DNA from: Pedobacter psychrophilus
Lineage (GTDB): Bacteria; Bacteroidota; Bacteroidia; Sphingobacteriales; Sphingobacteriaceae
Assembly: GCF_001652725.1 (NCBI RefSeq)
Contig: NZ_LWHJ01000022.1
Location: 124,001-188,000 of the forward strand
DNA length: 64,000 bases
Reading direction: 5' to 3'
Shown: positions 1-64,000 of the stretch, one piece after another
Layout of the letters: the number at the start of each line of letters is the position of its first letter
How positions within the stretch are numbered: position 1 is the first letter of the stretch
Translations under genes and position numbers: made by a program
Notes under the pieces: model-generated
The model's database searches: none
The model's input: the letters and a program-made list of their open reading frames with translations, nothing else
What the model was told of the DNA's origin: nothing

Positions 1-1782
1 CCAATAGCCTCCATTAAAGGTTTGGGTTGGAAATCAAGTCGTACACGTTTTTTGCAAGGTAACTTTGCATTAAAAGAAAAATTAGATTTTTTAACAAAAG
101 GACTTTATTTAAAAGAGACCTTGTCTTTTAACAGTTATGATTTAGGTACTTATAATAAAACAAGGAGTTATGCCAGATATTTTGGTGGTTCAACCACAAC
201 AACCGCTCAAAACACTCCTATTCAAGCATCAGTTTTAGGAGCTTCTGGTCAGTTTGATCTGCGTCAATTCACAACAACTCTTGGCTATGATGCTGATTTT
301 GGAAAAAGCAGTTTAAATTCTGCACTTAATTATCATCAATATATGTATGCTGGAGATGGTTTGTTTGGTTATAGAGTAAATTATCAAAATATAAGTGGTA
401 GAGTAAATTATGGATTTAACGATCGTTATGTTGCAGAATTTGGCTTCTCTTATTTTGGTTCTGATGCTTATGCGGAAGGAAATAGATTCCATTTTTATCC
501 AACAATTTCTGGTGCCTGGATCATCTCAAATGAAGATTTTTTAAAGGATAATGTCATTGTAAACAATTTTAAGTTGAGAGCATCGGCTGGTAAATCTGCA
601 ACAGACTTATCAGGTGGGCCAGGTAGTTATGCTTCTGGCGGTAGATATTTGTATCAACAATTCTATGGCAGTAGCGGTACATTTTATACAGGTAATGGTA
701 CTGCAGCAGGTAATGGCAACTTAACGCCTTTATTCTTGGCTAATCCTAACATAGGTCCCGAGGAAAGTTTAAAGTATAATGTAGGTACAGATATAACCTT
801 GTTTAAATCTTTATCAATTACTTTGGATGCCTATGTTGATAAACGTAGCGGTATATTAACTCAAGATAACTCTTTCCCTTCTAGTTTTGGTAACTATACC
901 TACTTTGATAATATAGGTAAAATGACAAATAAAGGTTTAGAGGTGTCAACTACCTATAGCGGAAAAGCTAGCCGGGTAGGCTATCAAATTTTCGGTATGG
1001 TATCATTAAATAAAAATAAGATAGATTTTCAATCTGAAATACCACCCGCTTTTGCTTACAATGCAAGAACCGGAAGACCTTTTGGTACGCAAATAGGATT
1101 GGTTTCTGATGGATTTTATCAATTAGAAGATTTTAATTCTGATGGTACATTAAAAGCAGGATTACCAACACCACTTTTTGGCGCCATACAACCAGGTGAC
1201 TTAAAATACAAAGATTTAGATGGTAATGGAAAGATAGATGGGCTTGATGTAACAGATATTGGAAAATCTTATTTACCAACTACTAATTATTCTTTTGGTG
1301 GCACCGTAGATTTTAAAGGCTTTGATCTGTCTGTATTATTTCAAGGAGTGACTGGTAACTCAATTAATTTAATTGGGAGTAGTTTTTTACAAGCACAAAA
1401 TATAGCTTTTGTTGATAACGGAAACGCTTTTGCAATAGCGCAAGGAGCATGGGCATATTATCCAGCACAAGGTATTGATACCAGAGCTACTGCTACCTAT
1501 CCTCGTTTAACTACCAATGCAAATGCTAATAATTATGGTACATCTAGTTCTTTTTGGATAAAAGATGGAGACTTTCTTCGCATTAGAAATATGGAGTTAG
1601 GATATAATTTTAATAAGCTAGTTAACTCTAAACTTAGACTTCAAAAACTAAGACTTTTTGTCAACGCAATTAACCCAGTAACATGGAGCAAAATTATGGA
1701 TGATTATAATCTTGATCCTGAATTTAATAGCGGTTATCCAACTGTTAAATCCTACACTGCAGGTTTAATTGCAACTTTTTAA
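1..1782 (+). CDS. SusC/RagA-family TonB-dependent outer-membrane transporter, C-terminal part
   Basis: This is the C-terminal 593 codons of a SusC-type TonB-dependent receptor. The frame is open from base 1, so the gene begins outside the window and the TTG at 22 is not the real start. The visible part is beta-barrel only: alternating aromatic strands, the family feature NEDFLKDNVIVNNFKLRAS (about residues 178-196), a DLDGNGKIDGLDVTDIG calcium-loop-like segment typical of SusC barrels, and an aromatic terminal strand (YTAGLIATF). SusC imports oligosaccharides through the outer membrane with a SusD lid. The SusD gene follows after 12 bp, so the two are cotranscribed. The plug and any carboxypeptidase-like domain cannot be seen. 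Substrate cannot be read from sequence. Confidence 0.95.
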   Translation, partial: PIASIKGLGWKSSRTRFLQGNFALKEKLDFLTKGLYLKETLSFNSYDLGTYNKTRSYARYFGGSTTTTAQNTPIQASVLGASGQFDLRQFTTTLGYDADFGKSSLNSALNYHQYMYAGDGLFGYRVNYQNISGRVNYGFNDRYVAEFGFSYFGSDAYAEGNRFHFYPTISGAWIISNEDFLKDNVIVNNFKLRASAGKSATDLSGGPGSYASGGRYLYQQFYGSSGTFYTGNGTAAGNGNLTPLFLANPNIGPEESLKYNVGTDITLFKSLSITLDAYVDKRSGILTQDNSFPSSFGNYTYFDNIGKMTNKGLEVSTTYSGKASRVGYQIFGMVSLNKNKIDFQSEIPPAFAYNARTGRPFGTQIGLVSDGFYQLEDFNSDGTLKAGLPTPLFGAIQPGDLKYKDLDGNGKIDGLDVTDIGKSYLPTTNYSFGGTVDFKGFDLSVLFQGVTGNSINLIGSSFLQAQNIAFVDNGNAFAIAQGAWAYYPAQGIDTRATATYPRLTTNANANNYGTSSSFWIKDGDFLRIRNMELGYNFNKLVNSKLRLQKLRLFVNAINPVTWSKIMDDYNLDPEFNSGYPTVKSYTAGLIATF

Positions 1783-1794
1783 TCACGAAATACA

Positions 1795-3492
1795 ATGAAG
1801 AATATGAAAAATAATTTAATTGTGACTATAGCGGCTAGCATTTCTTTATTATTCGTGTCATGCGATAAAGATTTTCTAGATACCAAATTAAATACGCTAC
1901 CAACTCCTGAAACAATTGCAACAGATAGAAACACCCTTTTCACATCGGCATGGTCATTTTATACTCCATTAAGAGAAGGTTTTACAGCAATTGATAACAA
2001 TTTGTTTGCTACAGTAAGTGATGAAGCACAAAATAATCTTCCATCATACAATGCACTTTATTTTAACCAAAGTTTAATTAGTGATGCTATTAATCCTGAT
2101 GGGTCTATTTATAGAGCCTATTATGAAGGGATTAGAGCTGCATACAGCTACCTGGATTATTCTCAAAATGCAGGCAGGCTTATTTTACAAGGTAGAGATC
2201 CTGTTGCAGATGCAGTAGCAATTGCTCAGGATCAACAAAATGTAGCTTGGTTTCAAGCAGAGGCGCATATTGCAATTGCCTTTTATTATGCAGAATTAAT
2301 TAAAAGATATGGCGGCGTTCCAATTGTTACCCAAACCTTAGATAATTCTGGAAAAATTCAAATACCAAAATCAAGTTATAATGAGGTTGTAGAATTTATT
2401 GTTAAACAAATAGATGATTATAAATCAGGTTTGCAAGTAAACTGGAAAACTTCCGCTTTTGTAGCATCTGACGGTAGATTTTCTCTTGGGTCAGCGTTAG
2501 CTTTAAAAGCAAGGGTGTTATTATATGCGGCTAGTCCTTTAAATAATCCTACAAATGAGGTGGCCAAATGGCAAAGAGCGGCCGCTGCTTGTAATGATTT
2601 AATGACAACTACTGGTTTAAACCTTTCATTAAATACATCTTATGGTCCATATTTTTTAGGATCAACAACGCTAACAAGTAACGAAACTATTTTTGCTATC
2701 AGAAAACCAGCAAACAACACTTTAGAAAGGCAAAATTATCCTATTGCAACACCGGGTGGGCAAGGAAGTATTTCCCCTACAGATAATTTAGTGTCGGCTT
2801 ATGAATATAAAGGCACACCTGTAGCTAATAACCCTTATGCCAATCGTGACCCAAGGTTAGATGCAACTATTGTTTATAACGGAAGTACTTGGAACAGCAG
2901 AGTTATAGATCAATCTGCAGGATCAATTGATGATATGAACAAACCTAATGCTAGTAAAACTGGTTATTATTTGAAGAAATTTTTAAATGATAATTTAAAC
3001 TTGGTACAAAATGGTACAGCCCAACATAATTGGGTAGTTTTTAGATATGGTGAAGTTTTATTGAATTATGCAGAAGCCATGAACGAGGCTTATGGTCCCG
3101 ATAATAATAATGGTTATGCAAAAACGGCTAGGCAAGCAATAAATGAAGTGAGAAATCGCCCGACTGTAGTAATGCCCCCTGTTAATTTAATAGCTACGAC
3201 TTCAAAAACCGGATTTCAAATTGCAGTAAAACAGGAAAGACGAATTGAGCTTGCTTTTGAAGGACATCGTTATTGGGATTTATTAAGATGGAAAGATGCA
3301 GGTACAGTTCTAAATCAGCCAATTGTAGGTGTAATAGCAACTAAGGTAACAACCACTCCTAGAGTTTGGTCTTATGAGAAAGTAAATGTGGCAACCAGAA
3401 AATTTAATGCACCCACTAATTATCTTTATCCATTTACAAGGACAGAAATAGTAAACTCACAAGGTACATTGATACAAAATCCTGGATATTAA
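1795..3492 (+). CDS. SusD/RagB-family nutrient-binding outer-membrane lipoprotein
   Basis: The 565-residue product is a SusD-type surface glycan-binding lipoprotein that caps the neighbouring SusC. It begins with a lipoprotein signal ending LLFVSC, with Cys23 as the lipidation site. Helical TPR-like segments follow, including AWFQAEAHIAIAFYYAELIKRYGG. The C-terminal SusD signature is clear: VFRYGEVLLNYAEAMNEA, then RRIELAFEGHRYWDLLRWKDA. Length is normal for the family. A second ATG four codons in would also preserve the signal. It lies 12 bp after susC and 17 bp before the DUF1735-type lipoprotein, so all three should form one transport and binding unit. Confidence 0.95.
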   Translation: MKNMKNNLIVTIAASISLLFVSCDKDFLDTKLNTLPTPETIATDRNTLFTSAWSFYTPLREGFTAIDNNLFATVSDEAQNNLPSYNALYFNQSLISDAINPDGSIYRAYYEGIRAAYSYLDYSQNAGRLILQGRDPVADAVAIAQDQQNVAWFQAEAHIAIAFYYAELIKRYGGVPIVTQTLDNSGKIQIPKSSYNEVVEFIVKQIDDYKSGLQVNWKTSAFVASDGRFSLGSALALKARVLLYAASPLNNPTNEVAKWQRAAAACNDLMTTTGLNLSLNTSYGPYFLGSTTLTSNETIFAIRKPANNTLERQNYPIATPGGQGSISPTDNLVSAYEYKGTPVANNPYANRDPRLDATIVYNGSTWNSRVIDQSAGSIDDMNKPNASKTGYYLKKFLNDNLNLVQNGTAQHNWVVFRYGEVLLNYAEAMNEAYGPDNNNGYAKTARQAINEVRNRPTVVMPPVNLIATTSKTGFQIAVKQERRIELAFEGHRYWDLLRWKDAGTVLNQPIVGVIATKVTTTPRVWSYEKVNVATRKFNAPTNYLYPFTRTEIVNSQGTLIQNPGY

Positions 3493-3509
3493 TTTATAGA
3501 ATTATAATT

Positions 3510-4076
3510 ATGAAAATACTATTTAATAGAGTAAACATTTTATTATTTCTTTTCGCAGGAATAGCATTTGCAGCCTGTGAAAAAGATTTAAGTGAAATAA
3601 ATGTTGGAATAGAGACTATTTCAATTCCTCAAGCTTTTTCAGACGGAACCAGCAATAACGATCATGCAGTACCAGGAACTTTAAATTATGGTAATGCAGT
3701 AAATTTTAAAGATGATGACGCAAACAATAAAGTTAACGTGTTTTTAGGTGTATCCAAATCAGGCGAACAGAGTACAGAACCATTTTCGGTTGATATAACT
3801 TTAAGACCGGATACTATTAATCAGTTAATAGCTGCCGGAAAACCTTATCTCTTATTGCCATCAACAGCATTCACTATACCAGCAAATATTACTTTGGCTG
3901 CTGGTCAAACTAATGCTAGCTTTAATATGGTTATTGATAAAGCAACATTAAAAACTTTTGCAGGAAAACAAGTTGCAGCTTGTATCTCGATTTCAAATCC
4001 TTCAAAATATGTTTTAAATCCTTTAGCTCGTAATGTAATTGTGATAATTGATGTGAATAAATTAAATCTCAAATAA
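3510..4076 (+). CDS. DUF1735-type (BT_3987-like) surface lipoprotein
   Basis: This 188-residue lipoprotein has a signal peptide ending AFAAC with Cys23 as the lipidation site. The mature part is a beta-rich single domain with the pattern of DUF1735/BT_3987-like N-terminal domains: a charged acidic start, a VNVFLGVSKSGEQSTEPFSV strand region, and the YLLLPSTAFTIPANITLAAGQ motif. Such proteins are common next to susD and are thought to be accessory surface glycan-binding proteins. Many relatives carry an extra C-terminal module; here only the one domain is present. It is the third gene of the susC-susD operon and is followed by a strong terminator at 4103-4136. The binding target is unknown. 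Confidence 0.8.
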   Translation: MKILFNRVNILLFLFAGIAFAACEKDLSEINVGIETISIPQAFSDGTSNNDHAVPGTLNYGNAVNFKDDDANNKVNVFLGVSKSGEQSTEPFSVDITLRPDTINQLIAAGKPYLLLPSTAFTIPANITLAAGQTNASFNMVIDKATLKTFAGKQVAACISISNPSKYVLNPLARNVIVIIDVNKLNLK

Positions 4077-4102
4077 CTTAATTTTTAAGTTAATTTGATT
4101 AA

Positions 4103-4136
4103 AACCGGATGTATTGTTTACATCCGGTTATTTTTT
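4103..4136 (+). terminator. Rho-independent terminator after the susCD-DUF1735 operon
   Basis: An 11-bp perfect stem (4103-4113 with 4119-4129, AACCGGATGTA arm) has a 5-base loop and is followed by ATTTTTT. It lies 27 bp after the stop of the DUF1735-type gene and separates it from the cytochrome/FG-GAP gene. Confidence 0.85.
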
Positions 4137-4155
4137 ATTTATAAAGATTTAAGAA

Positions 4156-5715
4156 GTGTTAAAAGAAAAAAAAAGTAAGAATTTATTGATCGTAGCTATT
4201 CTAGCAATAGCTAATATTTGCTTAATTTTCTATTTCGTCTTTAGTAATAAAAAACCAAAAGATCAATTAACTACTAACATTAAAGAAGGTGAAGTTTTGG
4301 CAGCTCAATATTGTCAATCTTGCCATAAATTACCTAATCCCTCATTGTTATCAAAACAAATTTGGATAGAAGGTGCAATGCCTACCATGGGTCCATTTTT
4401 TGGCATTAATTCTTTTAAAGGTATAGCCTATCATAAAATTAAAGATGTTGATGCCTCTTATTTTCCGTCTGAACCCACATTAGATTCTTTGCAATGGCAA
4501 AAAATATCAGATTATTATTATAATGCAGCTCCAGAATTTTTACCTAATCAAGATAAGGATATTTCAAAAGTTAAAGTCCTTCCTTTTTTTGAAGTAGAAA
4601 TGCCTGAGAGTAAAGATTTTTTTGTTAAAATATCTACCACAACTTTTGTTAAAATAGATACCACCGTTAATCCACATAGGGTAATTGTTCATGATGCATC
4701 TGCACAAAAGCTACTTATTTTTGATAAAAATCTGAACCTATTAAAAGCTAATAATGGATTAGGTTTGATTACCGATTTAGACTTTAATGCCAACCAAATT
4801 TTAGCTTGTAATATAGGTGAAACCCTTGAAGGAAATAACCAGCGAAAAGGGAATATCAGGTTATTAAAAATAAATGAAAAGGGAGAAGTATCTAAAGGGA
4901 AAATTCTTTTCGATAAACTTGCTCGTCCTATAAAAATAACTCATGCAGATTTTGATAATGATGGTCGTCTGGATTTGTTAGCATCTGAGTTTGGTAATGT
5001 AATTGGAGGCCTATCTTTAATGCTTAATAAAGGCAATGATGCATATGATCAAATTGTTCTCAAAAATGTGCCTGGAGTTTCAAACACAATACCTTTTGAT
5101 TATAATAAAGATGGCTTAAAAGATATTTGGGCTTTATTTGCGCAAGGTAACGAAGGTGTATTTTTGTTTACTAATAAAGGAAAAGGAAAATTTGAAGAAA
5201 AACAAGTGTTAAGTTTTCCTCCAAGTTATGGTTCAACATGGTTTGATTTGGTAGATTTTAATAAAGATGGTCATCCGGATATTATTTATACTTGTGGTGA
5301 TAATGCAGATTATACACCAATTCTAAAACCTTACCACGGCGTATATATTTTTCTTAATGACGGTAAGAACAATTTTTCTCAAAAGTACTTTTATCCTATA
5401 AACGGATGTTACAAAGCTATTGCAAGGGATTTTGATAAAGATGGAAATATAGACATTGCAGCTATCAGTTTTTTCCCATCCTCTTTACAGCCAGAAGAAG
5501 CTTTTAACTATTTAAAAAATAACGGAAATTATCTTTTTTCTCCTTTTAAATTACCACTTAACACTCCTTTTGAAAAAGGAATAACAATGGATGTTGCAGA
5601 TTTAGATGGAGATGGAAAGTTAGATATTGTTTTGGGAAATGGATATTATAGCAGTGATGAAAACAATAAGCATTTAGAACCTCTATTTATAGTTCTAAAA
5701 AACAAAAACAAATAA
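4156..5715 (+). CDS. Membrane-anchored cytochrome c-like protein with FG-GAP/VCBS repeats
   Basis: The 519-residue product has three parts. Residues 9-30 form one hydrophobic segment that anchors it, probably facing the periplasm. A c-type heme site CQSCH (Cys53, Cys56, His57) follows in a short cytochrome-like domain, with MPTMGPF (about 75-81) offering possible Met axial ligands. From about residue 260 onward there are five FG-GAP/VCBS calcium-loop repeats: DFDNDGRLD, DYNKDGLKD, DFNKDGHPD, DFDKDGNID and DLDGDGKLD, near residues 262, 314, 367, 425 and 480. These suggest a beta-propeller. The start is GTG, since an in-frame stop lies just upstream and no ATG fits. It stands 20 bp before the GH3 gene. 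A redox or substrate-sensing role is possible, but the function is unknown. Confidence 0.8.
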   Translation: MLKEKKSKNLLIVAILAIANICLIFYFVFSNKKPKDQLTTNIKEGEVLAAQYCQSCHKLPNPSLLSKQIWIEGAMPTMGPFFGINSFKGIAYHKIKDVDASYFPSEPTLDSLQWQKISDYYYNAAPEFLPNQDKDISKVKVLPFFEVEMPESKDFFVKISTTTFVKIDTTVNPHRVIVHDASAQKLLIFDKNLNLLKANNGLGLITDLDFNANQILACNIGETLEGNNQRKGNIRLLKINEKGEVSKGKILFDKLARPIKITHADFDNDGRLDLLASEFGNVIGGLSLMLNKGNDAYDQIVLKNVPGVSNTIPFDYNKDGLKDIWALFAQGNEGVFLFTNKGKGKFEEKQVLSFPPSYGSTWFDLVDFNKDGHPDIIYTCGDNADYTPILKPYHGVYIFLNDGKNNFSQKYFYPINGCYKAIARDFDKDGNIDIAAISFFPSSLQPEEAFNYLKNNGNYLFSPFKLPLNTPFEKGITMDVADLDGDGKLDIVLGNGYYSSDENNKHLEPLFIVLKNKNK

Positions 5716-5735
5716 AATTTTTCGATTAAAAACTT

Positions 5736-7937
5736 ATGAAACTATCTTCCTTTTTGACTGCACTTATTTTAATTGCAGTTGCAACTTCAACTTTTTCTCA
5801 ACAAAAAGAGAATCAAAAAACAGAAAATAAGATAAAGATTTTGCTTAAACAGATGACATTAGAAGAAAAAATTGGAATGATCCATGCCAATTCTTCCTTT
5901 ACATCTGCTGGAGTTCCAAGATTGGGAATTCCAGAATTGGTGATGTCTGATGGTCCTCATGGGGTAAGACCTGAACATGGCAGAGACTGGGTTTTAGATA
6001 AAGGTGTGGATGATGCCGGGACTTATTTGCCTACGGGAATAAATTTAGCATCAACATGGAATCCAAAATTAGGATATGAATACGGAGTTGTATTGGGCGA
6101 AGAAGCCCGTTTCCGTGGAAAAGATATGATTTTAGGACCGGGGGTAAACATCATTAGATCGCCGTTAAATGGGAGAAATTTTGAATACTTAAGTGAAGAT
6201 CCATTTTTAACATCAAAAATGGCAGTTGGCTATATTCAAGGCGCACAGAAACAAGGTGTTTCTGCTAGCGTAAAACATTTTGCAGCCAATAATGAAGAAG
6301 CAGATAGAAATACAGTAGATGTAAAAATGAGCGAACGAGCGCTTAGAGAAATTTACCTTCCTGCATTTAAAGCGGCTGTTCAGGAAGGAAATATTTATTC
6401 TGTAATGGGCTCCTATAACAAATTTAGAGGTCAGTTTGCAACCCATAACGAATATCTAGTTAATACCATTCTAAAAGGAGAATGGGGTTTTAAAGGTGTT
6501 TTATTAAGCGATTGGGGAGCGGTACATAATGTAAAAGAGGCTTTATATAATGGTACAGATTTAGAAATGGGAACAGATTTACGCTTAATGAACAACAGCG
6601 TTTCTCAATCAGATGCATCAGGAAAAGCCCTAAACAAAAGCATATACGACAGATTTTTCATGGCTGATTCTGCCTTAAATATGGTAAAACAAGGTAAAGT
6701 TTCTGAATCTATTATTGATGATAAAGTAGCAAGAATTTTAAGGGTGATGTTTGCCATAAATATGATGGATAGTACTGAAAGATCGAAAGGAGTATACAAT
6801 TCTCAACAACATCAACAAGTTGCTTTAAAAGTAGCAGAGGAGGGAATTGTGTTATTAAAGAATCAACAGAACTTATTGCCTTTAAGCAAATCCATCAAAA
6901 GTATTGCTGTTATAGGTGAAAATGCAACTCGTGAAAATTCTATGGGCGGAGGTTCTTCTCAGGTAAAAGCAAAATATGAGATTACTCCTTTACAGGGATT
7001 AAAAAATCTATTAGGTGCAACTACTAATATCACCTATGCAAGAGGATATAAGATAGATAAAAAACAAAAAGCTGATGATGATTTGATTGCCGAAGCGGTT
7101 AAGGCAGCAAAAAGTGCCGATGTTGCCATCATTTATTGTGGTTGGACACATGGTTATGATTATAGCAAATGGGGCGATAACACCTTTGATGCTGAAGGGG
7201 TGGATAAGCCAGATATGAAAATGCCCTTTGAACAAGATAAATTAATTGCAGCGGTTTTGGCGGCAAACCCAAAAACTATTATTGTATTAATTGGAGGTGG
7301 CCCAATAGATATGTCGAAATGGGTAAATCAAACTCCAGCAATTATCCAGGGATGGTACCCTGGCATGGAAGGCGGTAATGCATTAGCGAAAATTATTTTT
7401 GGAGATGTAAACCCATCTGGGAAATTACCCATGACGTTTCCTAAAGTTTTAGAAGATGTTCCCGCTCATAAATTAGGAGAGTTTCACGGAACAAATGGAA
7501 TTGTAAACTATAAGGATGATATTTTTGTTGGTTATCGCTATTACGAAACTTTTAATGTTAAACCTCAATTTGCTTTTGGACATGGTTTATCATATACAAA
7601 TTTTAACTATTCCGATGCAAAAATTAAAGCAAAAAAGGAATCTCTGCAAATTAAAGTTAAGCTAAAAAATACTGGTAAGGTAGATGGTGCAGAGGTTGTT
7701 CAAGTATATGTGAAAAAACCCGGAATAGTTAAAATGCCAAATGAAGAACTTAAAGCATTTGAGAAAGTGTTTTTGAAAGCAGGGGAATCTAAAACCTTAA
7801 AGCTACAAATCTCAAAAGAGGATTTAAAATATTATGATGAGGGTAAAAAGGATTGGGTTTTAGGAGACGGCAATGTTAATGTGATGATTGGAAGTTCCTC
7901 AGATAATATCCAGATTAAAAAAGAAATAGAATTATAA
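5736..7937 (+). CDS. Glycoside hydrolase family 3 beta-glycosidase
   Basis: This secreted 733-residue enzyme has a signal peptide (about residues 1-21, ending STFSQQ). It shows the full GH3 layout: an N-terminal TIM-barrel domain with KHFAANNEE and the nucleophile motif VLLSDWGAVH (Asp259), an alpha/beta sandwich domain (IAVIGENATRENSMGGGSS onward), and a C-terminal fibronectin III-like domain (about 640-733). GH3 members are retaining enzymes, most often beta-glucosidases or beta-xylosidases, that trim oligosaccharides in the periplasm. The neighbouring GH16 remnant at 10.3 kb would fit beta-glucan, but the specificity is inferred. A terminator follows at 7944. Confidence 0.93.
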   Translation: MKLSSFLTALILIAVATSTFSQQKENQKTENKIKILLKQMTLEEKIGMIHANSSFTSAGVPRLGIPELVMSDGPHGVRPEHGRDWVLDKGVDDAGTYLPTGINLASTWNPKLGYEYGVVLGEEARFRGKDMILGPGVNIIRSPLNGRNFEYLSEDPFLTSKMAVGYIQGAQKQGVSASVKHFAANNEEADRNTVDVKMSERALREIYLPAFKAAVQEGNIYSVMGSYNKFRGQFATHNEYLVNTILKGEWGFKGVLLSDWGAVHNVKEALYNGTDLEMGTDLRLMNNSVSQSDASGKALNKSIYDRFFMADSALNMVKQGKVSESIIDDKVARILRVMFAINMMDSTERSKGVYNSQQHQQVALKVAEEGIVLLKNQQNLLPLSKSIKSIAVIGENATRENSMGGGSSQVKAKYEITPLQGLKNLLGATTNITYARGYKIDKKQKADDDLIAEAVKAAKSADVAIIYCGWTHGYDYSKWGDNTFDAEGVDKPDMKMPFEQDKLIAAVLAANPKTIIVLIGGGPIDMSKWVNQTPAIIQGWYPGMEGGNALAKIIFGDVNPSGKLPMTFPKVLEDVPAHKLGEFHGTNGIVNYKDDIFVGYRYYETFNVKPQFAFGHGLSYTNFNYSDAKIKAKKESLQIKVKLKNTGKVDGAEVVQVYVKKPGIVKMPNEELKAFEKVFLKAGESKTLKLQISKEDLKYYDEGKKDWVLGDGNVNVMIGSSSDNIQIKKEIEL

Positions 7938-7943
7938 TAAGTG

Positions 7944-7970
7944 AAGCCAGGTTATTATCTGGCTTTTTTA
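7944..7970 (+). terminator. Rho-independent terminator after the GH3 gene
   Basis: A 7-bp stem, AAGCCAG (7944-7950) with CTGGCTT (7959-7965), has an 8-base loop and runs into TTTTTA, directly after the GH3 stop codon. Confidence 0.75.
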
Positions 7971-8061
7971 GTTTAAATAATAGAAAGCTTAAAAATTTAA
8001 GCTTGTCTCAAAGAAAAAATTAAATTGATTTAAGCTCTTTCAAAGCAGTATTATATTTATC

Positions 8062-8445
8062 ATGATAAAAAGCCTCCATCACATAGCCATAGTTTGTAGT
8101 GATTATGATAAATCAAAAAAATTTTATACAGAAGTTTTAGGATTTGAAATTAAGCAAGAAGTTTATAGAGAAGCAAGACAATCTTACAAATTGGATTTAT
8201 CTTTAAATGGGGTTTATCTAATCGAATTATTCTCGTTTCCCGATGTACCAGATCGTCCATCAAGACCAGAAGCAGCCGGATTAAGACATATTGCTTTTGG
8301 GGTAGATAATTTGGATGAAAGTGTAAACTTATTAAAGATAAAGGGCGTTAATGTAGAACCGATAAGGGTAGATGAATTTACAGGTAAGCGTTTTACTTTT
8401 CTTGCCGACCCTGATAAACTCCCTATTGAATTTTACGAGTTATAA
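8062..8445 (+). CDS. VOC-superfamily (glyoxalase I-like, YaeR-type) metalloprotein
   Basis: The 127-residue cytoplasmic protein is a single vicinal-oxygen-chelate unit made of two beta-alpha-beta-beta-beta modules. The four expected metal ligands are visible: His7 (LHHIAI), Glu55 (YLIELF), His76 (LRHIAFG) and Glu123 (IEFYEL). The sequence most resembles the SMU1112c/YaeR group annotated as glyoxalase I-like, whose substrates are not settled. There is no signal peptide. It lies between the GH3 terminator and the beta-helix gene with 45 bp to the latter, so it may be cotranscribed with that gene. A link to glycan use is not evident. Confidence 0.85.
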   Translation: MIKSLHHIAIVCSDYDKSKKFYTEVLGFEIKQEVYREARQSYKLDLSLNGVYLIELFSFPDVPDRPSRPEAAGLRHIAFGVDNLDESVNLLKIKGVNVEPIRVDEFTGKRFTFLADPDKLPIEFYEL

Positions 8446-8490
8446 TACAAACAAACTTAATAAGTTTTAAAATCAACACAACCCAATAAC

Positions 8491-10242
8491 ATGAAACTTT
8501 TTTTTATAACTGTATTTTTATTCGCTAGCAGTTTTGCGGTTTTTGCTCAACAAGAAGCCAATATTTACAGGGAATTTGTTAAGAACAGCCAAAAAAGTAA
8601 TTTACCTGATTTTTCTTATGCTGGTTACCACTATGGAGAGCTGGCTATACCCTCAGTTACAAAGAATGTAATAAACGTAACTGAACAAGGTATTAAAGCA
8701 AACTCCATGAAAGACCAAACCAAAGAAGTTCAAAAATTAATTGATAAAATTGGTGCAGAAGGTGGTGGCGTTTTGTTTTTTCCGAAAGGCACTTATTACT
8801 TTAACATGGACCCCAGAGAAAAGCGTTCTTTAAAAATTAATTATAGCAATATAGTTTTAAGAGGAGAAGGAAACACTGTGGATGGAACTGTTTTTTTTGA
8901 TGGAAATCAGCTTACGCAAAATGATGGAAGTCCTTGGTTATCTCCTGCCCTTATTCAAACAGGGTTTAATTTACAAAACACAAAAAGTTTTTGGGGTTTA
9001 GATTATCCGGCAGATGCCACCTATCGCTCTAAAGCAATTTCGACTAATGCAGGTGTGGTAAGCGAAGGAATCCAGGTTGCAGAAGTTCTAACTCAAATTT
9101 TTAAAGGAGCAAAAAAAGGCGATCAAAAACTAGAATTAAAAAGCACTGAAGGTATAAAGAGTAACGATTATATTTTATTAGGTCTCTATAATATTGATAC
9201 CACCGGAACCCTCATCAAAAATATTTTACAACCTATTCAACAATTTTACGACTTTGAGGCATCCGCAAAAGAAGCCGGACCCAGTAGTGCGCCATCTTAT
9301 CAATGGTTAGTTCAAGTGCAATCTGTAAATAAAAATAGCATTACCTTAAAGCAGCCTTTAAGAAGAGATTTCGACTTAAAATACAAGCCAGTTTTAGCTA
9401 AAGCACCAATGCTGACCGAAATAGGAGTGGAGGATATTTATATTAAATCTGCCTGGGCAGGATATTATTGTCACCACGGTTGCGAGGGAAGTCCTAAATA
9501 CCAAAGCGAGGAAATGGATTACGGTTGGAATGCGATTAATTTTTGCAGAGTAGCAAACGGTTGGATTAAAAATGTGACTTTAGAAAACTTTACCAGCCCA
9601 ATTTATTTATTAGATAGTAGAAATGTAACAGTTAAAAATGTGAATTTTTTAGGTTTTGATGGTCATAGTGGTATTAAAATTTACAGTCATGCCTGTGATA
9701 ATTTAATAGAAAACTTAAGTTTTAGAAATAGCTTTTCACATGTTTTAAGTGGCGAAGGCAATGCTTATGGCAATGTTTTTAGAAATATCAATTATCAAGC
9801 TTTAAGCGGTCAACCAGGTTTCTTTGATTTCCATGGAACCAACGACAGGCGTTTTTCTGCTCCGGCAGAGAACTTATTTGAAAATATTAAAGGGATGAAT
9901 AAAATTAGTGGTGGTGGAGCAGCAAATAACTTGCCTCATACCGCAAATTATAACACTTGGTGGAATATTGAATTAGCCGATTTTAACACCAATAATTCTG
10001 AGCTTTTTTATAGTTGGAGATTGCCTATAAATGGATTAGTAAATAAAAATTTGAGTCATCAAATGTATCCCAAAAGCATTTTGGTAGGTGTTTATCAACC
10101 CCAATTTAAAATAGGTATAAACGGAGATACATCAGATTTGAATAACCAATGGATTTATACAGAGAATTTAAATAAAGGTAAAGTTTATCCTTTATCTTTA
10201 TATGATGCACAGCTAAAAAGAAGAGTATCTGAAAATAAATAA
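8491..10242 (+). CDS. Secreted right-handed beta-helix protein (pectate-lyase-3-like fold)
   Basis: The 583-residue product has a signal peptide ending FAVFAQQ (about residues 1-20). The N-terminal part carries the pectate-lyase-3-type opening, EVQKLIDKIGAEGGGVLFFP followed by GTYYFN (about 75-105). Parallel beta-helix coils follow, such as ITLKQPLRRDFDLKY, VEDIYIKSAW, WIKNVTLENF and NVTVKNVNFLGFDG. A histidine/cysteine-rich stretch YYCHHGCEGS near residue 328 is a possible active or binding site. Beta-helix proteins in PULs are usually lyases or hydrolases of uronic-acid or other acidic glycans. No defined PL or GH family can be assigned by eye. It ends region 1 and is followed by gene debris. 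Confidence 0.75.
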   Translation: MKLFFITVFLFASSFAVFAQQEANIYREFVKNSQKSNLPDFSYAGYHYGELAIPSVTKNVINVTEQGIKANSMKDQTKEVQKLIDKIGAEGGGVLFFPKGTYYFNMDPREKRSLKINYSNIVLRGEGNTVDGTVFFDGNQLTQNDGSPWLSPALIQTGFNLQNTKSFWGLDYPADATYRSKAISTNAGVVSEGIQVAEVLTQIFKGAKKGDQKLELKSTEGIKSNDYILLGLYNIDTTGTLIKNILQPIQQFYDFEASAKEAGPSSAPSYQWLVQVQSVNKNSITLKQPLRRDFDLKYKPVLAKAPMLTEIGVEDIYIKSAWAGYYCHHGCEGSPKYQSEEMDYGWNAINFCRVANGWIKNVTLENFTSPIYLLDSRNVTVKNVNFLGFDGHSGIKIYSHACDNLIENLSFRNSFSHVLSGEGNAYGNVFRNINYQALSGQPGFFDFHGTNDRRFSAPAENLFENIKGMNKISGGGAANNLPHTANYNTWWNIELADFNTNNSELFYSWRLPINGLVNKNLSHQMYPKSILVGVYQPQFKIGINGDTSDLNNQWIYTENLNKGKVYPLSLYDAQLKRRVSENK

Positions 10243-10290
10243 ATCATAAATAATGAAATGTTAATCTATTTGGATATTAAATCAATTAAA

Positions 10291-10360
10291 TTTCTAGGAC
10301 AGCATAAGTATGGATGTAGATTATGTTAGGGTATATAAAAGAAATAGGTTTAAATATTAA
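10291..10360 (+). pseudogene. Remnant of a GH16-type glycoside hydrolase C-terminus
   Basis: Bases 10310-10357 encode MDVDYVRVYKRNRFKY followed by a stop. MxVDYVRVY(K/Q) is the classic last strand of GH16 enzymes (laminarinases, agarases, carrageenases). Just upstream, another frame reads KFLGQHK, so at least one frameshift separates the pieces, and no intact gene precedes them. This appears to be the tail of a lost endo-hydrolase of the region 1 PUL. The family call rests on this short motif only. Confidence 0.5.
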
Positions 10361-10434
10361 TTAGGTTCTCTATATTATTGCAATAGTTTAATTGTATAAT
10401 TTGTAGGTTAGTTTCATAACATTTAGTATCAACC

Positions 10435-10578
10435 ATGAAGAATTTATGTTTTACGATGTTGATTATTTTCGGATATTTCAACGTTTATGCTCAAGTAAAT
10501 AATAAGCCTAATAATCCTAGTTTAATTTTTCATCCCTCATCATTTAAATATTGTTTATCCAAATTTAATTGGCGATAA
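10435..10578 (+). pseudogene. Orphan signal-peptide stub (47 codons)
   Basis: An ATG opens a 47-residue frame with a good signal peptide, MKNLCFTMLIIFGYFNVYAQ, and a short tail rich in Asn and Pro before a stop. In another frame, coding-like sequence continues as NIVYPNLIGDNPEFRLWF to 10613. The pattern fits the 5' end of a secreted-protein gene that was frameshifted and lost its body. The original family is not recognisable. It could instead be a small exported peptide, which is less likely. Confidence 0.4.
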
Positions 10579-10615
10579 TCCTGAGTTCCGCTTATGGTTT
10601 TTAATTAATTAGCAT

Positions 10616-12535
10616 TTAAAAATGATATCTTTTGAAAGCTTCTATTGCAGCATATTCCGCTAACCCTAATTGGTTATAAACATTTGCAGTTTCTGCTGTT
10701 CTTTCTTCTGCCCTTACCCAAAATTCTCTTGCATCATCTCCAGGAAAAACCGGAGCATCTTTTTGCGATTGATGTTTAAAAATAGCTAAACGTTTTCTTT
10801 TTACCTCTGCTGGGGATAAGGGCACTGCCATTTCTATTTCATGGATTTCAAATTCATGCCAAGCACCTCTGTAAAGCCACAACCAGCAATCTTTAGCCCA
10901 ATCATCAGTTTCTTTTAACCTTTGTAAGGCTTGTAAAACAATGTTAAAACAAACTTTATGAGTTCCATGTGGGTCTTCAAAATCACCAGCTGTAAATACT
11001 TGATGAGGTTTTATTTCTCGCAATAAATCCATAGTCTGCAAAATATCATCTTCAAGGCCAGAAAAATTTGAATATTTAAATCTGTCGTAAAAAGGTAAGT
11101 CCATAAAATGAATGCGTTTATCTGGAACACCTGCAAATCTTGCCCCTGCAATGGCTTCTCCTTTTCTAACTAAACCTTTGATAGAAAGCAGTTCTGCCAT
11201 ATCTGTTTGGTTTGGCTGTTTAGTCTTTAAAAACGCATGAATATTTTGGTAAGTTTTTTCTAGCACACTAACGTCCAAATTTTGCATTCTATTAAAATCT
11301 ATACTAAACTCTAAAAAACGCAAAGCGTCATCGTCCCAAACTGCGGTATTTCCAGATGTTTGGTAAGCTACATGTAATTCATGACCTTGATCTGCAAGGC
11401 GTATAAATGTACCACCCATGGAAATAACATCATCATCTGGGTGTGGAGAAAATATAATTGATCGTTTTAATGAGGGTTCTCTCCGTTCTGGTCGTTGCTT
11501 GTCGTTTGCATTAGGTTTTCCGCCAGGCCAGCCAGTAATAGTATGTTGTAGTATGTTAAAAATATCAATATTCAAATTATAAACAGGACCTTTTTCAGTT
11601 GCCAACTGCGCCATTCCATTGCTATTATAATCATCTTCTGTAAGTTTTAAAATCGGTTTATTTATTTTTTTAGCCAACCAAATTACTGCTTTTTTTATGG
11701 TTTCAATATTCCAATCACAATCACGTACTAGCCATGGGGTGTCAAACCTGGTTAGGTCTGATGCCGCATCAACATCTAAAATAAACTCAACGTTATCCGA
11801 TAATTGCAAATATGTTGCAGGTACATTTGGAGAAATCTCACCTTCTAAAGCTTTTTTAACAATACTTGCTTTCTTTTTATTAAAAGCTAATAAAATAATT
11901 TCTTTTGCTTTAAAGATGGTTCCAACACCCATTGTTATAGCTTTCGTCGGAACATTTTCTTTTCCTCCAAAATCTCTTGAAGCATCACGACGAGTTAAAT
12001 CATCTAGTGTAACTAATCTTGTTCCTGAGTTTGGTGCCGAGCCTGGTTCATTAAATCCAATATGCCCTGTCCTGCCAATACCTAATAATTGTAAATCTAG
12101 CCCTCCATATGCTGAAATTTTCTTTTCATAAGCTAAACAGAATGCTGCAATGTCTTTTTCTTCGAGTGTGCCATCAGGAATGTTTATGTTTTGTTTTTCG
12201 ATGTTAATATGATTGAAAAGATTTTCATTCATAAAAGTAACATAGCTTTGAGTGGCATCGCTTTTCATTGGATAGTACTCATCCAAATTAAAAGTAACTA
12301 CATTTTCAAAGCTTAGGTTTTCCTCTTTGTGGAGCCTAATTAATTCTTTATAAACTTTAATAGGTGTGGAGCCTGTTGCTAAACCTAAAACAGTAGGTTT
12401 TTTACCATTATTATTTTTCCGGATGAGATTTGCAATTTTTTGAGCAGCGGCAATAGATGCTTGATTTTCATTAGGAAAAATAGAAACTGGTATTTTTTCA
12501 AAACGGGTTTCTTCTAAAAGGTTTAAACGAGACAT
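10616..12535 (-). CDS. nagB: Glucosamine-6-phosphate deaminase fused to a PIG-L/LmbE deacetylase-like domain
   Basis: The 639-residue cytoplasmic protein joins two domains. Residues about 10-285 are NagB-like (glucosamine-6-phosphate to fructose-6-phosphate and ammonia), with GLATGSTP for phosphate binding, FNLDEYYPM (Asp85) and GIGRTGHIGFNEPGS (His158, Glu163). The Asp that precedes this His in standard NagB (GNDGH) is Thr156 here. Residues about 358-600 are PIG-L/LmbE-like and keep the zinc-site motifs FSPHPDDD (His365, Asp367, Asp368) and DPHGTHK (His523, His526). This long form is known in Bacteroidota. No separate nagA deacetylase lies nearby, so the PIG-L half might act on an acetylated amino sugar (inference). 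It is the last gene of the kinase-transporter operon. Confidence 0.9.
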   Translation of the reverse strand: MSRLNLLEETRFEKIPVSIFPNENQASIAAAQKIANLIRKNNNGKKPTVLGLATGSTPIKVYKELIRLHKEENLSFENVVTFNLDEYYPMKSDATQSYVTFMNENLFNHINIEKQNINIPDGTLEEKDIAAFCLAYEKKISAYGGLDLQLLGIGRTGHIGFNEPGSAPNSGTRLVTLDDLTRRDASRDFGGKENVPTKAITMGVGTIFKAKEIILLAFNKKKASIVKKALEGEISPNVPATYLQLSDNVEFILDVDAASDLTRFDTPWLVRDCDWNIETIKKAVIWLAKKINKPILKLTEDDYNSNGMAQLATEKGPVYNLNIDIFNILQHTITGWPGGKPNANDKQRPERREPSLKRSIIFSPHPDDDVISMGGTFIRLADQGHELHVAYQTSGNTAVWDDDALRFLEFSIDFNRMQNLDVSVLEKTYQNIHAFLKTKQPNQTDMAELLSIKGLVRKGEAIAGARFAGVPDKRIHFMDLPFYDRFKYSNFSGLEDDILQTMDLLREIKPHQVFTAGDFEDPHGTHKVCFNIVLQALQRLKETDDWAKDCWLWLYRGAWHEFEIHEIEMAVPLSPAEVKRKRLAIFKHQSQKDAPVFPGDDAREFWVRAEERTAETANVYNQLGLAEYAAIEAFKRYHF

Positions 12536-12750
12536 TTGTTAAGGTTTAGTTTTAATAAAATTAAAATCAATAAATGAAAAGCACTTATTTGACAATTTAA
12601 GCCTCATTTAAGGGAGAAACAAAAGTAACTGATAATTTATCATCTAAAATGGTGAAGTAAGTATTGAAAATTATATTAAAAAGATATTTTTTAAGTGATA
12701 ACAATTCATACATTAAAATTTTTGAATTCACAGAATGTTAAGACTATATT

Positions 12751-14031
12751 TTATTTTATAGTAGCAGTTTTATGACCACTAACTGCGTAGTATAAAATGT
12801 AAAGATAACAAGGCAGCATATTTAGTAAGAATGCTAGCTGCGAGCCCATTGTATGTTCTAATAGTGCATAAACCTGTGGGACAATTGCCCCACCAGAAAT
12901 ACCCATAATCAAAAGTGCTGAACCTATTTTGGTATATCTTCCTAATCCTTTTATTGATAATGGAAAAATTGCTGGCCACATTAAAGAGTTTGCTAAACCT
13001 AATAAAGCAATAAAAAAAATACTGGTATAACCTGTTGTTAAGTAAGCAGCCACAGTAAATAAAACCCCTACAATTGCCGATAGCATAAGGGCTTTTTCTT
13101 GCTTAATATATTTAGGAATGCAAATTATACCGATGATATAACCTAATACCATCGAAGCTAAAGTATATGAGGTGAATATTTTAGTTTGGTCTAAACTCAT
13201 GCCTAAAGATTTTCCATAAGTACCTATAACATCGCCAGCCATCACCTCAACACCTACATACAAAAATAAACAGATTACACCCAAGTTTAAATTCTTGTAG
13301 CTGAAAACGCTGGCTTTTGGTGCTACTAAGTTTCCGTCTAGGCCTAATTCGTCTTCATCTGTATTGATTTCTGGCAATGATGAATAAATGATGAGCAACG
13401 CTAATACAAAAAGTACAATGGCGATAATAATATATGGAGTGATTACTCTCTGGGCTAGTTCTGAAAGCAAAATTTCGCGTTGGCTTGGTTCTATAATACT
13501 TTTTGCTTTATCTTCTATAGCCTGTGCATCTTTTAATACCAATGCGCTTAATATCAACGGACTTAAAGCGCCAGCAACTTTATTACAGATACCCATAATA
13601 CTAATTCTTTTCGCTGCACTTTCTATGGGACCAACAATGGTGATATAGGGATTAGATGCAGTTTGCAATAATGCTAATCCCATTCCTTGTACAAATAAGC
13701 CTATTAAAAATAGTGGATAACTACGCATATTTGCGGCCGGTACAAAAAACAAAGCGCCTACTGCCATAACTATTAAACCTAAGGCCATTCCCTTTTTAAA
13801 ACCTGTGACTTTTAATATGTATGAGGAGGGGATGGCTAAAAAGAAATAGGCCATATAAAATGCAAAAGTAACTAACAAAGCTTGTGAAGTAGTAAGCTCG
13901 CATGCAAGTTGCAAAAATGGGATAAGAGTACCGTTAAGCCAAGTAACAAATCCAAATACAAAAAACAAAGCCCCGATAATGATGACTGGATTAATACCTT
14001 TTTTAGATGATATAGAGTTGGTGGTTGACAT
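12751..14031 (-). CDS. FucP/GluP-type sugar:cation symporter (MFS)
   Basis: The 426-residue protein has twelve hydrophobic segments and the FucP-subfamily start: IIGALFFVFGFVTWLNGTLI followed by PFLQLACELTTSQALLVTF. Other family features are FVQGMGLALLQTASNPYIT, with SNPYIT being conserved, and the late segment ALLIMGISGGAIVPQVYALL. Members bring fucose, glucose, galactose or N-acetylglucosamine across the inner membrane with a proton or sodium ion. Here it lies between a sugar kinase (66 bp upstream) and NagB (215 bp downstream) on the same strand. It therefore probably imports an N-acetylhexosamine released by the PUL enzymes (a NagP-like role, inferred). Confidence 0.88.
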   Translation of the reverse strand: MSTTNSISSKKGINPVIIIGALFFVFGFVTWLNGTLIPFLQLACELTTSQALLVTFAFYMAYFFLAIPSSYILKVTGFKKGMALGLIVMAVGALFFVPAANMRSYPLFLIGLFVQGMGLALLQTASNPYITIVGPIESAAKRISIMGICNKVAGALSPLILSALVLKDAQAIEDKAKSIIEPSQREILLSELAQRVITPYIIIAIVLFVLALLIIYSSLPEINTDEDELGLDGNLVAPKASVFSYKNLNLGVICLFLYVGVEVMAGDVIGTYGKSLGMSLDQTKIFTSYTLASMVLGYIIGIICIPKYIKQEKALMLSAIVGVLFTVAAYLTTGYTSIFFIALLGLANSLMWPAIFPLSIKGLGRYTKIGSALLIMGISGGAIVPQVYALLEHTMGSQLAFLLNMLPCYLYILYYAVSGHKTATIK

Positions 14032-14097
14032 ATTTGTTTAGTTTTTTTTAAATACGGCTTGTCAAAATTCTAATTGATGATTCAAATTTTAAACCTC

Positions 14098-15147
14098 TCA
14101 ATAACTTGCGGAAATCTCAGTAAGGATTGATTCTTGGGCAATATATTTTTCCAACAGGCAAAATTGATTTTCTGCTCTGATGAGATTTTGACCGGGATAG
14201 GTGGTTGTGTAATAAGTGTCACCATTAAGAAAGTCGGTTAAAAAGCGAATAGCTTGCATGTAAATCATAAACTTGCCCGAGTAAGTAAATAAACTCTTTT
14301 CTTCGGGAGTAAGCACATCACCCATTTCAGAACAGTAGCCTTTTACAATCGACTCAAACATATCTAAACGGATATTTATCTTGGAGAGATCTTCTTCTTC
14401 TTCACTTACAGGGCAAAGATAAGTACGCATCATATCACCAAGATCACTAAAGAAATATCCAGGCATAACGGTATCAAGATCTATCACACAAATCCCGTTA
14501 TCTTCTTTATCAAATAAAACATTACTGATTTTTGTATCATGATGAATTACCCTTTTCGGGATATTTGATTTGTTAATGATATCAGAATATTGATTTGCAA
14601 TTGATTGATATTTAAATGCTAACCTAATATATTCTTCGCAAGATTTTAGACAATCTGTTGATGCAGTTTTATAAGCGATTTTAAATTGTTCAAATCTAAG
14701 CGTAAGATTATGAAAATCAGGTAGTGTTATAAATAACTTGGAAGTGTCAAAGTCTGATAACTGCCTAGAGAATTTCCCAAACTGTCTTGCTGCTTCATAA
14801 GCCTGATGTATATTTTCAACCGTGGTAATGGTATGTGATTTCATTACAAAAGGCATGAGGCGATAGAAATAGCCATCAGTGTCTTGAAAGTAATTTTTAC
14901 CAGACTTAGCTCCAATCGACGAAATAAATAGATACGAAGGGCTATGTTTGGAAAGGTAATTTCCAATCATCGAAATATTTTTGGCAATATTTCCAGGATT
15001 TTTAAAAATATGATGGTTGATTTTCTGAAGGATAAATGCTTTATTTTCAGATTTCAGTTTCCAAGTATGATTAATAAGTCCGTTTTCTATTTTTTCAACA
15101 GAATAATTGCTTTGATTAAAGCCAAAAGCCTCAACTATTTTTTCCAA
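14098..15147 (-). CDS. Aminoglycoside-phosphotransferase-fold sugar kinase, probably N-acetylhexosamine kinase
   Basis: The 349-residue protein has the APH/choline-kinase fold. It contains the Brenner-type catalytic loop VIHHDTKISN (His203, Asp204, Asn209) and the metal-binding VIDLDTVMPG (Asp223, Asp225). The start of the N-lobe, SVEKIENGLINHTWKLKSEN, with FILQKIN, matches the N-acetylhexosamine-kinase-like group (NahK relatives), which is often misnamed mucin desulfatase or aminoglycoside phosphotransferase in Bacteroidota. It heads the operon with the FucP-type transporter and NagB, so an amino-sugar substrate is the best inference. The product position, C1 or C6, is unclear; a C6 product would feed NagB directly. 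A LacI-type operator lies about 70 bp upstream. Confidence 0.75.
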   Translation of the reverse strand: MEKIVEAFGFNQSNYSVEKIENGLINHTWKLKSENKAFILQKINHHIFKNPGNIAKNISMIGNYLSKHSPSYLFISSIGAKSGKNYFQDTDGYFYRLMPFVMKSHTITTVENIHQAYEAARQFGKFSRQLSDFDTSKLFITLPDFHNLTLRFEQFKIAYKTASTDCLKSCEEYIRLAFKYQSIANQYSDIINKSNIPKRVIHHDTKISNVLFDKEDNGICVIDLDTVMPGYFFSDLGDMMRTYLCPVSEEEEDLSKINIRLDMFESIVKGYCSEMGDVLTPEEKSLFTYSGKFMIYMQAIRFLTDFLNGDTYYTTTYPGQNLIRAENQFCLLEKYIAQESILTEISASY

Positions 15148-15217
15148 CCTATAAAGAGATATAAAGTGAACTTTAAATAATTGTTAAATTTAAGTATTGC
15201 GAGTGTCATTAACCAAC

Positions 15218-15229
15218 ACAAACGATTGT
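15218..15229. promoter_or_regulatory. Putative LacI-family operator upstream of the kinase operon
   Basis: ACAAACGATTGT matches the palindrome ACAAACGTTTGT at 11 of 12 positions. It lies 71 bp upstream of the kinase start and just after the lacI stop codon, in the only gap that can hold the promoter of the kinase-transporter-nagB operon. Confidence 0.6.
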
Positions 15230-15235
15230 CTTATT

Positions 15236-16267
15236 TTAAATACTACCTATAGTCTTATTGTTCTCAATAAGTTGCGATTCAATAATAACTTTATAAAATG
15301 CCTGTTGTGCATTATCAGGATTGTTCAGCAAATCAAGAAGTATGTCTGTTGCCTTTTGTCCTTGCAGATAAGGATGTTGCTCTACCGATGCTGTTGGCAC
15401 ATGATCCATAAAGTTAATCAGTGGTAGGTTGGCATAACTCACAAATTCAATATCTTTATTGATAGTTAGGTTAAGCCGCCTTGCATATCTAATTGCATAA
15501 AGGGAAACATAATCATTAAATGCAACAATTGCGGTTGGCTTTCTTTTATTGGCAAGCAATTCATCCATTGCTTTAATCGTTCCCTCTTCTGTAAGATTAC
15601 ATGAAGCAATAAGACTGGGATCATATTTTAAACGGTTTTTTGTATGGGCTTTTATGTATCCTTCTTTTCTTTCGTTACTTGCTAAAAGTGTTGAAGGGCC
15701 GTTGATCATTGCTATTGCTCGGTGTCCCTTTTTTAAAAGATAAGTTACTGCTTCTATAGTTCCAGTTTCCATATTACACGCTACATAATGCACATTATCA
15801 AGCGATGGGATACGGTCGAAGAAAACAACCGGAATATTATGTTTGCGAAGATTAGTGAAATGATCAAAGCTGGAAGTTTCTTTTGAAACCGAGACAATGA
15901 GGCCATCAACTCTATGGCTTTTCATTTTTTCAACCAAATGTTTTTCCTTCTCTGCATTATCATGGGATTGCGCCATTAAAACATGATAATTTTTTTTATT
16001 TGCTGTATCTTCAATACCACTTATTGCAGCAGAAAAAAAAGCTTCAGAAAGCTCGGGAAGAATAACTCCTATAGTGAATGTTTTGCCTTTCTGAAGAAAA
16101 ATTGCTGTTTGATTAGGCGTATAATTTAATTCTTCTGCCACTTTCTTAATTCTCATACGAGTAGTGAGACCAATGCTCGGGTGATCATGCAATCCTCTTG
16201 AAACAGTAGAAGTAGAAACACCAAGTTTTTTCGCAATCTCCTTAATTGTGGCAGGTTTATTTGTCAT
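15236..16267 (-). CDS. LacI/GalR-family transcriptional regulator
   Basis: The 343-residue regulator starts with the LacI-type helix-turn-helix and hinge: ATIKEIAKKLGVSTSTVSRG (residues 6-25), with LNYTPNQTAIFLQKGKTFTI following. A periplasmic-binding-protein-like effector domain (about 60-340) follows, with VDGLIVSVSKE and a type I PBP layout. It is flanked by the kinase operon on one side and the divergent GH109 gene on the other. Palindromes related to ACAAACGTTTGT lie at 15218, 16344, 20782 and 21229, close to the starts of its own and neighbouring genes. It most likely senses a breakdown sugar of the region 2 glycan and autoregulates. Confidence 0.92.
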   Translation of the reverse strand: MTNKPATIKEIAKKLGVSTSTVSRGLHDHPSIGLTTRMRIKKVAEELNYTPNQTAIFLQKGKTFTIGVILPELSEAFFSAAISGIEDTANKKNYHVLMAQSHDNAEKEKHLVEKMKSHRVDGLIVSVSKETSSFDHFTNLRKHNIPVVFFDRIPSLDNVHYVACNMETGTIEAVTYLLKKGHRAIAMINGPSTLLASNERKEGYIKAHTKNRLKYDPSLIASCNLTEEGTIKAMDELLANKRKPTAIVAFNDYVSLYAIRYARRLNLTINKDIEFVSYANLPLINFMDHVPTASVEQHPYLQGQKATDILLDLLNNPDNAQQAFYKVIIESQLIENNKTIGSI

Positions 16268-16343
16268 AGTAACTAATTTGAGCTTAATGTCAGAAGAATT
16301 TTCTGTTCAGCAAAGTCTGAGGCGGAAAATTTTACTGAGAAGT

Positions 16344-16353
16344 CAAACGTTTG
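16344..16353. promoter_or_regulatory. Putative LacI-family operator between lacI and the GH109 gene
   Basis: CAAACGTTTG is a perfect 10-bp palindrome identical to the core of the sites at 20782 and 21229. It sits 77 bp upstream of the lacI start and 92 bp upstream of the GH109 start, so it could control both divergent genes. Confidence 0.55.
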
Positions 16354-16444
16354 CGTTGGTTTACATGACCAACTCCATTTATTGATGCAGATAAATTTTT
16401 TATCTTCACAAATAACAGGTTTAATTAAATCAGTATTTTTTATA

Positions 16445-17791
16445 ATGGAAAGAAGAGAGTTCATAAAAAATTCCGCAATTGCCGCAACCAGTTTTGCATT
16501 TATGCCAAACTTGAAACTTTTTGCCGGGACGGATAAAGTAAGGCTTGGATATATTGGAGTTGGCTTACGTGGACGCAATCACATAGAAATGGGATTGCAA
16601 AGAAGCGATGTAGATATTGTTGCAATTTGTGACACACAGGAAGATTCTTTAATGCATTGTAGGGAAATGATCTCCAAATCAGGAAAACACGCTGCAAAAG
16701 AATATACCGGAGGTGTTAATGCGTATAAAAAACTCCTTGAAAGAAAAGATATTGATGCAGTGATTATTGCCACTCCGTGGGAATTTCATCACCAACAGTC
16801 AATAGACGCCATGGAAGCTGGAAAGTATGTTGGTTGTGAGGTAGTTGCCGGTTTAACTGTGGATGACCATTGGGATATAGTTAAAACCCACGAAAAAACA
16901 GGAGTACCTTACATGACCCTTGAGAATGTTTGTTATAGACGAGATGTAATGGCGGCTCTAAACATGGTCCGTCAAAATGTTTTTGGCGAACTTGTGCATT
17001 TGGAAGGTGGATATCAGCATGATTTGCGTCCGGTTTTATTTAATAACGGAAAGCAAGCCATTGGCGGTGGCGTAAAATTTGGCCCAGACGGATATAGTGA
17101 AGCGCAATGGAGAACACAATATAATATTGATCGGAATGCAGATATTTATCCAACTCACGGTGCAGGACCTCTAATGCATTATGTCAATATTAATGCGGGA
17201 AATAGGTTTACTAGCTTGAGTTCGTTTAGTTCAAAAGCAAGAGGACTTTCATCGTATGTAAATGAACTGTCGCCTGGAAATCCAAATGCTAATATCAACT
17301 ACAAAAACGGTGATGTGACCACTACTGTGATTAATTGTGCCAACGGCGAGACGGTATTATTATCACATGATACCCATTTGCCAAGACCTTATTCACTTGG
17401 TTTTCGTGTTCAGGGTACAAAAGGGATTTGGATGGATGTTGCAAAATCAGTTTACATTGAGGGTAAGTCAAAAAAGAATGACCAATGGGATGCAGCACAA
17501 GAGTGGTTTGATAAATATGATCATCCACTTTGGAAAAAGTATGAGAAAGAAGCAACAGGAGCTGGCCATGGAGGGATGGATTGGTTTGTGTTTAACGGCT
17601 TTATACAAGCAGTTAAGCAGAAAAAGCAAACCCCAATTGATGTTTATGACTCTGTAACAATGAGTGTAATCACTCCTTTGTCTGAGAAATCTATCTCATC
17701 AGGAAATATGCCGCAGGAATTCCCAGATTTTACAAAGGGAAAATGGAAAGAACGAAAAAATACTTTTGCGCTAAATGATAGTGGGTTTTAG
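16445..17791 (+). CDS. GH109-like Gfo/Idh/MocA protein (NAD-dependent alpha-N-acetylgalactosaminidase family)
   Basis: The product is 448 residues from the ATG at 16445. This start gives a twin-arginine-type signal (MERREFIKNSAIAATSFAF) for export with cofactor bound; a start at 16382 would add a non-signal extension and cover the operator. The Rossmann motif LGYIGVGLRGRNH (about 34-46) binds NAD. Internal blocks such as EYTGGVNAYKKLL, TLENVCYRRDVMAALNMVRQ and LVHLEGGYQHD closely follow the GH109 enzymes described from Elizabethkingia. Those cleave terminal alpha-GalNAc by an NAD-dependent elimination mechanism. It is divergent from lacI, with a shared operator. GH109 homologues include members of other activity, so substrate is inferred. 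Confidence 0.85.
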   Translation: MERREFIKNSAIAATSFAFMPNLKLFAGTDKVRLGYIGVGLRGRNHIEMGLQRSDVDIVAICDTQEDSLMHCREMISKSGKHAAKEYTGGVNAYKKLLERKDIDAVIIATPWEFHHQQSIDAMEAGKYVGCEVVAGLTVDDHWDIVKTHEKTGVPYMTLENVCYRRDVMAALNMVRQNVFGELVHLEGGYQHDLRPVLFNNGKQAIGGGVKFGPDGYSEAQWRTQYNIDRNADIYPTHGAGPLMHYVNINAGNRFTSLSSFSSKARGLSSYVNELSPGNPNANINYKNGDVTTTVINCANGETVLLSHDTHLPRPYSLGFRVQGTKGIWMDVAKSVYIEGKSKKNDQWDAAQEWFDKYDHPLWKKYEKEATGAGHGGMDWFVFNGFIQAVKQKKQTPIDVYDSVTMSVITPLSEKSISSGNMPQEFPDFTKGKWKERKNTFALNDSGF

Positions 17792-17881
17792 AAATTTAAA
17801 TAAGTTGCTTCACTAAAACTATATTAGAACTAGTGACAATTTTAAATTTCAGTAATAAAAAAACTTGATAGGTTTTTACCT

Positions 17882-17913
17882 AAGTGTTTCTATTTAATTA
17901 GAAACACTTTTTC
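17882..17913 (+). terminator. Terminator between convergent GH109 and sulfatase genes
   Basis: An 11-bp perfect stem (17882-17892 with 17899-17909, AAGTGTTTCTA arm) has a 6-base loop and is followed by TTTTC on the plus strand. It serves the GH109 gene and overlaps the last codons of the convergent sulfatase gene. Confidence 0.75.
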
Positions 17914-19456
17914 TTGTAACATCTGCTTCTTTTACCTGTTGAAGTTTTTGTGATAATGCTCGCACTTTTTTTGGATATGTTTCTGCAAGATTATTTTTCT
18001 CGCCAATATCATATTTCAAGTTATAAAGCTGTGGTTTAGGGTTATTGCCTAACTCTGTATTTGTTCCTATATTCATTCGCGGTCCATCGCTAGGCTCAAT
18101 ATATTTCCAGTCACCTATAATAATTCCCAATGTACTTTTTAAGGATTGTTCAATTACATAATCCCTATTTTTTTTACCTCCAAGTAAAGTGTTTAAACAA
18201 TTGAAACTATCAGGCGCATTGTCATCATTTATTTTTTGTTTGGTTAACGCAGCTATTGAAGAATATAAATCAACCTGACTAAATAAGGCATCTGATATTT
18301 TACCTCCTTTAACTTTTGCAGGCCATTTTACAATAAATGGAACGCGTGTACCTGCGTCAAATGCGCTATATTTCCCACCCCTCATCATACTAGAAGGTGT
18401 ATGTCCATTAAGTAACTCAGCAGCTTTATCTGCATATCCGTCATCAATTACGGGGCCATTGTCGCTCGTAAATATTAGGATGGTGTTGTCAGCTATTTTC
18501 AGTTTGTCAAGAATTTTCAACACTTCACCCACACTCCAGTCTAGTTCCAAAATAGCGTCGCCTCTAACTCCCATGCCACTTTTACCAAGAAATCTTGAAT
18601 TCGGAATTCTTGGGACATGAATTTCATGAGTAGCAAAATAAAGAAAGAATGGCTTGTCTTTGTTTTCTTCAATAAAGTTTGTTGCCCTATTGGTAAACAC
18701 ATTTACCATTTCCTGATCAATCCATCGGGCTTTATTACCACCTGTCATCCAACCTATTCTGCTAACACCATTTATAATTGTTCCATTATGGCCGTCAGAA
18801 GTATTCATTGTCAAAAGTTCTGGATTTTCTTTTCCAGTAGGCTCTTTACCAACTTTATTTTGGTATGAAACTAAAATTGGATCCGCAGGGTCCAAATCAA
18901 CAATTCTATGATTTTCCAGATAAACGCAAGGTACCCTATCAGCAGTTGCAGGCATAATGAATGTATAATCAAAGCCAATTTCTAAAGGTCCTGGTTTTAT
19001 ATCTCCATTCCAATCAGGGCCACCTTTTGGCCCAAGTCCCAAATGCCATTTACCAATTGCTGCTGTTTTATAACCCGCTCGTTTAAGCATGCCTGGCATA
19101 CTTTCTTTATCTGTTGGTATAATTAACGCTGCATCACCGGGAGCAATCCCTGTCCCGGATTTCCTCCAAGCATATTTGCCTGTAAGCAGAGAAAAGCGGG
19201 ATGGTGTACAAGTTGCAGATGTAGCATGTGCGTTAGTAAAACGTAATCCCTCCGCAGCAATACGGTCTATATTTGGTGTACTTATCTTGGTTGCTCCATT
19301 TGCGCTGATATCCCCAAAGCCCAAATCGTCCGTATAAATAATAACAATATTTGGTTTGTTTTTAGATTGGCCTTGTCTCGAATAAGCAGTATCAGCAAAA
19401 AAGAATAAGTTAGGCAACAGCCAAAGCAAAATTTTAGTTAATGATGTTAATTTCAT
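17894..19456 (-). CDS. Secreted S1-family sulfatase
   Basis: This 520-residue exported sulfatase has a signal peptide (about 1-26). The formylglycine motif is CTPSR with Cys83, metal-binding DD is at 43-44 (YTDDLGFGD), the GKWHLG motif is near residue 125, and TSDNGP gives the second metal pair. It removes sulfate esters after Cys83 is matured to formylglycine by an enzyme encoded elsewhere. The gene lies 5 bp after the GH88 gene on the same strand, so the pair would be cotranscribed. Sulfatase plus unsaturated uronidase is a common pairing in glycosaminoglycan breakdown. The arrangement with a GalNAc-type enzyme hints at a hexosamine-6-sulfatase, but the S1 subfamily cannot be fixed by eye. 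Confidence 0.92.
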   Translation of the reverse strand: MKLTSLTKILLWLLPNLFFFADTAYSRQGQSKNKPNIVIIYTDDLGFGDISANGATKISTPNIDRIAAEGLRFTNAHATSATCTPSRFSLLTGKYAWRKSGTGIAPGDAALIIPTDKESMPGMLKRAGYKTAAIGKWHLGLGPKGGPDWNGDIKPGPLEIGFDYTFIMPATADRVPCVYLENHRIVDLDPADPILVSYQNKVGKEPTGKENPELLTMNTSDGHNGTIINGVSRIGWMTGGNKARWIDQEMVNVFTNRATNFIEENKDKPFFLYFATHEIHVPRIPNSRFLGKSGMGVRGDAILELDWSVGEVLKILDKLKIADNTILIFTSDNGPVIDDGYADKAAELLNGHTPSSMMRGGKYSAFDAGTRVPFIVKWPAKVKGGKISDALFSQVDLYSSIAALTKQKINDDNAPDSFNCLNTLLGGKKNRDYVIEQSLKSTLGIIIGDWKYIEPSDGPRMNIGTNTELGNNPKPQLYNLKYDIGEKNNLAETYPKKVRALSQKLQQVKEADVTRKSVSN

Positions 19457-19461
19457 TTCAA

Positions 19462-20705
19462 TTATTTGGCTATGTCTCTATACTTAAGCAGTGCTTCCAA
19501 AAAATAGTAATCAGCATACATTAGCGGGCTATCTATTTCTGCTCCTGCCGGAAAACTACCTACACTGTGTTTCAATATAAAATAATTATTTGTTCCTGGT
19601 TGGGCCATATAAGCGGAAGAACTAAGGGAGCTGATCATCTGGCTAGCTGCCTTTTTGTATTTAAATGCTTTATCTTTATCTATATATTTGCTCAATTCAA
19701 GTAAAGCCGAGCAGGTAATAGCTGCCGCCGAGGCATCTCTCGGAATCTCTTTATACTTTAATGGATCAAACTGCCATTCGGGATTGAAACCAGGTTGTCC
19801 CACATTAAAATCCCATAATGGAATTTTATCTGAAGGAAGTGTTTCGTTATCCAGAAAATAATCTGCCATACCCACAGCAGTATTAAGAAAGCGAATATCT
19901 TTTGTTTCACGATAGCAAACCGTAAAGCCGTAAATCCCCCAGCTTTGTCCTCTTGCCCAAGCCGAGTTATCTGAGAATCCCTGTGCTGTTTGGCGATATT
20001 TCACTGCTCCAGTAGTCGAATCGTAACTTACAACATGGTATGCGCTAAAGTCAGGGCGTACTTGGTTTTTCATTACCGTTTCAGCATGTTTGATTGCCGC
20101 ATTTTTATAAGTGTTGTCACCCGTTATCTTGCTCGCAAAAACATTAATTCCAAATTCATCATATTATCAATGATTACTGGAAATTCCCAGTCGTTCTGAG
20201 CCCAGATAGCCTTACGAGGGTTCCATGACATGAAACTGCCAACTTCTGGTGAATATCTCACCATTAACGATTTAGCAGACTGAATAAGTATAGGCTTATA
20301 AGCTTCATTATGGGTAAGTCGATAACCGTTTCCGTAGCTGCAATACATCATAAAACCAATGTCGTGATGCTTGGTATTAAACTGATTTTCTTCTAATGAA
20401 TTGGTCCACTTTTCAGCCTCATCACGCCATTTCTGTTCGCCAGTGTATTCGTACATGTACCATAAGGCGCCAGGCCAAAATCCACCTGTCCAGTCGTTTA
20501 TTCCTACAAAGCGCAAAGTTCCGTCTTTAGCATCTCCACGTGGATATTTGGTCAAATCGGTAGATACCTCAAGAAGTTTATGATATTGTTTGGCTGCTAT
20601 TGCAAAGTCATTGGCAATAATTTGGTTTGCTTTTTCAGCATTAAAAATTACGGAGTGAGAGCATGCCAATGGAATAAATGCAAATAGTAACAGTAATTTC
20701 TTCAT
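19462..20705 (-). pseudogene. GH88 unsaturated glucuronyl hydrolase, interrupted by a one-base frameshift
   Basis: Two adjoining minus-strand frames make one GH88 protein. Bases 20705 down to about 20140 encode the signal (FIPLACS) and the N-terminal half, with INDWTGGFWPGALWYMYEYT and a second conserved Asp in VIIDNMMN. From about 20138 down to 19462 the other frame continues as ASKITGDNTYKNAAIKHAE, then SDNSAWARGQSWGIYGF and PRDASAAAITCSALLEL. The break is at a run of five A on the plus strand (20137-20141); one extra base would restore a continuous product of 414 residues, normal for GH88. The enzyme removes 4,5-unsaturated uronic acid from lyase products. This is either a true recent mutation or a homopolymer sequencing error. 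Confidence 0.88.
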
Positions 20706-20781
20706 GAATATGGAATCGGGGTTATTTTTTCGTGGACCATTAACATATACAAGGTAGAAAATCTTATTTTAATGTATTAAC

Positions 20782-20793
20782 ACAAACGTTTGT
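20782..20793. promoter_or_regulatory. Putative LacI-family operator upstream of the GH88-sulfatase pair
   Basis: ACAAACGTTTGT is a perfect 12-bp palindrome with the CG centre typical of LacI/GalR operators. It is 77 bp upstream of the GH88 start and is identical to the site at 21229. Confidence 0.7.
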
Positions 20794-20891
20794 TTGTTTT
20801 ATAAAACAAAATATTAGGAATATTATCTAAACATTGCGTTAAATAAAGTTCAATGCAATAAGTTTAAATACTTATAATACTTTATAAAGTA

Positions 20892-20903
20892 ACTAACGTT
20901 TGA
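20892..20903. promoter_or_regulatory. Weak LacI-type operator-like site
   Basis: ACTAACGTTTGA matches the operator at 10 of 12 positions with an intact right half. It lies between the two strong sites and might be an auxiliary site; a chance match is also possible. Confidence 0.25.
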
Positions 20904-21228
20904 AAAATGTTCAGCCTTACCGCTATAAAAAATTAAATTAGATAATCATTATTTGTTACCTAAGATAAATTTAAATAGAAAACAATAATTTAATATGATA
21001 TATAGGTTAAAATAAGTCAGGTGTGATTAATAATTTGCCTGAGTTTTTTGTTGTTTTGATGATTTTCTAAACATTAATCTGCCCTTAGTTATTTCAGTGA
21101 AGTCGAATTTATAACCTATTTCAAATTTCTTTTCATCCAACCTTAAATGCCAATACCTGAATTAGAAATGCATAGTAATGTTTTGGGCGTTTTTCATTTT
21201 TTTAATTATAGACATAAATAATTAATAA

Positions 21229-21240
21229 ACAAACGTTTGT
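21229..21240. promoter_or_regulatory. Putative LacI-family operator upstream of susC
   Basis: ACAAACGTTTGT is a perfect 12-bp palindrome 100 bp upstream of the susC start at 21340. It is the same as the site at 20782, which faces the divergent GH88 gene. Confidence 0.7.
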
Positions 21241-21339
21241 GTGCCCTAAAATACGAATAGAAAATAATTAAGATTTAACTTCAATCATCTTAATAGAGAT
21301 TTATTATAAGGTTCTTAACACTAAAGATTATTATTTATT

Positions 21340-24300
21340 ATGAGAGGATTTTACAAAGGAATTTTCGGTTTTTTCAATCAAAAAATTAACTTATTCCGAA
21401 AAAAAACTATTGATTCAATAGCCTATTCATTACTAGTTTTTGCGATTTTATGTTTTTTGCCAAATCATTTAATAGCGCAAACTAAGCTATTAACAGGCAA
21501 AATTTCTGATGAACGTTCGCTACCCGTCATAGGTGCTACAGTAAAAGTTAAAGGAACATCCAATGGTACAGGCACAGATGCTAACGGAATGTTTAAGATA
21601 AATGTATTACCTACTGATACTATTCAAGTTATTTATCTCGGATATAAAACTGTTGAACGGGTTGTAGGAAGCGCTTCTGTAATGAACATAAACCTTGATT
21701 TAGAAACCGAAAACTTATATGAAGTAGTTGTTGTTGGTTATGGAGTTCAAAAAAAGGTCAATGTTACAGGTGCTGTTGCAGCAATAGATGGAAAAGCAAT
21801 TCAAGACAGGCCAGTAACTAATGTTTCATCCGCATTGGCAGGTCTAGCATCAGGAGTTTCAGTACAGCAAGGCTCAGGGCGACCGGGTTCTGATGGTGCT
21901 ACAATTCGAATAAGAGGTACCGGAACATTAAATAATAATGATGCAGTTGTTATTATTGATGGGATACAGGGATCAATAGATGCGGTTAACCCTAATGACA
22001 TTGAAAGCATATCTATATTAAAGGATGCAGCTTCCGCTTCTATTTATGGATCAATAGCTGCAAACGGTGTTATTTTAATTACTACTAAAAAGGGATCTGC
22101 CAATAAAATGGCATTAAATTATACAGGAATTTTATCTCAGATGCAGCCGGCCGCAATACCTTCTATGGTATCTGATTACGCAACACATATGAATCTTGTG
22201 AATGAAGGGTTTAGAAACCTTGGACAGCCTAACGCATATACCCAAGCTACTATAGATGCATGGGAAAATGCTAAATTGAATCCTAATGGAACTAATTCAA
22301 TAGGTGTTCCAAATTATATTGCTTATCCAAACACAGACTGGCCCGACGTAATCTTTAATAATAGCGTTCTACAAAATCATAACCTTTCCATGATAGGCGG
22401 AAGCGAAAAAATAAATTTTTTACTTTCAGGCGGGTATCTGCAAAATGAAGGGGTGATGGAGAATACAGAAAATATCAGATATCAATTTAGAGGAAACCTA
22501 CAAGCCAAAGCAACTAAATTTTTATCCGTAGGGACTCAAACATTCCTTTCTAGAGAATCAAGTGGATTAGGAGGTTCCTCAACTTTCGACGTTTTATACG
22601 CAGCCGTTCCAGGCCAATATCCTTATCTAGATGGTAGATATGGATTTGCACAAGCACCTGAAGAAGCTTTAACTAATAACCCTTTAGGTTCGTTAAGAAA
22701 TTTGGGAGGTAATGATAATACTACACGTTTTAACTCTACCTTATTTGCTAATTTAGATATTATAAAGGGTCTAAAATTTGAAACTCGAGTAAATTATCAA
22801 GAAGCACTTGGTGAAAAAAATATATATGCCATTCCGCAAGAGAGGTGGGATTTTGGGGCAAATCAAATAAGAGTCCCTGCCTCATTGCCAGAAAACCTTA
22901 ACACCAGTTATTCTATGAATAAGAATTATACAGTGATATTTGATAATGTTTTACGCTACAGTACGGTACTTGCCACAAAACATGATATCGGATTACTTGC
23001 AGGCTACAATCAAAACTATTTTCATGGCTATAACTTTAATGCAACAGGGCGAGGTCTGATCGATGCGGGTATTACTACTCTTGGGTCAGCTACATCAGCA
23101 TTAGCAGTGGGTGGCGGAGAAAACGATAGAGCAATTCGCTCTTGGTTTGGGCGTCTGAATTATGCTTTTGATCAACGATATCTTTTTGAGGCAGTTGTTC
23201 GTTATGACGGTTCATCAAGATTCGCTCCTGAAACCCGATGGGGATTCTTTCCAGCTGTTTCTGCTGGTTGGAGAATATCCCAAGAAAATTTCATGAAAAA
23301 TGTTGATTTCGTGAGTAATTTAAAACTTCGGGCTTCTTACGGGCAAACAGGTAACAATGCCTCAGGAAACTATGATTATCAATCTACCTATAATACCCAA
23401 AACTATTCTTTCAACAATACTCCATTGGCGGGTCTGGCGCAAGATAAGATTGCAAACAGAAATTTAAAATGGGAAACCACCACACTTACAAACTTAGGAT
23501 TAGATGGGAATTTGTTTAAAGGTGCCATCAACTTTGAAATTGATGCTTATAATAGATTAACTGATGGTATTCTTTTTGTCCCTACAATTCCTTTAACTGT
23601 AGGAACTGCCGCAGCTCCCACAAGAAACATCGCCGCAGTTATTAATCGCGGATTAGAGTTACAACTTGGCTATCAGAATAACTCTCGCAAATTAAATTGG
23701 TCTGTTTCCGGTAATTTCGCTTATAACTATAATAACATTCAAAAATATAAAGGACAACTTAATGAAGGATATTCCGATGCTGGTATTTATAGTACAAATT
23801 TAGGCGAAGTATCTAGTGGCGGTAATCAGCGAATTGTGGAAGGTCATAAAATAAATGAGTTCTATTTATACCCAGTGTATAAAGGAAGCGGCAATTATAA
23901 AAATGCAGATGGCTCTGTAAATATAAACGGTGGGCCTACTGATGGAATGATAAGAACACCTGCTGATTTAGATTGGCTAAATGCAATGCTTGCAGCCGGA
24001 TATAAATTTTTACCATCTAACACGGTTGGGAAAACAAATATATATTATGGCGATTTTATTTATGCTGATTCTAATGGGGATGGTTCTTATGGAAATACTT
24101 TCGATAGAAAGTTTACAGGTGCTTCAGCAGCTCCAAAATATAACTTTGGTTTTCAGGGAAATCTTAAATGGAATAATTTCGATTTGTTTATGTTATGGTC
24201 TGGCAGTGCCGGGATGAAATATTACTGGAATGAAAGAGCATTCAATAATTCTATAGTTGAGTTGGCAGATGGAGTGGGCTCTTTGGTAGCAGGTAATCAC

Positions 24301-24633
24301 TATTATTACAATGAAACTAATCCGAGTGATCCAGCCAATAACATTAATGGAAAATATCCGCGTTTAAAGAATACAACGGACTCTCAAAATAATATCCCTA
24401 GCGATTTTTATTTCTACGATGCATCATATATAAAACTTAAAAACATGCAGTTGGGTTACAATATTCCAGATGCTTTTCTGAAGAAAATAAAAATGAGCCG
24501 AGCCAGAATTTTTGTTTCTGGTGAGAATTTGTTAACCATAACAGATTATCCGGGCTTAGACCCAGAAATTGGAGCTAGTGTAAATTACCCTACAGCCAGA
24601 CAATACTCTTTAGGATTGAATGTTTCATTTTAA
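21340..24633 (+). CDS. SusC/RagA-family TonB-dependent outer-membrane transporter (region 2)
   Basis: This complete 1097-residue SusC has a long N-terminal leader with a hydrophobic signal core ending NHLIAQ (about residue 47). A carboxypeptidase-like regulatory domain (about 50-125, LTGKISDERSLPVIGATVKV) and a TonB-box-like EVVVVGYGVQKK come next. The plug domain contains IRIRGTGTLNNNDAVVIIDG and ILKDAASASIYGS, and a 22-strand-type barrel ends ARQYSLGLNVSF. There is no STN signalling domain, so regulation by a sigma/anti-sigma pair is not expected, in line with the LacI-type operator upstream. It would import lyase-generated oligosaccharides, with SusD encoded 19 bp downstream. Confidence 0.96.
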   Translation: MRGFYKGIFGFFNQKINLFRKKTIDSIAYSLLVFAILCFLPNHLIAQTKLLTGKISDERSLPVIGATVKVKGTSNGTGTDANGMFKINVLPTDTIQVIYLGYKTVERVVGSASVMNINLDLETENLYEVVVVGYGVQKKVNVTGAVAAIDGKAIQDRPVTNVSSALAGLASGVSVQQGSGRPGSDGATIRIRGTGTLNNNDAVVIIDGIQGSIDAVNPNDIESISILKDAASASIYGSIAANGVILITTKKGSANKMALNYTGILSQMQPAAIPSMVSDYATHMNLVNEGFRNLGQPNAYTQATIDAWENAKLNPNGTNSIGVPNYIAYPNTDWPDVIFNNSVLQNHNLSMIGGSEKINFLLSGGYLQNEGVMENTENIRYQFRGNLQAKATKFLSVGTQTFLSRESSGLGGSSTFDVLYAAVPGQYPYLDGRYGFAQAPEEALTNNPLGSLRNLGGNDNTTRFNSTLFANLDIIKGLKFETRVNYQEALGEKNIYAIPQERWDFGANQIRVPASLPENLNTSYSMNKNYTVIFDNVLRYSTVLATKHDIGLLAGYNQNYFHGYNFNATGRGLIDAGITTLGSATSALAVGGGENDRAIRSWFGRLNYAFDQRYLFEAVVRYDGSSRFAPETRWGFFPAVSAGWRISQENFMKNVDFVSNLKLRASYGQTGNNASGNYDYQSTYNTQNYSFNNTPLAGLAQDKIANRNLKWETTTLTNLGLDGNLFKGAINFEIDAYNRLTDGILFVPTIPLTVGTAAAPTRNIAAVINRGLELQLGYQNNSRKLNWSVSGNFAYNYNNIQKYKGQLNEGYSDAGIYSTNLGEVSSGGNQRIVEGHKINEFYLYPVYKGSGNYKNADGSVNINGGPTDGMIRTPADLDWLNAMLAAGYKFLPSNTVGKTNIYYGDFIYADSNGDGSYGNTFDRKFTGASAAPKYNFGFQGNLKWNNFDLFMLWSGSAGMKYYWNERAFNNSIVELADGVGSLVAGNHYYYNETNPSDPANNINGKYPRLKNTTDSQNNIPSDFYFYDASYIKLKNMQLGYNIPDAFLKKIKMSRARIFVSGENLLTITDYPGLDPEIGASVNYPTARQYSLGLNVSF

Positions 24634-24652
24634 TATAATTTAAAAAATTGCA

Positions 24653-26404
24653 ATGAAAAAAATATTTATAATCGCATTAGCCGTTACCATTGTAACAGGA
24701 TGTAAAAAAGATTTACTAGATACCTCACCATATGATTCACTTGCTTCAGGTAACATGTGGAGCTCTGAAAATTTGACCGATTTAGGAGTAACTGGTGTAT
24801 ATGCTACGTTAAACGATACTAAACTTACAGTAGCGGGTAAGGAGCTATATGTAATGGATCAATATTCTTTTAGTAGCCAGCATCGAAATGCTCAAAATTT
24901 CTTAACAGGAACCATAACACCTTCAGATGGCCTTTTTAGCAATAATTGGCAGGGATTGTATGAGGGAATTCAACGAGCTAATGATGCCATACTTAATATT
25001 CCCAAATCACCCACTCCTGATGTAAAGAAGGCTAGATATCTAGCAGAATGTAAATTTTTAAGAGCATACTTTTATAGCCGATTAGCACAGCTGTGGAAAA
25101 GCGTTCCAATATACCTTGAACCATTTTCAGATACTGAAGCTATAAAAGGTAGATCATCTGAAGCTGAAGTGTGGGCCCAAATTATCAAAGATCTTACTGA
25201 ATGTATTAATGAGCCAAACTTGCCTCAAAAGTATGCTAAAGGAGATGCTAATTTCGGACATGTAACTAAAGGTGCTGCCTATGCTTTAAGAGGTAAAGCT
25301 TATTTATACACCTCACAAAACTCGCTAGCCGTGGCAGATTTCAATAAAGTAAAGGACGCTGGTTACAGCTTGTTTAATAATTATTTGAACTTGTTTAAAC
25401 AGGTAAATGAGCAGTGCGATGAAATGATTTTTTCAGTTCAAAATTTGAATATTACCGGATACGGAAGTGAGTCTCAATTGCGTCTCGGAACTAGATCTTC
25501 ATTTGGATCAGGTTTTAATACCTATTTGATATCTCCAAATCTTGTTGAACTTTATGAAAATGTTGATGGATCTCCTTTTAATTGGGATGCGATACTTCCA
25601 GGCTATTCAACAATGAGTCTGGCCAAAAGAGAAGTTTTCTTTTTAAGAAATAACTTAACAACCGCAGAGATCAATGCTGCAAGAAATAGAGGGGCAGAAA
25701 TGACACTTTACCTTCCAACAGGTAATGAACAAAGAGTAATAAGAGCTTATACAAATAGAGATCCACGTTTGGCTGCCAATGTAATAACGCCATATTCTAC
25801 ATACAATGGAGTATTTGGTGCAGTTAATGTAACTTTAACTTCACGTTTTCCTTATAGATCAGATAACGTACCTAGCCAAGATATTCGTACAAATAATCCA
25901 CCAACATTTTATTATTTACACCGTAAATTTGTATACGAGGGAAATTCTGAAATAGTAGATCGTTCAGCTTCACCAACAGATATGCCAGTAATACGTTACG
26001 CCGACGTTTTATTAATGTGGGCTGAGGCTATAAATGAACAAGGTTTCACTCAAGAAGCAGTTAGTCTAGTTAATCAGGTTAGGAGTAGAGCGGGTGTAGC
26101 AATCCTCCAATCTGTTAATCCTTCACTACCAACTTATGTTAATAACCAAACGGTTATGAAAGAAAAAATACGAGATGAACGCAGGCGTGAATTTCCAACG
26201 GAAGGAATTAGTTTTTTTGATGAAATGCGTTGGAAGTCATTAAAAGAAAAAGTATTTTATCCAGGAAACGGTGCTAAAGATATTTGGGGGGTAAATCAGT
26301 GGTCTTATACCTATTTAGGGGATCAATTATATACATGGCCAATTCCGCAAGTTGAAATTGAACGTAATCCTAAATTAGGTCCTAATCCCGGATGGTCAAA
26401 TTAA
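24653..26404 (+). CDS. SusD/RagB-family glycan-binding lipoprotein (region 2)
   Basis: This 583-residue SusD has a very short lipoprotein signal ending VTGC, with Cys17 lipidated. Family features are WQGLYEGIQRANDAILNIPK, KFLRAYFYSRLAQLW and the C-terminal blocks VIRYADVLLMWAEAINEQG and IRDERRREFPTEGISFFDEM followed by RWK. It partners the SusC encoded 19 bp upstream. The sulfatase gene starts 4 bp after its stop, so surface binding, import and desulfation are one operon. The last residues (LGPNPGWSN) are the usual SusD terminus. Confidence 0.95.
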   Translation: MKKIFIIALAVTIVTGCKKDLLDTSPYDSLASGNMWSSENLTDLGVTGVYATLNDTKLTVAGKELYVMDQYSFSSQHRNAQNFLTGTITPSDGLFSNNWQGLYEGIQRANDAILNIPKSPTPDVKKARYLAECKFLRAYFYSRLAQLWKSVPIYLEPFSDTEAIKGRSSEAEVWAQIIKDLTECINEPNLPQKYAKGDANFGHVTKGAAYALRGKAYLYTSQNSLAVADFNKVKDAGYSLFNNYLNLFKQVNEQCDEMIFSVQNLNITGYGSESQLRLGTRSSFGSGFNTYLISPNLVELYENVDGSPFNWDAILPGYSTMSLAKREVFFLRNNLTTAEINAARNRGAEMTLYLPTGNEQRVIRAYTNRDPRLAANVITPYSTYNGVFGAVNVTLTSRFPYRSDNVPSQDIRTNNPPTFYYLHRKFVYEGNSEIVDRSASPTDMPVIRYADVLLMWAEAINEQGFTQEAVSLVNQVRSRAGVAILQSVNPSLPTYVNNQTVMKEKIRDERRREFPTEGISFFDEMRWKSLKEKVFYPGNGAKDIWGVNQWSYTYLGDQLYTWPIPQVEIERNPKLGPNPGWSN

Positions 26405-26408
26405 AATA

Positions 26409-27785
26409 ATGAAAGTGAATTTATTCCTAATTAAATATTTGAAACTGGTTTTAACAGTGCTGGTATTATTAAGTCTTATCCCTGAAGTTAATTCGCAAGT
26501 TAAGACTTCAAAGCCTAATATTGTTCTAATTCTATCAGATGATGCTGGATATGCAGATTTTAGTTTTCAAAGTAACCGTTTAATACCAACGCCTAATATC
26601 GATTTTATAGCTAAGGAAGGAGTGAAATTTACCGACGCTTATGTAACAGGAGCAGTATGCAGTCCTTCAAGAGCTGGTATTCTTACTGGAGTAAATCAGG
26701 CAACTTTTGGCCATGTAATTAATTTTGTCCAAAATGTTAAATATACTATTCCTCTTAATAGTTTAGGATTACCAACTAATCAGAAGCTGATTGGGGAATA
26801 CCTTAAACCCTGTGGCTATACAACTGGAATTGTAGGTAAATGGCATGAAGGCTTTTCTGAACGTTTTCATCCAAACAACCGTGGGTTCGACTATTTCTGG
26901 GGTTTTTTATGGGGAAGCAGTCCTTATTATGCAGGTCAGGCGAAACTTGTAGAAGAAAATAATAGTCATATTCCCGCAGAAAATATTCCCTATATGACAG
27001 ACGCGATAGGGGATAAATCGTTAGAATTTATAGAGAAAAATGCTCAAAATCCTTTTTTTCTTTACGTCTCATTTAATGCGCCTCACACACCCATGCAGGC
27101 AAAGCCTGAAGTGCTAAAAAAGTATGAAGACAAATTTAGCCCTAAAGGTAGGGCATTAAACGCTGCAATGACCGAAAGTCTGGATGAAAACGTTGGTCGA
27201 ATCTTGGAGAAATTGAAAAAACTTAATCTTCTGGATAATACATTGGTCATTTTCACTAATGATAACGGGGGACAAATAGTTGAGAGTTTTGCAGATAATT
27301 ATCCTTTAAAAGGGAGAAAAGGGGAGATTTATGAGGGCGGTATTAGAGTGCCAATGGCAATAATGTGGAAAGGAAAAATTAAACCAGGTATTGTGTCAGA
27401 AGTTCCAGTAACTACACTCGATTTTTTACCTACGTTTATAAACGCAGCAGGCGGTAAAGCATCACAATTTCCAAAACTAGAAGGTAAAGATTTGATGACT
27501 ATTTTAAATGCAAAAAGTTCGAAGAAATTATTAAAAAGAGATTTCTATTGGGACATTGGTTATGGACAAGGTGCAATCAGATCAGGCGACTGGAAAATGT
27601 CATTTTTTCGGGATCAGCCTGCGGAACTGCACAATCTTAAAAACGATATCTCTGAAAAAAATGATTTAGCTAAACAGCAACCTGCTATTGCGAAAAATCT
27701 TACTGATAAATTCTTAGCTTGGAAAAAGAAATTACCACCACAGGCATGGACTGCTTTAGGTAAAGAAAAAGAAAGTGATGATTGA
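26409..27785 (+). CDS. Secreted S1-family sulfatase (susCD operon)
   Basis: The 458-residue exported sulfatase has a signal peptide ending EVNSQ (about residue 30). The formylglycine motif is CSPSR (Cys84), the first metal pair is SDDAGYAD (Asp44, Asp45), the catalytic-site GKWHEG replaces the more usual GKWHLG, and FTNDNGG gives the second metal pair. It starts 4 bp after susD and is followed after 42 bp by the heparinase-type lyase gene, so it probably removes sulfate from the same polymer or its oligosaccharides. Subfamily and linkage are not assignable by eye. Confidence 0.93.
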   Translation: MKVNLFLIKYLKLVLTVLVLLSLIPEVNSQVKTSKPNIVLILSDDAGYADFSFQSNRLIPTPNIDFIAKEGVKFTDAYVTGAVCSPSRAGILTGVNQATFGHVINFVQNVKYTIPLNSLGLPTNQKLIGEYLKPCGYTTGIVGKWHEGFSERFHPNNRGFDYFWGFLWGSSPYYAGQAKLVEENNSHIPAENIPYMTDAIGDKSLEFIEKNAQNPFFLYVSFNAPHTPMQAKPEVLKKYEDKFSPKGRALNAAMTESLDENVGRILEKLKKLNLLDNTLVIFTNDNGGQIVESFADNYPLKGRKGEIYEGGIRVPMAIMWKGKIKPGIVSEVPVTTLDFLPTFINAAGGKASQFPKLEGKDLMTILNAKSSKKLLKRDFYWDIGYGQGAIRSGDWKMSFFRDQPAELHNLKNDISEKNDLAKQQPAIAKNLTDKFLAWKKKLPPQAWTALGKEKESDD

Positions 27786-27827
27786 TTTGGGTTAATTTTT
27801 AAAATTAATGGGCAACAGTTTATAGAA

Positions 27828-29786
27828 ATGAAATATATTAAAGGATTTACAGTATTTGTGTTAACCTTACTAACATTCACTACGGTGTTTGCTCAAAATC
27901 TTGAACGCAACTTCCTTTTAACCGAATATAAAAAAAAAGGAGAAGCTGGCAGTTTAAATGTTAGCGATTGGAGGAAGAGCAAGGTAGAGAACCTTTACAA
28001 GAAAATTTCGGAGCTACCGGATCAGGAAAAGAAAGCAATTCTAGCTTCGGCAGATAAAGCTTTGCAAAAAGACTGGCCCTCGCTTCGGCTTACCGATTTT
28101 CTTAAGTATAAAAACGAAGGGAATCTCTTGGCTTATTATACCCCAAGCAGTGAAAGAAAAACTCATTTAACTAACTTAGTAATAGGAGAACTTGTAAGTG
28201 GCCGCAAAGGGAAATACCTTCCGGAAATAGCGAACGGGCTTTGGTTAATGCTTGAGGAAAGCACTTGGGTATCTCCACATCATATTTTTTTGCAGAAAGA
28301 AGGGGAAGGTCTGCCAGATCCCAATGATCAAATTATCGACTTAATGTCGGGAGATGTTTCTGCAATGATAGCTTGGATAAAATTCTTGTTTCGTGAGCAG
28401 TTGGAGGTAGTTTCTCCAATATTATTATCTAGGATAGATTTCGAATTAAACAGGAAAATAATCTCTCCGTTTCTTAACAGGAATGATTTACACTGGCTCG
28501 GATATGGTCCAGAAAAAGTTAACAATTGGAATATTTGGATCAATACAAATATTTTGATTACTGCTATAACTGCAGTTGATGATGAAGAAACTAGAAATAA
28601 GGTAATAGAAAAAACCATCCGGAGTGCCGACAACTTTCTGAATAGGTATCCTAATGATGGTGGTTGTGATGAAGGAGTTACCTATTGGGGCGAAGCGGGA
28701 GGTAGACTAATCCAATTCGTTAATTTATTAACCGAAGCTTCAAACAATAAATTAAGATGGAATGATAATCAGCTTATTCATAACATGGGGACTTATATCT
28801 ACAAGATGCATATTGCTGATAATAAGTTTGTTAACTTTTCAGATGCGCTTGCCGAGAATATTCCATCACCTGCAACGGTTTACACTTTTGGTAGGATTTT
28901 TAACGACCAATATTTGAAAGAATTTTCAGCTTACCTGAGTCAATTGCAGGATAATAGTGAGCTTGGGGCTAGCTTAAGGTATTCTAATCTTAATATCTTT
29001 ATTAAAAATCTTGAAACTGCAGATGAAATTAGTAAAGAAAAAGCTGTAGCACCACTGTTGGCGGAGAACTTTTTACCCGACTTACAGGTATTAACATTGA
29101 GGCAAAAAGCAGGAGATACTAATGGACTTACCTTTGCAGCTAAAGGCGGACACAACGCCGAGAGCCATAATCATAATGATATCGGAAACTTTATTCTTTA
29201 CCTTGATGGTAAGCCCGTGATTATAGATTTGGGCGTAGATACATATACTAAGCAAACTTTTAGTAAAGACCGTTATAAATTATGGAACATGCAATCTGCA
29301 TGGCATAACTGTCCTACAATAAACGGAGTGGAGCAACAAAATGGTCGTGAGTTTGCGGCAAAGGATGTAGAGTATGTAAAAAAAGGAGGAGATGAAATAT
29401 TTTCGATGGATATTTCAGATGCATATCCTGAAGATGCTCAGGTGCAGAATTGGAAAAGAACTTTTGTTTTTTCTCCTGCAAATAGCAAACTTCAATTGAA
29501 AGAAAATTATATACTAAAAAAACTGATAAGTCCGTTTGAGCTCAATTTTATGACAGACCAAAAAGTGGAGACACTTAAAAAAGGAACAGTAAAATTTGGC
29601 GATAGTTCTTCATCAATTATAATGGAATTTGACCCAAAGCTATTTGACGTTAAAATAGAAAAAAAAGAAATTGATCCCGGACGATTAAAAAATGTATGGG
29701 GAGAAAGTGTTTCACGCATTATACTGAAATCAAAATCAACTTCCCTTAAGAGTTCTCATATTATCAACTTTAAAATTAGCAATTAA
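27828..29786 (+). CDS. Heparinase II/III-type polysaccharide lyase
   Basis: This secreted 652-residue enzyme has a signal peptide ending TTVFAQ (about residue 23). It has an alpha/alpha toroid half (DEGVTYWGEAGGRLIQFVNL at about 285-304, preceded by PNDGG) and a C-terminal beta-sandwich half with KGGHNAESHNHNDIGNFILY (about 438-457) and MQSAWHNCPTINGVEQ. The His/Asn-rich block is characteristic of heparinase II/III superfamily lyases (PL12, PL15, PL21, PL33 and relatives), which cleave uronic-acid-containing glycans by beta-elimination. The product would be an unsaturated uronic-acid oligosaccharide, exactly what the nearby GH88 would use. The PL family number is not assigned. Confidence 0.85.
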   Translation: MKYIKGFTVFVLTLLTFTTVFAQNLERNFLLTEYKKKGEAGSLNVSDWRKSKVENLYKKISELPDQEKKAILASADKALQKDWPSLRLTDFLKYKNEGNLLAYYTPSSERKTHLTNLVIGELVSGRKGKYLPEIANGLWLMLEESTWVSPHHIFLQKEGEGLPDPNDQIIDLMSGDVSAMIAWIKFLFREQLEVVSPILLSRIDFELNRKIISPFLNRNDLHWLGYGPEKVNNWNIWINTNILITAITAVDDEETRNKVIEKTIRSADNFLNRYPNDGGCDEGVTYWGEAGGRLIQFVNLLTEASNNKLRWNDNQLIHNMGTYIYKMHIADNKFVNFSDALAENIPSPATVYTFGRIFNDQYLKEFSAYLSQLQDNSELGASLRYSNLNIFIKNLETADEISKEKAVAPLLAENFLPDLQVLTLRQKAGDTNGLTFAAKGGHNAESHNHNDIGNFILYLDGKPVIIDLGVDTYTKQTFSKDRYKLWNMQSAWHNCPTINGVEQQNGREFAAKDVEYVKKGGDEIFSMDISDAYPEDAQVQNWKRTFVFSPANSKLQLKENYILKKLISPFELNFMTDQKVETLKKGTVKFGDSSSSIIMEFDPKLFDVKIEKKEIDPGRLKNVWGESVSRIILKSKSTSLKSSHIINFKISN

Positions 29787-29818
29787 GTGATTAATCACAT
29801 GTAAATAAATTTGATATC

Positions 29819-29938
29819 ATGAAGATTAAAATACGGATTTCATTTATGATAATTTATTTAAACTTTATCTTATTCATATTAAGCGGAAGCGCTGTATTTG
29901 GTAATCCAATTAAAGATAATTTGATTATTATAAATTAA
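29819..29938 (+). pseudogene. Orphan signal-peptide stub (39 codons)
   Basis: An ATG 32 bp after the lyase stop opens a 39-residue frame that is almost only a signal peptide (hydrophobic core, ending SGSAVFGNP), then a stop. It resembles the leftover 5' end of a secreted-protein gene whose body has been deleted. A small exported peptide cannot be excluded. Confidence 0.35.
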
Positions 29939-29985
29939 ACTTTTGCAGTCGCACATTAGGAAATGAGAATCAGTAAATTTAAAAC

Positions 29986-30654
29986 TTGGTGTTAACTCTA
30001 AATAATATCGATATTAAGGAAGCGCTTTATGCACCATTTTTGGATAGTGCAGATATTACGCCTGATGTTATTTCTGCAAAATTAGATGAAATCAAAAAAT
30101 CTAAAATTGCTAATTCTCCATGGAAAAGTAAGTTTCCATACCTACCAGACGTTAGCTTCTGTATTGCACATAACCACAATAATATTTTCGTTAAATGGTA
30201 TGTATCCGAAGACAATATTAAAGCAGAGTATAAAAAAATAAATGATGCGGTTTATCGTGATACCTGTGTAGAATTTTTTATTTCTTTTGGTGAGGGTTAT
30301 TACAACATAGAATTTAATTACATCGGCAATTGTTTGGTAGGTTATGGAGAAGATAAAACCAAAAGGCAAAATTTACCTATCGAAATACTAGAAACAATAA
30401 AAACATCATATATGCTAAAACATAAGCCAAATAGCAACTTCTCTTACTTTTATTGGGAATTAACCACAGTCATTCCTATAGATATATTTATTCATCGACA
30501 AGATTTAAAAATAGCTGGCCAAATCTTTAGCTGTAATTTTTATAAGTGTGGAGATGACCTGCCAAAACCTCATTTTTTATGCTGGAATATGATAAATGCT
30601 CCTGAGCCAAATTTTCATCTTCCTGAATTTTTTGGTAAAATACACTTTGAATAA
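29986..30654 (+). CDS. CBM9-like (DOMON-fold) carbohydrate-binding protein
   Basis: The product of about 221 residues has no signal peptide and looks like the stand-alone family 9-like carbohydrate-binding proteins of Bacteroidota. The supporting pattern is an N-terminal strand, then VSFCIAHNHNNIFVKWYVSE, then VYRDTCVEFFISFGEGYYNI followed by EFNYIGNCLVGYG, and a C-terminal CNFYKCGDDLPKPHFLCWNM. Such blocks (DxxVEFFI, YYNIEFN, HFLCWN) are typical of the group. The start is unusual: an in-frame stop lies immediately upstream and the only options are TTG at 29986 or GTG at 29989. Its cellular role in the PUL is unknown. Confidence 0.75.
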   Translation: MVLTLNNIDIKEALYAPFLDSADITPDVISAKLDEIKKSKIANSPWKSKFPYLPDVSFCIAHNHNNIFVKWYVSEDNIKAEYKKINDAVYRDTCVEFFISFGEGYYNIEFNYIGNCLVGYGEDKTKRQNLPIEILETIKTSYMLKHKPNSNFSYFYWELTTVIPIDIFIHRQDLKIAGQIFSCNFYKCGDDLPKPHFLCWNMINAPEPNFHLPEFFGKIHFE

Positions 30655-30795
30655 TTTTATGAAAATCAATAATTACGCACATGTTTTAATAAGAATTTTA
30701 AAGCGATAATTTTTGATACAAATAATATTAAGATTAATATTTTTTCATAATCCCTTAACAACAATTAATTAAATTTAAATTATATAAAATTGAAA

Positions 30796-31935
30796 ATGAT
30801 GAAAACCAACAAAAGAAATAACCTTGCTTTTTCAGCGAAAAAATCTGGGTTCCATTGGTTAATAGTGCCTATGATTATTTTTTTATGTGTAAAGCCAGAA
30901 GATCTAACAAAGGCTGCTATTAAGGTGGATAATGATGAATTTTCCATAATTGTACTTCCAGACACTCAGAATTATATCCAAAATTTAAGAGGTGTAGCTA
31001 ATCGCGATATGTTTCGTGATCAAATTGAATGGATAGTTGCTAATCAGAGAAAATACAATATTGCTTATGTTACACAATTAGGAGACTTAAGTCAAAGTAT
31101 AAACATGTCTAAAAGCACCAATGCAGTTTTAGATATGGAAGAATGCCGTGAAATAAGTGCAGAAAGATTTAGGGCATGTGATACAATTATGAGCCCATTA
31201 GATAAGGCCAATATACCTTACGGAGTGGCTGTTGGCAATCATGATCAGTTTCCTTATCAAGGAGATGCTACTGGAAGTAGCACCTCTCTATTTTACAAAT
31301 GGTTTGTAAACCAAGGAAAAGGAAAATCTCGCTTTGTTGGAAAATCTTTTTTTGGTGGTAGCAGAGAAAAAGATAGCTATGATGATCATTACGATTTATT
31401 TAGCGCCGGCGGAAAAGATTGGATTGTAATTTATCTTGAATTTGATATTGATAGAACAGAAAACATAAAAGACGATGCTGAACGTAACAACTGGGCTTTG
31501 AGTATTTTAAAAAAATATCCTAATCGTACTGCGATTATTTCCACTCATGATGCAGGTAACATCAGAGATAAGAAATTAGGAATACAAGCCCAAATGTTTT
31601 ATGATTTGTTGAAAGGTCAACCAAATTTGGCAATAATTCTTGGAGGTCATGTAGGAAATAAGACTGGGGACGTAAATTATTTTTCTATCCCAAGGGAAGG
31701 AATGAACCCGGTAAGAACTTATATTTCAGATTTTCAATCATTATCTAGCGATGGAACTACAGAAATGACTAATGGTGGGAACGGTTATCTTAGGATGATG
31801 ACATTTTCGGTAAAAGAAAATAAAATGACTGTTACTACATTTTCGCCGTATCTTCAAAAAAGAAATTTACCCAACCAATTCGAAAACGTCCCTCAACATC
31901 AATTTGCAAAACCAATTTTTGAAGATCCTAAGTAA
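30796..31935 (+). CDS. Calcineurin-like metallophosphoesterase
   Basis: The product is about 379 residues from ATG 30796 (a TTG two codons upstream is less likely). A hydrophobic segment near residues 20-32 is a signal peptide or anchor. The five metallophosphatase motifs are present: LPDTQNY (Asp56), QLGDLSQ (Asp97), VGNHDQ (Asn148, His149), ISTHDAG and LGGHVGN. These coordinate two metal ions that hydrolyse phosphoester bonds. Exported members with PDTQ-type starts are often found in PULs, and the substrate is not known. It follows the CBM9-like gene by about 140 bp and ends at a terminator (32021), which closes region 2. Confidence 0.85.
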   Translation: MMKTNKRNNLAFSAKKSGFHWLIVPMIIFLCVKPEDLTKAAIKVDNDEFSIIVLPDTQNYIQNLRGVANRDMFRDQIEWIVANQRKYNIAYVTQLGDLSQSINMSKSTNAVLDMEECREISAERFRACDTIMSPLDKANIPYGVAVGNHDQFPYQGDATGSSTSLFYKWFVNQGKGKSRFVGKSFFGGSREKDSYDDHYDLFSAGGKDWIVIYLEFDIDRTENIKDDAERNNWALSILKKYPNRTAIISTHDAGNIRDKKLGIQAQMFYDLLKGQPNLAIILGGHVGNKTGDVNYFSIPREGMNPVRTYISDFQSLSSDGTTEMTNGGNGYLRMMTFSVKENKMTVTTFSPYLQKRNLPNQFENVPQHQFAKPIFEDPK

Positions 31936-32020
31936 TTTAAGTTTTACTCTGTAAAATTTTGAATGAGATCAATAAAGTTCAATTACTTTACTGGCTACTT
32001 AGAAAAACAACAAATATTTA

Positions 32021-32056
32021 AAACCTACAAATCAAATGATTGTAGGTTTTTTTATT
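32021..32056 (+). terminator. Rho-independent terminator after the metallophosphoesterase
   Basis: AAACCTACA at 32021 pairs with TGTAGGTTT at 32041 over 9 bp, with extra inner pairing (ATCA/TGAT) and a 7-T run. It lies 86 bp after the stop codon. Confidence 0.75.
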
Positions 32057-32514
32057 TAATGAATATGCCAAAACATTCAATTTTATCATAATTCTGGTGA
32101 GTGATTATTGAATCTTTTTATGAATAATCCTTTCTACGTGTGTCATTTAAAGAAAATTATGTTAATCAAAATCTAGATAAATTAAAAGATGATACATCAA
32201 TCATTCTACAAATTTTACAGCTTTAGGAATAAATATAACAGAAGTAAAGTGAAAAGGGTGTTAAATTTGAGAATTGCAAACCTTTTAGCGAACTTTTAAA
32301 ATTTCTATTTTCTGATGGTGTATTTTATATTCCAAGCTGGAAAATATTCTGATTTTTTTTAAATGAGAAAACGCCAATTATAAGAATCTAAAAGTATATG
32401 ACAATATAATGTTAATCCTTTTAAATACTGATTCATGATGATGATAGGGAAATCAGATTCAAATGACGATTGAGACATTCCTGCTGAATCTGGTAAAACT
32501 TATTTAACAATTAA
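32057..32514. other. Gap with possible gene debris
   Basis: No gene is visible in these 458 bp. Just before the GH43 start, one frame reads DIPAESGKTYLTIK before a stop (about 32472-32516), which resembles the C-terminal strand of a secreted hydrolase. Other short coding-like pieces appear in different frames. This may be decayed sequence, but no family can be named. The promoter of the GH43 gene should also be here. Confidence 0.3.
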
Positions 32515-34032
32515 ATGAAAATATATTATTATTTAAAAAATATACAATTGGCCTTTAAAATAAATCTCGCGATGTTTATTTTATCTGCAATAATAGTTTC
32601 TTGCAATTCAAAAAAAATAAAATCTGAATCTGAGAATATTAATCAGAATCAACTAGGTAGTAACTTTAATGTTTATCATAATGATGGTTTAATTAAAAAC
32701 GTTGCTGATCCATTTGTATTCAAAGATGATGATGGGACCTACTATCTATACCATACTTTAAAAGGATTTAAAGTTTATTCGTCTAAAGATTTAATCAATT
32801 GGACTTCTCTAGGACCCTCCATGTTAAAGGATGGATATAAATGGGCAGTAAGCGATTTTTGGGCAACCGAAGTTGTCAAGTTTAAAGGAAAATATTATAT
32901 CCATTATACAGGGCAAGCAGCAGACGGGATTAAAAGAATAGGAATGGCAATATCGGATAGTCCTTCCGGTCCATTTATAGATATTGATGATAAAGGCTTT
33001 TATTCAACGCCTCCTAAGTCAGTGATTGACTCTCATATTTTCTTTGATGATGATGGTAAAATCTACATGTATTATTCTAATGCTGCTTCATCTAACAAGA
33101 TAGGAAATCAAAAAGCCAGTGAAATTTGGGTAGTTCAAATAAAAGAAGATTTATTAGGAACTATTGGATCAGCAAAAAAATTAACACAGCCTGTTCAAGA
33201 TTGGGAATACAGTCCATCTGCAAAAATGATGTGGAATGAAGGGACAGTAGTTCTAAAAAATAAAAATATCTATTATCTGATGTATTCTGCAAATTGTTAT
33301 TGTGGAAGTGATTATTCTGTCGGTTATGCTACCTCCAAAAGTCCATTAGGGCCTTTTGTTAAATATGCAAACAATCCAATTTTAAGCAATGAAAGTGTAC
33401 CAGATTTAGTTTCAGGACCTGGCCATCATACGGTTGTAAAATCTCCAGATAATAAAGAATTACTTATCATTTATCATTCACACATAGATTTAGAGAAGAA
33501 AGGATCAGAACGGATGATGAACATTGACAGAATGGGATTTCGCGAAGATGGGACCATGTATGTAAACGGACCAACCAAAGAAAATCAATTATATCCATCC
33601 TCAAATAAACAAGGCTTCATGATGATAGCTAAAGAAGCAAACGTAAGCTCAATGCAAACAAAAAACGGTTATCAAATTAATGGTTTGACAGATGGTGAGT
33701 TTAGCATGTATCAACGTTTCGAAAAATATGAATGGGTTGCAACCGGGGAAAAAGCTACCATTTCATTTGCTTGGCAAGCTAAAAAGGCAATTAAAGAAAT
33801 TTGGTTATACAATTCAATAGTCCCAAATAGACAAGCTGAAAAAGCTAAACTATTAATAGACGATGGGACAGTGATTGATAATATCGGCATAAGCAAAACC
33901 ATTGGTAAAGCAACAATCATTAAAATGCCTTTAAATTTAAATACAAAGGGATTTCAGTTAATACTTGAGGGAAATGGCTCAAATACTGAATTAGGTGTAT
34001 CAGAAATTGAGGTTCTAAGTTTAAATAAATGA
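32515..34032 (+). CDS. GH43-family glycoside hydrolase lipoprotein with C-terminal beta-sandwich
   Basis: The 505-residue lipoprotein has a signal ending IIVSC (Cys30). The five-bladed propeller carries the GH43 triad: general base Asp65 (VADPFVFKDDDG), pKa-modulating Asp172 (VIDSHIF) and general acid Glu242 (WNEGTVV). Other family marks are YSSKDLINWT, SGPGHHTVVKSPD and IDRMGFREDGTMYVNGPT. The common FWAPEV motif reads FWATEV here. Residues about 375-505 form an accessory beta-sandwich, probably a carbohydrate-binding module. GH43 enzymes usually act on arabinose, xylose or galactose linkages. It opens the region 3 gene series and is a paralogue of the GH43 at 49019. Confidence 0.9.
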   Translation: MKIYYYLKNIQLAFKINLAMFILSAIIVSCNSKKIKSESENINQNQLGSNFNVYHNDGLIKNVADPFVFKDDDGTYYLYHTLKGFKVYSSKDLINWTSLGPSMLKDGYKWAVSDFWATEVVKFKGKYYIHYTGQAADGIKRIGMAISDSPSGPFIDIDDKGFYSTPPKSVIDSHIFFDDDGKIYMYYSNAASSNKIGNQKASEIWVVQIKEDLLGTIGSAKKLTQPVQDWEYSPSAKMMWNEGTVVLKNKNIYYLMYSANCYCGSDYSVGYATSKSPLGPFVKYANNPILSNESVPDLVSGPGHHTVVKSPDNKELLIIYHSHIDLEKKGSERMMNIDRMGFREDGTMYVNGPTKENQLYPSSNKQGFMMIAKEANVSSMQTKNGYQINGLTDGEFSMYQRFEKYEWVATGEKATISFAWQAKKAIKEIWLYNSIVPNRQAEKAKLLIDDGTVIDNIGISKTIGKATIIKMPLNLNTKGFQLILEGNGSNTELGVSEIEVLSLNK

Positions 34033-34095
34033 GGAGGATTCATTGATAATAACATCTTCAATAAGTATAAAATGAAATAAATAAGAAAATTAAAA

Positions 34096-35796
34096 ATGAA
34101 GACAAATAAAATAATCAAGTTAATTTTAGTTTTAGGTGCGATTACACTAAAACTTTCAGCTCAACAAAAGCCTAACATTGTTTATATGATGGCCGATGAT
34201 TGTAGCTCATGGGATTTAGGTGCTTATGGAAGTAAAGATGCCATTACACCAACAATTGATGGTTTAGCAAAACAAGGGATGATGTTTACAAAATGCTATC
34301 AATCATCTCCAATGTGTTCTCCCACAAGGCAAAACATATTAACGGGTTTATCGCCTTTCAGATCTGGAGCATATCCAAACCATACCAATGTAAATAGAAA
34401 TGTAAATAGCATAGCTCAATATTTAAAACCATTGGGATATAGGGTAGCATTAAGCGGTAAACAACATTATGGCCCTTCAGAAAATTTCCCGCTAGAATAT
34501 TTAGGTAAAGCGAAAGGAAAAGACCTTGATCCTAATTTTAATAATGTTGATATTTTCTTAAAAGAGGCTTCAACTCAAAAACAACCATTTTGTCTTTTTG
34601 TAATGTCTAATCAGCCTCATTCACCCTGGAACCAAGGTGATACAACATTACTCGATAAAAATAAATTAACACTTCCTCCATTTTATGCTGATTTACCAAG
34701 AACACGTTCTGATTTTAAAGCTTACTTAACTGAAATTAATTATATGGACAGACAGGTAAAACAAGCTTTAGACCTTTTAGAAAAATATCGTCTTTCTGAT
34801 AATACGATTTTTGTTTTTGCAAGTGAACAAGGAAATTCTTTTCCATTTGCTAAATGGACTTGTTATAATGTAGGGCTAAAATCTGCATTAATTGTCCGTT
34901 GGCCAGGGAAAGTTAAACCAAATACTGTTTCAAATGCTTTGGTAGAATATTCAGATATTACTCCAACTTTTATTGATATAGCCGGAGGCAAGGCGATTGA
35001 TAGTTTAGATGGTAAAAGTATTGTTCCGGTACTTACAGGTAAAACAACAGAACATAAGAAATACAGTTACGGTCAAATGACCACTAGAGGCGTTATTGGA
35101 GGTTCAGACTATTTTCCAATTCGCTCGGTAAGCAATGGTAAATATCGTTATATCATCAACCTAACACCAGATGTACAATTTCATAACGCTGTAGATAACA
35201 GTGCTTTTTTTAGAGAGTGGATAAAAGATGCTCAGAAAAATCCAAAAACAAAAGCCTTAGTTGATAAATACATATACAGACCAAAGGAGGAGTTATTTGA
35301 TGATGAAAAAGATCCATATAATCAATTTAACTTAATTAACGATAGCAAACTTCAAACAGTAAAATCCGATTTAAAAAAGCAATTGAAACTCTGGATGGAG
35401 AAAACTGGAGATAATGGAATTAAAACTGAGCTGTTGGCTTTTGAGCACATGCCAAAAAACGAAACCGGTTTTAAGGTGGTGATAGATACTGTGATGCAAA
35501 AACCATTAAAATTAGCAGATGCTAACTACATTAAAGTTCCTGTTGACGGTTACTACACTTTCTATATTAATGGAAAAGGGCAATTAAAAGTTGATAATAG
35601 AGAGGTTGTAAAAACAGAATTGAAAGCTAATGAACAAGATGAACGCTATGGAGTAATTGGTTTAAGAAAAGGAACTCATAGCTTAAAAATGGATGATGCC
35701 ACCAAAACATCTTTAGCCTACAGTGGGCCGAGTACTCCATTATCTAATATAAATGGAGAAAAATTAAAACGGAAGAAAGTAAATAATGATGAATAA
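34096..35796 (+). CDS. Secreted S1-family sulfatase with C-terminal PA14-like extension
   Basis: The 566-residue sulfatase has a signal peptide (about 1-23, ending LKLSAQQ). Its formylglycine motif is CSPTR (Cys74) and the first metal pair is MADDCSSWD (Asp34, Asp35). The usual SDNG block is SEQGNSFPFAKW, a variant shared with the sulfatase at 37436. Residues about 445-566 form an extra beta-rich domain (DGYYTFYINGKGQLKVDN) that resembles PA14-type or similar sugar-binding modules. It begins 64 bp after the GH43 stop. The variant motif suggests a particular S1 subfamily, probably galactose- or hexosamine-directed, but this is not certain. Confidence 0.9.
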   Translation: MKTNKIIKLILVLGAITLKLSAQQKPNIVYMMADDCSSWDLGAYGSKDAITPTIDGLAKQGMMFTKCYQSSPMCSPTRQNILTGLSPFRSGAYPNHTNVNRNVNSIAQYLKPLGYRVALSGKQHYGPSENFPLEYLGKAKGKDLDPNFNNVDIFLKEASTQKQPFCLFVMSNQPHSPWNQGDTTLLDKNKLTLPPFYADLPRTRSDFKAYLTEINYMDRQVKQALDLLEKYRLSDNTIFVFASEQGNSFPFAKWTCYNVGLKSALIVRWPGKVKPNTVSNALVEYSDITPTFIDIAGGKAIDSLDGKSIVPVLTGKTTEHKKYSYGQMTTRGVIGGSDYFPIRSVSNGKYRYIINLTPDVQFHNAVDNSAFFREWIKDAQKNPKTKALVDKYIYRPKEELFDDEKDPYNQFNLINDSKLQTVKSDLKKQLKLWMEKTGDNGIKTELLAFEHMPKNETGFKVVIDTVMQKPLKLADANYIKVPVDGYYTFYINGKGQLKVDNREVVKTELKANEQDERYGVIGLRKGTHSLKMDDATKTSLAYSGPSTPLSNINGEKLKRKKVNNDE

Positions 35797-35850
35797 TTAT
35801 GTAGTAGGATTGGTTGTTTTAAATTTTAAAAATAATGGTCAATAAAATAA

Positions 35851-36093
35851 GTATGGATACAAAAGATAGGCGTCTTAAAGGGTGGCGATTGGGAGCTTTA
35901 GGATATATTCCAAAATAAAGGGAGACCAAAAATTTAGCTGATTATAAGCAGATAAGTCAGAACAAATGATAGACAGATGGCAAGTTTCAGCTTAAGAAAT
36001 AGGTATAAAAAATGCTGATGTTGAGTCTGTTAAAAAGGTGCATGAGAAAAGGGCATAATTCCTGATGATGAGCAACCTACAAAATTTGATTAG
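35851..36093 (+). pseudogene. Decayed C-terminal end of an S1-family sulfatase
   Basis: One frame reads VWIQKIGVLKGGDWEL, a stop, then DI. Sulfatases of the arylsulfatase A type typically end with GGxWELYDI, so Tyr has become a stop. From 35951 another frame reads DKSEQMIDRWQVSA, a stop, then EIGIKNADVESVKKVHEKRA, and a third frame gives IPDDEQPTKFD. Two stops and two frameshifts within about 240 bp mark it as a dead gene end. No N-terminal part remains. It lies between the sulfatase at 34096 and the first galM. Confidence 0.6.
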
Positions 36094-36152
36094 CATAAAA
36101 TCATTAGATAAATAAAAATCAATTAAATAAGAATTAAAACGAAAAAAACATC

Positions 36153-37325
36153 ATGAACTTAAAACTAATCAGACCCATTTTTTCATCAGCTATTGCTTGC
36201 TTAATAATGGCAAGTGTAGCCTGTAACCAGCAAACCTCAAAAAATGAGGACGAGTCGAAAAATCTGAGCGGGAACTTGAAAAAGGAAAATTTTGTCGATA
36301 GCATCAACGGTAAGGAAACACAATTGTACATGATAAAGAAGGGAGCGGTCACTGCCTACTTCACAAATTATGGGGCAAGGTTGGTTAGCCTTTTAGTACC
36401 GGATAAAAATGGAGCACCAACGGATGTTGTAGTTGGTTTTGGAAGCGTAAAAGATTATGTGAATTCTTCAGAACCTTATTTTGGTGCGACTATCGGAAGG
36501 TACGGCAATAGGATAGCAAAAGGGAAATTCAGCATCGATGGAAATGAATACCAATTGAGCGTAAACAATGGCCCAAATACTTTACATGGTGGTAAAGAGG
36601 GTTATCAGGCTGTAGTTTGGGATGTTGAACAACCAGACTCCACCAGTCTTGTCTTTACCTACGTATCAAAAGATGGTGAACAAGGTTTTCCTGGAAACTT
36701 GATGAACAAAGTAACTTATTCTATCACAGATGATGGAAGTGTGAAAATGGAATATGAGGCAACGACTGATAAAACAACCATCGTAAACTTAACCAATCAT
36801 GCATTCTTCAATCTTAATGGAGAGGGTTCTGGAACTATTTTAAATCATAATGTTACTATTTATGCTGATAAATATAATCCAGTGGATAGCACATTGATAC
36901 CTTCTGGACAATTGGTAACTGTTACTAATACCCCATTTGATTTCACCAAACCAGAAACGATAGGCGCAAGGATTGAGACAGAGAACGAACAGCTGAAAAA
37001 TGGAAAAGGATATGACCATAATTTTGTGCTAACAGGGGCAAAAGAAAATGGGATGTTTCATGCTGCTTCGGTAGTTGGGGATAAATCTGGAATTCAGATG
37101 GATATTTTTACTGAGGAACCTGGACTGCAGTTTTACAGTGGTAATTTTATGGGCGGTAAAAATACGTTTAAAAATGGCTCGAAGGATGATTTTAGGACAG
37201 CTTTTGCAATGGAGACACAACATTTTCCAGATTCTCCAAATCAACCTTCTTTCCCATCAACTCTTTTGAAACCGGGCGAGAAATATCATACGGTTTCTCT
37301 TTATGAGTTTTCTGTTTCAAAGTAA
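36153..37325 (+). CDS. galM: Aldose 1-epimerase (galactose mutarotase) lipoprotein
   Basis: The 390-residue exported GalM interconverts alpha- and beta-anomers of hexoses such as galactose. The signal ends MASVACN, a likely lipoprotein site (Cys24). Family features are FTNYGARLVSLLVPDKNG, IGRYGNRIAKGKF, the catalytic-His region LTNHAFFNLNGEG, YDHNFVL and the catalytic-Glu region METQHFPDSPNQPSFPST. It is closely similar to the galM at 46397. Exported mutarotases in PULs act on sugars released in the periplasm, and two here fit a galactose-rich substrate. A strong terminator follows. Confidence 0.92.
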   Translation: MNLKLIRPIFSSAIACLIMASVACNQQTSKNEDESKNLSGNLKKENFVDSINGKETQLYMIKKGAVTAYFTNYGARLVSLLVPDKNGAPTDVVVGFGSVKDYVNSSEPYFGATIGRYGNRIAKGKFSIDGNEYQLSVNNGPNTLHGGKEGYQAVVWDVEQPDSTSLVFTYVSKDGEQGFPGNLMNKVTYSITDDGSVKMEYEATTDKTTIVNLTNHAFFNLNGEGSGTILNHNVTIYADKYNPVDSTLIPSGQLVTVTNTPFDFTKPETIGARIETENEQLKNGKGYDHNFVLTGAKENGMFHAASVVGDKSGIQMDIFTEEPGLQFYSGNFMGGKNTFKNGSKDDFRTAFAMETQHFPDSPNQPSFPSTLLKPGEKYHTVSLYEFSVSK

Positions 37326-37327
37326 AA

Positions 37328-37367
37328 AAAATTATTTCAAGGTTTAATTTAACCTTGAAATAATTTT
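37328..37367 (+). terminator. Terminator-like 17-bp hairpin after the first galM
   Basis: A perfect 17-bp stem (37328-37344 with 37351-37367) has a 6-base loop and begins 2 bp after the galM stop. Its right arm ends in TTTT. Confidence 0.75.
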
Positions 37368-37435
37368 AAATTGTTAAAAAGTAAACCTTAATATTTACTG
37401 GGTTCAGGATTTCAGAGATATTATAATAAATAACT

Positions 37436-38833
37436 ATGATTATCAACCATCTAAAAAAGTTTTTCGGCATTTTAATAATGCTATCTCCAATCTTATCATT
37501 GGCACAACAAACTCGTCCAAACGTGGTCATTGTAATGGCAGATGATTTGGATACGAGGCAATTAAGTTGTTATGGTGGTAAGAATCTACAGACTACTAAT
37601 ATTGATGCGTTAGCAAAAGAAGGGATGCTATTTAATGATATTTATTGTTCTGAGGCGATATGTATCCCTACCAGGGCTTCTTTGTTTACAGGTGTTTATC
37701 CTGCGAGGCATGGTTCTTATCAAAATCATAAAAGTGTTTATCCTTATTTTAAAAGTAGCGTTAATCAGTATTTAAATAATTTGGGTTATAAAGTAGGGTT
37801 AACCGGTAAAGACCATAGTACCAAACCAAAGTCTACATTCCCTTTTGATATCATCAAAGGATTTGAAGAAAATTGCGTTTCAAAAACAGATGATTATTTT
37901 TTAGATAGTATTAAAAATTACATCACAAAGGATGATAAACCATTCTGTCTCTTTGTAATGAGCATAAATCCACATGCACCATGGACGGTCGGAGATCCTT
38001 CAAAATTTAATCCTGAAAAATTAGTTTTACCACCAAACTGGGTCGACACAAAAGAATCTAGGGTAGAATTTTGCAAATATTTGGCAGAAGTTAGAAGGTT
38101 GGATGATCAAGTTGGTGATATTACAAAACTGTTAAAAGAGACAGGTAAAGATAAAAACACTGTAGTTATATTTTTAGGTGAGCAAGGACCGCAATTTCCT
38201 GGAGGTAAATGGAATAGTTGGAATTATGGTCAAAAAAGTTCTATGATTGTGAGATGGCCGGGAACCGTAAAACCAATGACTACCAGTAATGCAATTGTTC
38301 AGTACGAGGATATTACTCCAACTTTAATAGACATTGCAGGTGGAAAAGTAATAGATTCTTTAGACGGAAATAGCTTTTTAAAAGTGATTAAGCAAGAGAA
38401 TAAAACTCATAGAGATTACGCATATGGGATATATAATAACATTCCTGAAGGGAAAGCATATCCTATGAGAAGTATAAGAGATAATGATTTTAAAATGATA
38501 CTTAACTTGAATTCAAAAGATGATTATTTCTTAAAATATGTAATGAATCCCAATGGAATTGTCTGGGCTAGCTGGACTGAAAAGGCAAAAACATCGCCTG
38601 AGGCACAAGTGCTAACAAATAGAATAATCAAGAGACCAGCTGTGCAGTTTTATGATATGAAAAAAGATCCTTATGAATTGAATAATCTGGCCGATGATTC
38701 AAAGTATCAGGCAAAAATAAAGGATTTTAAGATCAAGCTTGCTGCTTGGATGAAAGAACAAGGAGATTCAGGTGCTGCTATGGATGTTGAATTTGGGAAA
38801 CAGGCAAAATCAAAAAAGGAAGAAGGAGATTAA
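37436..38833 (+). CDS. Secreted S1-family sulfatase
   Basis: The 465-residue sulfatase has a signal peptide ending LSLAQQ (about residue 25). The formylglycine motif is CIPTR (Cys76) and the first metal pair is MADDLDT (Asp36, Asp37). The usual DNG block reads GEQGPQFPGGKW, as in the sulfatase at 34096. Alignable blocks between the two (NAIVQYEDITPTLIDIAGGK here) show they are paralogues of one subfamily. This copy lacks the C-terminal PA14-like extension. It is an independent unit after the galM terminator. It would need an external formylglycine-generating or anaerobic maturase enzyme. Confidence 0.92.
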   Translation: MIINHLKKFFGILIMLSPILSLAQQTRPNVVIVMADDLDTRQLSCYGGKNLQTTNIDALAKEGMLFNDIYCSEAICIPTRASLFTGVYPARHGSYQNHKSVYPYFKSSVNQYLNNLGYKVGLTGKDHSTKPKSTFPFDIIKGFEENCVSKTDDYFLDSIKNYITKDDKPFCLFVMSINPHAPWTVGDPSKFNPEKLVLPPNWVDTKESRVEFCKYLAEVRRLDDQVGDITKLLKETGKDKNTVVIFLGEQGPQFPGGKWNSWNYGQKSSMIVRWPGTVKPMTTSNAIVQYEDITPTLIDIAGGKVIDSLDGNSFLKVIKQENKTHRDYAYGIYNNIPEGKAYPMRSIRDNDFKMILNLNSKDDYFLKYVMNPNGIVWASWTEKAKTSPEAQVLTNRIIKRPAVQFYDMKKDPYELNNLADDSKYQAKIKDFKIKLAAWMKEQGDSGAAMDVEFGKQAKSKKEEGD

Positions 38834-39139
38834 ATTGAGATAATTAATTTAATTGAATAAATGATATTATAAAGTATCTTAAACTATTATTGTTTAATAA
38901 TTTATCATCAGCAAGTATTTGATAATTATAAAAGTGTATTAATAGAGAAAAACACAACACATGATATATATTCTATTGGAGGACTTTCTTAAATTTAAAT
39001 TATAGGCTTATAAAACCTATTTTCTAAACGTTGAACATTTTGTTCAGAATAATTTTAGAAAATTTATATTATTAGTAACTTTCAATACGCTCCATCGGTT
39101 TTCATAAATATTAAATAGTGGTTTAATTAAGATAATAAC
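38834..39139. other. Non-coding gap
   Basis: These 306 AT-rich bases lie between a sulfatase and a GH43-type gene. No coding remnant, strong hairpin or recognisable operator was seen. The promoter of the gene at 39140 is presumably here. Confidence 0.5.
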
Positions 39140-40276
39140 ATGATTAAAATATCTGCTTGGATTTATGTTTGCATAATTACTTTGATAATAACTTCTATCA
39201 GCTATAGAAGCTATGCACAAGCCATTAATGATAGTTTTAGTGATCCCAATGCTCCTATTGATGATACTACATTAACTGTTCCCCAAGTTGTTAAGCCAAT
39301 CTTAGATGTTTGGATGCGTGATACTTATATCATGAGAGCACCTGACGGTTATTATTACATGACGGGTACTGTTAATATGGATGAAACTAATAAGGATAAA
39401 GCAAATTCCAAAGATTACAATACTGGAGTGAGATTATGGAAATCTACTGATTTGAAAAATTGGATTGCAATGGGTGAGGTTTGGTCATTTATTGATGATG
39501 GTGCAGATTGGCAAAAAAGAGGTAAACCTTTGGCATCAAATGCTTTAAAAAATGATGCCAAAGACGAAATTAAAAGGGCTCTGTGGGCACCAGAACTTCA
39601 TTATATAAAAAGTAAAAAGAAATGGCTAATAGCAGCCTGCATGAATAATGGAAATGGCTCTTTTGTTTTAGAAAGTATTTCTGGTAAACCAGAAGGTCCA
39701 TATAGAAATATAGAAGGATGCAAGGATAAGCCAATATTCAATCAAATTGACCTTGGCATATTTGAAGATACAGATGGTGAAGTTTATTTGATAGGTCATA
39801 ATCATTTCATAGCCAAAATGAAAGATGATTTAAGTGATATTGAAGAGCCATTTAAACGAATTGAAGAAACCCCTTACCAACCCGAGCCTTATATTGAAGG
39901 TGTTTTTATTGTAAAACATCATAATAAATATCAGCTTCTTCAAACAGTATGGTCAGTACCAAAACCTGGAGGTGGCTACACTTACCTTAGGCCCAAAGAT
40001 GAAAACAATGTATATAGTTATGACGTAATTGTTGCAGAATCGGATCATATTTATGGCCCTTATGGTAAAAGGTACCCAGCAATTTTACAAGGAGGTCATA
40101 ACAATTTATTTCAGGATGATAAAAATGAATGGTGGTCTACTACATTTTTTAACCCGAGAGGAATTATGGGCGCTAAATTTCCTGTGACCTGCCGACCAGC
40201 AATTGTGCCAGTGAAATGGGAAAATAACAAACTAAGACCTGACTTGGAACGGGCGAATTTATTTTATGGAAAATAA
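39140..40276 (+). CDS. GH43-superfamily glycoside hydrolase
   Basis: The 378-residue secreted protein has a signal peptide ending RSYAQA (about residue 28). It shows a five-bladed propeller of the GH43 clan: an early Asp in WMRDTYIMRAPDGYYYMTGT, LWKSTDLKNWIAMG, the ALWAPELHYIKSKKKWLI strand, a middle Asp in NQIDLGIFEDTDGEVYLIGH and a likely acid Glu in EPYIEGVFIVK. It differs clearly from the other GH43 genes in the window, so it may have another specificity or belong to a neighbouring propeller family such as GH117-type. It is followed after about 190 bp by the GH2 gene. Confidence 0.8.
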   Translation: MIKISAWIYVCIITLIITSISYRSYAQAINDSFSDPNAPIDDTTLTVPQVVKPILDVWMRDTYIMRAPDGYYYMTGTVNMDETNKDKANSKDYNTGVRLWKSTDLKNWIAMGEVWSFIDDGADWQKRGKPLASNALKNDAKDEIKRALWAPELHYIKSKKKWLIAACMNNGNGSFVLESISGKPEGPYRNIEGCKDKPIFNQIDLGIFEDTDGEVYLIGHNHFIAKMKDDLSDIEEPFKRIEETPYQPEPYIEGVFIVKHHNKYQLLQTVWSVPKPGGGYTYLRPKDENNVYSYDVIVAESDHIYGPYGKRYPAILQGGHNNLFQDDKNEWWSTTFFNPRGIMGAKFPVTCRPAIVPVKWENNKLRPDLERANLFYGK

Positions 40277-40467
40277 TAATCATTTATAAAACTGATAAGA
40301 AATTATTATTAAATGTTAGATTTCTAGCTTTTTTACCCATTAAATCTTTTTAAACACAATTTTATTAATATCGGCTACAAAATTGACAACGATTAAAATG
40401 CCGTTGTATTAATATTGTTTTCATAAATCTTGGCCTCAAGATTTATTTGAGACTAATTATAGATCAG

Positions 40468-42711
40468 ATGTATTTTAATTTTAAGAAGTTATTTATTACG
40501 AGTTCGCTTTGCACTTTGTTTTTTTCCGTTGATGCTCAATATCAACAGAAACCTGTTTCTATATCTACTCCTTGGGCTTCCTCAATTAATGAAAGCAATG
40601 CATGGCAAGAATATCCAAGGCCACAACTTGTTAGGGAAGAATGGAAAAATTTAAACGGATTGTGGGATTATGCAGTGGTTAATAAAGGAACTGCAAAACC
40701 TGCAAGCTTTCAAGGTAAGATATTGGTTCCCTACTGTATAGAGTCTAGTTTATCTGGTGTTCAAAAAAGTTTGAGCCCCAAACAAGAACTTTGGTATAAT
40801 AAAGAAATAAATGTTCCTGCAGATTGGAAAGGGAAAAATATCATACTTCATTTTGGGGCGGTTGATTGGCAATCTGACTTGTATGTGAATGGAAAACACG
40901 TTGGACAACATACTGGTGGTTCTGATCCATTTTCCTATGATATTACCACTTTTTTAAATACAACTGGCGTCCAAAAAATAGCTTTAAAAGTTTTTGATCC
41001 TACGGATAGTGATATACAACCAAGGGGCAAGCAAACATTAAATCCAAGAGGGTTTTGGTATACAGCAGTATCTGGTATTTGGCAAACAGTTTGGATGGAA
41101 CCTGTTAATACAACAAGTATTTCTGTCTTAAATCCTGTTGCAGATATAGATAATGGTATCATTTCATTTAATTCTAATTTAAATAATTCTAAAGGTGATG
41201 AACAAGCAGAGATAGAAATATCATATCACGGGAAGCAGATAAAAAAAATTAAAACTAATTACCTGCCAAATTTAAAGGCAGAGTTAAATGATATAAAATT
41301 ATGGTCTCCAGAGCAACCTAACTTATATCAAGTGAAGATGATCATCTCAAGAAATGAAAAAAAATTAGATCAATTTGATTCTTATTTTGCGATGAGAAAA
41401 ATCTCTTTAGGAGAAGATAAGAATGGATTTACGAGAATAGAACTCAATAACAAACCATACTTTCAATGGGGAACTTTAGATCAAGGATGGTGGCCTGAAA
41501 GTTTACTAACTCCCCCAAGTGATAAAGCGATGAAATATGATATGGAAATGCTGAAAAGCATGGGTTTTAATATGATTAGAAAGCATATTAAACTTGAGCC
41601 AGCTCGTTATTATTATCATGCGGATACGATGGGTATGCTGTTATGGCAAGATATGCCAACCGGATTTATATCTATAAACGATCCTCAGCAACATGTAAAG
41701 TTTGATGCTGAAAAAGATTGGGATCGTCCAGAAGCTTCAGCAAAAGATTTTAAAGCGGAATGGAAATCTATCATGGATAACCTAAGATTTTTCCCATCAA
41801 TTGTAGTTTGGGTGCCTTTTAATGAAGGATGGGGACAATTTCAAACAAAAGAAGTTACCGACTGGACTCAAAAATATGATAAAGATAGATTGGTGGATGC
41901 CACAAGCGGTTGGACCGATAGAGGTGTTGGAAATATGTTTGACGCCCATCAATATCCTGGTCCATCTATGGAGCCAACTATTCAAAACAAAGGCAGGGCT
42001 GTTGTTTTAGGAGAATTTGGAGGTTTGGGATGGCCAGTTAAAGGACATTTATGGAACGAAGATAAAAGAAATTGGGGTTATAGAACTTATTTTGATAAGA
42101 GCACTTTTCATAATGAGTTTAGCAAAGTAATAAATAATCTATATCCATTATTATCACGAGGACTTTCTGCTGCTATTTACACTCAAACTTCTGATGTGGA
42201 AGGAGAAGTTAACGGATTGATTACCTATGATAGAAAATTTCAAAAAATCACAAATGAAGAAATGTATCAATTGTCTCAGCCGTTATTTGAAACAGTTAAA
42301 AAAGCCAATTTTGTAATCAATGATTCTGAAATAAAAAACTCAACTCTTTTAATAAGTCAATTGAAACCTGCTGATGGCTGGAATTTGCATAATCCGTTTG
42401 ATGCTCATTTTAAATCTCATGAAGGGCCTTATAGTGTAAAGAAAGGAGAAGATTTGTGGGCGGTAAATAGTTTTATAATAAAGGGTAAGCCAGAAAAAAT
42501 GGCTATGAAACTTTTAGCCCAAGGAGATTTAAAGATTTACTTAAATGGTACAGAAATCTATAATAATAAGATTTTAACCAAAAGACATTACGATGAATTT
42601 AACATAAGCGATTATCAAAATTTGTTAAAAGAAGGAAAAAACGTTTTAGGATTTGAATTGAAAAATTCTGAAGCTGATTCTCAATTTGATTTTGGCTTAT
42701 ATAATTTCTAA
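40468..42711 (+). CDS. Glycoside hydrolase family 2 (beta-galactosidase/glucuronidase-type)
   Basis: The product is 747 residues from ATG 40468, which gives a clean signal peptide (ending FFSVDAQ); an in-frame TTG at 40447 would add seven odd residues. GH2 order is seen: sugar-binding jelly roll (ILHFGAVDWQSDLYVNGKHV), immunoglobulin-like domain, then TIM barrel with acid/base Glu453 in WVPFNEGWGQF and nucleophile Glu516 in VLGEFGGLGWP. A C-terminal jelly-roll-like tail (about 640-747) is extra. Such mid-length exported GH2 enzymes usually cleave beta-galactosides or beta-uronides. With GH43, GH27 and sulfatases around it, a galactan-derived substrate is likely. Confidence 0.92.
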   Translation: MYFNFKKLFITSSLCTLFFSVDAQYQQKPVSISTPWASSINESNAWQEYPRPQLVREEWKNLNGLWDYAVVNKGTAKPASFQGKILVPYCIESSLSGVQKSLSPKQELWYNKEINVPADWKGKNIILHFGAVDWQSDLYVNGKHVGQHTGGSDPFSYDITTFLNTTGVQKIALKVFDPTDSDIQPRGKQTLNPRGFWYTAVSGIWQTVWMEPVNTTSISVLNPVADIDNGIISFNSNLNNSKGDEQAEIEISYHGKQIKKIKTNYLPNLKAELNDIKLWSPEQPNLYQVKMIISRNEKKLDQFDSYFAMRKISLGEDKNGFTRIELNNKPYFQWGTLDQGWWPESLLTPPSDKAMKYDMEMLKSMGFNMIRKHIKLEPARYYYHADTMGMLLWQDMPTGFISINDPQQHVKFDAEKDWDRPEASAKDFKAEWKSIMDNLRFFPSIVVWVPFNEGWGQFQTKEVTDWTQKYDKDRLVDATSGWTDRGVGNMFDAHQYPGPSMEPTIQNKGRAVVLGEFGGLGWPVKGHLWNEDKRNWGYRTYFDKSTFHNEFSKVINNLYPLLSRGLSAAIYTQTSDVEGEVNGLITYDRKFQKITNEEMYQLSQPLFETVKKANFVINDSEIKNSTLLISQLKPADGWNLHNPFDAHFKSHEGPYSVKKGEDLWAVNSFIIKGKPEKMAMKLLAQGDLKIYLNGTEIYNNKILTKRHYDEFNISDYQNLLKEGKNVLGFELKNSEADSQFDFGLYNF

Positions 42712-42767
42712 TGATTAAATTGAAAAACAATTAGTTTTTCAAACTATAACTACTTATTAAACCAATT

Positions 42768-44201
42768 ATGAAGTTATTTGAAAAGTTAGGCTTTTGCTTA
42801 ATGTTATTGATTATTGGTGGATGCTCTCCATTAAAGGTTGATAATTCTACAAAAGCAGAAAAGTCAGAAAAAAAATATAACATCATCTATATTTTAGCTG
42901 ATGATTTAGGTTATGCTGATTTAGGTTGTTATGGCAATAAATTTAACGAAACTCCAAATATAGATAAGCTGGCTGGGCAAGGTGTAAAGTTCAATCATTT
43001 TTACGCACCAGCACCTGTTTGTTCACCGTATAGGGCTGGTTTAATGACTGGTCAATATCCAGCAAGAGTGGGTATTACAGACTATCTTCGTCCGGATGCG
43101 CCAGATCATTTGGCTTTATCACATACCACCATGGCAGAAATGTTTCAACAAAATGGTTACCATACGGGTATCGTAGGTAAGTGGCATCTTTCAGGATATA
43201 CCAAAGCAGGTGCGGCAGAAGAAACTCTCCCAGATCAACACGGTTTTGATGAAGTTATGGTAAGCGAGAACAGAGGGATTGCGGAAGGTTGGTATTTTCA
43301 TCCTTATCAATTTAATAAAGAGATTAAGAAAAAACTCACTGGAGACCATGAATACATAACTGATAGACAAAATGAGGAAGCATTAGAATTTATTGATAGA
43401 AATCAAGACAAACCTTTCTTTCTTTATTTAAGTCATTACGCAATACATACCACCGTTCATGGTAAACCTGAACTGGTGGATCATTTTAGAAACAAAGCAG
43501 GGGCAGGGACCTCTCCACCAACTAAAGGAAATGAGGAAAACGATCCTTATAAAAGATGGCCAGCAGATTCAAAATCGAAAGGAAATAATCCGCATTTAGC
43601 AGCGCAACTGTTTGTAGTAGATCAAGGTGTAGGTATGATCATGGCTAGGCTAAAAGAATTAGGTCTGGATGAAAATACCATAGTTGTTTTTACAAGTGAT
43701 AACGGTGGTGAATTAACCATCACCAATAACCTTCCATTAAAAGGCGGAAAAAGTATGCTTTATGAAGGTGGTGTTACTGAACCCTGTATTGTTTGGGCAC
43801 CTAAAATATTTAAACCAGGTATTGTAGATCAAACTGCTGTAAATATGGATTTCTATCCAACTTTTATGAATTTAATTGGAGCTAAACCAAATCAACAAAA
43901 ATTAGACGGAATAGACATCACCAAAAAATTGCAAAATACTTCAGCAAAACTTCCTGAGAGAAAATTTTACTGGCACTATCCTTTAGACAATCCTCACTTT
44001 CTCGGTGGCAGATCTGCAGGGAGTATTAGAGATGGAGATTGGAAATTGATTGAATTTTTTGATGATCATACCAATGAGCTTTATAATCTTAAAGATGATA
44101 TTGGAGAGAAAAACAACCTTGCGGCTCAATATCCCGATAAGGTTAAACAGCTCGCCATAGAATTAGAAGATTGGAGAAAAGAGGTGAAAGCAAAATATTG
44201 A
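42768..44201 (+). CDS. S1-family sulfatase lipoprotein
   Basis: The 477-residue sulfatase has a lipoprotein signal ending IIGGC (Cys19). It has the first metal pair LADDLGYAD (Asp45, Asp46), the formylglycine motif CSPYR (Cys85, with Tyr in place of the usual Ser or Thr), GKWHLS, and the second metal pair TSDNGGEL. The C-terminal FDDHTNELYNLKDDIGEKNN is typical. The CxPYR form is allowed by the general CxPxR rule. It sits 56 bp after the GH2 gene, across a 9-bp hairpin at 42720-42742, and 38 bp before a GH43 gene. Confidence 0.92.
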   Translation: MKLFEKLGFCLMLLIIGGCSPLKVDNSTKAEKSEKKYNIIYILADDLGYADLGCYGNKFNETPNIDKLAGQGVKFNHFYAPAPVCSPYRAGLMTGQYPARVGITDYLRPDAPDHLALSHTTMAEMFQQNGYHTGIVGKWHLSGYTKAGAAEETLPDQHGFDEVMVSENRGIAEGWYFHPYQFNKEIKKKLTGDHEYITDRQNEEALEFIDRNQDKPFFLYLSHYAIHTTVHGKPELVDHFRNKAGAGTSPPTKGNEENDPYKRWPADSKSKGNNPHLAAQLFVVDQGVGMIMARLKELGLDENTIVVFTSDNGGELTITNNLPLKGGKSMLYEGGVTEPCIVWAPKIFKPGIVDQTAVNMDFYPTFMNLIGAKPNQQKLDGIDITKKLQNTSAKLPERKFYWHYPLDNPHFLGGRSAGSIRDGDWKLIEFFDDHTNELYNLKDDIGEKNNLAAQYPDKVKQLAIELEDWRKEVKAKY

Positions 44202-44239
44202 TGAAAAGAAGATTTAAAATCTTGGTGATATTTGAATAG

Positions 44240-45325
44240 ATGAAAAATTTTAAGATTACATTTTTTGCTTTACTGATGTTTTTCAGTATAGCTAATCTTT
44301 CAACAAGCTTTAGTTATCAAAATGATAACTCATCAATCGCTATTGATTCCTCCAACTATTTCACTAATCCGATTGGGAAAGGGGCAGATCCATGGGTTAT
44401 AAAAGATAATGGGTTTTATTATGTCTGTCAAAGCGGATTGAATAAAGCTGGAGAAAATGTAATTACCATAAAAAAATCTAGCTCCTTAATTAAAATGGGC
44501 AAGAGAGAAGAGGTTTGGAAAGCACCAAAAAATCAATGGAACAGCACCAATGTTTGGGCGCCTGAACTTCATCATATTGGGAATCACTGGTATATTTATT
44601 ATGCAGCGGGAAAATCTGGGCCTCCTTATGCTTTTCAAAGAAGTGGAGTGTTAGAATCTGTTAGCGATGATGCGCAAGGTGAATACGTTGATAAGGGAAT
44701 GCTAAAAACAGGAACAGATGAAAATGATTTTAGTGGGACCTATTGGGCTATAGATTTAACTGTTTCTGATATAAGAGGACAACTTTATGCAATTTGGTCT
44801 GGTTGGGAAAACAACCAAAAATCAGATAAGACGAAGCAATATTTATACATTGCTAAGATGAATAGCCCAACTCTAATTAGCTCAGAAAGGGTAAAAATAT
44901 CAGAACCAAGTGAAGGTTGGGAAATTGGCGGACCTTTAAATCTAAATGAAGGCCCGCAGTTGCTTATTCATAGTAAAGATGTTTTTATCATTTATTCTGC
45001 CAGAGAATCTTGGACACCACAATATCGCTTAGGTCAGTTAAGGTTAAAAACTAATGCAGATCCAATGAAGGCAGAAAGTTGGATAAAATCAGGTCCTGTT
45101 TTTATGGGTAACCCAGAAGTTTATGGGGTAGGGCATGCTAGCTTTACCAAATCTCCAGACGATAAGGAATGGTGGATATTTTATCATAGTAAAATTGATA
45201 AAACACCAGGTTGGAAAAGAGATTTAAGATTACAACAATTTTATTGGGATAAAGCTGGAAATCCAATTTTTGGCAATCCATTACCAGCCGGAACAAAAAT
45301 TAAAAAACCTTCGGGAGAAATATAG
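44240..45325 (+). CDS. GH43-family glycoside hydrolase
   Basis: The 361-residue exported enzyme has a signal peptide (about 1-25). It carries the GH43 base in NPIGKGADPWVIKDNGFYYV (Asp near 50), NVWAPELHHIGNHWYIYYAA, the middle Asp in WAIDLTVSDIRGQLYAIWSG and the acid Glu in LNEGPQLLIH. Its tail contains YGVGHASFTKSPDDKEWWIF. This resembles exported alpha-L-arabinofuranosidase-type GH43 members, although the linkage is not fixed. It is followed 5 bp later by the GH5-like gene, so they are cotranscribed. Confidence 0.9.
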   Translation: MKNFKITFFALLMFFSIANLSTSFSYQNDNSSIAIDSSNYFTNPIGKGADPWVIKDNGFYYVCQSGLNKAGENVITIKKSSSLIKMGKREEVWKAPKNQWNSTNVWAPELHHIGNHWYIYYAAGKSGPPYAFQRSGVLESVSDDAQGEYVDKGMLKTGTDENDFSGTYWAIDLTVSDIRGQLYAIWSGWENNQKSDKTKQYLYIAKMNSPTLISSERVKISEPSEGWEIGGPLNLNEGPQLLIHSKDVFIIYSARESWTPQYRLGQLRLKTNADPMKAESWIKSGPVFMGNPEVYGVGHASFTKSPDDKEWWIFYHSKIDKTPGWKRDLRLQQFYWDKAGNPIFGNPLPAGTKIKKPSGEI

Positions 45326-45330
45326 AAAAT

Positions 45331-46395
45331 ATGAAAAAAACCTATTATTTAATTGTAGTCCTTTTTTTAATGACTGCACTTTCTTTAAAAGCACAAGAGC
45401 TTCCTGGCAAATGGTCGGTAGAAAAAGCCAATTCATGGTATGCTGAACATCCTTGGATGAGTGGTGCCAACTTTATTCCTAGTTCTGCCATTAATCAGTT
45501 AGAAATGTGGCAAGCAGACACCTTTGATCCTACAACAATTGATAGAGAATTAGGATGGGCAGAAGGAATTGGATTTAACACCATGAGGGTATTTTTATAT
45601 AGTTTAGCTTGGAAACAAGACCCTGCGGGTTTCAAAAAAAGAGTTGATCAATATTTAACTATTGCAGAGAAACATCACATCCAAACCATTTTTGTATTTT
45701 TTGATGATTGCTGGAATGACAAAGCTGAGATAGGTAAACAGCCCATACCTAAAATTGGTATCCATAATTCTGGATGGATACAAGACCCTCCTAATGAAGG
45801 ATATAAAGACGCAACCATATATCCAGAGTTGGAAAAATATGTCAAAGACGTTTTAAAAACTTTTGGTAAAGATAAAAGGGTTTTGATGTGGGATCTATAT
45901 AATGAACCAGGAAATTCTAAAAAATTAGAAACCTCATTCCCTTTACTGAGCAATGTATTTAAATGGGCTAGGGAGTCAAATCCTACCCAGCCAATTACTA
46001 GCGGAATTTGGAGATGGGATTTTGAAAAGTTGAATGCATTCCAGATTATAAATTCAGATATCATCACCTATCATGATTATGAAGAACCAGATTGGCATAA
46101 AAGAGTAATTTCTTTGCTAAAAACACATAACAGACCATTAATTTGCACAGAATATATGGCAAGAACACTTAATAGCCGATTTGCCAATATTATGCCTTTA
46201 CTTAAAAAAGAAAACGTTGGTGCAATTAGCTGGGGTTTAGTTGATGGTAAAACCAATACCATTTATGCTTGGGATTCCCCATATCCTAATGGAGAACAGC
46301 CAATTGAATGGTTTCATGATGTTTTTAAGAGAGATGGTACGCCTTATAGATTAGACGAAATCCAATTGATTAAGCAATTAAACAATAAGAAGTAA
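45331..46395 (+). CDS. Clan GH-A (GH5-like) glycoside hydrolase
   Basis: The 354-residue secreted protein has a signal peptide ending LSLKAQ (about residue 22). It is a single TIM barrel: an early strand GFNTMRVFLYSLAWKQDP, acid/base Glu192 in MWDLYNEPGN, HDY near residue 248 and a likely nucleophile Glu274 in PLICTEYMAR. These features define clan GH-A. Relatives are often annotated as cellulase-like or 1,4-beta-xylanase, without firm activity. Its start lies 5 bp after the GH43 stop and galM begins 1 bp after its own stop, a tight operon. Confidence 0.82.
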   Translation: MKKTYYLIVVLFLMTALSLKAQELPGKWSVEKANSWYAEHPWMSGANFIPSSAINQLEMWQADTFDPTTIDRELGWAEGIGFNTMRVFLYSLAWKQDPAGFKKRVDQYLTIAEKHHIQTIFVFFDDCWNDKAEIGKQPIPKIGIHNSGWIQDPPNEGYKDATIYPELEKYVKDVLKTFGKDKRVLMWDLYNEPGNSKKLETSFPLLSNVFKWARESNPTQPITSGIWRWDFEKLNAFQIINSDIITYHDYEEPDWHKRVISLLKTHNRPLICTEYMARTLNSRFANIMPLLKKENVGAISWGLVDGKTNTIYAWDSPYPNGEQPIEWFHDVFKRDGTPYRLDEIQLIKQLNNKK

Positions 46396-46396
46396 C

Positions 46397-47572
46397 ATGA
46401 TGAGTTCAAAAGGATTTCGACCATTAATCTGCATGGCAGTTTTAAGTTTTGCTGCACTCAATGGATTTTGTAATCTTAACTACCATAAATTTAATACTGA
46501 AGTTTCTAACCCTAAAAATGTAATTAATTATGGGGATTTAGATACTTTACAAGGGAAGAAAATTGATATTTATACCATTAAAAATGGATTAATCAAGGCT
46601 ACTTTCACAAACTATGGAGCTAGAATGGTTAGTCTTTGGGTGCCAGATAAAAACGGTATTCTTACTGATGTTGTTTTAGGGCTTGCAACTGTTAAAGATT
46701 ATCTTCAGGCAAATCAACCATTTTTTGGACCTACCATTGGTAGGTTTGGAAATAGAATTGCAAAAGGACAGTTTGATTTAAATGGAGAGCACTTTCAGTT
46801 GAATATCAATAGCGGAGGCAACACTTTACATGGTGGCAAAAATGGATTTCACAATAAGGTATGGGATGTGCAACAGCCTGATTCTACTAAATTAATTCTT
46901 ACTTATTTCGCTAAAGATGGTGAAGAGGGTTTCCCAGGAAATTTAAAGACTAAAGTGACTTTTTCTATTACGGATAAAGGAGCTCTTAAATTAGAGTATG
47001 ATGCAACAACTGATAAACCAACCATCGTAAATCTAACTAATCATTCTTATTTCAATTTAAACGGTGAAGGCTCTGGCGAAATAATTAATCATCAACTTAC
47101 TATTTATGCCGATAAATATACGCCGGTTAATAGTGCGTTAATTCCAACTGGAGAATTAGCAAATGTGAAAGGCACCCCATTTGATTTCACAAAACCAATT
47201 TCCGTAGGTTCTAAAATAAATATAGAAAATGAGCAGTTAAAGTATGGGAAAGGATATGACCATAATTTTGTGCTGAATGGTAAAAAAGTAAATAGTAAAA
47301 TACATGCAGCCACTGTTGTTGGAGATAAATCTAGTATTCAGTTAGATATTTACACAGATGAACCCGGATTGCAATTTTATAGTGGAAATTATTTAAAAGG
47401 CAAAGATGCTTTGAAAAATGGTTCTAGAGATACCTATCGTTCTGGTTTTGCTATAGAGACCCAACATTTCCCTGATTCTCCAAACCAACCATCATTTCCT
47501 TCAACAGTATTAAATCCTGATAAAAAATATCATACTGTATCGTTATATCAATTTTCCATTTCGAAGAATTGA
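46397..47572 (+). CDS. galM: Aldose 1-epimerase (galactose mutarotase), second copy
   Basis: The 391-residue GalM paralogue starts 1 bp after the GH5-like stop. It has an exported N-terminus (hydrophobic segment, ending AALNGFCN), then FTNYGARMVSLWVPDKNG, IGRFGNRIAKGQF, LTNHSYFNLNGEG with the catalytic His, and ETQHFPDSPNQPSFPST with the catalytic Glu. It is very similar along its length to the galM at 36153, so it probably comes from a duplication within the locus. Its role is mutarotation of hexose released by the surrounding hydrolases. Confidence 0.93.
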   Translation: MMSSKGFRPLICMAVLSFAALNGFCNLNYHKFNTEVSNPKNVINYGDLDTLQGKKIDIYTIKNGLIKATFTNYGARMVSLWVPDKNGILTDVVLGLATVKDYLQANQPFFGPTIGRFGNRIAKGQFDLNGEHFQLNINSGGNTLHGGKNGFHNKVWDVQQPDSTKLILTYFAKDGEEGFPGNLKTKVTFSITDKGALKLEYDATTDKPTIVNLTNHSYFNLNGEGSGEIINHQLTIYADKYTPVNSALIPTGELANVKGTPFDFTKPISVGSKINIENEQLKYGKGYDHNFVLNGKKVNSKIHAATVVGDKSSIQLDIYTDEPGLQFYSGNYLKGKDALKNGSRDTYRSGFAIETQHFPDSPNQPSFPSTVLNPDKKYHTVSLYQFSISKN

Positions 47573-47603
47573 AAGCGATTTAATCATCTCAAATTGAAAT
47601 AAT

Positions 47604-49022
47604 ATGAAAAGAATAATTTTTTTGTTCATTTTTTTATCGAGTGGATTTTATTTAAAAGCACAAATTCATTTGCCATCTATCATTGGAGACCAAATGGTTT
47701 TGCAACAAAAAGCAAAAACACAATTATGGGGATGGTCTGATGATAACCAACAGGTAGAATTAACAACTAGTTGGGATAATAAAAAATATACTTCTGAAAT
47801 AGCAACAGATAATAAATGGACTTTTAATTTAAAAACTCCAATTGCTGGTGGCCCATATACGCTAACTTTTAAATCTGGTAATCAAAATATTATTTTAAAA
47901 GATGTGATGATAGGAGAGGTATGGTTGTGCTCAGGACAATCAAACATGGAGATGGCACTTTCTGGCAAACCAAATCAACCTATTTTAAACAGCGATTCAT
48001 TGATTGCAAACTCTACCAACCCACAAATTAAATTTTTTAAAGCCGAAAGAACCATATCAAACGAACCACAAAAAGATGTTAAGGGAATGTGGGTTCAAAG
48101 CAATCCTGCAAATGCCAAAGATTTTAGTGCTTTAGGCTATCAATTTGCAAGTATGCTAAGTAAAAAATTAAACGTTACTGTTGGAATTATTCAATCTGCT
48201 TGGGGCGGCACTCCCATAAGAGCTTGGATGAGTAGCAATGAGCTGCAAAAATTTCCTGATATGTCAGCGAAAAACAAAGGAGAGGTTCCCTCAAATCCAT
48301 CTGTTTTATATAACGGAATGATTGCTCCTTTAGCACCATATAGCATCAAAGGATTTCTGTGGTATCAAGGAGAAAATGACCATAAAAATTACTATAAGGA
48401 ATATCCATACCTCATGGAGGCAATGATTAACGGTTGGAGAAGTGATTGGAATAACGAGAAATTGCCATTTTATTTTGTTCAGATTGCCCCTTGGTTATAT
48501 TCATCAGATCCGTACATGTCATCTCCTTATCTTCGAGAATCTCAACTGAAAGCTTCTCACCTTATAAAAAATACGGGGATGGCTGTCACTGCAGATATTG
48601 GCTCTAATAAATCCATCCATCCGCCGGATAAGACAAAAGTTGCTGAACGTTTATTGAAGATAGCGTTAGCTAATGATTATCACCAAAAAAATGTGGTTTG
48701 GCTTGGTCCAGAAGTTAAAAAAGTAAAGATGAATGATGATAAAGCAGTTATCAAATTTGTAAATGTTGCTAATGGATTAGAAATGAATCCATCGTCTTCG
48801 TCAAATTTCGAGATAGCTGGAGAGGATCAAAAATTTTATCCTGCCAAAGCAAAAATAGTTTCTAAAAATCAATTGATTATTGAAAGTGATGAAGTAAAAA
48901 AACCAGTTGCTGTGCGTTATGGATTTCAAGATTTTTTTATAGGAAATTTATATAATTCAGCAGGTTTACCTGCATCACCATTTAGAACAGATCAATGGGA
49001 AATCGTAAAAACAAAAAAATGA
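47604..49022 (+). CDS. Sialate O-acetylesterase-like SGNH esterase
   Basis: The 472-residue exported protein has a signal peptide ending FYLKAQ. The family opening is LPSIIGDQMVLQQ, followed by a small beta domain, then the SGNH catalytic block WLCSGQSNMEMAL (Ser113), the AWGGTPIRAW block, GFLWYQGEND and a late Asp/His region near IHPPDK. Such DUF303/SGNH enzymes remove O-acetyl groups from sugars, not only from sialic acid. It suggests that the target glycan is acetylated as well as sulfated. Its stop overlaps the next start (ATGA), which indicates translational coupling to the GH43 gene. Confidence 0.9.
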   Translation: MKRIIFLFIFLSSGFYLKAQIHLPSIIGDQMVLQQKAKTQLWGWSDDNQQVELTTSWDNKKYTSEIATDNKWTFNLKTPIAGGPYTLTFKSGNQNIILKDVMIGEVWLCSGQSNMEMALSGKPNQPILNSDSLIANSTNPQIKFFKAERTISNEPQKDVKGMWVQSNPANAKDFSALGYQFASMLSKKLNVTVGIIQSAWGGTPIRAWMSSNELQKFPDMSAKNKGEVPSNPSVLYNGMIAPLAPYSIKGFLWYQGENDHKNYYKEYPYLMEAMINGWRSDWNNEKLPFYFVQIAPWLYSSDPYMSSPYLRESQLKASHLIKNTGMAVTADIGSNKSIHPPDKTKVAERLLKIALANDYHQKNVVWLGPEVKKVKMNDDKAVIKFVNVANGLEMNPSSSSNFEIAGEDQKFYPAKAKIVSKNQLIIESDEVKKPVAVRYGFQDFFIGNLYNSAGLPASPFRTDQWEIVKTKK

Positions 49023-50098
49023 AGATAGTTTATAATTTAATAGGTGTATTGATGCTTTCATTGAGCTTAGGATGTATGGCTCAAGAATTTAAAAACCCAA
49101 TTGATGTAAAATTGGGAGATCCTTACGTGTTAAAAACTGCTCAAGGAAAATACTATATGTATGGTACAGGCGGTGTAAAAAATGGTTTCAAATGTTATTC
49201 ATCAACAGATTTAGTAAACTGGAAAGATGAAGGTGTAATTTACACCAATAAACAAGAAAAAGCTTGGGGAATAAGCGCTTTTTGGGCTCCGGAAGTGTAT
49301 GAAAAGGATAATAATTTTTATTTGTTTTATAGTGCACAATGGAAAGAAAACCCAACCAATGAATTGGAGAATTTTAAGATTGGTGTAGCGGTTTCTAAAA
49401 GTCCTACTGGTCCATTTATAGATGTTTCTGGAAAACCTATTTTTAATCCAGATTACCCAATTATTGATGGAAACGTGTTTTTCGAAAATAATAAAGTTTA
49501 CTTATATTATTCTAGATGTTGCTACAAGCACCCGGTAGAAAGTGAAGTTGCAACTTGGGCAAAAGAAAAAGGTTGGTATAAAGAAATAGAAGAAAGCTGG
49601 GTTTATGGAGTAGAGTTAAAAAAAGATTTTAGCGGTATAATAGGAGAACCTGTATTATTACTAAAACCACCTGTTAAACAAAATAAAGAAACAGAATGGG
49701 AAAGCAGGTCAGTCACTTCTCATGAAGCAAATAGAAGATGGACAGAAGGTTCTACACTTCTAAAAAATAACGCAACTTATTATATGACCTATTCTGCTAA
49801 TAATTTTGATGGTGAAAATTATGCGGTTGGTTATGCTACTTCTAAAAATCCATTGGGGCCTTTTACAAAATCTGTCAATAACCCAATTTTACAAAAAAAG
49901 GGAGATGTTACCGGCACAGGTCATAATAGCATAACATGGTCTCCTGATGGAAAAGAAATGTTGTGCGTTTATCATGGTAGAACAAAGGAATCAGGACACC
50001 AAAGGGTAGTTTTTATTGATAGAATGCACTTTGATGATAGTGGAAATCTGATAGTTAATGGACCAACAACCAATCTTCAAAAGTATCCGTCTAAGTAA
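49019..50098 (+). CDS. GH43-family glycoside hydrolase, translationally coupled
   Basis: The product is 359 residues from ATG 49019, which overlaps the preceding stop as ATGA and gives a proper signal (LSLSLGCMAQ, a lipoprotein site at Cys19 or cleavage after Ala21). A start at 48995 would be inside the previous gene. GH43 residues are the base Asp34 (KLGDPYVLK), FWAPEVYEK, a middle Asp near 150 (YPIIDGNVF) and the acid Glu in RRWTEGSTLL. The tail IDRMHFDDSGNLIVNGPT matches the GH43 at 32515, its paralogue. It ends the long plus-strand series just before a bidirectional hairpin. Confidence 0.9.
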   Translation: MKIVYNLIGVLMLSLSLGCMAQEFKNPIDVKLGDPYVLKTAQGKYYMYGTGGVKNGFKCYSSTDLVNWKDEGVIYTNKQEKAWGISAFWAPEVYEKDNNFYLFYSAQWKENPTNELENFKIGVAVSKSPTGPFIDVSGKPIFNPDYPIIDGNVFFENNKVYLYYSRCCYKHPVESEVATWAKEKGWYKEIEESWVYGVELKKDFSGIIGEPVLLLKPPVKQNKETEWESRSVTSHEANRRWTEGSTLLKNNATYYMTYSANNFDGENYAVGYATSKNPLGPFTKSVNNPILQKKGDVTGTGHNSITWSPDGKEMLCVYHGRTKESGHQRVVFIDRMHFDDSGNLIVNGPTTNLQKYPSK

Positions 50099-50114
50099 AC
50101 AATATTTATTAATA

Positions 50115-50164
50115 ATATCAAAGAGATGAAAACCATAATTTTCATCTCTTTGATATTCTTTTTA
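50115..50164. terminator. Bidirectional terminator between convergent GH43 and GH27 genes
   Basis: A perfect 18-bp stem (50115-50132 with 50139-50156) has a 6-base loop. It is followed by TCTTTTTATT on the plus strand and, read the other way, by an AT-rich tail. It fills the 69-bp gap between the two convergent stop codons. Confidence 0.88.
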
Positions 50165-50167
50165 TTA

Positions 50168-51397
50168 CTAAGGTTCAAGAATTAAAAACAAGCCGCTTCC
50201 TGGTTCAATATTTTGTTCATAACCATCATTCATTTTTTCAAGTTTTTTCCCATCATAAACGTCCCTAACTTGGAATGATCGATGACCATCTAACATTAAT
50301 GAGGTTAATTTTATCATATGGGATTGCTTTTTATCCCGATTCAATAGTAAAGCTCCGTACTTACCATCTTTAAGTCTTTTTAGCCAGACTTCAGTATCAT
50401 CATCCATTATAATTCTTCTTCCTTGTTCTGTATCGTCCTGATTAATTTGAATTGCTGTTTTATTGGTGATGATGTCAATTTCCTCTTTAGTCATATTTCT
50501 AGGGTCATTTCCCAAGAATAATGGAGAGCTCATAATGCACCAAAGAGCGAAGTGAGATCTTTGTTCAGCATTGGTCAAACTTTTTTCTCCTACCACTAAC
50601 ATATCAGGATCATTCCAATAACCATTTCCCGCTAATAATCTCGACTCGTTATTTAATACTGAAATGGCCATAACGCTATTTTTCTTTCCATTATCAAAGC
50701 TGGCTCCCGAAGTTTGAGCGGTTGCGATATCACCGGTAGTACGTCCCATATTTGTTAACGTTGGATACCAATCATAATAACGGTATGCGCTGGCACTTAA
50801 AATCATATCTCTATTGGCCTCTTGTAATAATTTACTCCATAATGCATAAGCTTTTTGAATATTTTCACCTTGTTTATCCCATCCGGAGTACCAAATTGGA
50901 TCTTTTCTCGGATGCCCTTCAGGATGAGGATCTAAGGAGAAACGGCATCTGTCTAATTTTACAAAATCCAATCCCCAATCCACAAATTGTTGTACTTGGA
51001 CTTTTTCATTTCCCCAACCTCCAACGGGGTCACATCCGCAATCATGAGAACCTGGTACAGTATGAAGTCCAAATTTAAAACCTTTAGAATGCGCATAGTT
51101 TGCCAAGGCTTTCATTCCAGATGGAAATTTATTATTGACTAATAATTCGCCATTTGGTCCTAAAGTGCTGTCTCTCCAACCTCCATCAACTACGATATAA
51201 TTATATCCCAACTCATTTAATTTTTGAGTAGCCATAGCATCAATTACTTCTCTAATCAATTTTTCATCGATGCTGTTTTTCCCAAAATAGTTCCAACTAT
51301 TCCAACCCATCGGTGGTGATGATGATAAATCAGGTTGTTTTTGTGCAAATAGCTGGATAAATAGGAGCATTAGAATGGGGAATAGCAGCTTCTTCAT
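50168..51397 (-). CDS. Glycoside hydrolase family 27 alpha-galactosidase-type enzyme
   Basis: The 409-residue secreted enzyme has a signal peptide ending QLFAQ (about residue 19). GH27 marks are SSPPMGWNSWNYF (about 26-38), VVDGGWRD, FKFGLHTVPGSHDCGCDPVG, the nucleophile region DFVKLDRCRF (Asp149) and the acid/base region GYWNDPDMLVVG (about 259-270). A C-terminal beta domain completes it. The nucleophile block differs from the common LKYDNC form. The family releases alpha-galactose, or alpha-GalNAc or beta-arabinopyranose in some members. It is the only minus-strand enzyme of region 3 and so has its own promoter, in the gap before susC. Confidence 0.92.
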   Translation of the reverse strand: MKKLLFPILMLLFIQLFAQKQPDLSSSPPMGWNSWNYFGKNSIDEKLIREVIDAMATQKLNELGYNYIVVDGGWRDSTLGPNGELLVNNKFPSGMKALANYAHSKGFKFGLHTVPGSHDCGCDPVGGWGNEKVQVQQFVDWGLDFVKLDRCRFSLDPHPEGHPRKDPIWYSGWDKQGENIQKAYALWSKLLQEANRDMILSASAYRYYDWYPTLTNMGRTTGDIATAQTSGASFDNGKKNSVMAISVLNNESRLLAGNGYWNDPDMLVVGEKSLTNAEQRSHFALWCIMSSPLFLGNDPRNMTKEEIDIITNKTAIQINQDDTEQGRRIIMDDDTEVWLKRLKDGKYGALLLNRDKKQSHMIKLTSLMLDGHRSFQVRDVYDGKKLEKMNDGYEQNIEPGSGLFLILEP

Positions 51398-52050
51398 TTA
51401 ATTTTTTTTTAAATTTTCGAAAATAATATATGGAATGTTAAGTTATGGAACTTATCACTCTGGTAGCTAATCCTAGCATTTTTGTCTAGAAAAATAATGG
51501 TTGTTAAATTAACATTAAAAGTTTTTTAAGAAATCTATTTCTATTGTAAACGAGTAATCATTTTTCAATTATTGTACTGAATATTAAATATGAATTGATA
51601 ATAATAATCATTTCAAATTTTATTAGGTCATGTGAACATTTTTGAAGGTTTTGAAAAAAATTAATAATAATATTTTGAAGGAAGGAGTACTCTTTATGAA
51701 GAGAGATTAACTTCAATTAAGATAACAAGCAATAAAAGACTAGTAAAATAAATTTCAGATACCCAATTGTTTTTTAGAAAGTTATGAATAGTGTTACGAT
51801 AAAACATACTAATTGATATGCGACAATTTTTACAAAAAAAGCTACAAAAATATTAAATATCATATTTAACAAATAAGTAAACTTGGTTAAGTTTTTTAGA
51901 GTAAAAACACTGAGTTCTTTAATGAAAGCTAATTAGTTAGTTATTCTAAGATCAGGCGTTAATTACTATTTAAAACCAAACCAAATAAACCAATCCGAAT
52001 AATCGGACTAAAACAAAATCTTTTTCAAACTAATTTTTAAAGGACCTTTT
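51398..52050. other. Divergent promoter gap between GH27 and susC
   Basis: This 653-bp AT-rich gap has no coding remnant that I can recognise. It must hold the promoters of GH27 and of susC. Near the susC end, TCCGA (51994) and TCGGA (52003) make a 5-bp hairpin in the leader. AAAGGA lies about 8 bp before the susC ATG and may be a ribosome binding site. The LacI-type palindrome of region 2 is absent. Confidence 0.5.
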
Positions 52051-55000
52051 ATGAAAAAAATCTTTGGGGAATTTCTAATTCCCTACCAGTTAATCTGGTC
52101 TTTAAACAAAAAAAGGCTTGCTCTGCTTGTCTGCACAATCTTTACTGGTTTATTTATATTTGTAAATCAGAATTCTTATGCCCAAGAGGCAAGAAAACCA
52201 ATGTCTGGTACTGTAACTGATGAAACGGGAGAAAAACTACCTGGAGTTTCTGTTAAAGTTAAAGGCCAAGAAAGAGTTACCCAAACTAATATTGATGGTC
52301 AGTATTCATTTAACGTGGTGCCAAATGCTGTATTGGTGTTCAGTTACTTAGGCTATGAAACTAAGGAGGTACCAATTGCTGGGAAAGAAATTCTAAACGT
52401 TGTTTTGAAAGTTTCTGCATCAGCGCTTGAAGAAGTTGTTGTAGTGGGTTATGGTACTGTTGCAAAAAGCGATTTGACTGGGTCTGTAAGTACTGTAAAA
52501 CTTAAAGATGTTAACGAAAATAAGGTAGTATCTATTTCAGAAGCTTTACAAGGGAAAATTGCTGGGGTAAACATTGTTACAAATACAGGTGAACCTGGAG
52601 GCGCAATAACTTTTAATATCAGAGGGATGACTTCCATTACAGGAAGTAACCAGCCATTAATAGTTGTTGACGGTCAGCCTATTGAATCTGCATTTAGTGC
52701 TACAAGTGCAGGACAAGGTTTAGATGGAGGTGCAGAGATTCCACCTGCTGACCCTTTAGCATCTATCAATCCAAATGATATTGCTTCAATTGAAATTTTA
52801 AAGGATGCTTCTTCTACCGCTATTTATGGTTCTAGAGGTGCAAATGGAGTGGTATTGATTACTACGAAAAGTGGCAGCGGCACAAAAGATCAGGTATCTT
52901 TTTCTACAAGATTTGATATGAGCCAGATTCCTAAGCAATTGGATATGTTGAGTTCTTATGAATATATGATCATGAAAAACGAGGCTAACGTTAACGATGG
53001 TAAAGCACCAGTTTATAATGATAACACTTTAGATTCTATATCTAAAGCTCTAAATATCAATTGGCAAGATGAGGTTTATAGAAATGCAATATCTCAGGAT
53101 CATCAAATCAGTATTACTGGTAAAGATCAAAAATACAGCTATCTATTATCTGGTAACTATTCTGACCAGCAAAGTGTAATTCAAAAAGCAGGTTATAAGA
53201 GAGGTGGTGTCAGGCTTAATTATGAAAGACAAATCAGTCCGAAATTAACAGTAGGATTAAGAACATACCTTTCCGTTGCTGATAGAAAATTTGGACTACA
53301 ATCTAACTGGACAGGTATTTTAGGTTCAACAGTTGTTTTAGGAGCATTGTCTTTTAATCCTTTACAAAATCCTTATGATCCTGAAACAGGTGATTTTGAT
53401 GAGGATTTAGCAAATGGACCTTTGTTATTAATTAATAAAGTTATTGATCGTACTTCTATAAGAACTGTTCTATCCAATTTTAACGCAGACTACAAAATCA
53501 GTAAAGATTTAACCTACACATTAAAGGCAGGTATAAATGAAATTTACTCATTAAGAAATGTTTACTATCCTACCGGAACTTTTATTGGGAACTCTGCCCC
53601 AGGAGGATCTGCAACTAGGGCTGATAACAGAAATGCAAATTATGTAATAGACAACTTACTTACTTACAAGAAAAATATCGCAAAAAAACATGCTATAAAT
53701 GCTGTTGCCGGATATAGCTACCAACGTTGGTTTAACAATTCTACCAGTGTTACCAATTTAGGCTTTCCAAGTAATACTTTAACTTATAATAATCCTGCTG
53801 GTGCAGCTTTTCCTGGTAGAACATTTTATAATTTGAATGAAAGAGCATTAATGTCTGTTTTAGGAAGGGCAAATTATTCTTATGACAAACGTTATTTATT
53901 AACGCTAACGGCTCGTTATGACGGTTCTACCAGATTATCTCCAGGTAATAAGTGGAATCTATATCCATCTGTAGGTTTAGGTTGGAATGTCTCTAATGAA
54001 GATTTCTTTAAAGAAAAATTAGATTTCATGTCTTTGCTTAAAGTTAGAGCAAGTATTGGTGTTGCAGGTAATGACAATATAAGAGTTGGGGGTTCTCAGG
54101 CTTCTTATAGCTTAAATTATTATCCCTTTGGTTCTAATATTAATCCAAATTATGTGATTTCAGACTTTGATAATCCTACTTTAAGATGGGAAAGTACAAC
54201 CAAGTACAATGCCGGCGTAGATCTTGGTTTTATGAAGGACAAACTTAATTTCTCAATAGATTATTATAAACATGTAACCACAGATTTATTAGTGAACCTA
54301 ACATTACCTGGTTCTGTTGGTTATGGAAATTATTTTACGAATGTTGGCGAAATAATGAATCAGGGACTTGATGTTGAAGGTTCATATTATATTACTCGTA
54401 AAAACTTTAATTTAACTCTAGGTGCAAATTTTTCCATCTTCAATAATAAGGTAGTTAGTTTAGGAGAAGGCGGAACCATATTTGGTCGTACTTTCTTTGC
54501 AGGAGGTGCTATTTTACTAGGACAGCCGGTAACAGCTGCTTTTGTTGGAGAGCAAATTTCTAATTTCTATGGTTACAGAACCGGAGGAATATATCAAAAT
54601 CAGGCAGAAATAGATAATGATCCGGCTTTGGCAAATGATAATGGAAGGTCTTTAATTAGACCTGGTATGATCAAATATTTGGATCTTAACAATGACGGTC
54701 AGATTTCAGGAGATGATAGAACCATTATTGGAAACCCAACACCAGATTTTACATTTGGCTTTAATCCAAGTATCTCGTATAAGAAACTAACTGCCAGCAT
54801 GACTATTTTTGGTAGCTATGGAGGAGAATTATTAAACTTGAACAGATGGATGGTTGGTTCTAATCACGCCAATACAACTTATAATTCATTGCGAGATTCT
54901 TATGAAGGAAGATGGTATGGAGAAGGAACAAGTAATTTATATCCTCGTTTAACAACAGATGCGGTTAGGTTACAGCAACGTTTTCCGGATTGGATGGTAG

Positions 55001-55245
55001 AAGATGCTTCTTTTGTAAGGTTACAAAACTTAACGTTTGGATATAATTTCAAAACGCCTCAAAGTCTAAAAATTTCAAGCTTAAGAGTGTTTTTAACAGG
55101 TACTAATTTGTTTACCATTACAAACTATTCTGGTTATGATCCTAATGTAAACTCTTTTGGGCAAAGTTCTATTGATAATGGAATTGACCTAGGGACTTTG
55201 CCTCAAGCGAGATCGTTTTCAGCAGGTTTCCAACTTACTTTTTAA
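52051..55245 (+). CDS. SusC/RagA-family TonB-dependent outer-membrane transporter (region 3)
   Basis: This complete 1064-residue SusC has a long leader with a signal core ending QNSYAQE (about residue 45). It continues with a carboxypeptidase-like domain (MSGTVTDETGEKLPGVSVKV, about 50-69 onward), the TonB-box-like EEVVVVGYGTVAKSD, a plug with FNIRGMTSITGSNQPLIVVD and IEILKDASSTAIYGSRGANG, and a barrel ending ARSFSAGFQLTF. No STN domain is present. It pairs with the SusD 19 bp downstream and should import the desulfated or sulfated oligosaccharides of region 3. Confidence 0.96.
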   Translation: MKKIFGEFLIPYQLIWSLNKKRLALLVCTIFTGLFIFVNQNSYAQEARKPMSGTVTDETGEKLPGVSVKVKGQERVTQTNIDGQYSFNVVPNAVLVFSYLGYETKEVPIAGKEILNVVLKVSASALEEVVVVGYGTVAKSDLTGSVSTVKLKDVNENKVVSISEALQGKIAGVNIVTNTGEPGGAITFNIRGMTSITGSNQPLIVVDGQPIESAFSATSAGQGLDGGAEIPPADPLASINPNDIASIEILKDASSTAIYGSRGANGVVLITTKSGSGTKDQVSFSTRFDMSQIPKQLDMLSSYEYMIMKNEANVNDGKAPVYNDNTLDSISKALNINWQDEVYRNAISQDHQISITGKDQKYSYLLSGNYSDQQSVIQKAGYKRGGVRLNYERQISPKLTVGLRTYLSVADRKFGLQSNWTGILGSTVVLGALSFNPLQNPYDPETGDFDEDLANGPLLLINKVIDRTSIRTVLSNFNADYKISKDLTYTLKAGINEIYSLRNVYYPTGTFIGNSAPGGSATRADNRNANYVIDNLLTYKKNIAKKHAINAVAGYSYQRWFNNSTSVTNLGFPSNTLTYNNPAGAAFPGRTFYNLNERALMSVLGRANYSYDKRYLLTLTARYDGSTRLSPGNKWNLYPSVGLGWNVSNEDFFKEKLDFMSLLKVRASIGVAGNDNIRVGGSQASYSLNYYPFGSNINPNYVISDFDNPTLRWESTTKYNAGVDLGFMKDKLNFSIDYYKHVTTDLLVNLTLPGSVGYGNYFTNVGEIMNQGLDVEGSYYITRKNFNLTLGANFSIFNNKVVSLGEGGTIFGRTFFAGGAILLGQPVTAAFVGEQISNFYGYRTGGIYQNQAEIDNDPALANDNGRSLIRPGMIKYLDLNNDGQISGDDRTIIGNPTPDFTFGFNPSISYKKLTASMTIFGSYGGELLNLNRWMVGSNHANTTYNSLRDSYEGRWYGEGTSNLYPRLTTDAVRLQQRFPDWMVEDASFVRLQNLTFGYNFKTPQSLKISSLRVFLTGTNLFTITNYSGYDPNVNSFGQSSIDNGIDLGTLPQARSFSAGFQLTF

Positions 55246-55264
55246 TCACTTAACGATAGATAAA

Positions 55265-57013
55265 ATGAAAATTTTAAAATATATTTTTCTCTCATTACTT
55301 TTTGGAGGATTAATTTCCTTTAACTCATGTAGTCTTGATGAAGTAATTAAAGATACACCAACTCCTGCAACGGCAACTTCAGAAACAGATGTAACTGCAA
55401 TTATTGGAGGTATGTATTCCAGATTTAATGATGCAAGTATGTTTAAATTTCAAAGTTTTAACATGCTAATTCTTGGGGCAGATGATATCTTTTCTACTGC
55501 TGGCTCTGAAGCAGGGCCTTATGCTCAGCGTACTTTCTCAAGTGCTAATACAGCTCCAATGTGGAATAATTTATACGCCTGCATTGCAAACGCAAATAAT
55601 TTAATTGAAGTTTTAGATAAACTTACTTTATCTCCTGCATTTGAAAAGAGGGCTTATGGTGAAGCTTACTTTATCAGGGCCTTTAGTTATTATTATCTGG
55701 TTAGACTATATGGAGGTGCGCCAATTAGAAATACAGCCATTCACTTTGATACCGATTTCTATTTACCTAAAAACACGGTAGATGAACTTTACACCCAGAT
55801 TTTAAGCGACTTTAAATTAGCCTCTGAAAATCTACCTTTACAATCAAGCATAGGTGCTGACGAATTAGGCCGAGCTTCAAAAGGTGCTGCTCAAGCTTTT
55901 TTATCAGAAGCTTATTTAACTTACGGCAATCAACTGTCGCTAGCTGGGCAATCACCAATTACGCAATATCAGCAGTCTGTATTATATGCCGATTCTGTAA
56001 TAGATAGTAAAAAATATGTTTTGCTAGCTAATTTTGGAGATTTATTTGACATCAATAAAGAAACTGGTGCTTATAGTGAAGTGATTTTCGGTGTAAGATT
56101 TCAAACCGATGCCTCAGCTAGAGCCCAACCTGCTGCCGGATCAGAATATGCTTCAAATTTTGGTGCCTCAAACACTTTTGGTGTTAGTGCAAGTGGAGGT
56201 AATGGAAATAATACTTTTAGGGTATCACATTGGTTTGCTGATTATTATCGTAAAGGTGATTATTCAAATGGTGTTTCTAAATTTACTCCAAATATTGATT
56301 ATAGAAATGAAAAAGCATTTGTTCAAAGAGGATTTAATGCAAACAACGGAAGATTCTTTGCTGTATATCCAAACATTCCAGGCTCTACTGTACCAGGTTC
56401 GTCTACTGATGGTACTATAAACGATCCATTACTGGCTAAATATCAAGATCCTGGAGGAAAAGATGCCCGAAACCATGGTAATGATTTATTTATTATAAGA
56501 TTTTCTGCGATTTATTTGATAAAGGCTGAGGCTCTTAACGAATTAAATGGCCCTACTCAACCAGCATTAGATGCTTTTAACATGGTTAGAGCAAGAGCAA
56601 GAACTGTAAATTCTGTACCAGAGGCCAGGACTATTCCTGCTAATTTAACTTTAACAACGGCTGTAGATAAGAAAACTTTCAGATTAAAAATCTTTGATGA
56701 GAGAGGTCTGGAATTTATTGGTGAAGCAGTAAGATGGTTTGATTTGGTGAGGATGCAAAGTCCGTTAAACTCATCACAAACTATGTACGAGTATCAATTT
56801 AAAACTGTTTTGAGTGATGCTACTAAATATCCTAGAATATTACCTACAGGATATAATGCGAGTACACAACTTTATACTCCAAATACTTCTAGAGAAAACG
56901 CAATTTACGCACCAATTTTAAATGTATCTGTTCCTAAGTTTTTATTATTTCCGGTACCTAATACAGAGTTGGTCTTAAATACAAAATTTGGACAACAAAA
57001 TCCAGGCTGGTAA
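55265..57013 (+). CDS. SusD/RagB-family glycan-binding lipoprotein (region 3)
   Basis: The 582-residue SusD has a lipoprotein signal ending SFNSC (Cys22). Family blocks include NNLYACIANANNLIEVLDKL, YFIRAFSYYYLVRLYGGAPI, LFIIRFSAIYLIKAEALNEL and FDERGLEFIGEAVRWFDLVR. It ends with the FGQQNPGW terminus. It would cap the SusC encoded 19 bp upstream. After a 72-bp gap with a strong hairpin comes a T9SS-sorted protein instead of the usual surface lipoprotein. Confidence 0.95.
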   Translation: MKILKYIFLSLLFGGLISFNSCSLDEVIKDTPTPATATSETDVTAIIGGMYSRFNDASMFKFQSFNMLILGADDIFSTAGSEAGPYAQRTFSSANTAPMWNNLYACIANANNLIEVLDKLTLSPAFEKRAYGEAYFIRAFSYYYLVRLYGGAPIRNTAIHFDTDFYLPKNTVDELYTQILSDFKLASENLPLQSSIGADELGRASKGAAQAFLSEAYLTYGNQLSLAGQSPITQYQQSVLYADSVIDSKKYVLLANFGDLFDINKETGAYSEVIFGVRFQTDASARAQPAAGSEYASNFGASNTFGVSASGGNGNNTFRVSHWFADYYRKGDYSNGVSKFTPNIDYRNEKAFVQRGFNANNGRFFAVYPNIPGSTVPGSSTDGTINDPLLAKYQDPGGKDARNHGNDLFIIRFSAIYLIKAEALNELNGPTQPALDAFNMVRARARTVNSVPEARTIPANLTLTTAVDKKTFRLKIFDERGLEFIGEAVRWFDLVRMQSPLNSSQTMYEYQFKTVLSDATKYPRILPTGYNASTQLYTPNTSRENAIYAPILNVSVPKFLLFPVPNTELVLNTKFGQQNPGW

Positions 57014-57042
57014 AATATAACTAGAAATACTATCAATTAACA

Positions 57043-57071
57043 ATCGGGTAAGCTTTAAAAGCTTACCCGAT
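57043..57071 (+). other. Intra-operon hairpin between susD and the T9SS cargo gene
   Basis: Arms ATCGGGTAAGCTTT (57043-57056) and its complement (57058-57071) make a nearly loopless perfect inverted repeat. No T-tract follows, so it is more likely an mRNA-stabilising or processing hairpin than a terminator. It lies 15 bp upstream of the next ATG. Confidence 0.6.
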
Positions 57072-57085
57072 AAACTAAATAGATT

Positions 57086-58366
57086 ATGAAACAAATTTTA
57101 TTATTTATAGCTATTCTGATAAGTAGTTTCGCTTTAAAAGCCCAAACTGTATACTTTGATCAGAATTTTAATTCATCAACAAATTACACAACATATGCAG
57201 CAACAAGTCCTTCTGCAAATCAATTTAATGCTATTGCAGTTGTGGGGAACACAACTGTAAATACAACTAATGGTAAATTACAATTTGTTAAAACTAATAC
57301 TACTGGTATAAATAGAGGAGGTTTTACAAGAAGTTCAAATTTTGCAGGTGCTCCAACAACAGGAGCATCTTTTCTTAAAGTTTCAATGGAAATTACCATA
57401 ACAAATAACAATGCGGATGTTCCAAGTGGTTTCCAATTTACTATTGGGGAAGTATCTGGTGCGCCAGCTAAACCAGGTGATGGCAGTACACATTCTAATA
57501 TTTACATAAATCCTACCGTAAATGCCGGCGAGTTTACCATAGGTACAGGGTCTAAATCAAGTAAACCATTTACAGGGAAAAAAACTATTGTTTGGTATAT
57601 AAACAACAGTGGTTTGCCTGTAGGCTACACTGATCCTAATGGAGCAATCTCTACTGTAGAAAACGATGCGGCAGATGTGTGGGTAATAGATGCGAGTACT
57701 AAAACTTTAGCTATTGATGAAGAACCTGCCACAACACCGGCTATCAATCTAAAAAACTTCAAACTATCAAACAATCCAAATTTCACGGCAACTTTAGATA
57801 TTGATGATATACTATTAACCGAGGAGCCAGTAGTAAAGGTGAAAAAAATAGTAAGTGCTGGTTCTGTAGCTAGTGTTACAGTGCCTTTAAAAACTACTTT
57901 TGATAGAGCAAAGCTTCCTCAAACTGTTCAGGTGACTTATGATGACCAAACGACTGATATTGTAGGAATTAATTGGGCGCCAACTACAGTTTATAATCAA
58001 TATACTTTAGGAACCTACGCCGCAACAGGAACTTTGATTCCTATTAATGGCACAATTAATCCACAGTTCATTACTGTTCCTAGCAGTGTTACTGTCAGAG
58101 ATGACATTAAACTTTTAAATGCTTTTTCTCCAAATGGGGATGGAAAAAATGATACTTGGGTGAATCCTGAATTAAGCTATTATCAAGAAGTAGATGTACA
58201 AGTTTATGATAAAGCGGGTCAGCTTTTGTTTCAATCTAATGACCCTTTAGTGGGATGGGATGGTAAGAATAAAAACGGTGAAATTATAGCAGGTTCTTAT
58301 TTCTATATCATTAATGTTCCTTCTTTAATCTTGACAAAAAAAGGGGTAGTTACAGTTATTAAATAA
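57086..58366 (+). CDS. T9SS type B-sorted secreted protein with Ig-like domain
   Basis: The 426-residue protein has a signal peptide ending FALKAQ (about residue 20). Residues 20-245 form a Ser/Thr/Asn-rich beta-sandwich that may bind glycan. Residues about 250-340 are a bacterial Ig-like domain (TFDRAKLPQTVQVTYDDQTT). The C-terminus (about 342-426) is the gliding-motility-associated CHU_C domain: LLNAFSPNGDGKNDTW, VYDKAGQLLFQSND, GWDGKNKNGEIIAGSYFYII. This is the type B signal for T9SS export and surface attachment. It directly precedes a PorP/SprF gene, as many type B cargos do. Its place after susD suggests it acts as the surface glycan-binding protein of this PUL (inference). Confidence 0.88.
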   Translation: MKQILLFIAILISSFALKAQTVYFDQNFNSSTNYTTYAATSPSANQFNAIAVVGNTTVNTTNGKLQFVKTNTTGINRGGFTRSSNFAGAPTTGASFLKVSMEITITNNNADVPSGFQFTIGEVSGAPAKPGDGSTHSNIYINPTVNAGEFTIGTGSKSSKPFTGKKTIVWYINNSGLPVGYTDPNGAISTVENDAADVWVIDASTKTLAIDEEPATTPAINLKNFKLSNNPNFTATLDIDDILLTEEPVVKVKKIVSAGSVASVTVPLKTTFDRAKLPQTVQVTYDDQTTDIVGINWAPTTVYNQYTLGTYAATGTLIPINGTINPQFITVPSSVTVRDDIKLLNAFSPNGDGKNDTWVNPELSYYQEVDVQVYDKAGQLLFQSNDPLVGWDGKNKNGEIIAGSYFYIINVPSLILTKKGVVTVIK

Positions 58367-58373
58367 TACAATT

Positions 58374-59303
58374 ATGAAAAGATATTTTATTTTAAACATC
58401 CTGTTGCTTAGTATAATGACTATATCCTTTGCCCAAAGCAGACAGGATATAGCTAATTTTTCACAGTATCAACAATATTTTAATCCTTCTTTAACTGGTA
58501 GTAATGGTACAGTGGTTAAGAATTTTTATAGAGACCAATGGACTAGTTTTGAGGATTCCCCAAGAACTTTATTTCTTTCTGGAGAGTATAATCTTAATGA
58601 TGAGAAAACTGAAGGTACAAACCATGCTTTTGGAGCTGCAATTTTGTATGACACTTATGGCGCATTAACTACTAACTATGTTAACCTATCTTATGGAGCG
58701 GGAATAAAAATTTCTGAAAAATTAATGTTTAGAGCTGGTGTTGCGGCAACTTACAACAACACTAAATTTGATCAAAGTAAGTTAATTTTAGGTGATCCTA
58801 ATGATCCGGCATACAGTTCAATTATGAATGCGCAAGGCTTAAATAAATATGGTTTAAATTTAGGTGTTGCCGTAACTTCTGACGACTTCTATGTAGGCTA
58901 TTCTTTAGCTGATTTAGTAAAGGGTGGGGATTCTGAAAATATTTATTTTAAAGATAATTATGTTCTACAACATACTTTTAACGCAGGCTATAGAATGCCA
59001 TTTTCTGGTAATATCGGATTGATTGCTAATGGAATTTATCGTTATGATAACAACCTTAAGGGCACTGCCGAAGTTCAGCTAAAAAGCGTATTTCTTAACA
59101 CATTTTGGGTAGGTGCGGGCTATAGAAATGATGTTGCTTATACTGTTAACGCTGGATTAAGATTAAAGCAATTTGTTTTAGGATACAATAGAGAAATTTC
59201 ATCGGGTAAAGTAGGTAATTCTTACCGTGGAGGAAATGAAATTAATTTAGCATATTATATATCTCCCAAATTTGGAAATTCAAAAAAATTGAATTTTTGG
59301 TAA
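58374..59303 (+). CDS. PorP/SprF-family type IX secretion outer-membrane protein
   Basis: The 309-residue protein has a signal peptide ending ISFAQS. It matches the PorP/SprF family: early FSQYQQYFNPSLTGSNGT, YRDQWTSFEDSPRTLFLSGE, then a beta-barrel with FGAAILYDTYGALTTNYVNL and LMFRAGVAATYNN. SprF proteins assist the export and attachment of one T9SS type B partner, commonly the gene next to them. Here that partner is the CHU_C protein 7 bp upstream. A hairpin terminator follows at 59339. Confidence 0.92.
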   Translation: MKRYFILNILLLSIMTISFAQSRQDIANFSQYQQYFNPSLTGSNGTVVKNFYRDQWTSFEDSPRTLFLSGEYNLNDEKTEGTNHAFGAAILYDTYGALTTNYVNLSYGAGIKISEKLMFRAGVAATYNNTKFDQSKLILGDPNDPAYSSIMNAQGLNKYGLNLGVAVTSDDFYVGYSLADLVKGGDSENIYFKDNYVLQHTFNAGYRMPFSGNIGLIANGIYRYDNNLKGTAEVQLKSVFLNTFWVGAGYRNDVAYTVNAGLRLKQFVLGYNREISSGKVGNSYRGGNEINLAYYISPKFGNSKKLNFW

Positions 59304-59338
59304 TCAAATTAAAGGTTATCTCCAAATAAAACTCTGTT

Positions 59339-59378
59339 AAAACTCCAGTAAATGTTGAACACAATTACTGGAGTTTTA
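59339..59378 (+). terminator. Terminator after the susCD-T9SS operon
   Basis: A perfect 13-bp stem, AAAACTCCAGTAA (59339-59351) with its complement at 59365-59377, has a 13-base loop. It lies 36 bp after the PorP/SprF stop; the right arm ends in TTTT. Confidence 0.75.
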
Positions 59379-59949
59379 TAAATGAAGAATTTTAATTAGT
59401 TTTTCAAATTTGGATCAATTATTTGGAGACAATCTTTTTTAATATAGAAGTAATAAAACCTATTCTATTCCTACCTTATATACATCAAATCTGAATGTTA
59501 TATACAGTTACCAACTTTATCTTTTCTTGAACTATCTGGTAAATTAAATTTGCTATAATCTATTATTCTTTAATAGAAATCGAGATTTATTTTAGATTAT
59601 AATTGTGTAATGCTAATTCAGTTTCTGGTTCAGGAACTTACGACCCTATCGCTAAATCTTTTTACCTTAATTATAAGTACACCAATGCGGCAAAAAATTA
59701 TTCTGTAATGGATACTTTAATTTTGAGACAAGCTCCAGAACTTGATTTAAGATTTGAAACATGGTAACTGATATAGTTTTAATAGAGATTAATAAATGAA
59801 GAAAATAATCTTTGTTTTTATTTGATGATTTGTGGGTCAATTAAAACACTCATCCAAATAAATTCTATTGTCTTTATTGATGATAAGATAGTTAAGATTT
59901 AAGTCATTTTTAATGATGACGAATTAGGAAAGTATAAAATTAATTATTT
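59379..59949. other. Gap with gene debris before the AraC gene
   Basis: No intact gene lies here. A surface-lipoprotein C-terminus remains at 59609-59767. At 59796 MKKIIFVFI and a stop look like another broken signal peptide. Near 59900-59975 one frame reads NDDELGKYKINYFYDKNIFF, coding-like but unidentified, and overlapping the AraC gene's end on the other strand. Confidence 0.4.
59609..59767 (+). pseudogene. Remnant C-terminus of a DUF1735/DUF4361-type surface lipoprotein
   Basis: A 52-residue open frame ends the fragment: GSGTYDPIAKSFYLNYKYTN, then a stretch ending LRQAPELDLRFETW and a stop. The GxGTYDPxxKxFxLNYKYT pattern is the usual final module of surface lipoproteins found beside susD (BT_3987-like with DUF4361). 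No start, signal or N-terminal part precedes it. It is probably what is left of the region's original glycan-binding lipoprotein gene. Confidence 0.6.
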
Positions 59950-60837
59950 CTATGATAAGAACATCTTTTTTGCTTGATGCCTTTTTCTAAACTCTAAAGG
60001 CGAAAAAGATGTTATTTTTCTAAACTGTTCGTAAAAATTAGAGGCATTTACAAATCCACATCCAAAATGTATATTTCCAATGTTTTCATTACTTTCTATC
60101 AATAATTTTTTAGCATGGCCTACTCTTAATTCATTCAGAAACTGCATTACTGATTTATTGGTGTGGGATTTAAAATATCTACAAAACGCAGTAGATGACA
60201 TACATGCAAGTGACGCAACTTCATCAAGACGTATTTGCTTACTAAAATTAATTATTAAATAATCAAATACTTTGTTTAATCGCAACATATCACTTTCAAT
60301 TAAGCTTGTGCTGTAACCAATGCTTACCAGCAAACGGTATTCTGTTGAATTTGCCATATCATTAAGAATGTCGATAAAAGCTATAAAACGCTCAACTCGT
60401 TTTTTGAGGTATGCTTTTTCAATTTTATCTGCTATGTGTTTACTTGTTTTCCCAGTGATGTAAACACCCCGGCAAGCTCTGTCAAATAATTCTCTGATAC
60501 CTTTGAGTTCGGATAAACTAAAAAAACCGTTTCCAAAACTGCTCTCATTGAAGAGGATTACATGCGCTTTAGTATGGTATTTTGTCTCTTCTACATAATG
60601 CGATGGTCCGCTTTTCCAACAATGCGGCAAGTTAGACCCCACAATTACTAAATCACCCTCCTTATAGCTTTCTACGCTGTCTCCAACAAATCGAGTGCCC
60701 TGTCCTTTAACAATAGACATGATTTCAATTTCGAGGTGCATATGCCATGGAACTATGAAATAGGGGCGTTCCACTTTAAGTATATTATAAGTTTCTTTAT
60801 CCGGTAAATAAATATGTTGGAATATAGGTTGACTCAT
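59950..60837 (-). CDS. AraC-family transcriptional regulator with cupin sensor domain
   Basis: The 295-residue regulator has an N-terminal cupin-type sensor (about 25-110: VPWHMHLEIEIMSIVKGQGT, YKEGDLVIVGSNLPHCW). A C-terminal pair of helix-turn-helix motifs (about 195-290) follows: IRLDEVASLACMSSTAFCRY, FKSHTNKSVMQFLNELRVGH, and the signature FGCGFVNASNFYEQFRKIT. Such proteins activate sugar-use genes after binding a small sugar. It is divergent from the sulfatase at 60996 with a 158-bp gap, so it may control that and the next sulfatase, and possibly region 3. Confidence 0.92.
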   Translation of the reverse strand: MSQPIFQHIYLPDKETYNILKVERPYFIVPWHMHLEIEIMSIVKGQGTRFVGDSVESYKEGDLVIVGSNLPHCWKSGPSHYVEETKYHTKAHVILFNESSFGNGFFSLSELKGIRELFDRACRGVYITGKTSKHIADKIEKAYLKKRVERFIAFIDILNDMANSTEYRLLVSIGYSTSLIESDMLRLNKVFDYLIINFSKQIRLDEVASLACMSSTAFCRYFKSHTNKSVMQFLNELRVGHAKKLLIESNENIGNIHFGCGFVNASNFYEQFRKITSFSPLEFRKRHQAKKMFLS

Positions 60838-60995
60838 GTCTTGCTAAGATACCATATTATTTAGAGAATAATCAGGAATTTTACCAATGAAAATCTACTT
60901 ATTTTTGAATAAGCCAATTGTAATATTATAAATTTAGCCAATGATTCTTTATTGAATAATTTGCTGACCAGTAAAAAACTAAAATTCATCATTTT

Positions 60996-62573
60996 ATGAA
61001 AATAACTATTTATTCAAGATATGAAAACCATCTAAAAAAATATGTATTAGTTATTATAATAGCCTGTTTTATAGTTTCTTGCAGTGCCCAAAAAAATAAA
61101 ATTATTAATACTCAACAAAAACCTAATATCATATTCATCATGTCTGATGATCATGCATATCATGCAATAAGTGCTTATGATAAAAGTCTTATACAAACAC
61201 CTTATATAGATCAAATTGCAAAAGAAGGCGCTTTATTTAAGAAAGCTTATGTTACAAATTCTCTTTGCGGACCAAGCAGGGCAGTTATTTTGACTGGTAA
61301 ATATTCTCATATAAATGGTTTCAGAGATAATCAAGACACCTTTGATGGCAGCCAGCAAACGCTTCCGAAAATTTTAAAATCAAATGGATATACTACAGGG
61401 ATTGTTGGGAAATGGCATTTGAAAACTGATCCACAAGGCTTTGATTATTGGAACATCTTACATGGACAAGGAGATTATTATAAACCCGGTTTTAGTAAGC
61501 TGGGAAAAGATACACTTTATAAAGGCTACGTAACAGATATTACCACAGACCTTGCGCTAAATTGGATCAACGCTAATAAAGAAAAACCTTTCTTTTTAAT
61601 GATTCATCAAAAAGCTCCGCATCGTAACCAAATGCCACCACTAGATAATTTGAATCTTTTTAACGATAGAACTTTCGAAATGCCCAGCACATTTTATGAT
61701 GATTATAAAAACAGGTTGGCGTTACAGCAAAATAAAACTAGTATGATCAATGATTTAGATATTGATCAAGACAATAAAGTGCCTTGCGATACTTGTGGAA
61801 ATAATAAAACAGACAAATTTAATCCTAATGCATATAAAAGAGAAATTAAACGCTTAAGCCCAGAAGAAAAAGCAATTTGGGATAAAGCTTATCAAAAAGT
61901 TTATGCGCAATATGCCAGTATCAAGAACAAAGATGAATTGATTAGATGGCAGTTTCAAAGATATATGCAAGATTATTTGCGTACCGTAAAATCAGTTGAT
62001 GATAACGTGGGCAGAGTTCTGAAATATTTAAAAAACAATAATTTAGAAGAGAATACAATTATCATTTATACCTCAGATCAGGGTGTGTTTTTGGGCGAGC
62101 ATGGGCTTTACGATAAAAGATTTATGTATGAGGAATCTTTTAGAACTCCAATGATGATTAGGTATCCAAAAGGAATTAAAAAAGGACAAGAACTAGATGA
62201 AATGGTCATGAATTTAGACATCGCTCCTACACTTTTAAGTTATGCGGGAATAACGCCGCCTAATGATATGCAGGGCATGTCTATGAAAAAAATCTTATCT
62301 GATAAATCAAGCTCAACTACCTGGAGAGATAAAATATATTATCATTATTATGAAGACGCTTATGGAATAACTCCCCATTATGGCATCAGAACCGATCGCT
62401 ATAAACTGATTCATTTTTATGGAAAGTTAAATACTTGGGAGCTTTACGATTTACAAAGTGATCCTCAAGAAATGAAAAATATATACGATGACAAGACATA
62501 TGCTAATCTGCTAGAAAACCTAAAGAAAGACTTGAAAGATTTACAATTAAGGTATAAGGATACCAGCAACTGA
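60996..62573 (+). CDS. S1-family sulfatase lipoprotein (S1_11-like, GlcNAc-6-sulfatase type)
   Basis: The 525-residue sulfatase has a lipoprotein signal ending FIVSC (Cys29). It has the first metal pair MSDDHAYHAISAY (Asp51, Asp52), the formylglycine motif CGPSR (Cys91), GKWHLKT, and the variant TSDQGVFLGEHGLYDKRFMY. The SDQGFFLGEHG-type block and the long lysine-rich insertion (about 255-330, with CDTCGN) are shared with hexosamine-6-sulfatase-like enzymes. GlcNAc-6-sulfate is therefore a possible substrate, though not proven. It is divergent from the AraC gene and 59 bp before another sulfatase. Confidence 0.9.
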   Translation: MKITIYSRYENHLKKYVLVIIIACFIVSCSAQKNKIINTQQKPNIIFIMSDDHAYHAISAYDKSLIQTPYIDQIAKEGALFKKAYVTNSLCGPSRAVILTGKYSHINGFRDNQDTFDGSQQTLPKILKSNGYTTGIVGKWHLKTDPQGFDYWNILHGQGDYYKPGFSKLGKDTLYKGYVTDITTDLALNWINANKEKPFFLMIHQKAPHRNQMPPLDNLNLFNDRTFEMPSTFYDDYKNRLALQQNKTSMINDLDIDQDNKVPCDTCGNNKTDKFNPNAYKREIKRLSPEEKAIWDKAYQKVYAQYASIKNKDELIRWQFQRYMQDYLRTVKSVDDNVGRVLKYLKNNNLEENTIIIYTSDQGVFLGEHGLYDKRFMYEESFRTPMMIRYPKGIKKGQELDEMVMNLDIAPTLLSYAGITPPNDMQGMSMKKILSDKSSSTTWRDKIYYHYYEDAYGITPHYGIRTDRYKLIHFYGKLNTWELYDLQSDPQEMKNIYDDKTYANLLENLKKDLKDLQLRYKDTSN

Positions 62574-62632
62574 TTTTTGAACCAAAATAGAACAAATAAA
62601 GCTACCTCTATAAAAACATTAAAACATTAATT

Positions 62633-64000
62633 ATGCGTAATCTCTTTTTTATATTTTCTGTATTGATGATTTGCTCAATACATAGCATCGCCCAAAAAAA
62701 TGATGAACGCCCAAATATTCTTTGGATAGTTAGCGAAGACAACACGACCATGCTAGGTTGTTATGGCGATAAATATGCTACTACACCTAATATTGATAAT
62801 TTTGCTAAGGAAGGTGTTCTTTATCAAAATGCTTTTTCAAACCCAGCGTGTGCAATTTCCAGAGCTGCATTAATCACAGGTATGCACCCAAGCTCTCTTG
62901 GAATTGAATTAATGAGAAGCGATTATCCTATTCCAAATTCTATCAAGTTTTTTCCTTCATATTTAAAAGAGGCAGGTTATTATACAACAAATAATGCAAA
63001 AGAAGATTATAATACCACTAAAAGAAAAAATGTTTGGAACGAATCGAATGGCAAAGCAACTTACAAAAACAGAAAGCCGGGACAACCATTTTTTGCAGTA
63101 TTTAATTTAGGTGTAACACACGAAAGCAGCATTGGAATTCACGGCTCTTACGAAAATTTACAGCATGATCCAGAAAAAGTAGTAATACCTCCTTATTTGC
63201 CTTCCAATCCCGAAATGAAAAAAGATTTTGCGCTTTATTACGACAAAATTGAAAAGATGGATAACCAGGTTGCGAAACTGTTAAAAGAATTAGATGAGGC
63301 AGGTTTATCAGATAATACAATCGTTTTTTATTATAGTGATAATGGTGGTGTTTTGGGAAGAAGTAAACGGTTTTTATATGATTCTGGAGTACATGTGCCA
63401 CTTATTATCCGCTTCCCAGAGAAGTATAAATCTTTGGCTCCATCTCCAATAGGGAGTATAACTGATAGGGTAGTTTCTTTTGAAGATTTTGCTCCAACAG
63501 TTTTAAGTTTGGCAGGTGTTAAAACTTCTAAAAATATGCAAGGTGTTCCATTTCTTGGGAAATATCAAGAAGCTGAAAAACAATACGCACTTAGTTTAAG
63601 AGGAAGAATTGATGAGACCATTGAAATGTCAAGAACTATAAGAGACAAGCAGTATAGGTACATCCGCAATTATATGCCTCATAAAATTTACGGACAACAT
63701 AACGAGTATTATTGGGAAACGAAATCTATCGTTTCTTGGGAAAAAGCTTTCAAAGAAGGGAAACTAAACGCATTACAATCTTCTTTTTGGTTTGCAAAAC
63801 CTACCGAAGAATTATATGATGTAAATGCAGATCCATATAACATAACAAACCTCATCAACGACAAAAATTACAAGAACATTTTAGAAAAGATGCGAAATGA
63901 TTTTAACAAGTTGATGATTAAAAATAATGATGCAGGCTTTATACCAGAATCAATGCGTGTTGATATTTCTAAAAATAGCACTGTTTATGAGTATGCGCAA
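62633..64000 (+). CDS. Secreted S1-family sulfatase, 3' end beyond the window
   Basis: The frame runs from ATG 62633 to the last base (456 codons) without a stop, so the gene continues outside. It has a signal peptide ending SIHSIAQ (about residue 21). The first metal site is VSEDNTTMLGCYG, with Glu-Asp in place of Asp-Asp, as in sulfamidase-like sulfatases. The formylglycine motif is CAISR (Cys73), not the usual CxPxR or CxAxR. The second metal pair is YSDNGGVLGRSK. The overall pattern resembles enzymes annotated as heparan N-sulfatases. It follows the sulfatase at 60996 by 59 bp and is likely cotranscribed. Confidence 0.9.
   Translation, partial: MRNLFFIFSVLMICSIHSIAQKNDERPNILWIVSEDNTTMLGCYGDKYATTPNIDNFAKEGVLYQNAFSNPACAISRAALITGMHPSSLGIELMRSDYPIPNSIKFFPSYLKEAGYYTTNNAKEDYNTTKRKNVWNESNGKATYKNRKPGQPFFAVFNLGVTHESSIGIHGSYENLQHDPEKVVIPPYLPSNPEMKKDFALYYDKIEKMDNQVAKLLKELDEAGLSDNTIVFYYSDNGGVLGRSKRFLYDSGVHVPLIIRFPEKYKSLAPSPIGSITDRVVSFEDFAPTVLSLAGVKTSKNMQGVPFLGKYQEAEKQYALSLRGRIDETIEMSRTIRDKQYRYIRNYMPHKIYGQHNEYYWETKSIVSWEKAFKEGKLNALQSSFWFAKPTEELYDVNADPYNITNLINDKNYKNILEKMRNDFNKLMIKNNDAGFIPESMRVDISKNSTVYEYAQ

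Follow-up and report, generated by a model that had tools for sequence, protein, structure and literature searches.

A SusCD operon of Pedobacter psychrophilus carries, directly behind susD, the genes for a putative surface lectin and its outer-membrane shuttle. In a 64,000-nucleotide stretch of this genome (the whole of the DNA analyzed, hereafter the window), we found one plus-strand row consisting of susC, susD, a gene for a 426-aa protein with a CHU_C tail, and a PorP/SprF gene (Table 1). The same order was seen at four loci in three genomes: once in the window, once in genome G012, and twice in genome G026. On balance, we consider it probable that the 426-aa protein is a lectin that is delivered by the type IX secretion system (T9SS), held at the surface by SprF, and used as an accessory glycan binder by this SusCD pair. 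The operon would then provide both a SusCD importer and a surface lectin that is retained without a lipid anchor.

Gene row and transcription unit

The four genes lie where the original prediction had placed them, with 7 bp between the CHU_C gene and the PorP/SprF gene, and their family matches exceed curated cut-offs. The locus is a PUL, in that its susC-susD pair adjoins carbohydrate-active enzymes.

Table 1. Features of the window.
Feature	Position	Strand	Evidence
Enzyme genes of this PUL: GH43, GH5-like, aldose epimerase, SASA esterase, GH43 (+), GH27-like (-)	44240..51397		
susC, SusC/RagA TonB-dependent transporter	52051..55245	+	TIGR04056 861 bits, Plug, CarbopepD_reg_2
susD, SusD/RagB lipoprotein	55265..57013	+	SusD_RagB 131.5 bits; PF07980 6.6e-38, PF14322 5.7e-28
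13-pair palindrome in the susD-CHU_C intergene	57043..57071		Intergene MFE -20 kcal/mol; plus side without T run
Type B T9SS cargo, 426 aa	57086..58366	+	CHU_C 63.4, TIGR04131 54.1, Big_4 36.7 bits
PorP/SprF shuttle barrel, 309 aa, without cysteine	58374..59303	+	PF11751 7e-42, TIGR03519 3.8e-45
14-pair inverted repeat after SprF	59338..59378		Fold and sequence; loop too long for the consensus scan, unlisted there
Remnant: 3' end of a DUF1735/DUF5627 lipoprotein gene and start of the following sulfatase gene	59612..59807	+	148/196 nt vs G000:C33

The palindrome 3' of susD was listed by a consensus scan as terminator-like on the minus strand only. It is a possible attenuator, and a hairpin at this position could uncouple expression of the CHU_C gene from susCD. 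An unrelated hairpin (-18.6) occupies the equivalent position in G012, and this intergene in G026 holds none of like strength and compactness. The inverted repeat after SprF likely marks the end of the transcription unit; a hairpin able to end transcription 3' of SprF is present in both the window and G012, as are hairpins 3' of susD. Promoter and terminator counts were near shuffled-sequence values (44 against a mean of 37.9, sd 5.9, and 4 against 3.6, respectively).

The predicted cargo protein and its shuttle

The cargo protein comprises a signal peptide (identified by eye), an L-type-lectin-like domain (residues ~20-250), a Big_4 domain (263-317), and the CHU_C tail (342-423). The tail scored well above the cut-offs of 27 bits for PF13585 and 35 bits for TIGR04131, and the genome contains a T9SS translocon gene (SprA_N, 518 bits, 1.9e-155). 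Cysteine is absent from the CHU_C protein in both the window and G012; the protein therefore has neither the lipobox of an SGBP nor a lipid anchor. Searching with the whole cargo protein returned six related loci, five matching over the tail only and one over Big_4 plus tail.

The barrel encoded downstream also exceeds its cut-offs (TIGR03519, 154.6 vs 90.55 bits; PF11751, 144.3 vs 22.3 bits). We surveyed 60 other SprF loci, hand-picked from more than 160 listed matches; most were top matches, some matches were skipped, and six lower-ranked loci came from the window's family. Pairing of CHU_C and SprF genes proved common (48 of the 60 loci, and 6 of 7 in the window's genome). SusCD genes were seen at none of the 60, several of which are stretches that end at contig ends and in all of which SusC pieces shorter than 600 aa went uncounted. 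Tail and SprF identities covary across 55 pairs (r 0.84; 0 of 2000 permutations, Mantel test), which partly reflects shared ancestry.

PorP/SprF proteins are known to bind type B proteins, and an anchoring role has been proposed for them (PMC9143113). Two type B tails depend on their cognate SprF, and localization is set by tail and shuttle (PMC12618676). That the window SprF is dedicated to its cargo, as originally proposed, is supported by two observations. Its gene adjoins the cargo gene, as cognate shuttle genes normally do (PMC12618676), and the SprFs of the four-gene rows form their own lineage in our tree, sister to the SprF of family f15 (100/96). Recent within-genome duplication of another PorP/SprF was rejected as their origin: the tree contained five of the six paralogues from the window's genome, all of them placed apart from these SprFs, the sixth (C31:130014) having been left out by a length filter.

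In gliding-track SprF, a twin cysteine links the protein to GldK (PMC12635249). The window SprF has no cysteine. None of the 60 surveyed SprFs carries C-x-C in its last 45 residues, so absence of the motif is only weakly informative on mobility. A PorE-like gene (TPR, PD40, OmpA) stands beside SprF in neither the window nor G012, and is present at two other SprF loci of the window's genome.

The pair could instead be a co-regulated adhesin that, whenever the PUL substrate is available, attaches the bacterium itself to the substrate matrix or to other cells, with no glycan handed over to SusCD. Type B cargo proteins have been treated as putative adhesins, some of them static (PMC12618676), and most relatives of the N-terminal domain are surface proteins outside PULs. 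On whole algae, Zobellia is reported to induce SprF-family and TIGR04131 genes (PMC9296495). We regard an adhesin as rather unlikely, however, given the location of the pair in a susCD operon and the confinement of all four loci to one SusCD clade. The cargo is also short: 41 of the 48 SprF-paired CHU_C proteins in the survey have at least 1000 aa. Yet one paired protein from the same genome has 408 aa (the other four have 846-1781).

Conservation and operon history

The row is complete in G012, with protein identities of 59-72% and a sulfatase gene 3' of SprF. G026 holds susC-susD-CHU_C in two copies. Its contigs break inside the CHU_C gene and 3' halves of SprF sit on two other contig ends, so the place of SprF in this genome is one that we infer. 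Because the order recurs in these two genomes, it is not due to chance. The linkage of the CHU_C/SprF pair to susCD that the original prediction expected in relatives is found in G012 and, subject to that SprF joint, twice in G026. The susCD genes of the four loci form one clade (100/100), and window SusC diverges by 28-37% from its counterparts at the other loci, with gene order and open frames kept.

The arrangement is rare: of 399 genomes from the family, at least 3 contain SprF orthologues. The family and class searches considered three to seven candidates per genome, which makes such counts lower bounds. Genus searches scored all candidates, and none of the 17 further genomes in the genus has a SusD of the window type. 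The SusD profile recovered all 26 SusD genes that Pfam identifies in the window's genome; three of them, those of the window itself, had been used to train it.

The two G026 copies have N-terminal domains that are only 44% identical (dN 0.53, with NG86 dS saturated). Their SprF halves show a dN of 0.012 and a dS of 0.28, compared with a dS of 1.37 for susC, and SprF looks homogenized between the copies. Enzymes beside the row include GH43, GH5, epimerase, sulfatases, and GH127 in G012, where a GH43-GH5-epimerase run lies 5' of susC as in the window, and GH2, sulfatases, GH127, and GH43 in G026. The sulfatases indicate that the polysaccharide targeted by this PUL is probably sulfated.

A decayed DUF1735-type lipoprotein end downstream of the row had been taken as a sign that the CHU_C protein replaced a lipoprotein. 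The remnant is real, with 76% DNA identity to contig C33 of the same genome. There, an intact lipoprotein gene (DUF1735, BT_3987-like_N, plus DUF5627) is followed by a sulfatase gene. By its sequence, the remnant comes from a susCD-lipoprotein-sulfatase operon of the C33 type and not from an ancestor of the CHU_C gene. SusD of that operon type aligns with window SusD only in fragments of 26-33% identity. In related susCD loci that lack the pair, susD precedes a sulfatase gene in G100 and G246, a GH43 gene in G066, a beta-helix protein gene in G045, and, in G389, the gene for a protein with 45% identity to the window GH5-like enzyme. A DUF1735 lipoprotein follows susD in none of these five. Given the C33 match, the distant SusD, and the five pair-less loci, replacement lacks support, and we rejected it as the history of the operon. 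Together with the sulfatase 3' of SprF in G012, the remnant's origin and the pair-less loci make the pair look added to the operon rather than swapped in.

Such an addition might have been a single insertion after susD that persisted by chance or for some unconnected reason. Only four loci are known, all in one susCD clade, and a hairpin separates susD from the pair in the window and G012, as this account would allow. We find it improbable, since order and open frames persist despite the divergence of SusC, and SprF looks homogenized in G026. The possible terminator 3' of SprF in the window and G012 also argues against it, with the qualification that hairpins follow susD as well.

A predicted lectin-type fold

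The original prediction called for modeling residues 20-245 of the cargo protein, and a model of residues ~20-250 gave a lectin-type fold. The domain is confidently predicted to be an L-type-lectin/CBM40-like jelly roll (pLDDT 92.6). Its best match by Z was a domain of BT_1020 (Z 18.4, rmsd 2.9, 175 aligned); it also matched the sialic-acid-binding domain of V. cholerae sialidase (Z 16.0, rmsd 3.0, 179 aligned) and ERGIC-53 (Z about 15). Scores of 18.4, 16.0, and 15.2 place the predicted model among concanavalin-type jelly rolls. A search of PDB sequences with the domain profile gave no match, nor did Pfam. The top Foldseek hits of the whole model, two-domain toxin binding domains (TM about 0.25-0.3, rmsd >20), were set aside as a product of domain arrangement.

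Among 19 other loci encoding this domain, susC and susD were unseen in the fetched stretches of 18 (four from the same genus and 14 from the class), and all eight proteins tested from these loci have type A tails. The domain is therefore a general surface module. At the sole exception, locus G026:C23, the domain belongs to a T9SS protein with a tail of type A, whose gene ends a run of susC-susD-(Laminin_G_3 protein)-sulfatase-sulfatase-GH76-sulfatase, which strengthens a glycan role a little.

A shared fold proves no function, and the jelly roll serves enzymes too. Still, a secreted lyase or hydrolase anchored by SprF is very unlikely: although the fold lists include alginate lyases (PL14 5gmt, Z 13.7; Aly36B 6kcw, E 1.1e-6) and a GH131 glucanase (4le4, Z 13.5), the top Z matches are lectin-type domains, and the domain had no hit among Pfam or NCBIfam enzyme families.

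Proposed mechanism and comparison with known systems

From the computed gene order, families, and predicted fold, we infer a route for the favored surface lectin. After Sec export, the CHU_C tail would be recognized and the protein passed through the SprA translocon. SprF would receive the cargo and remain as its outer-membrane anchor. The lectin-like domain, on its Ig-like (Big_4) spacer, would catch the PUL polysaccharide and feed SusCD, a role equal to that of surface glycan-binding lipoproteins elsewhere. Because SprF lacks both the twin-cysteine link to GldK and a PorE-like neighbor gene, the complex would neither travel along the gliding track nor be tethered to the cell wall, and would be mobile in the outer membrane to reach SusCD. 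In a bolder version, the SprF barrel substitutes for the lipid as anchor, SprF-lectin and SusCD share one outer-membrane complex, and T9SS meets the Sus importer in a single machine encoded by one operon; this version is rather unlikely.

SusCD systems are known to use lipoproteins as accessory glycan binders, and type B T9SS cargo has been seen mainly as adhesins. Our results suggest that cells have a second means of anchoring sugar-catching proteins. If true, two hallmark Bacteroidota surface systems, SusCD and type B T9SS, can be joined in one operon. This operon is compact enough to serve as a test of whether an SprF shuttle can permanently anchor a nutrient-binding protein. We found no report of a lectin-like type B cargo with SprF within a SusCD operon.

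The window pair has the CHU_C/TIGR04131 tail and PorP/SprF family barrel in common with SprB-SprF, Fjoh_3952-Fjoh_3951, and PG1035-PorP, and its SprF gene lies directly 3' of the cargo gene, as for SprB and Fjoh_3952. It differs from all three in its place in a susCD operon, its short lectin-like cargo, and an SprF with neither PorE gene nor twin cysteine. The predicted fold of the N-terminal domain resembles L-type lectins and CBM40-like domains (BT_1020, V. cholerae sialidase, ERGIC-53; Z 15-18 over ~180 residues), but sequence identity to these is only 9-15%.

SusE/F and SGBP-B types are surface glycan-binding lipoproteins of PULs. CHU_1279 is reported to be another of this type (PMC12016534). 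The window protein resembles these lipoproteins in its position after susD and its predicted beta-sandwich binding domain. Unlike them, it has an L-type-lectin-like fold, no cysteine or lipid anchor, and a T9SS tail with SprF, and the locus bears no sign of lipoprotein replacement. The F. johnsoniae chitinase ChiA is reported to be encoded in a chitin locus and secreted by T9SS (PMC5127042), and to be soluble and secreted independently of SprF (PMC9606717). Like ChiA, the window protein is a predicted T9SS product of a PUL; unlike ChiA, it is predicted to be an anchored binder with its own shuttle.

A SusCD operon that carries a predicted type B T9SS cargo and its PorP/SprF

The original prediction described a row of susC, susD, a CHU_C-tailed gene and PorP/SprF, and this row is borne out: the four genes are consecutive on one strand, with all families called above curated cut-offs. 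Gaps of 19, 72 and 7 bp separate them. The 426-aa product of the third gene (the CHU_C protein) has a signal peptide, recognised by eye, a Big_4 domain at residues 263-317 and a CHU_C/TIGR04131 type B T9SS tail at 342-423; cysteine is absent from its whole sequence. The surrounding PUL encodes GH43, GH5-like, GH2 and GH27-like enzymes, a SASA esterase, an aldose epimerase and several sulfatases. The 4.0-Mb genome contains a T9SS translocon gene (SprA_N match), seven PorP/SprF matches and 26 SusD matches over the cut-off.

Features of the row and its surroundings (window coordinates)
Feature	Position	Strand	Remark
susC	52051-55245	+	family assigned above curated cut-off
susD	55265-57013	+	family assigned above curated cut-off
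13-pair palindrome	57043-57071		between susD and the CHU_C gene
426-aa CHU_C protein gene	57086-58366	+	domains above curated cut-offs
PorP/SprF	58374-59303	+	family assigned above curated cut-off
Lipoprotein remnant	59612-59807		148/196 identical to contig C33 of the same genome

The sulfatase-rich 64-kb window holds three different susCD pairs (1-4076, 21340-26404 and 52051-57013). Behind the first lies a gene for a BT_3987-like_N protein, behind the second a sulfatase-like ORF, identified by eye. Two neighbouring ORFs at 19462-20705 (minus strand) resemble halves of one GH88-type hydrolase, which may reflect gene breakage or an error in sequencing; only the upstream half matched Pfam (Glyco_hydro_88, 25.4 bits, slightly below cut-off).

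PorP/SprF stands directly behind a CHU_C gene in six of its seven occurrences in this genome and within 400 bp of one at 48 of 60 hand-picked SprF loci from other Bacteroidia. The available text of PMC12618676 likewise calls this order common. Neither susD nor a susC longer than 600 aa was seen at any of the 60 loci within the fetched stretches, some of which end at contig ends. Only one of the 26 SusD genes in the genome, that of the window, has a CHU_C gene in its 1.5-kb flanks. A CHU_C gene with PorP/SprF directly behind it is the rule; what is unusual here is the junction with susCD.

Conservation of the row in relatives

Relatives of the CHU_C protein (E <= 1e-20) occur in at least 7 of 399 genomes of the family. 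The match spans the protein in three of these: our own, G012 and G026 (in G026, up to the contig end). It is confined to the N-terminal domain in the other four, all from the genus of the window. SprF orthologues (E <= 1e-25) were found in at least 3 of the 399, the same three genomes, and SusD relatives (E <= 1e-60) in at least 8. By genus, SusD of this type is present in 1 of 18 genomes of our own (our genome itself), 1 of 1 of G012's and 1 of 2 of G026's.

The CHU_C gene is linked to susCD in both relatives, and SprF in G012 and presumably in G026. G012 has the full row, with products 72, 65, 59 and 64% identical to the window's SusC, SusD, CHU_C protein and SprF; GH43-GH5-epimerase genes precede it, as in the window, a sulfatase gene follows SprF and GH127 lies one gene beyond. 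G026 has two susC-susD-CHU_C runs, one at each end of one contig, both breaking at identical CHU_C residues. Contigs C6 and C8 of this genome each carry a terminal 3' half of SprF; both halves are inferred to belong to these runs. The assembly breaks (L030 8001-9217, L031 1-1205, L050 7258-7788, L051 1-531) fall within a repeat common to both copies of the CHU_C-SprF unit.

The fetched stretches at the five other SusD-relative loci contain neither CHU_C nor SprF. The gene after susD encodes a sulfatase in G100 and G246, a GH43 protein in G066, a beta-helix protein with a weak GH141 match in G045 and, in G389, a protein that shares 45% identity with the GH5-like enzyme of the window and itself matches no Pfam family at 0.001. 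A tree built from susC and susD of nine loci groups the four pair-bearing ones in one clade (100/100).

The N-terminal domain has a predicted lectin-type fold

We modelled residues 19-251 alone with AlphaFold2 (mean pLDDT 92.6). By VIA-align, the model matches a BT_1020 domain (Z 18.4, rmsd 2.9, 175 aligned), the sialic-acid-binding domain of Vibrio cholerae sialidase (Z 16.0, rmsd 3.0, 179 aligned), Akkermansia muciniphila sialidase (Z 15.9, rmsd 3.5, 183 aligned), ERGIC-53 (Z 15.2, rmsd 3.1, 185 aligned) and legume lectins (Z 13.5-14). The best 50 Foldseek matches are legume lectins nearly throughout and include the alginate lyase Aly36B. The predicted structure groups with lectin-type jelly rolls, and the proposed glycan-binding protein does have a predicted fold with ligand-binding potential, though fold alone proves no function.

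We inspected 19 loci encoding this domain outside the four-gene row: four from our own genus, one from G026 and 14 from 13 of 394 other genomes of the class, a lower bound. Protein lengths lie between about 420 and 2600 aa, with several of the proteins truncated by contig ends, and all eight tested carry a type A T9SS tail over the cut-off. No susC or susD was seen beside them in the fetched stretches of 18 loci. Sequence comparison shows the domain to be a widespread module, which heads many T9SS proteins across Bacteroidia (L083-L096, L032-L036). In the proteins tested, this unnamed L-type-lectin-like domain matched nothing in Pfam, NCBIfam or the PDB sequences; it is a candidate new domain family.

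The exception, on contig C23 of G026, is a single-strand run of susC, susD, a Laminin_G_3 protein gene, two sulfatases, GH76, a sulfatase and a type-A-tailed N-domain protein, and it speaks for a glycan role of the domain. In this run (L036 7443-16758, L217 5511-10587), a second sulfatase PUL makes use of the lectin-like domain, here joined to another kind of secretion tail.

Origin and divergence of the CHU_C-SprF pair

Our SprF tree comprised 69 sequences: four from the row, five of the six own-genome paralogues and the 60 surveyed. The SprF of the row form a single group (100/98) apart from the paralogues. Their sisters are four SprF from genomes G657 and G698 of family f15 (100/96). These also stand behind CHU_C genes, and the stretches fetched around them, two of them shorter than 7 kb, showed no susCD. 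The simplest account is that a CHU_C-SprF unit from outside the genome's own paralogues was gained once behind susD.

Between the two G026 copies, the N-domain is 44% identical and the CHU_C tail (residues 336-398) 78%. dN is 0.53 for the N-domain, 0.34 for Big_4 plus tail, 0.17 for susC, 0.16 for susD and 0.012 for the SprF half, and the SprF half has a dS of 0.28, against 1.37 in susC. SprF seems to have become uniform across the copies as the exposed N-domain diverged. Tail identity and SprF identity correlate over 55 CHU_C-SprF pairs (r 0.84; 0 of 2000 permutations as high), which owes part to shared ancestry.

The lipoprotein remnant

The decayed lipoprotein end predicted downstream is really present. 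Its counterpart on C33 of this genome (intact operon within G000:C33:9000-24000, L213) comprises the end of an intact BT_3987-like_N + DUF5627 lipoprotein gene together with the opening bases of the gene behind it, which encodes a sulfatase judging by its sequence. The C33 SusD shares only fragments with the window SusD (26-33% identity). Because of this match and this distance, the remnant is best read as what is left of the end of a susCD-lipoprotein-sulfatase operon of another type. A lipoprotein of this kind is absent from that position in relatives of the window's susCD, and the proposed replacement of the lipoprotein by the CHU_C protein does not follow from the remnant. The spot suggests PUL turnover.

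Expression and anchoring

At the place of the window's palindrome, G012 has a strong, unrelated hairpin (L029 7961-7986), and the G026 intergenes have less compact folds. Downstream of SprF, too, hairpins occur in the window, in G012 and in both G026 pieces. The hairpins ahead of the CHU_C gene in the window and G012 may separate expression of the lectin unit from that of SusCD. One reading is a single transcription unit with the pair expressed below SusCD; alternatively, the hairpin may terminate transcription early, after susD.

According to the available text of PMC12618676, two type B tails need their cognate SprF, final place is linked to the tail-shuttle pair, and matching amounts of cargo and shuttle are inferred. 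As far as its available text goes, PMC9143113 found that type B proteins are bound by PorP and SprF, for which it proposed an anchoring role. Both papers propose, in these portions, PorE as the wall fixation of some such complexes. The available text of PMC12635249 showed that a twin cysteine ties SprF to GldK of the gliding track. The window SprF has zero cysteines and no adjoining PorE-like gene, so the lectin would be expected on an SprF barrel anchor free in the membrane, not bound to track or wall, where it would work together with its SusCD. The cysteine argument is weak because all 60 surveyed SprF lack the twin cysteine. At two other loci of the genome, the gene behind sprF does encode a PorE-like protein, with TPR/PD40/OmpA or PD40/OmpA domains.

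The open-access titles, abstracts and passages screened contain no description of a susCD-CHU_C-SprF operon. From the portions available, a T9SS product encoded in a PUL is already known in ChiA (PMC5127042), and CHU_1279 is an SGBP-B-like protein of an atypical cellulose PUL (PMC12016534).
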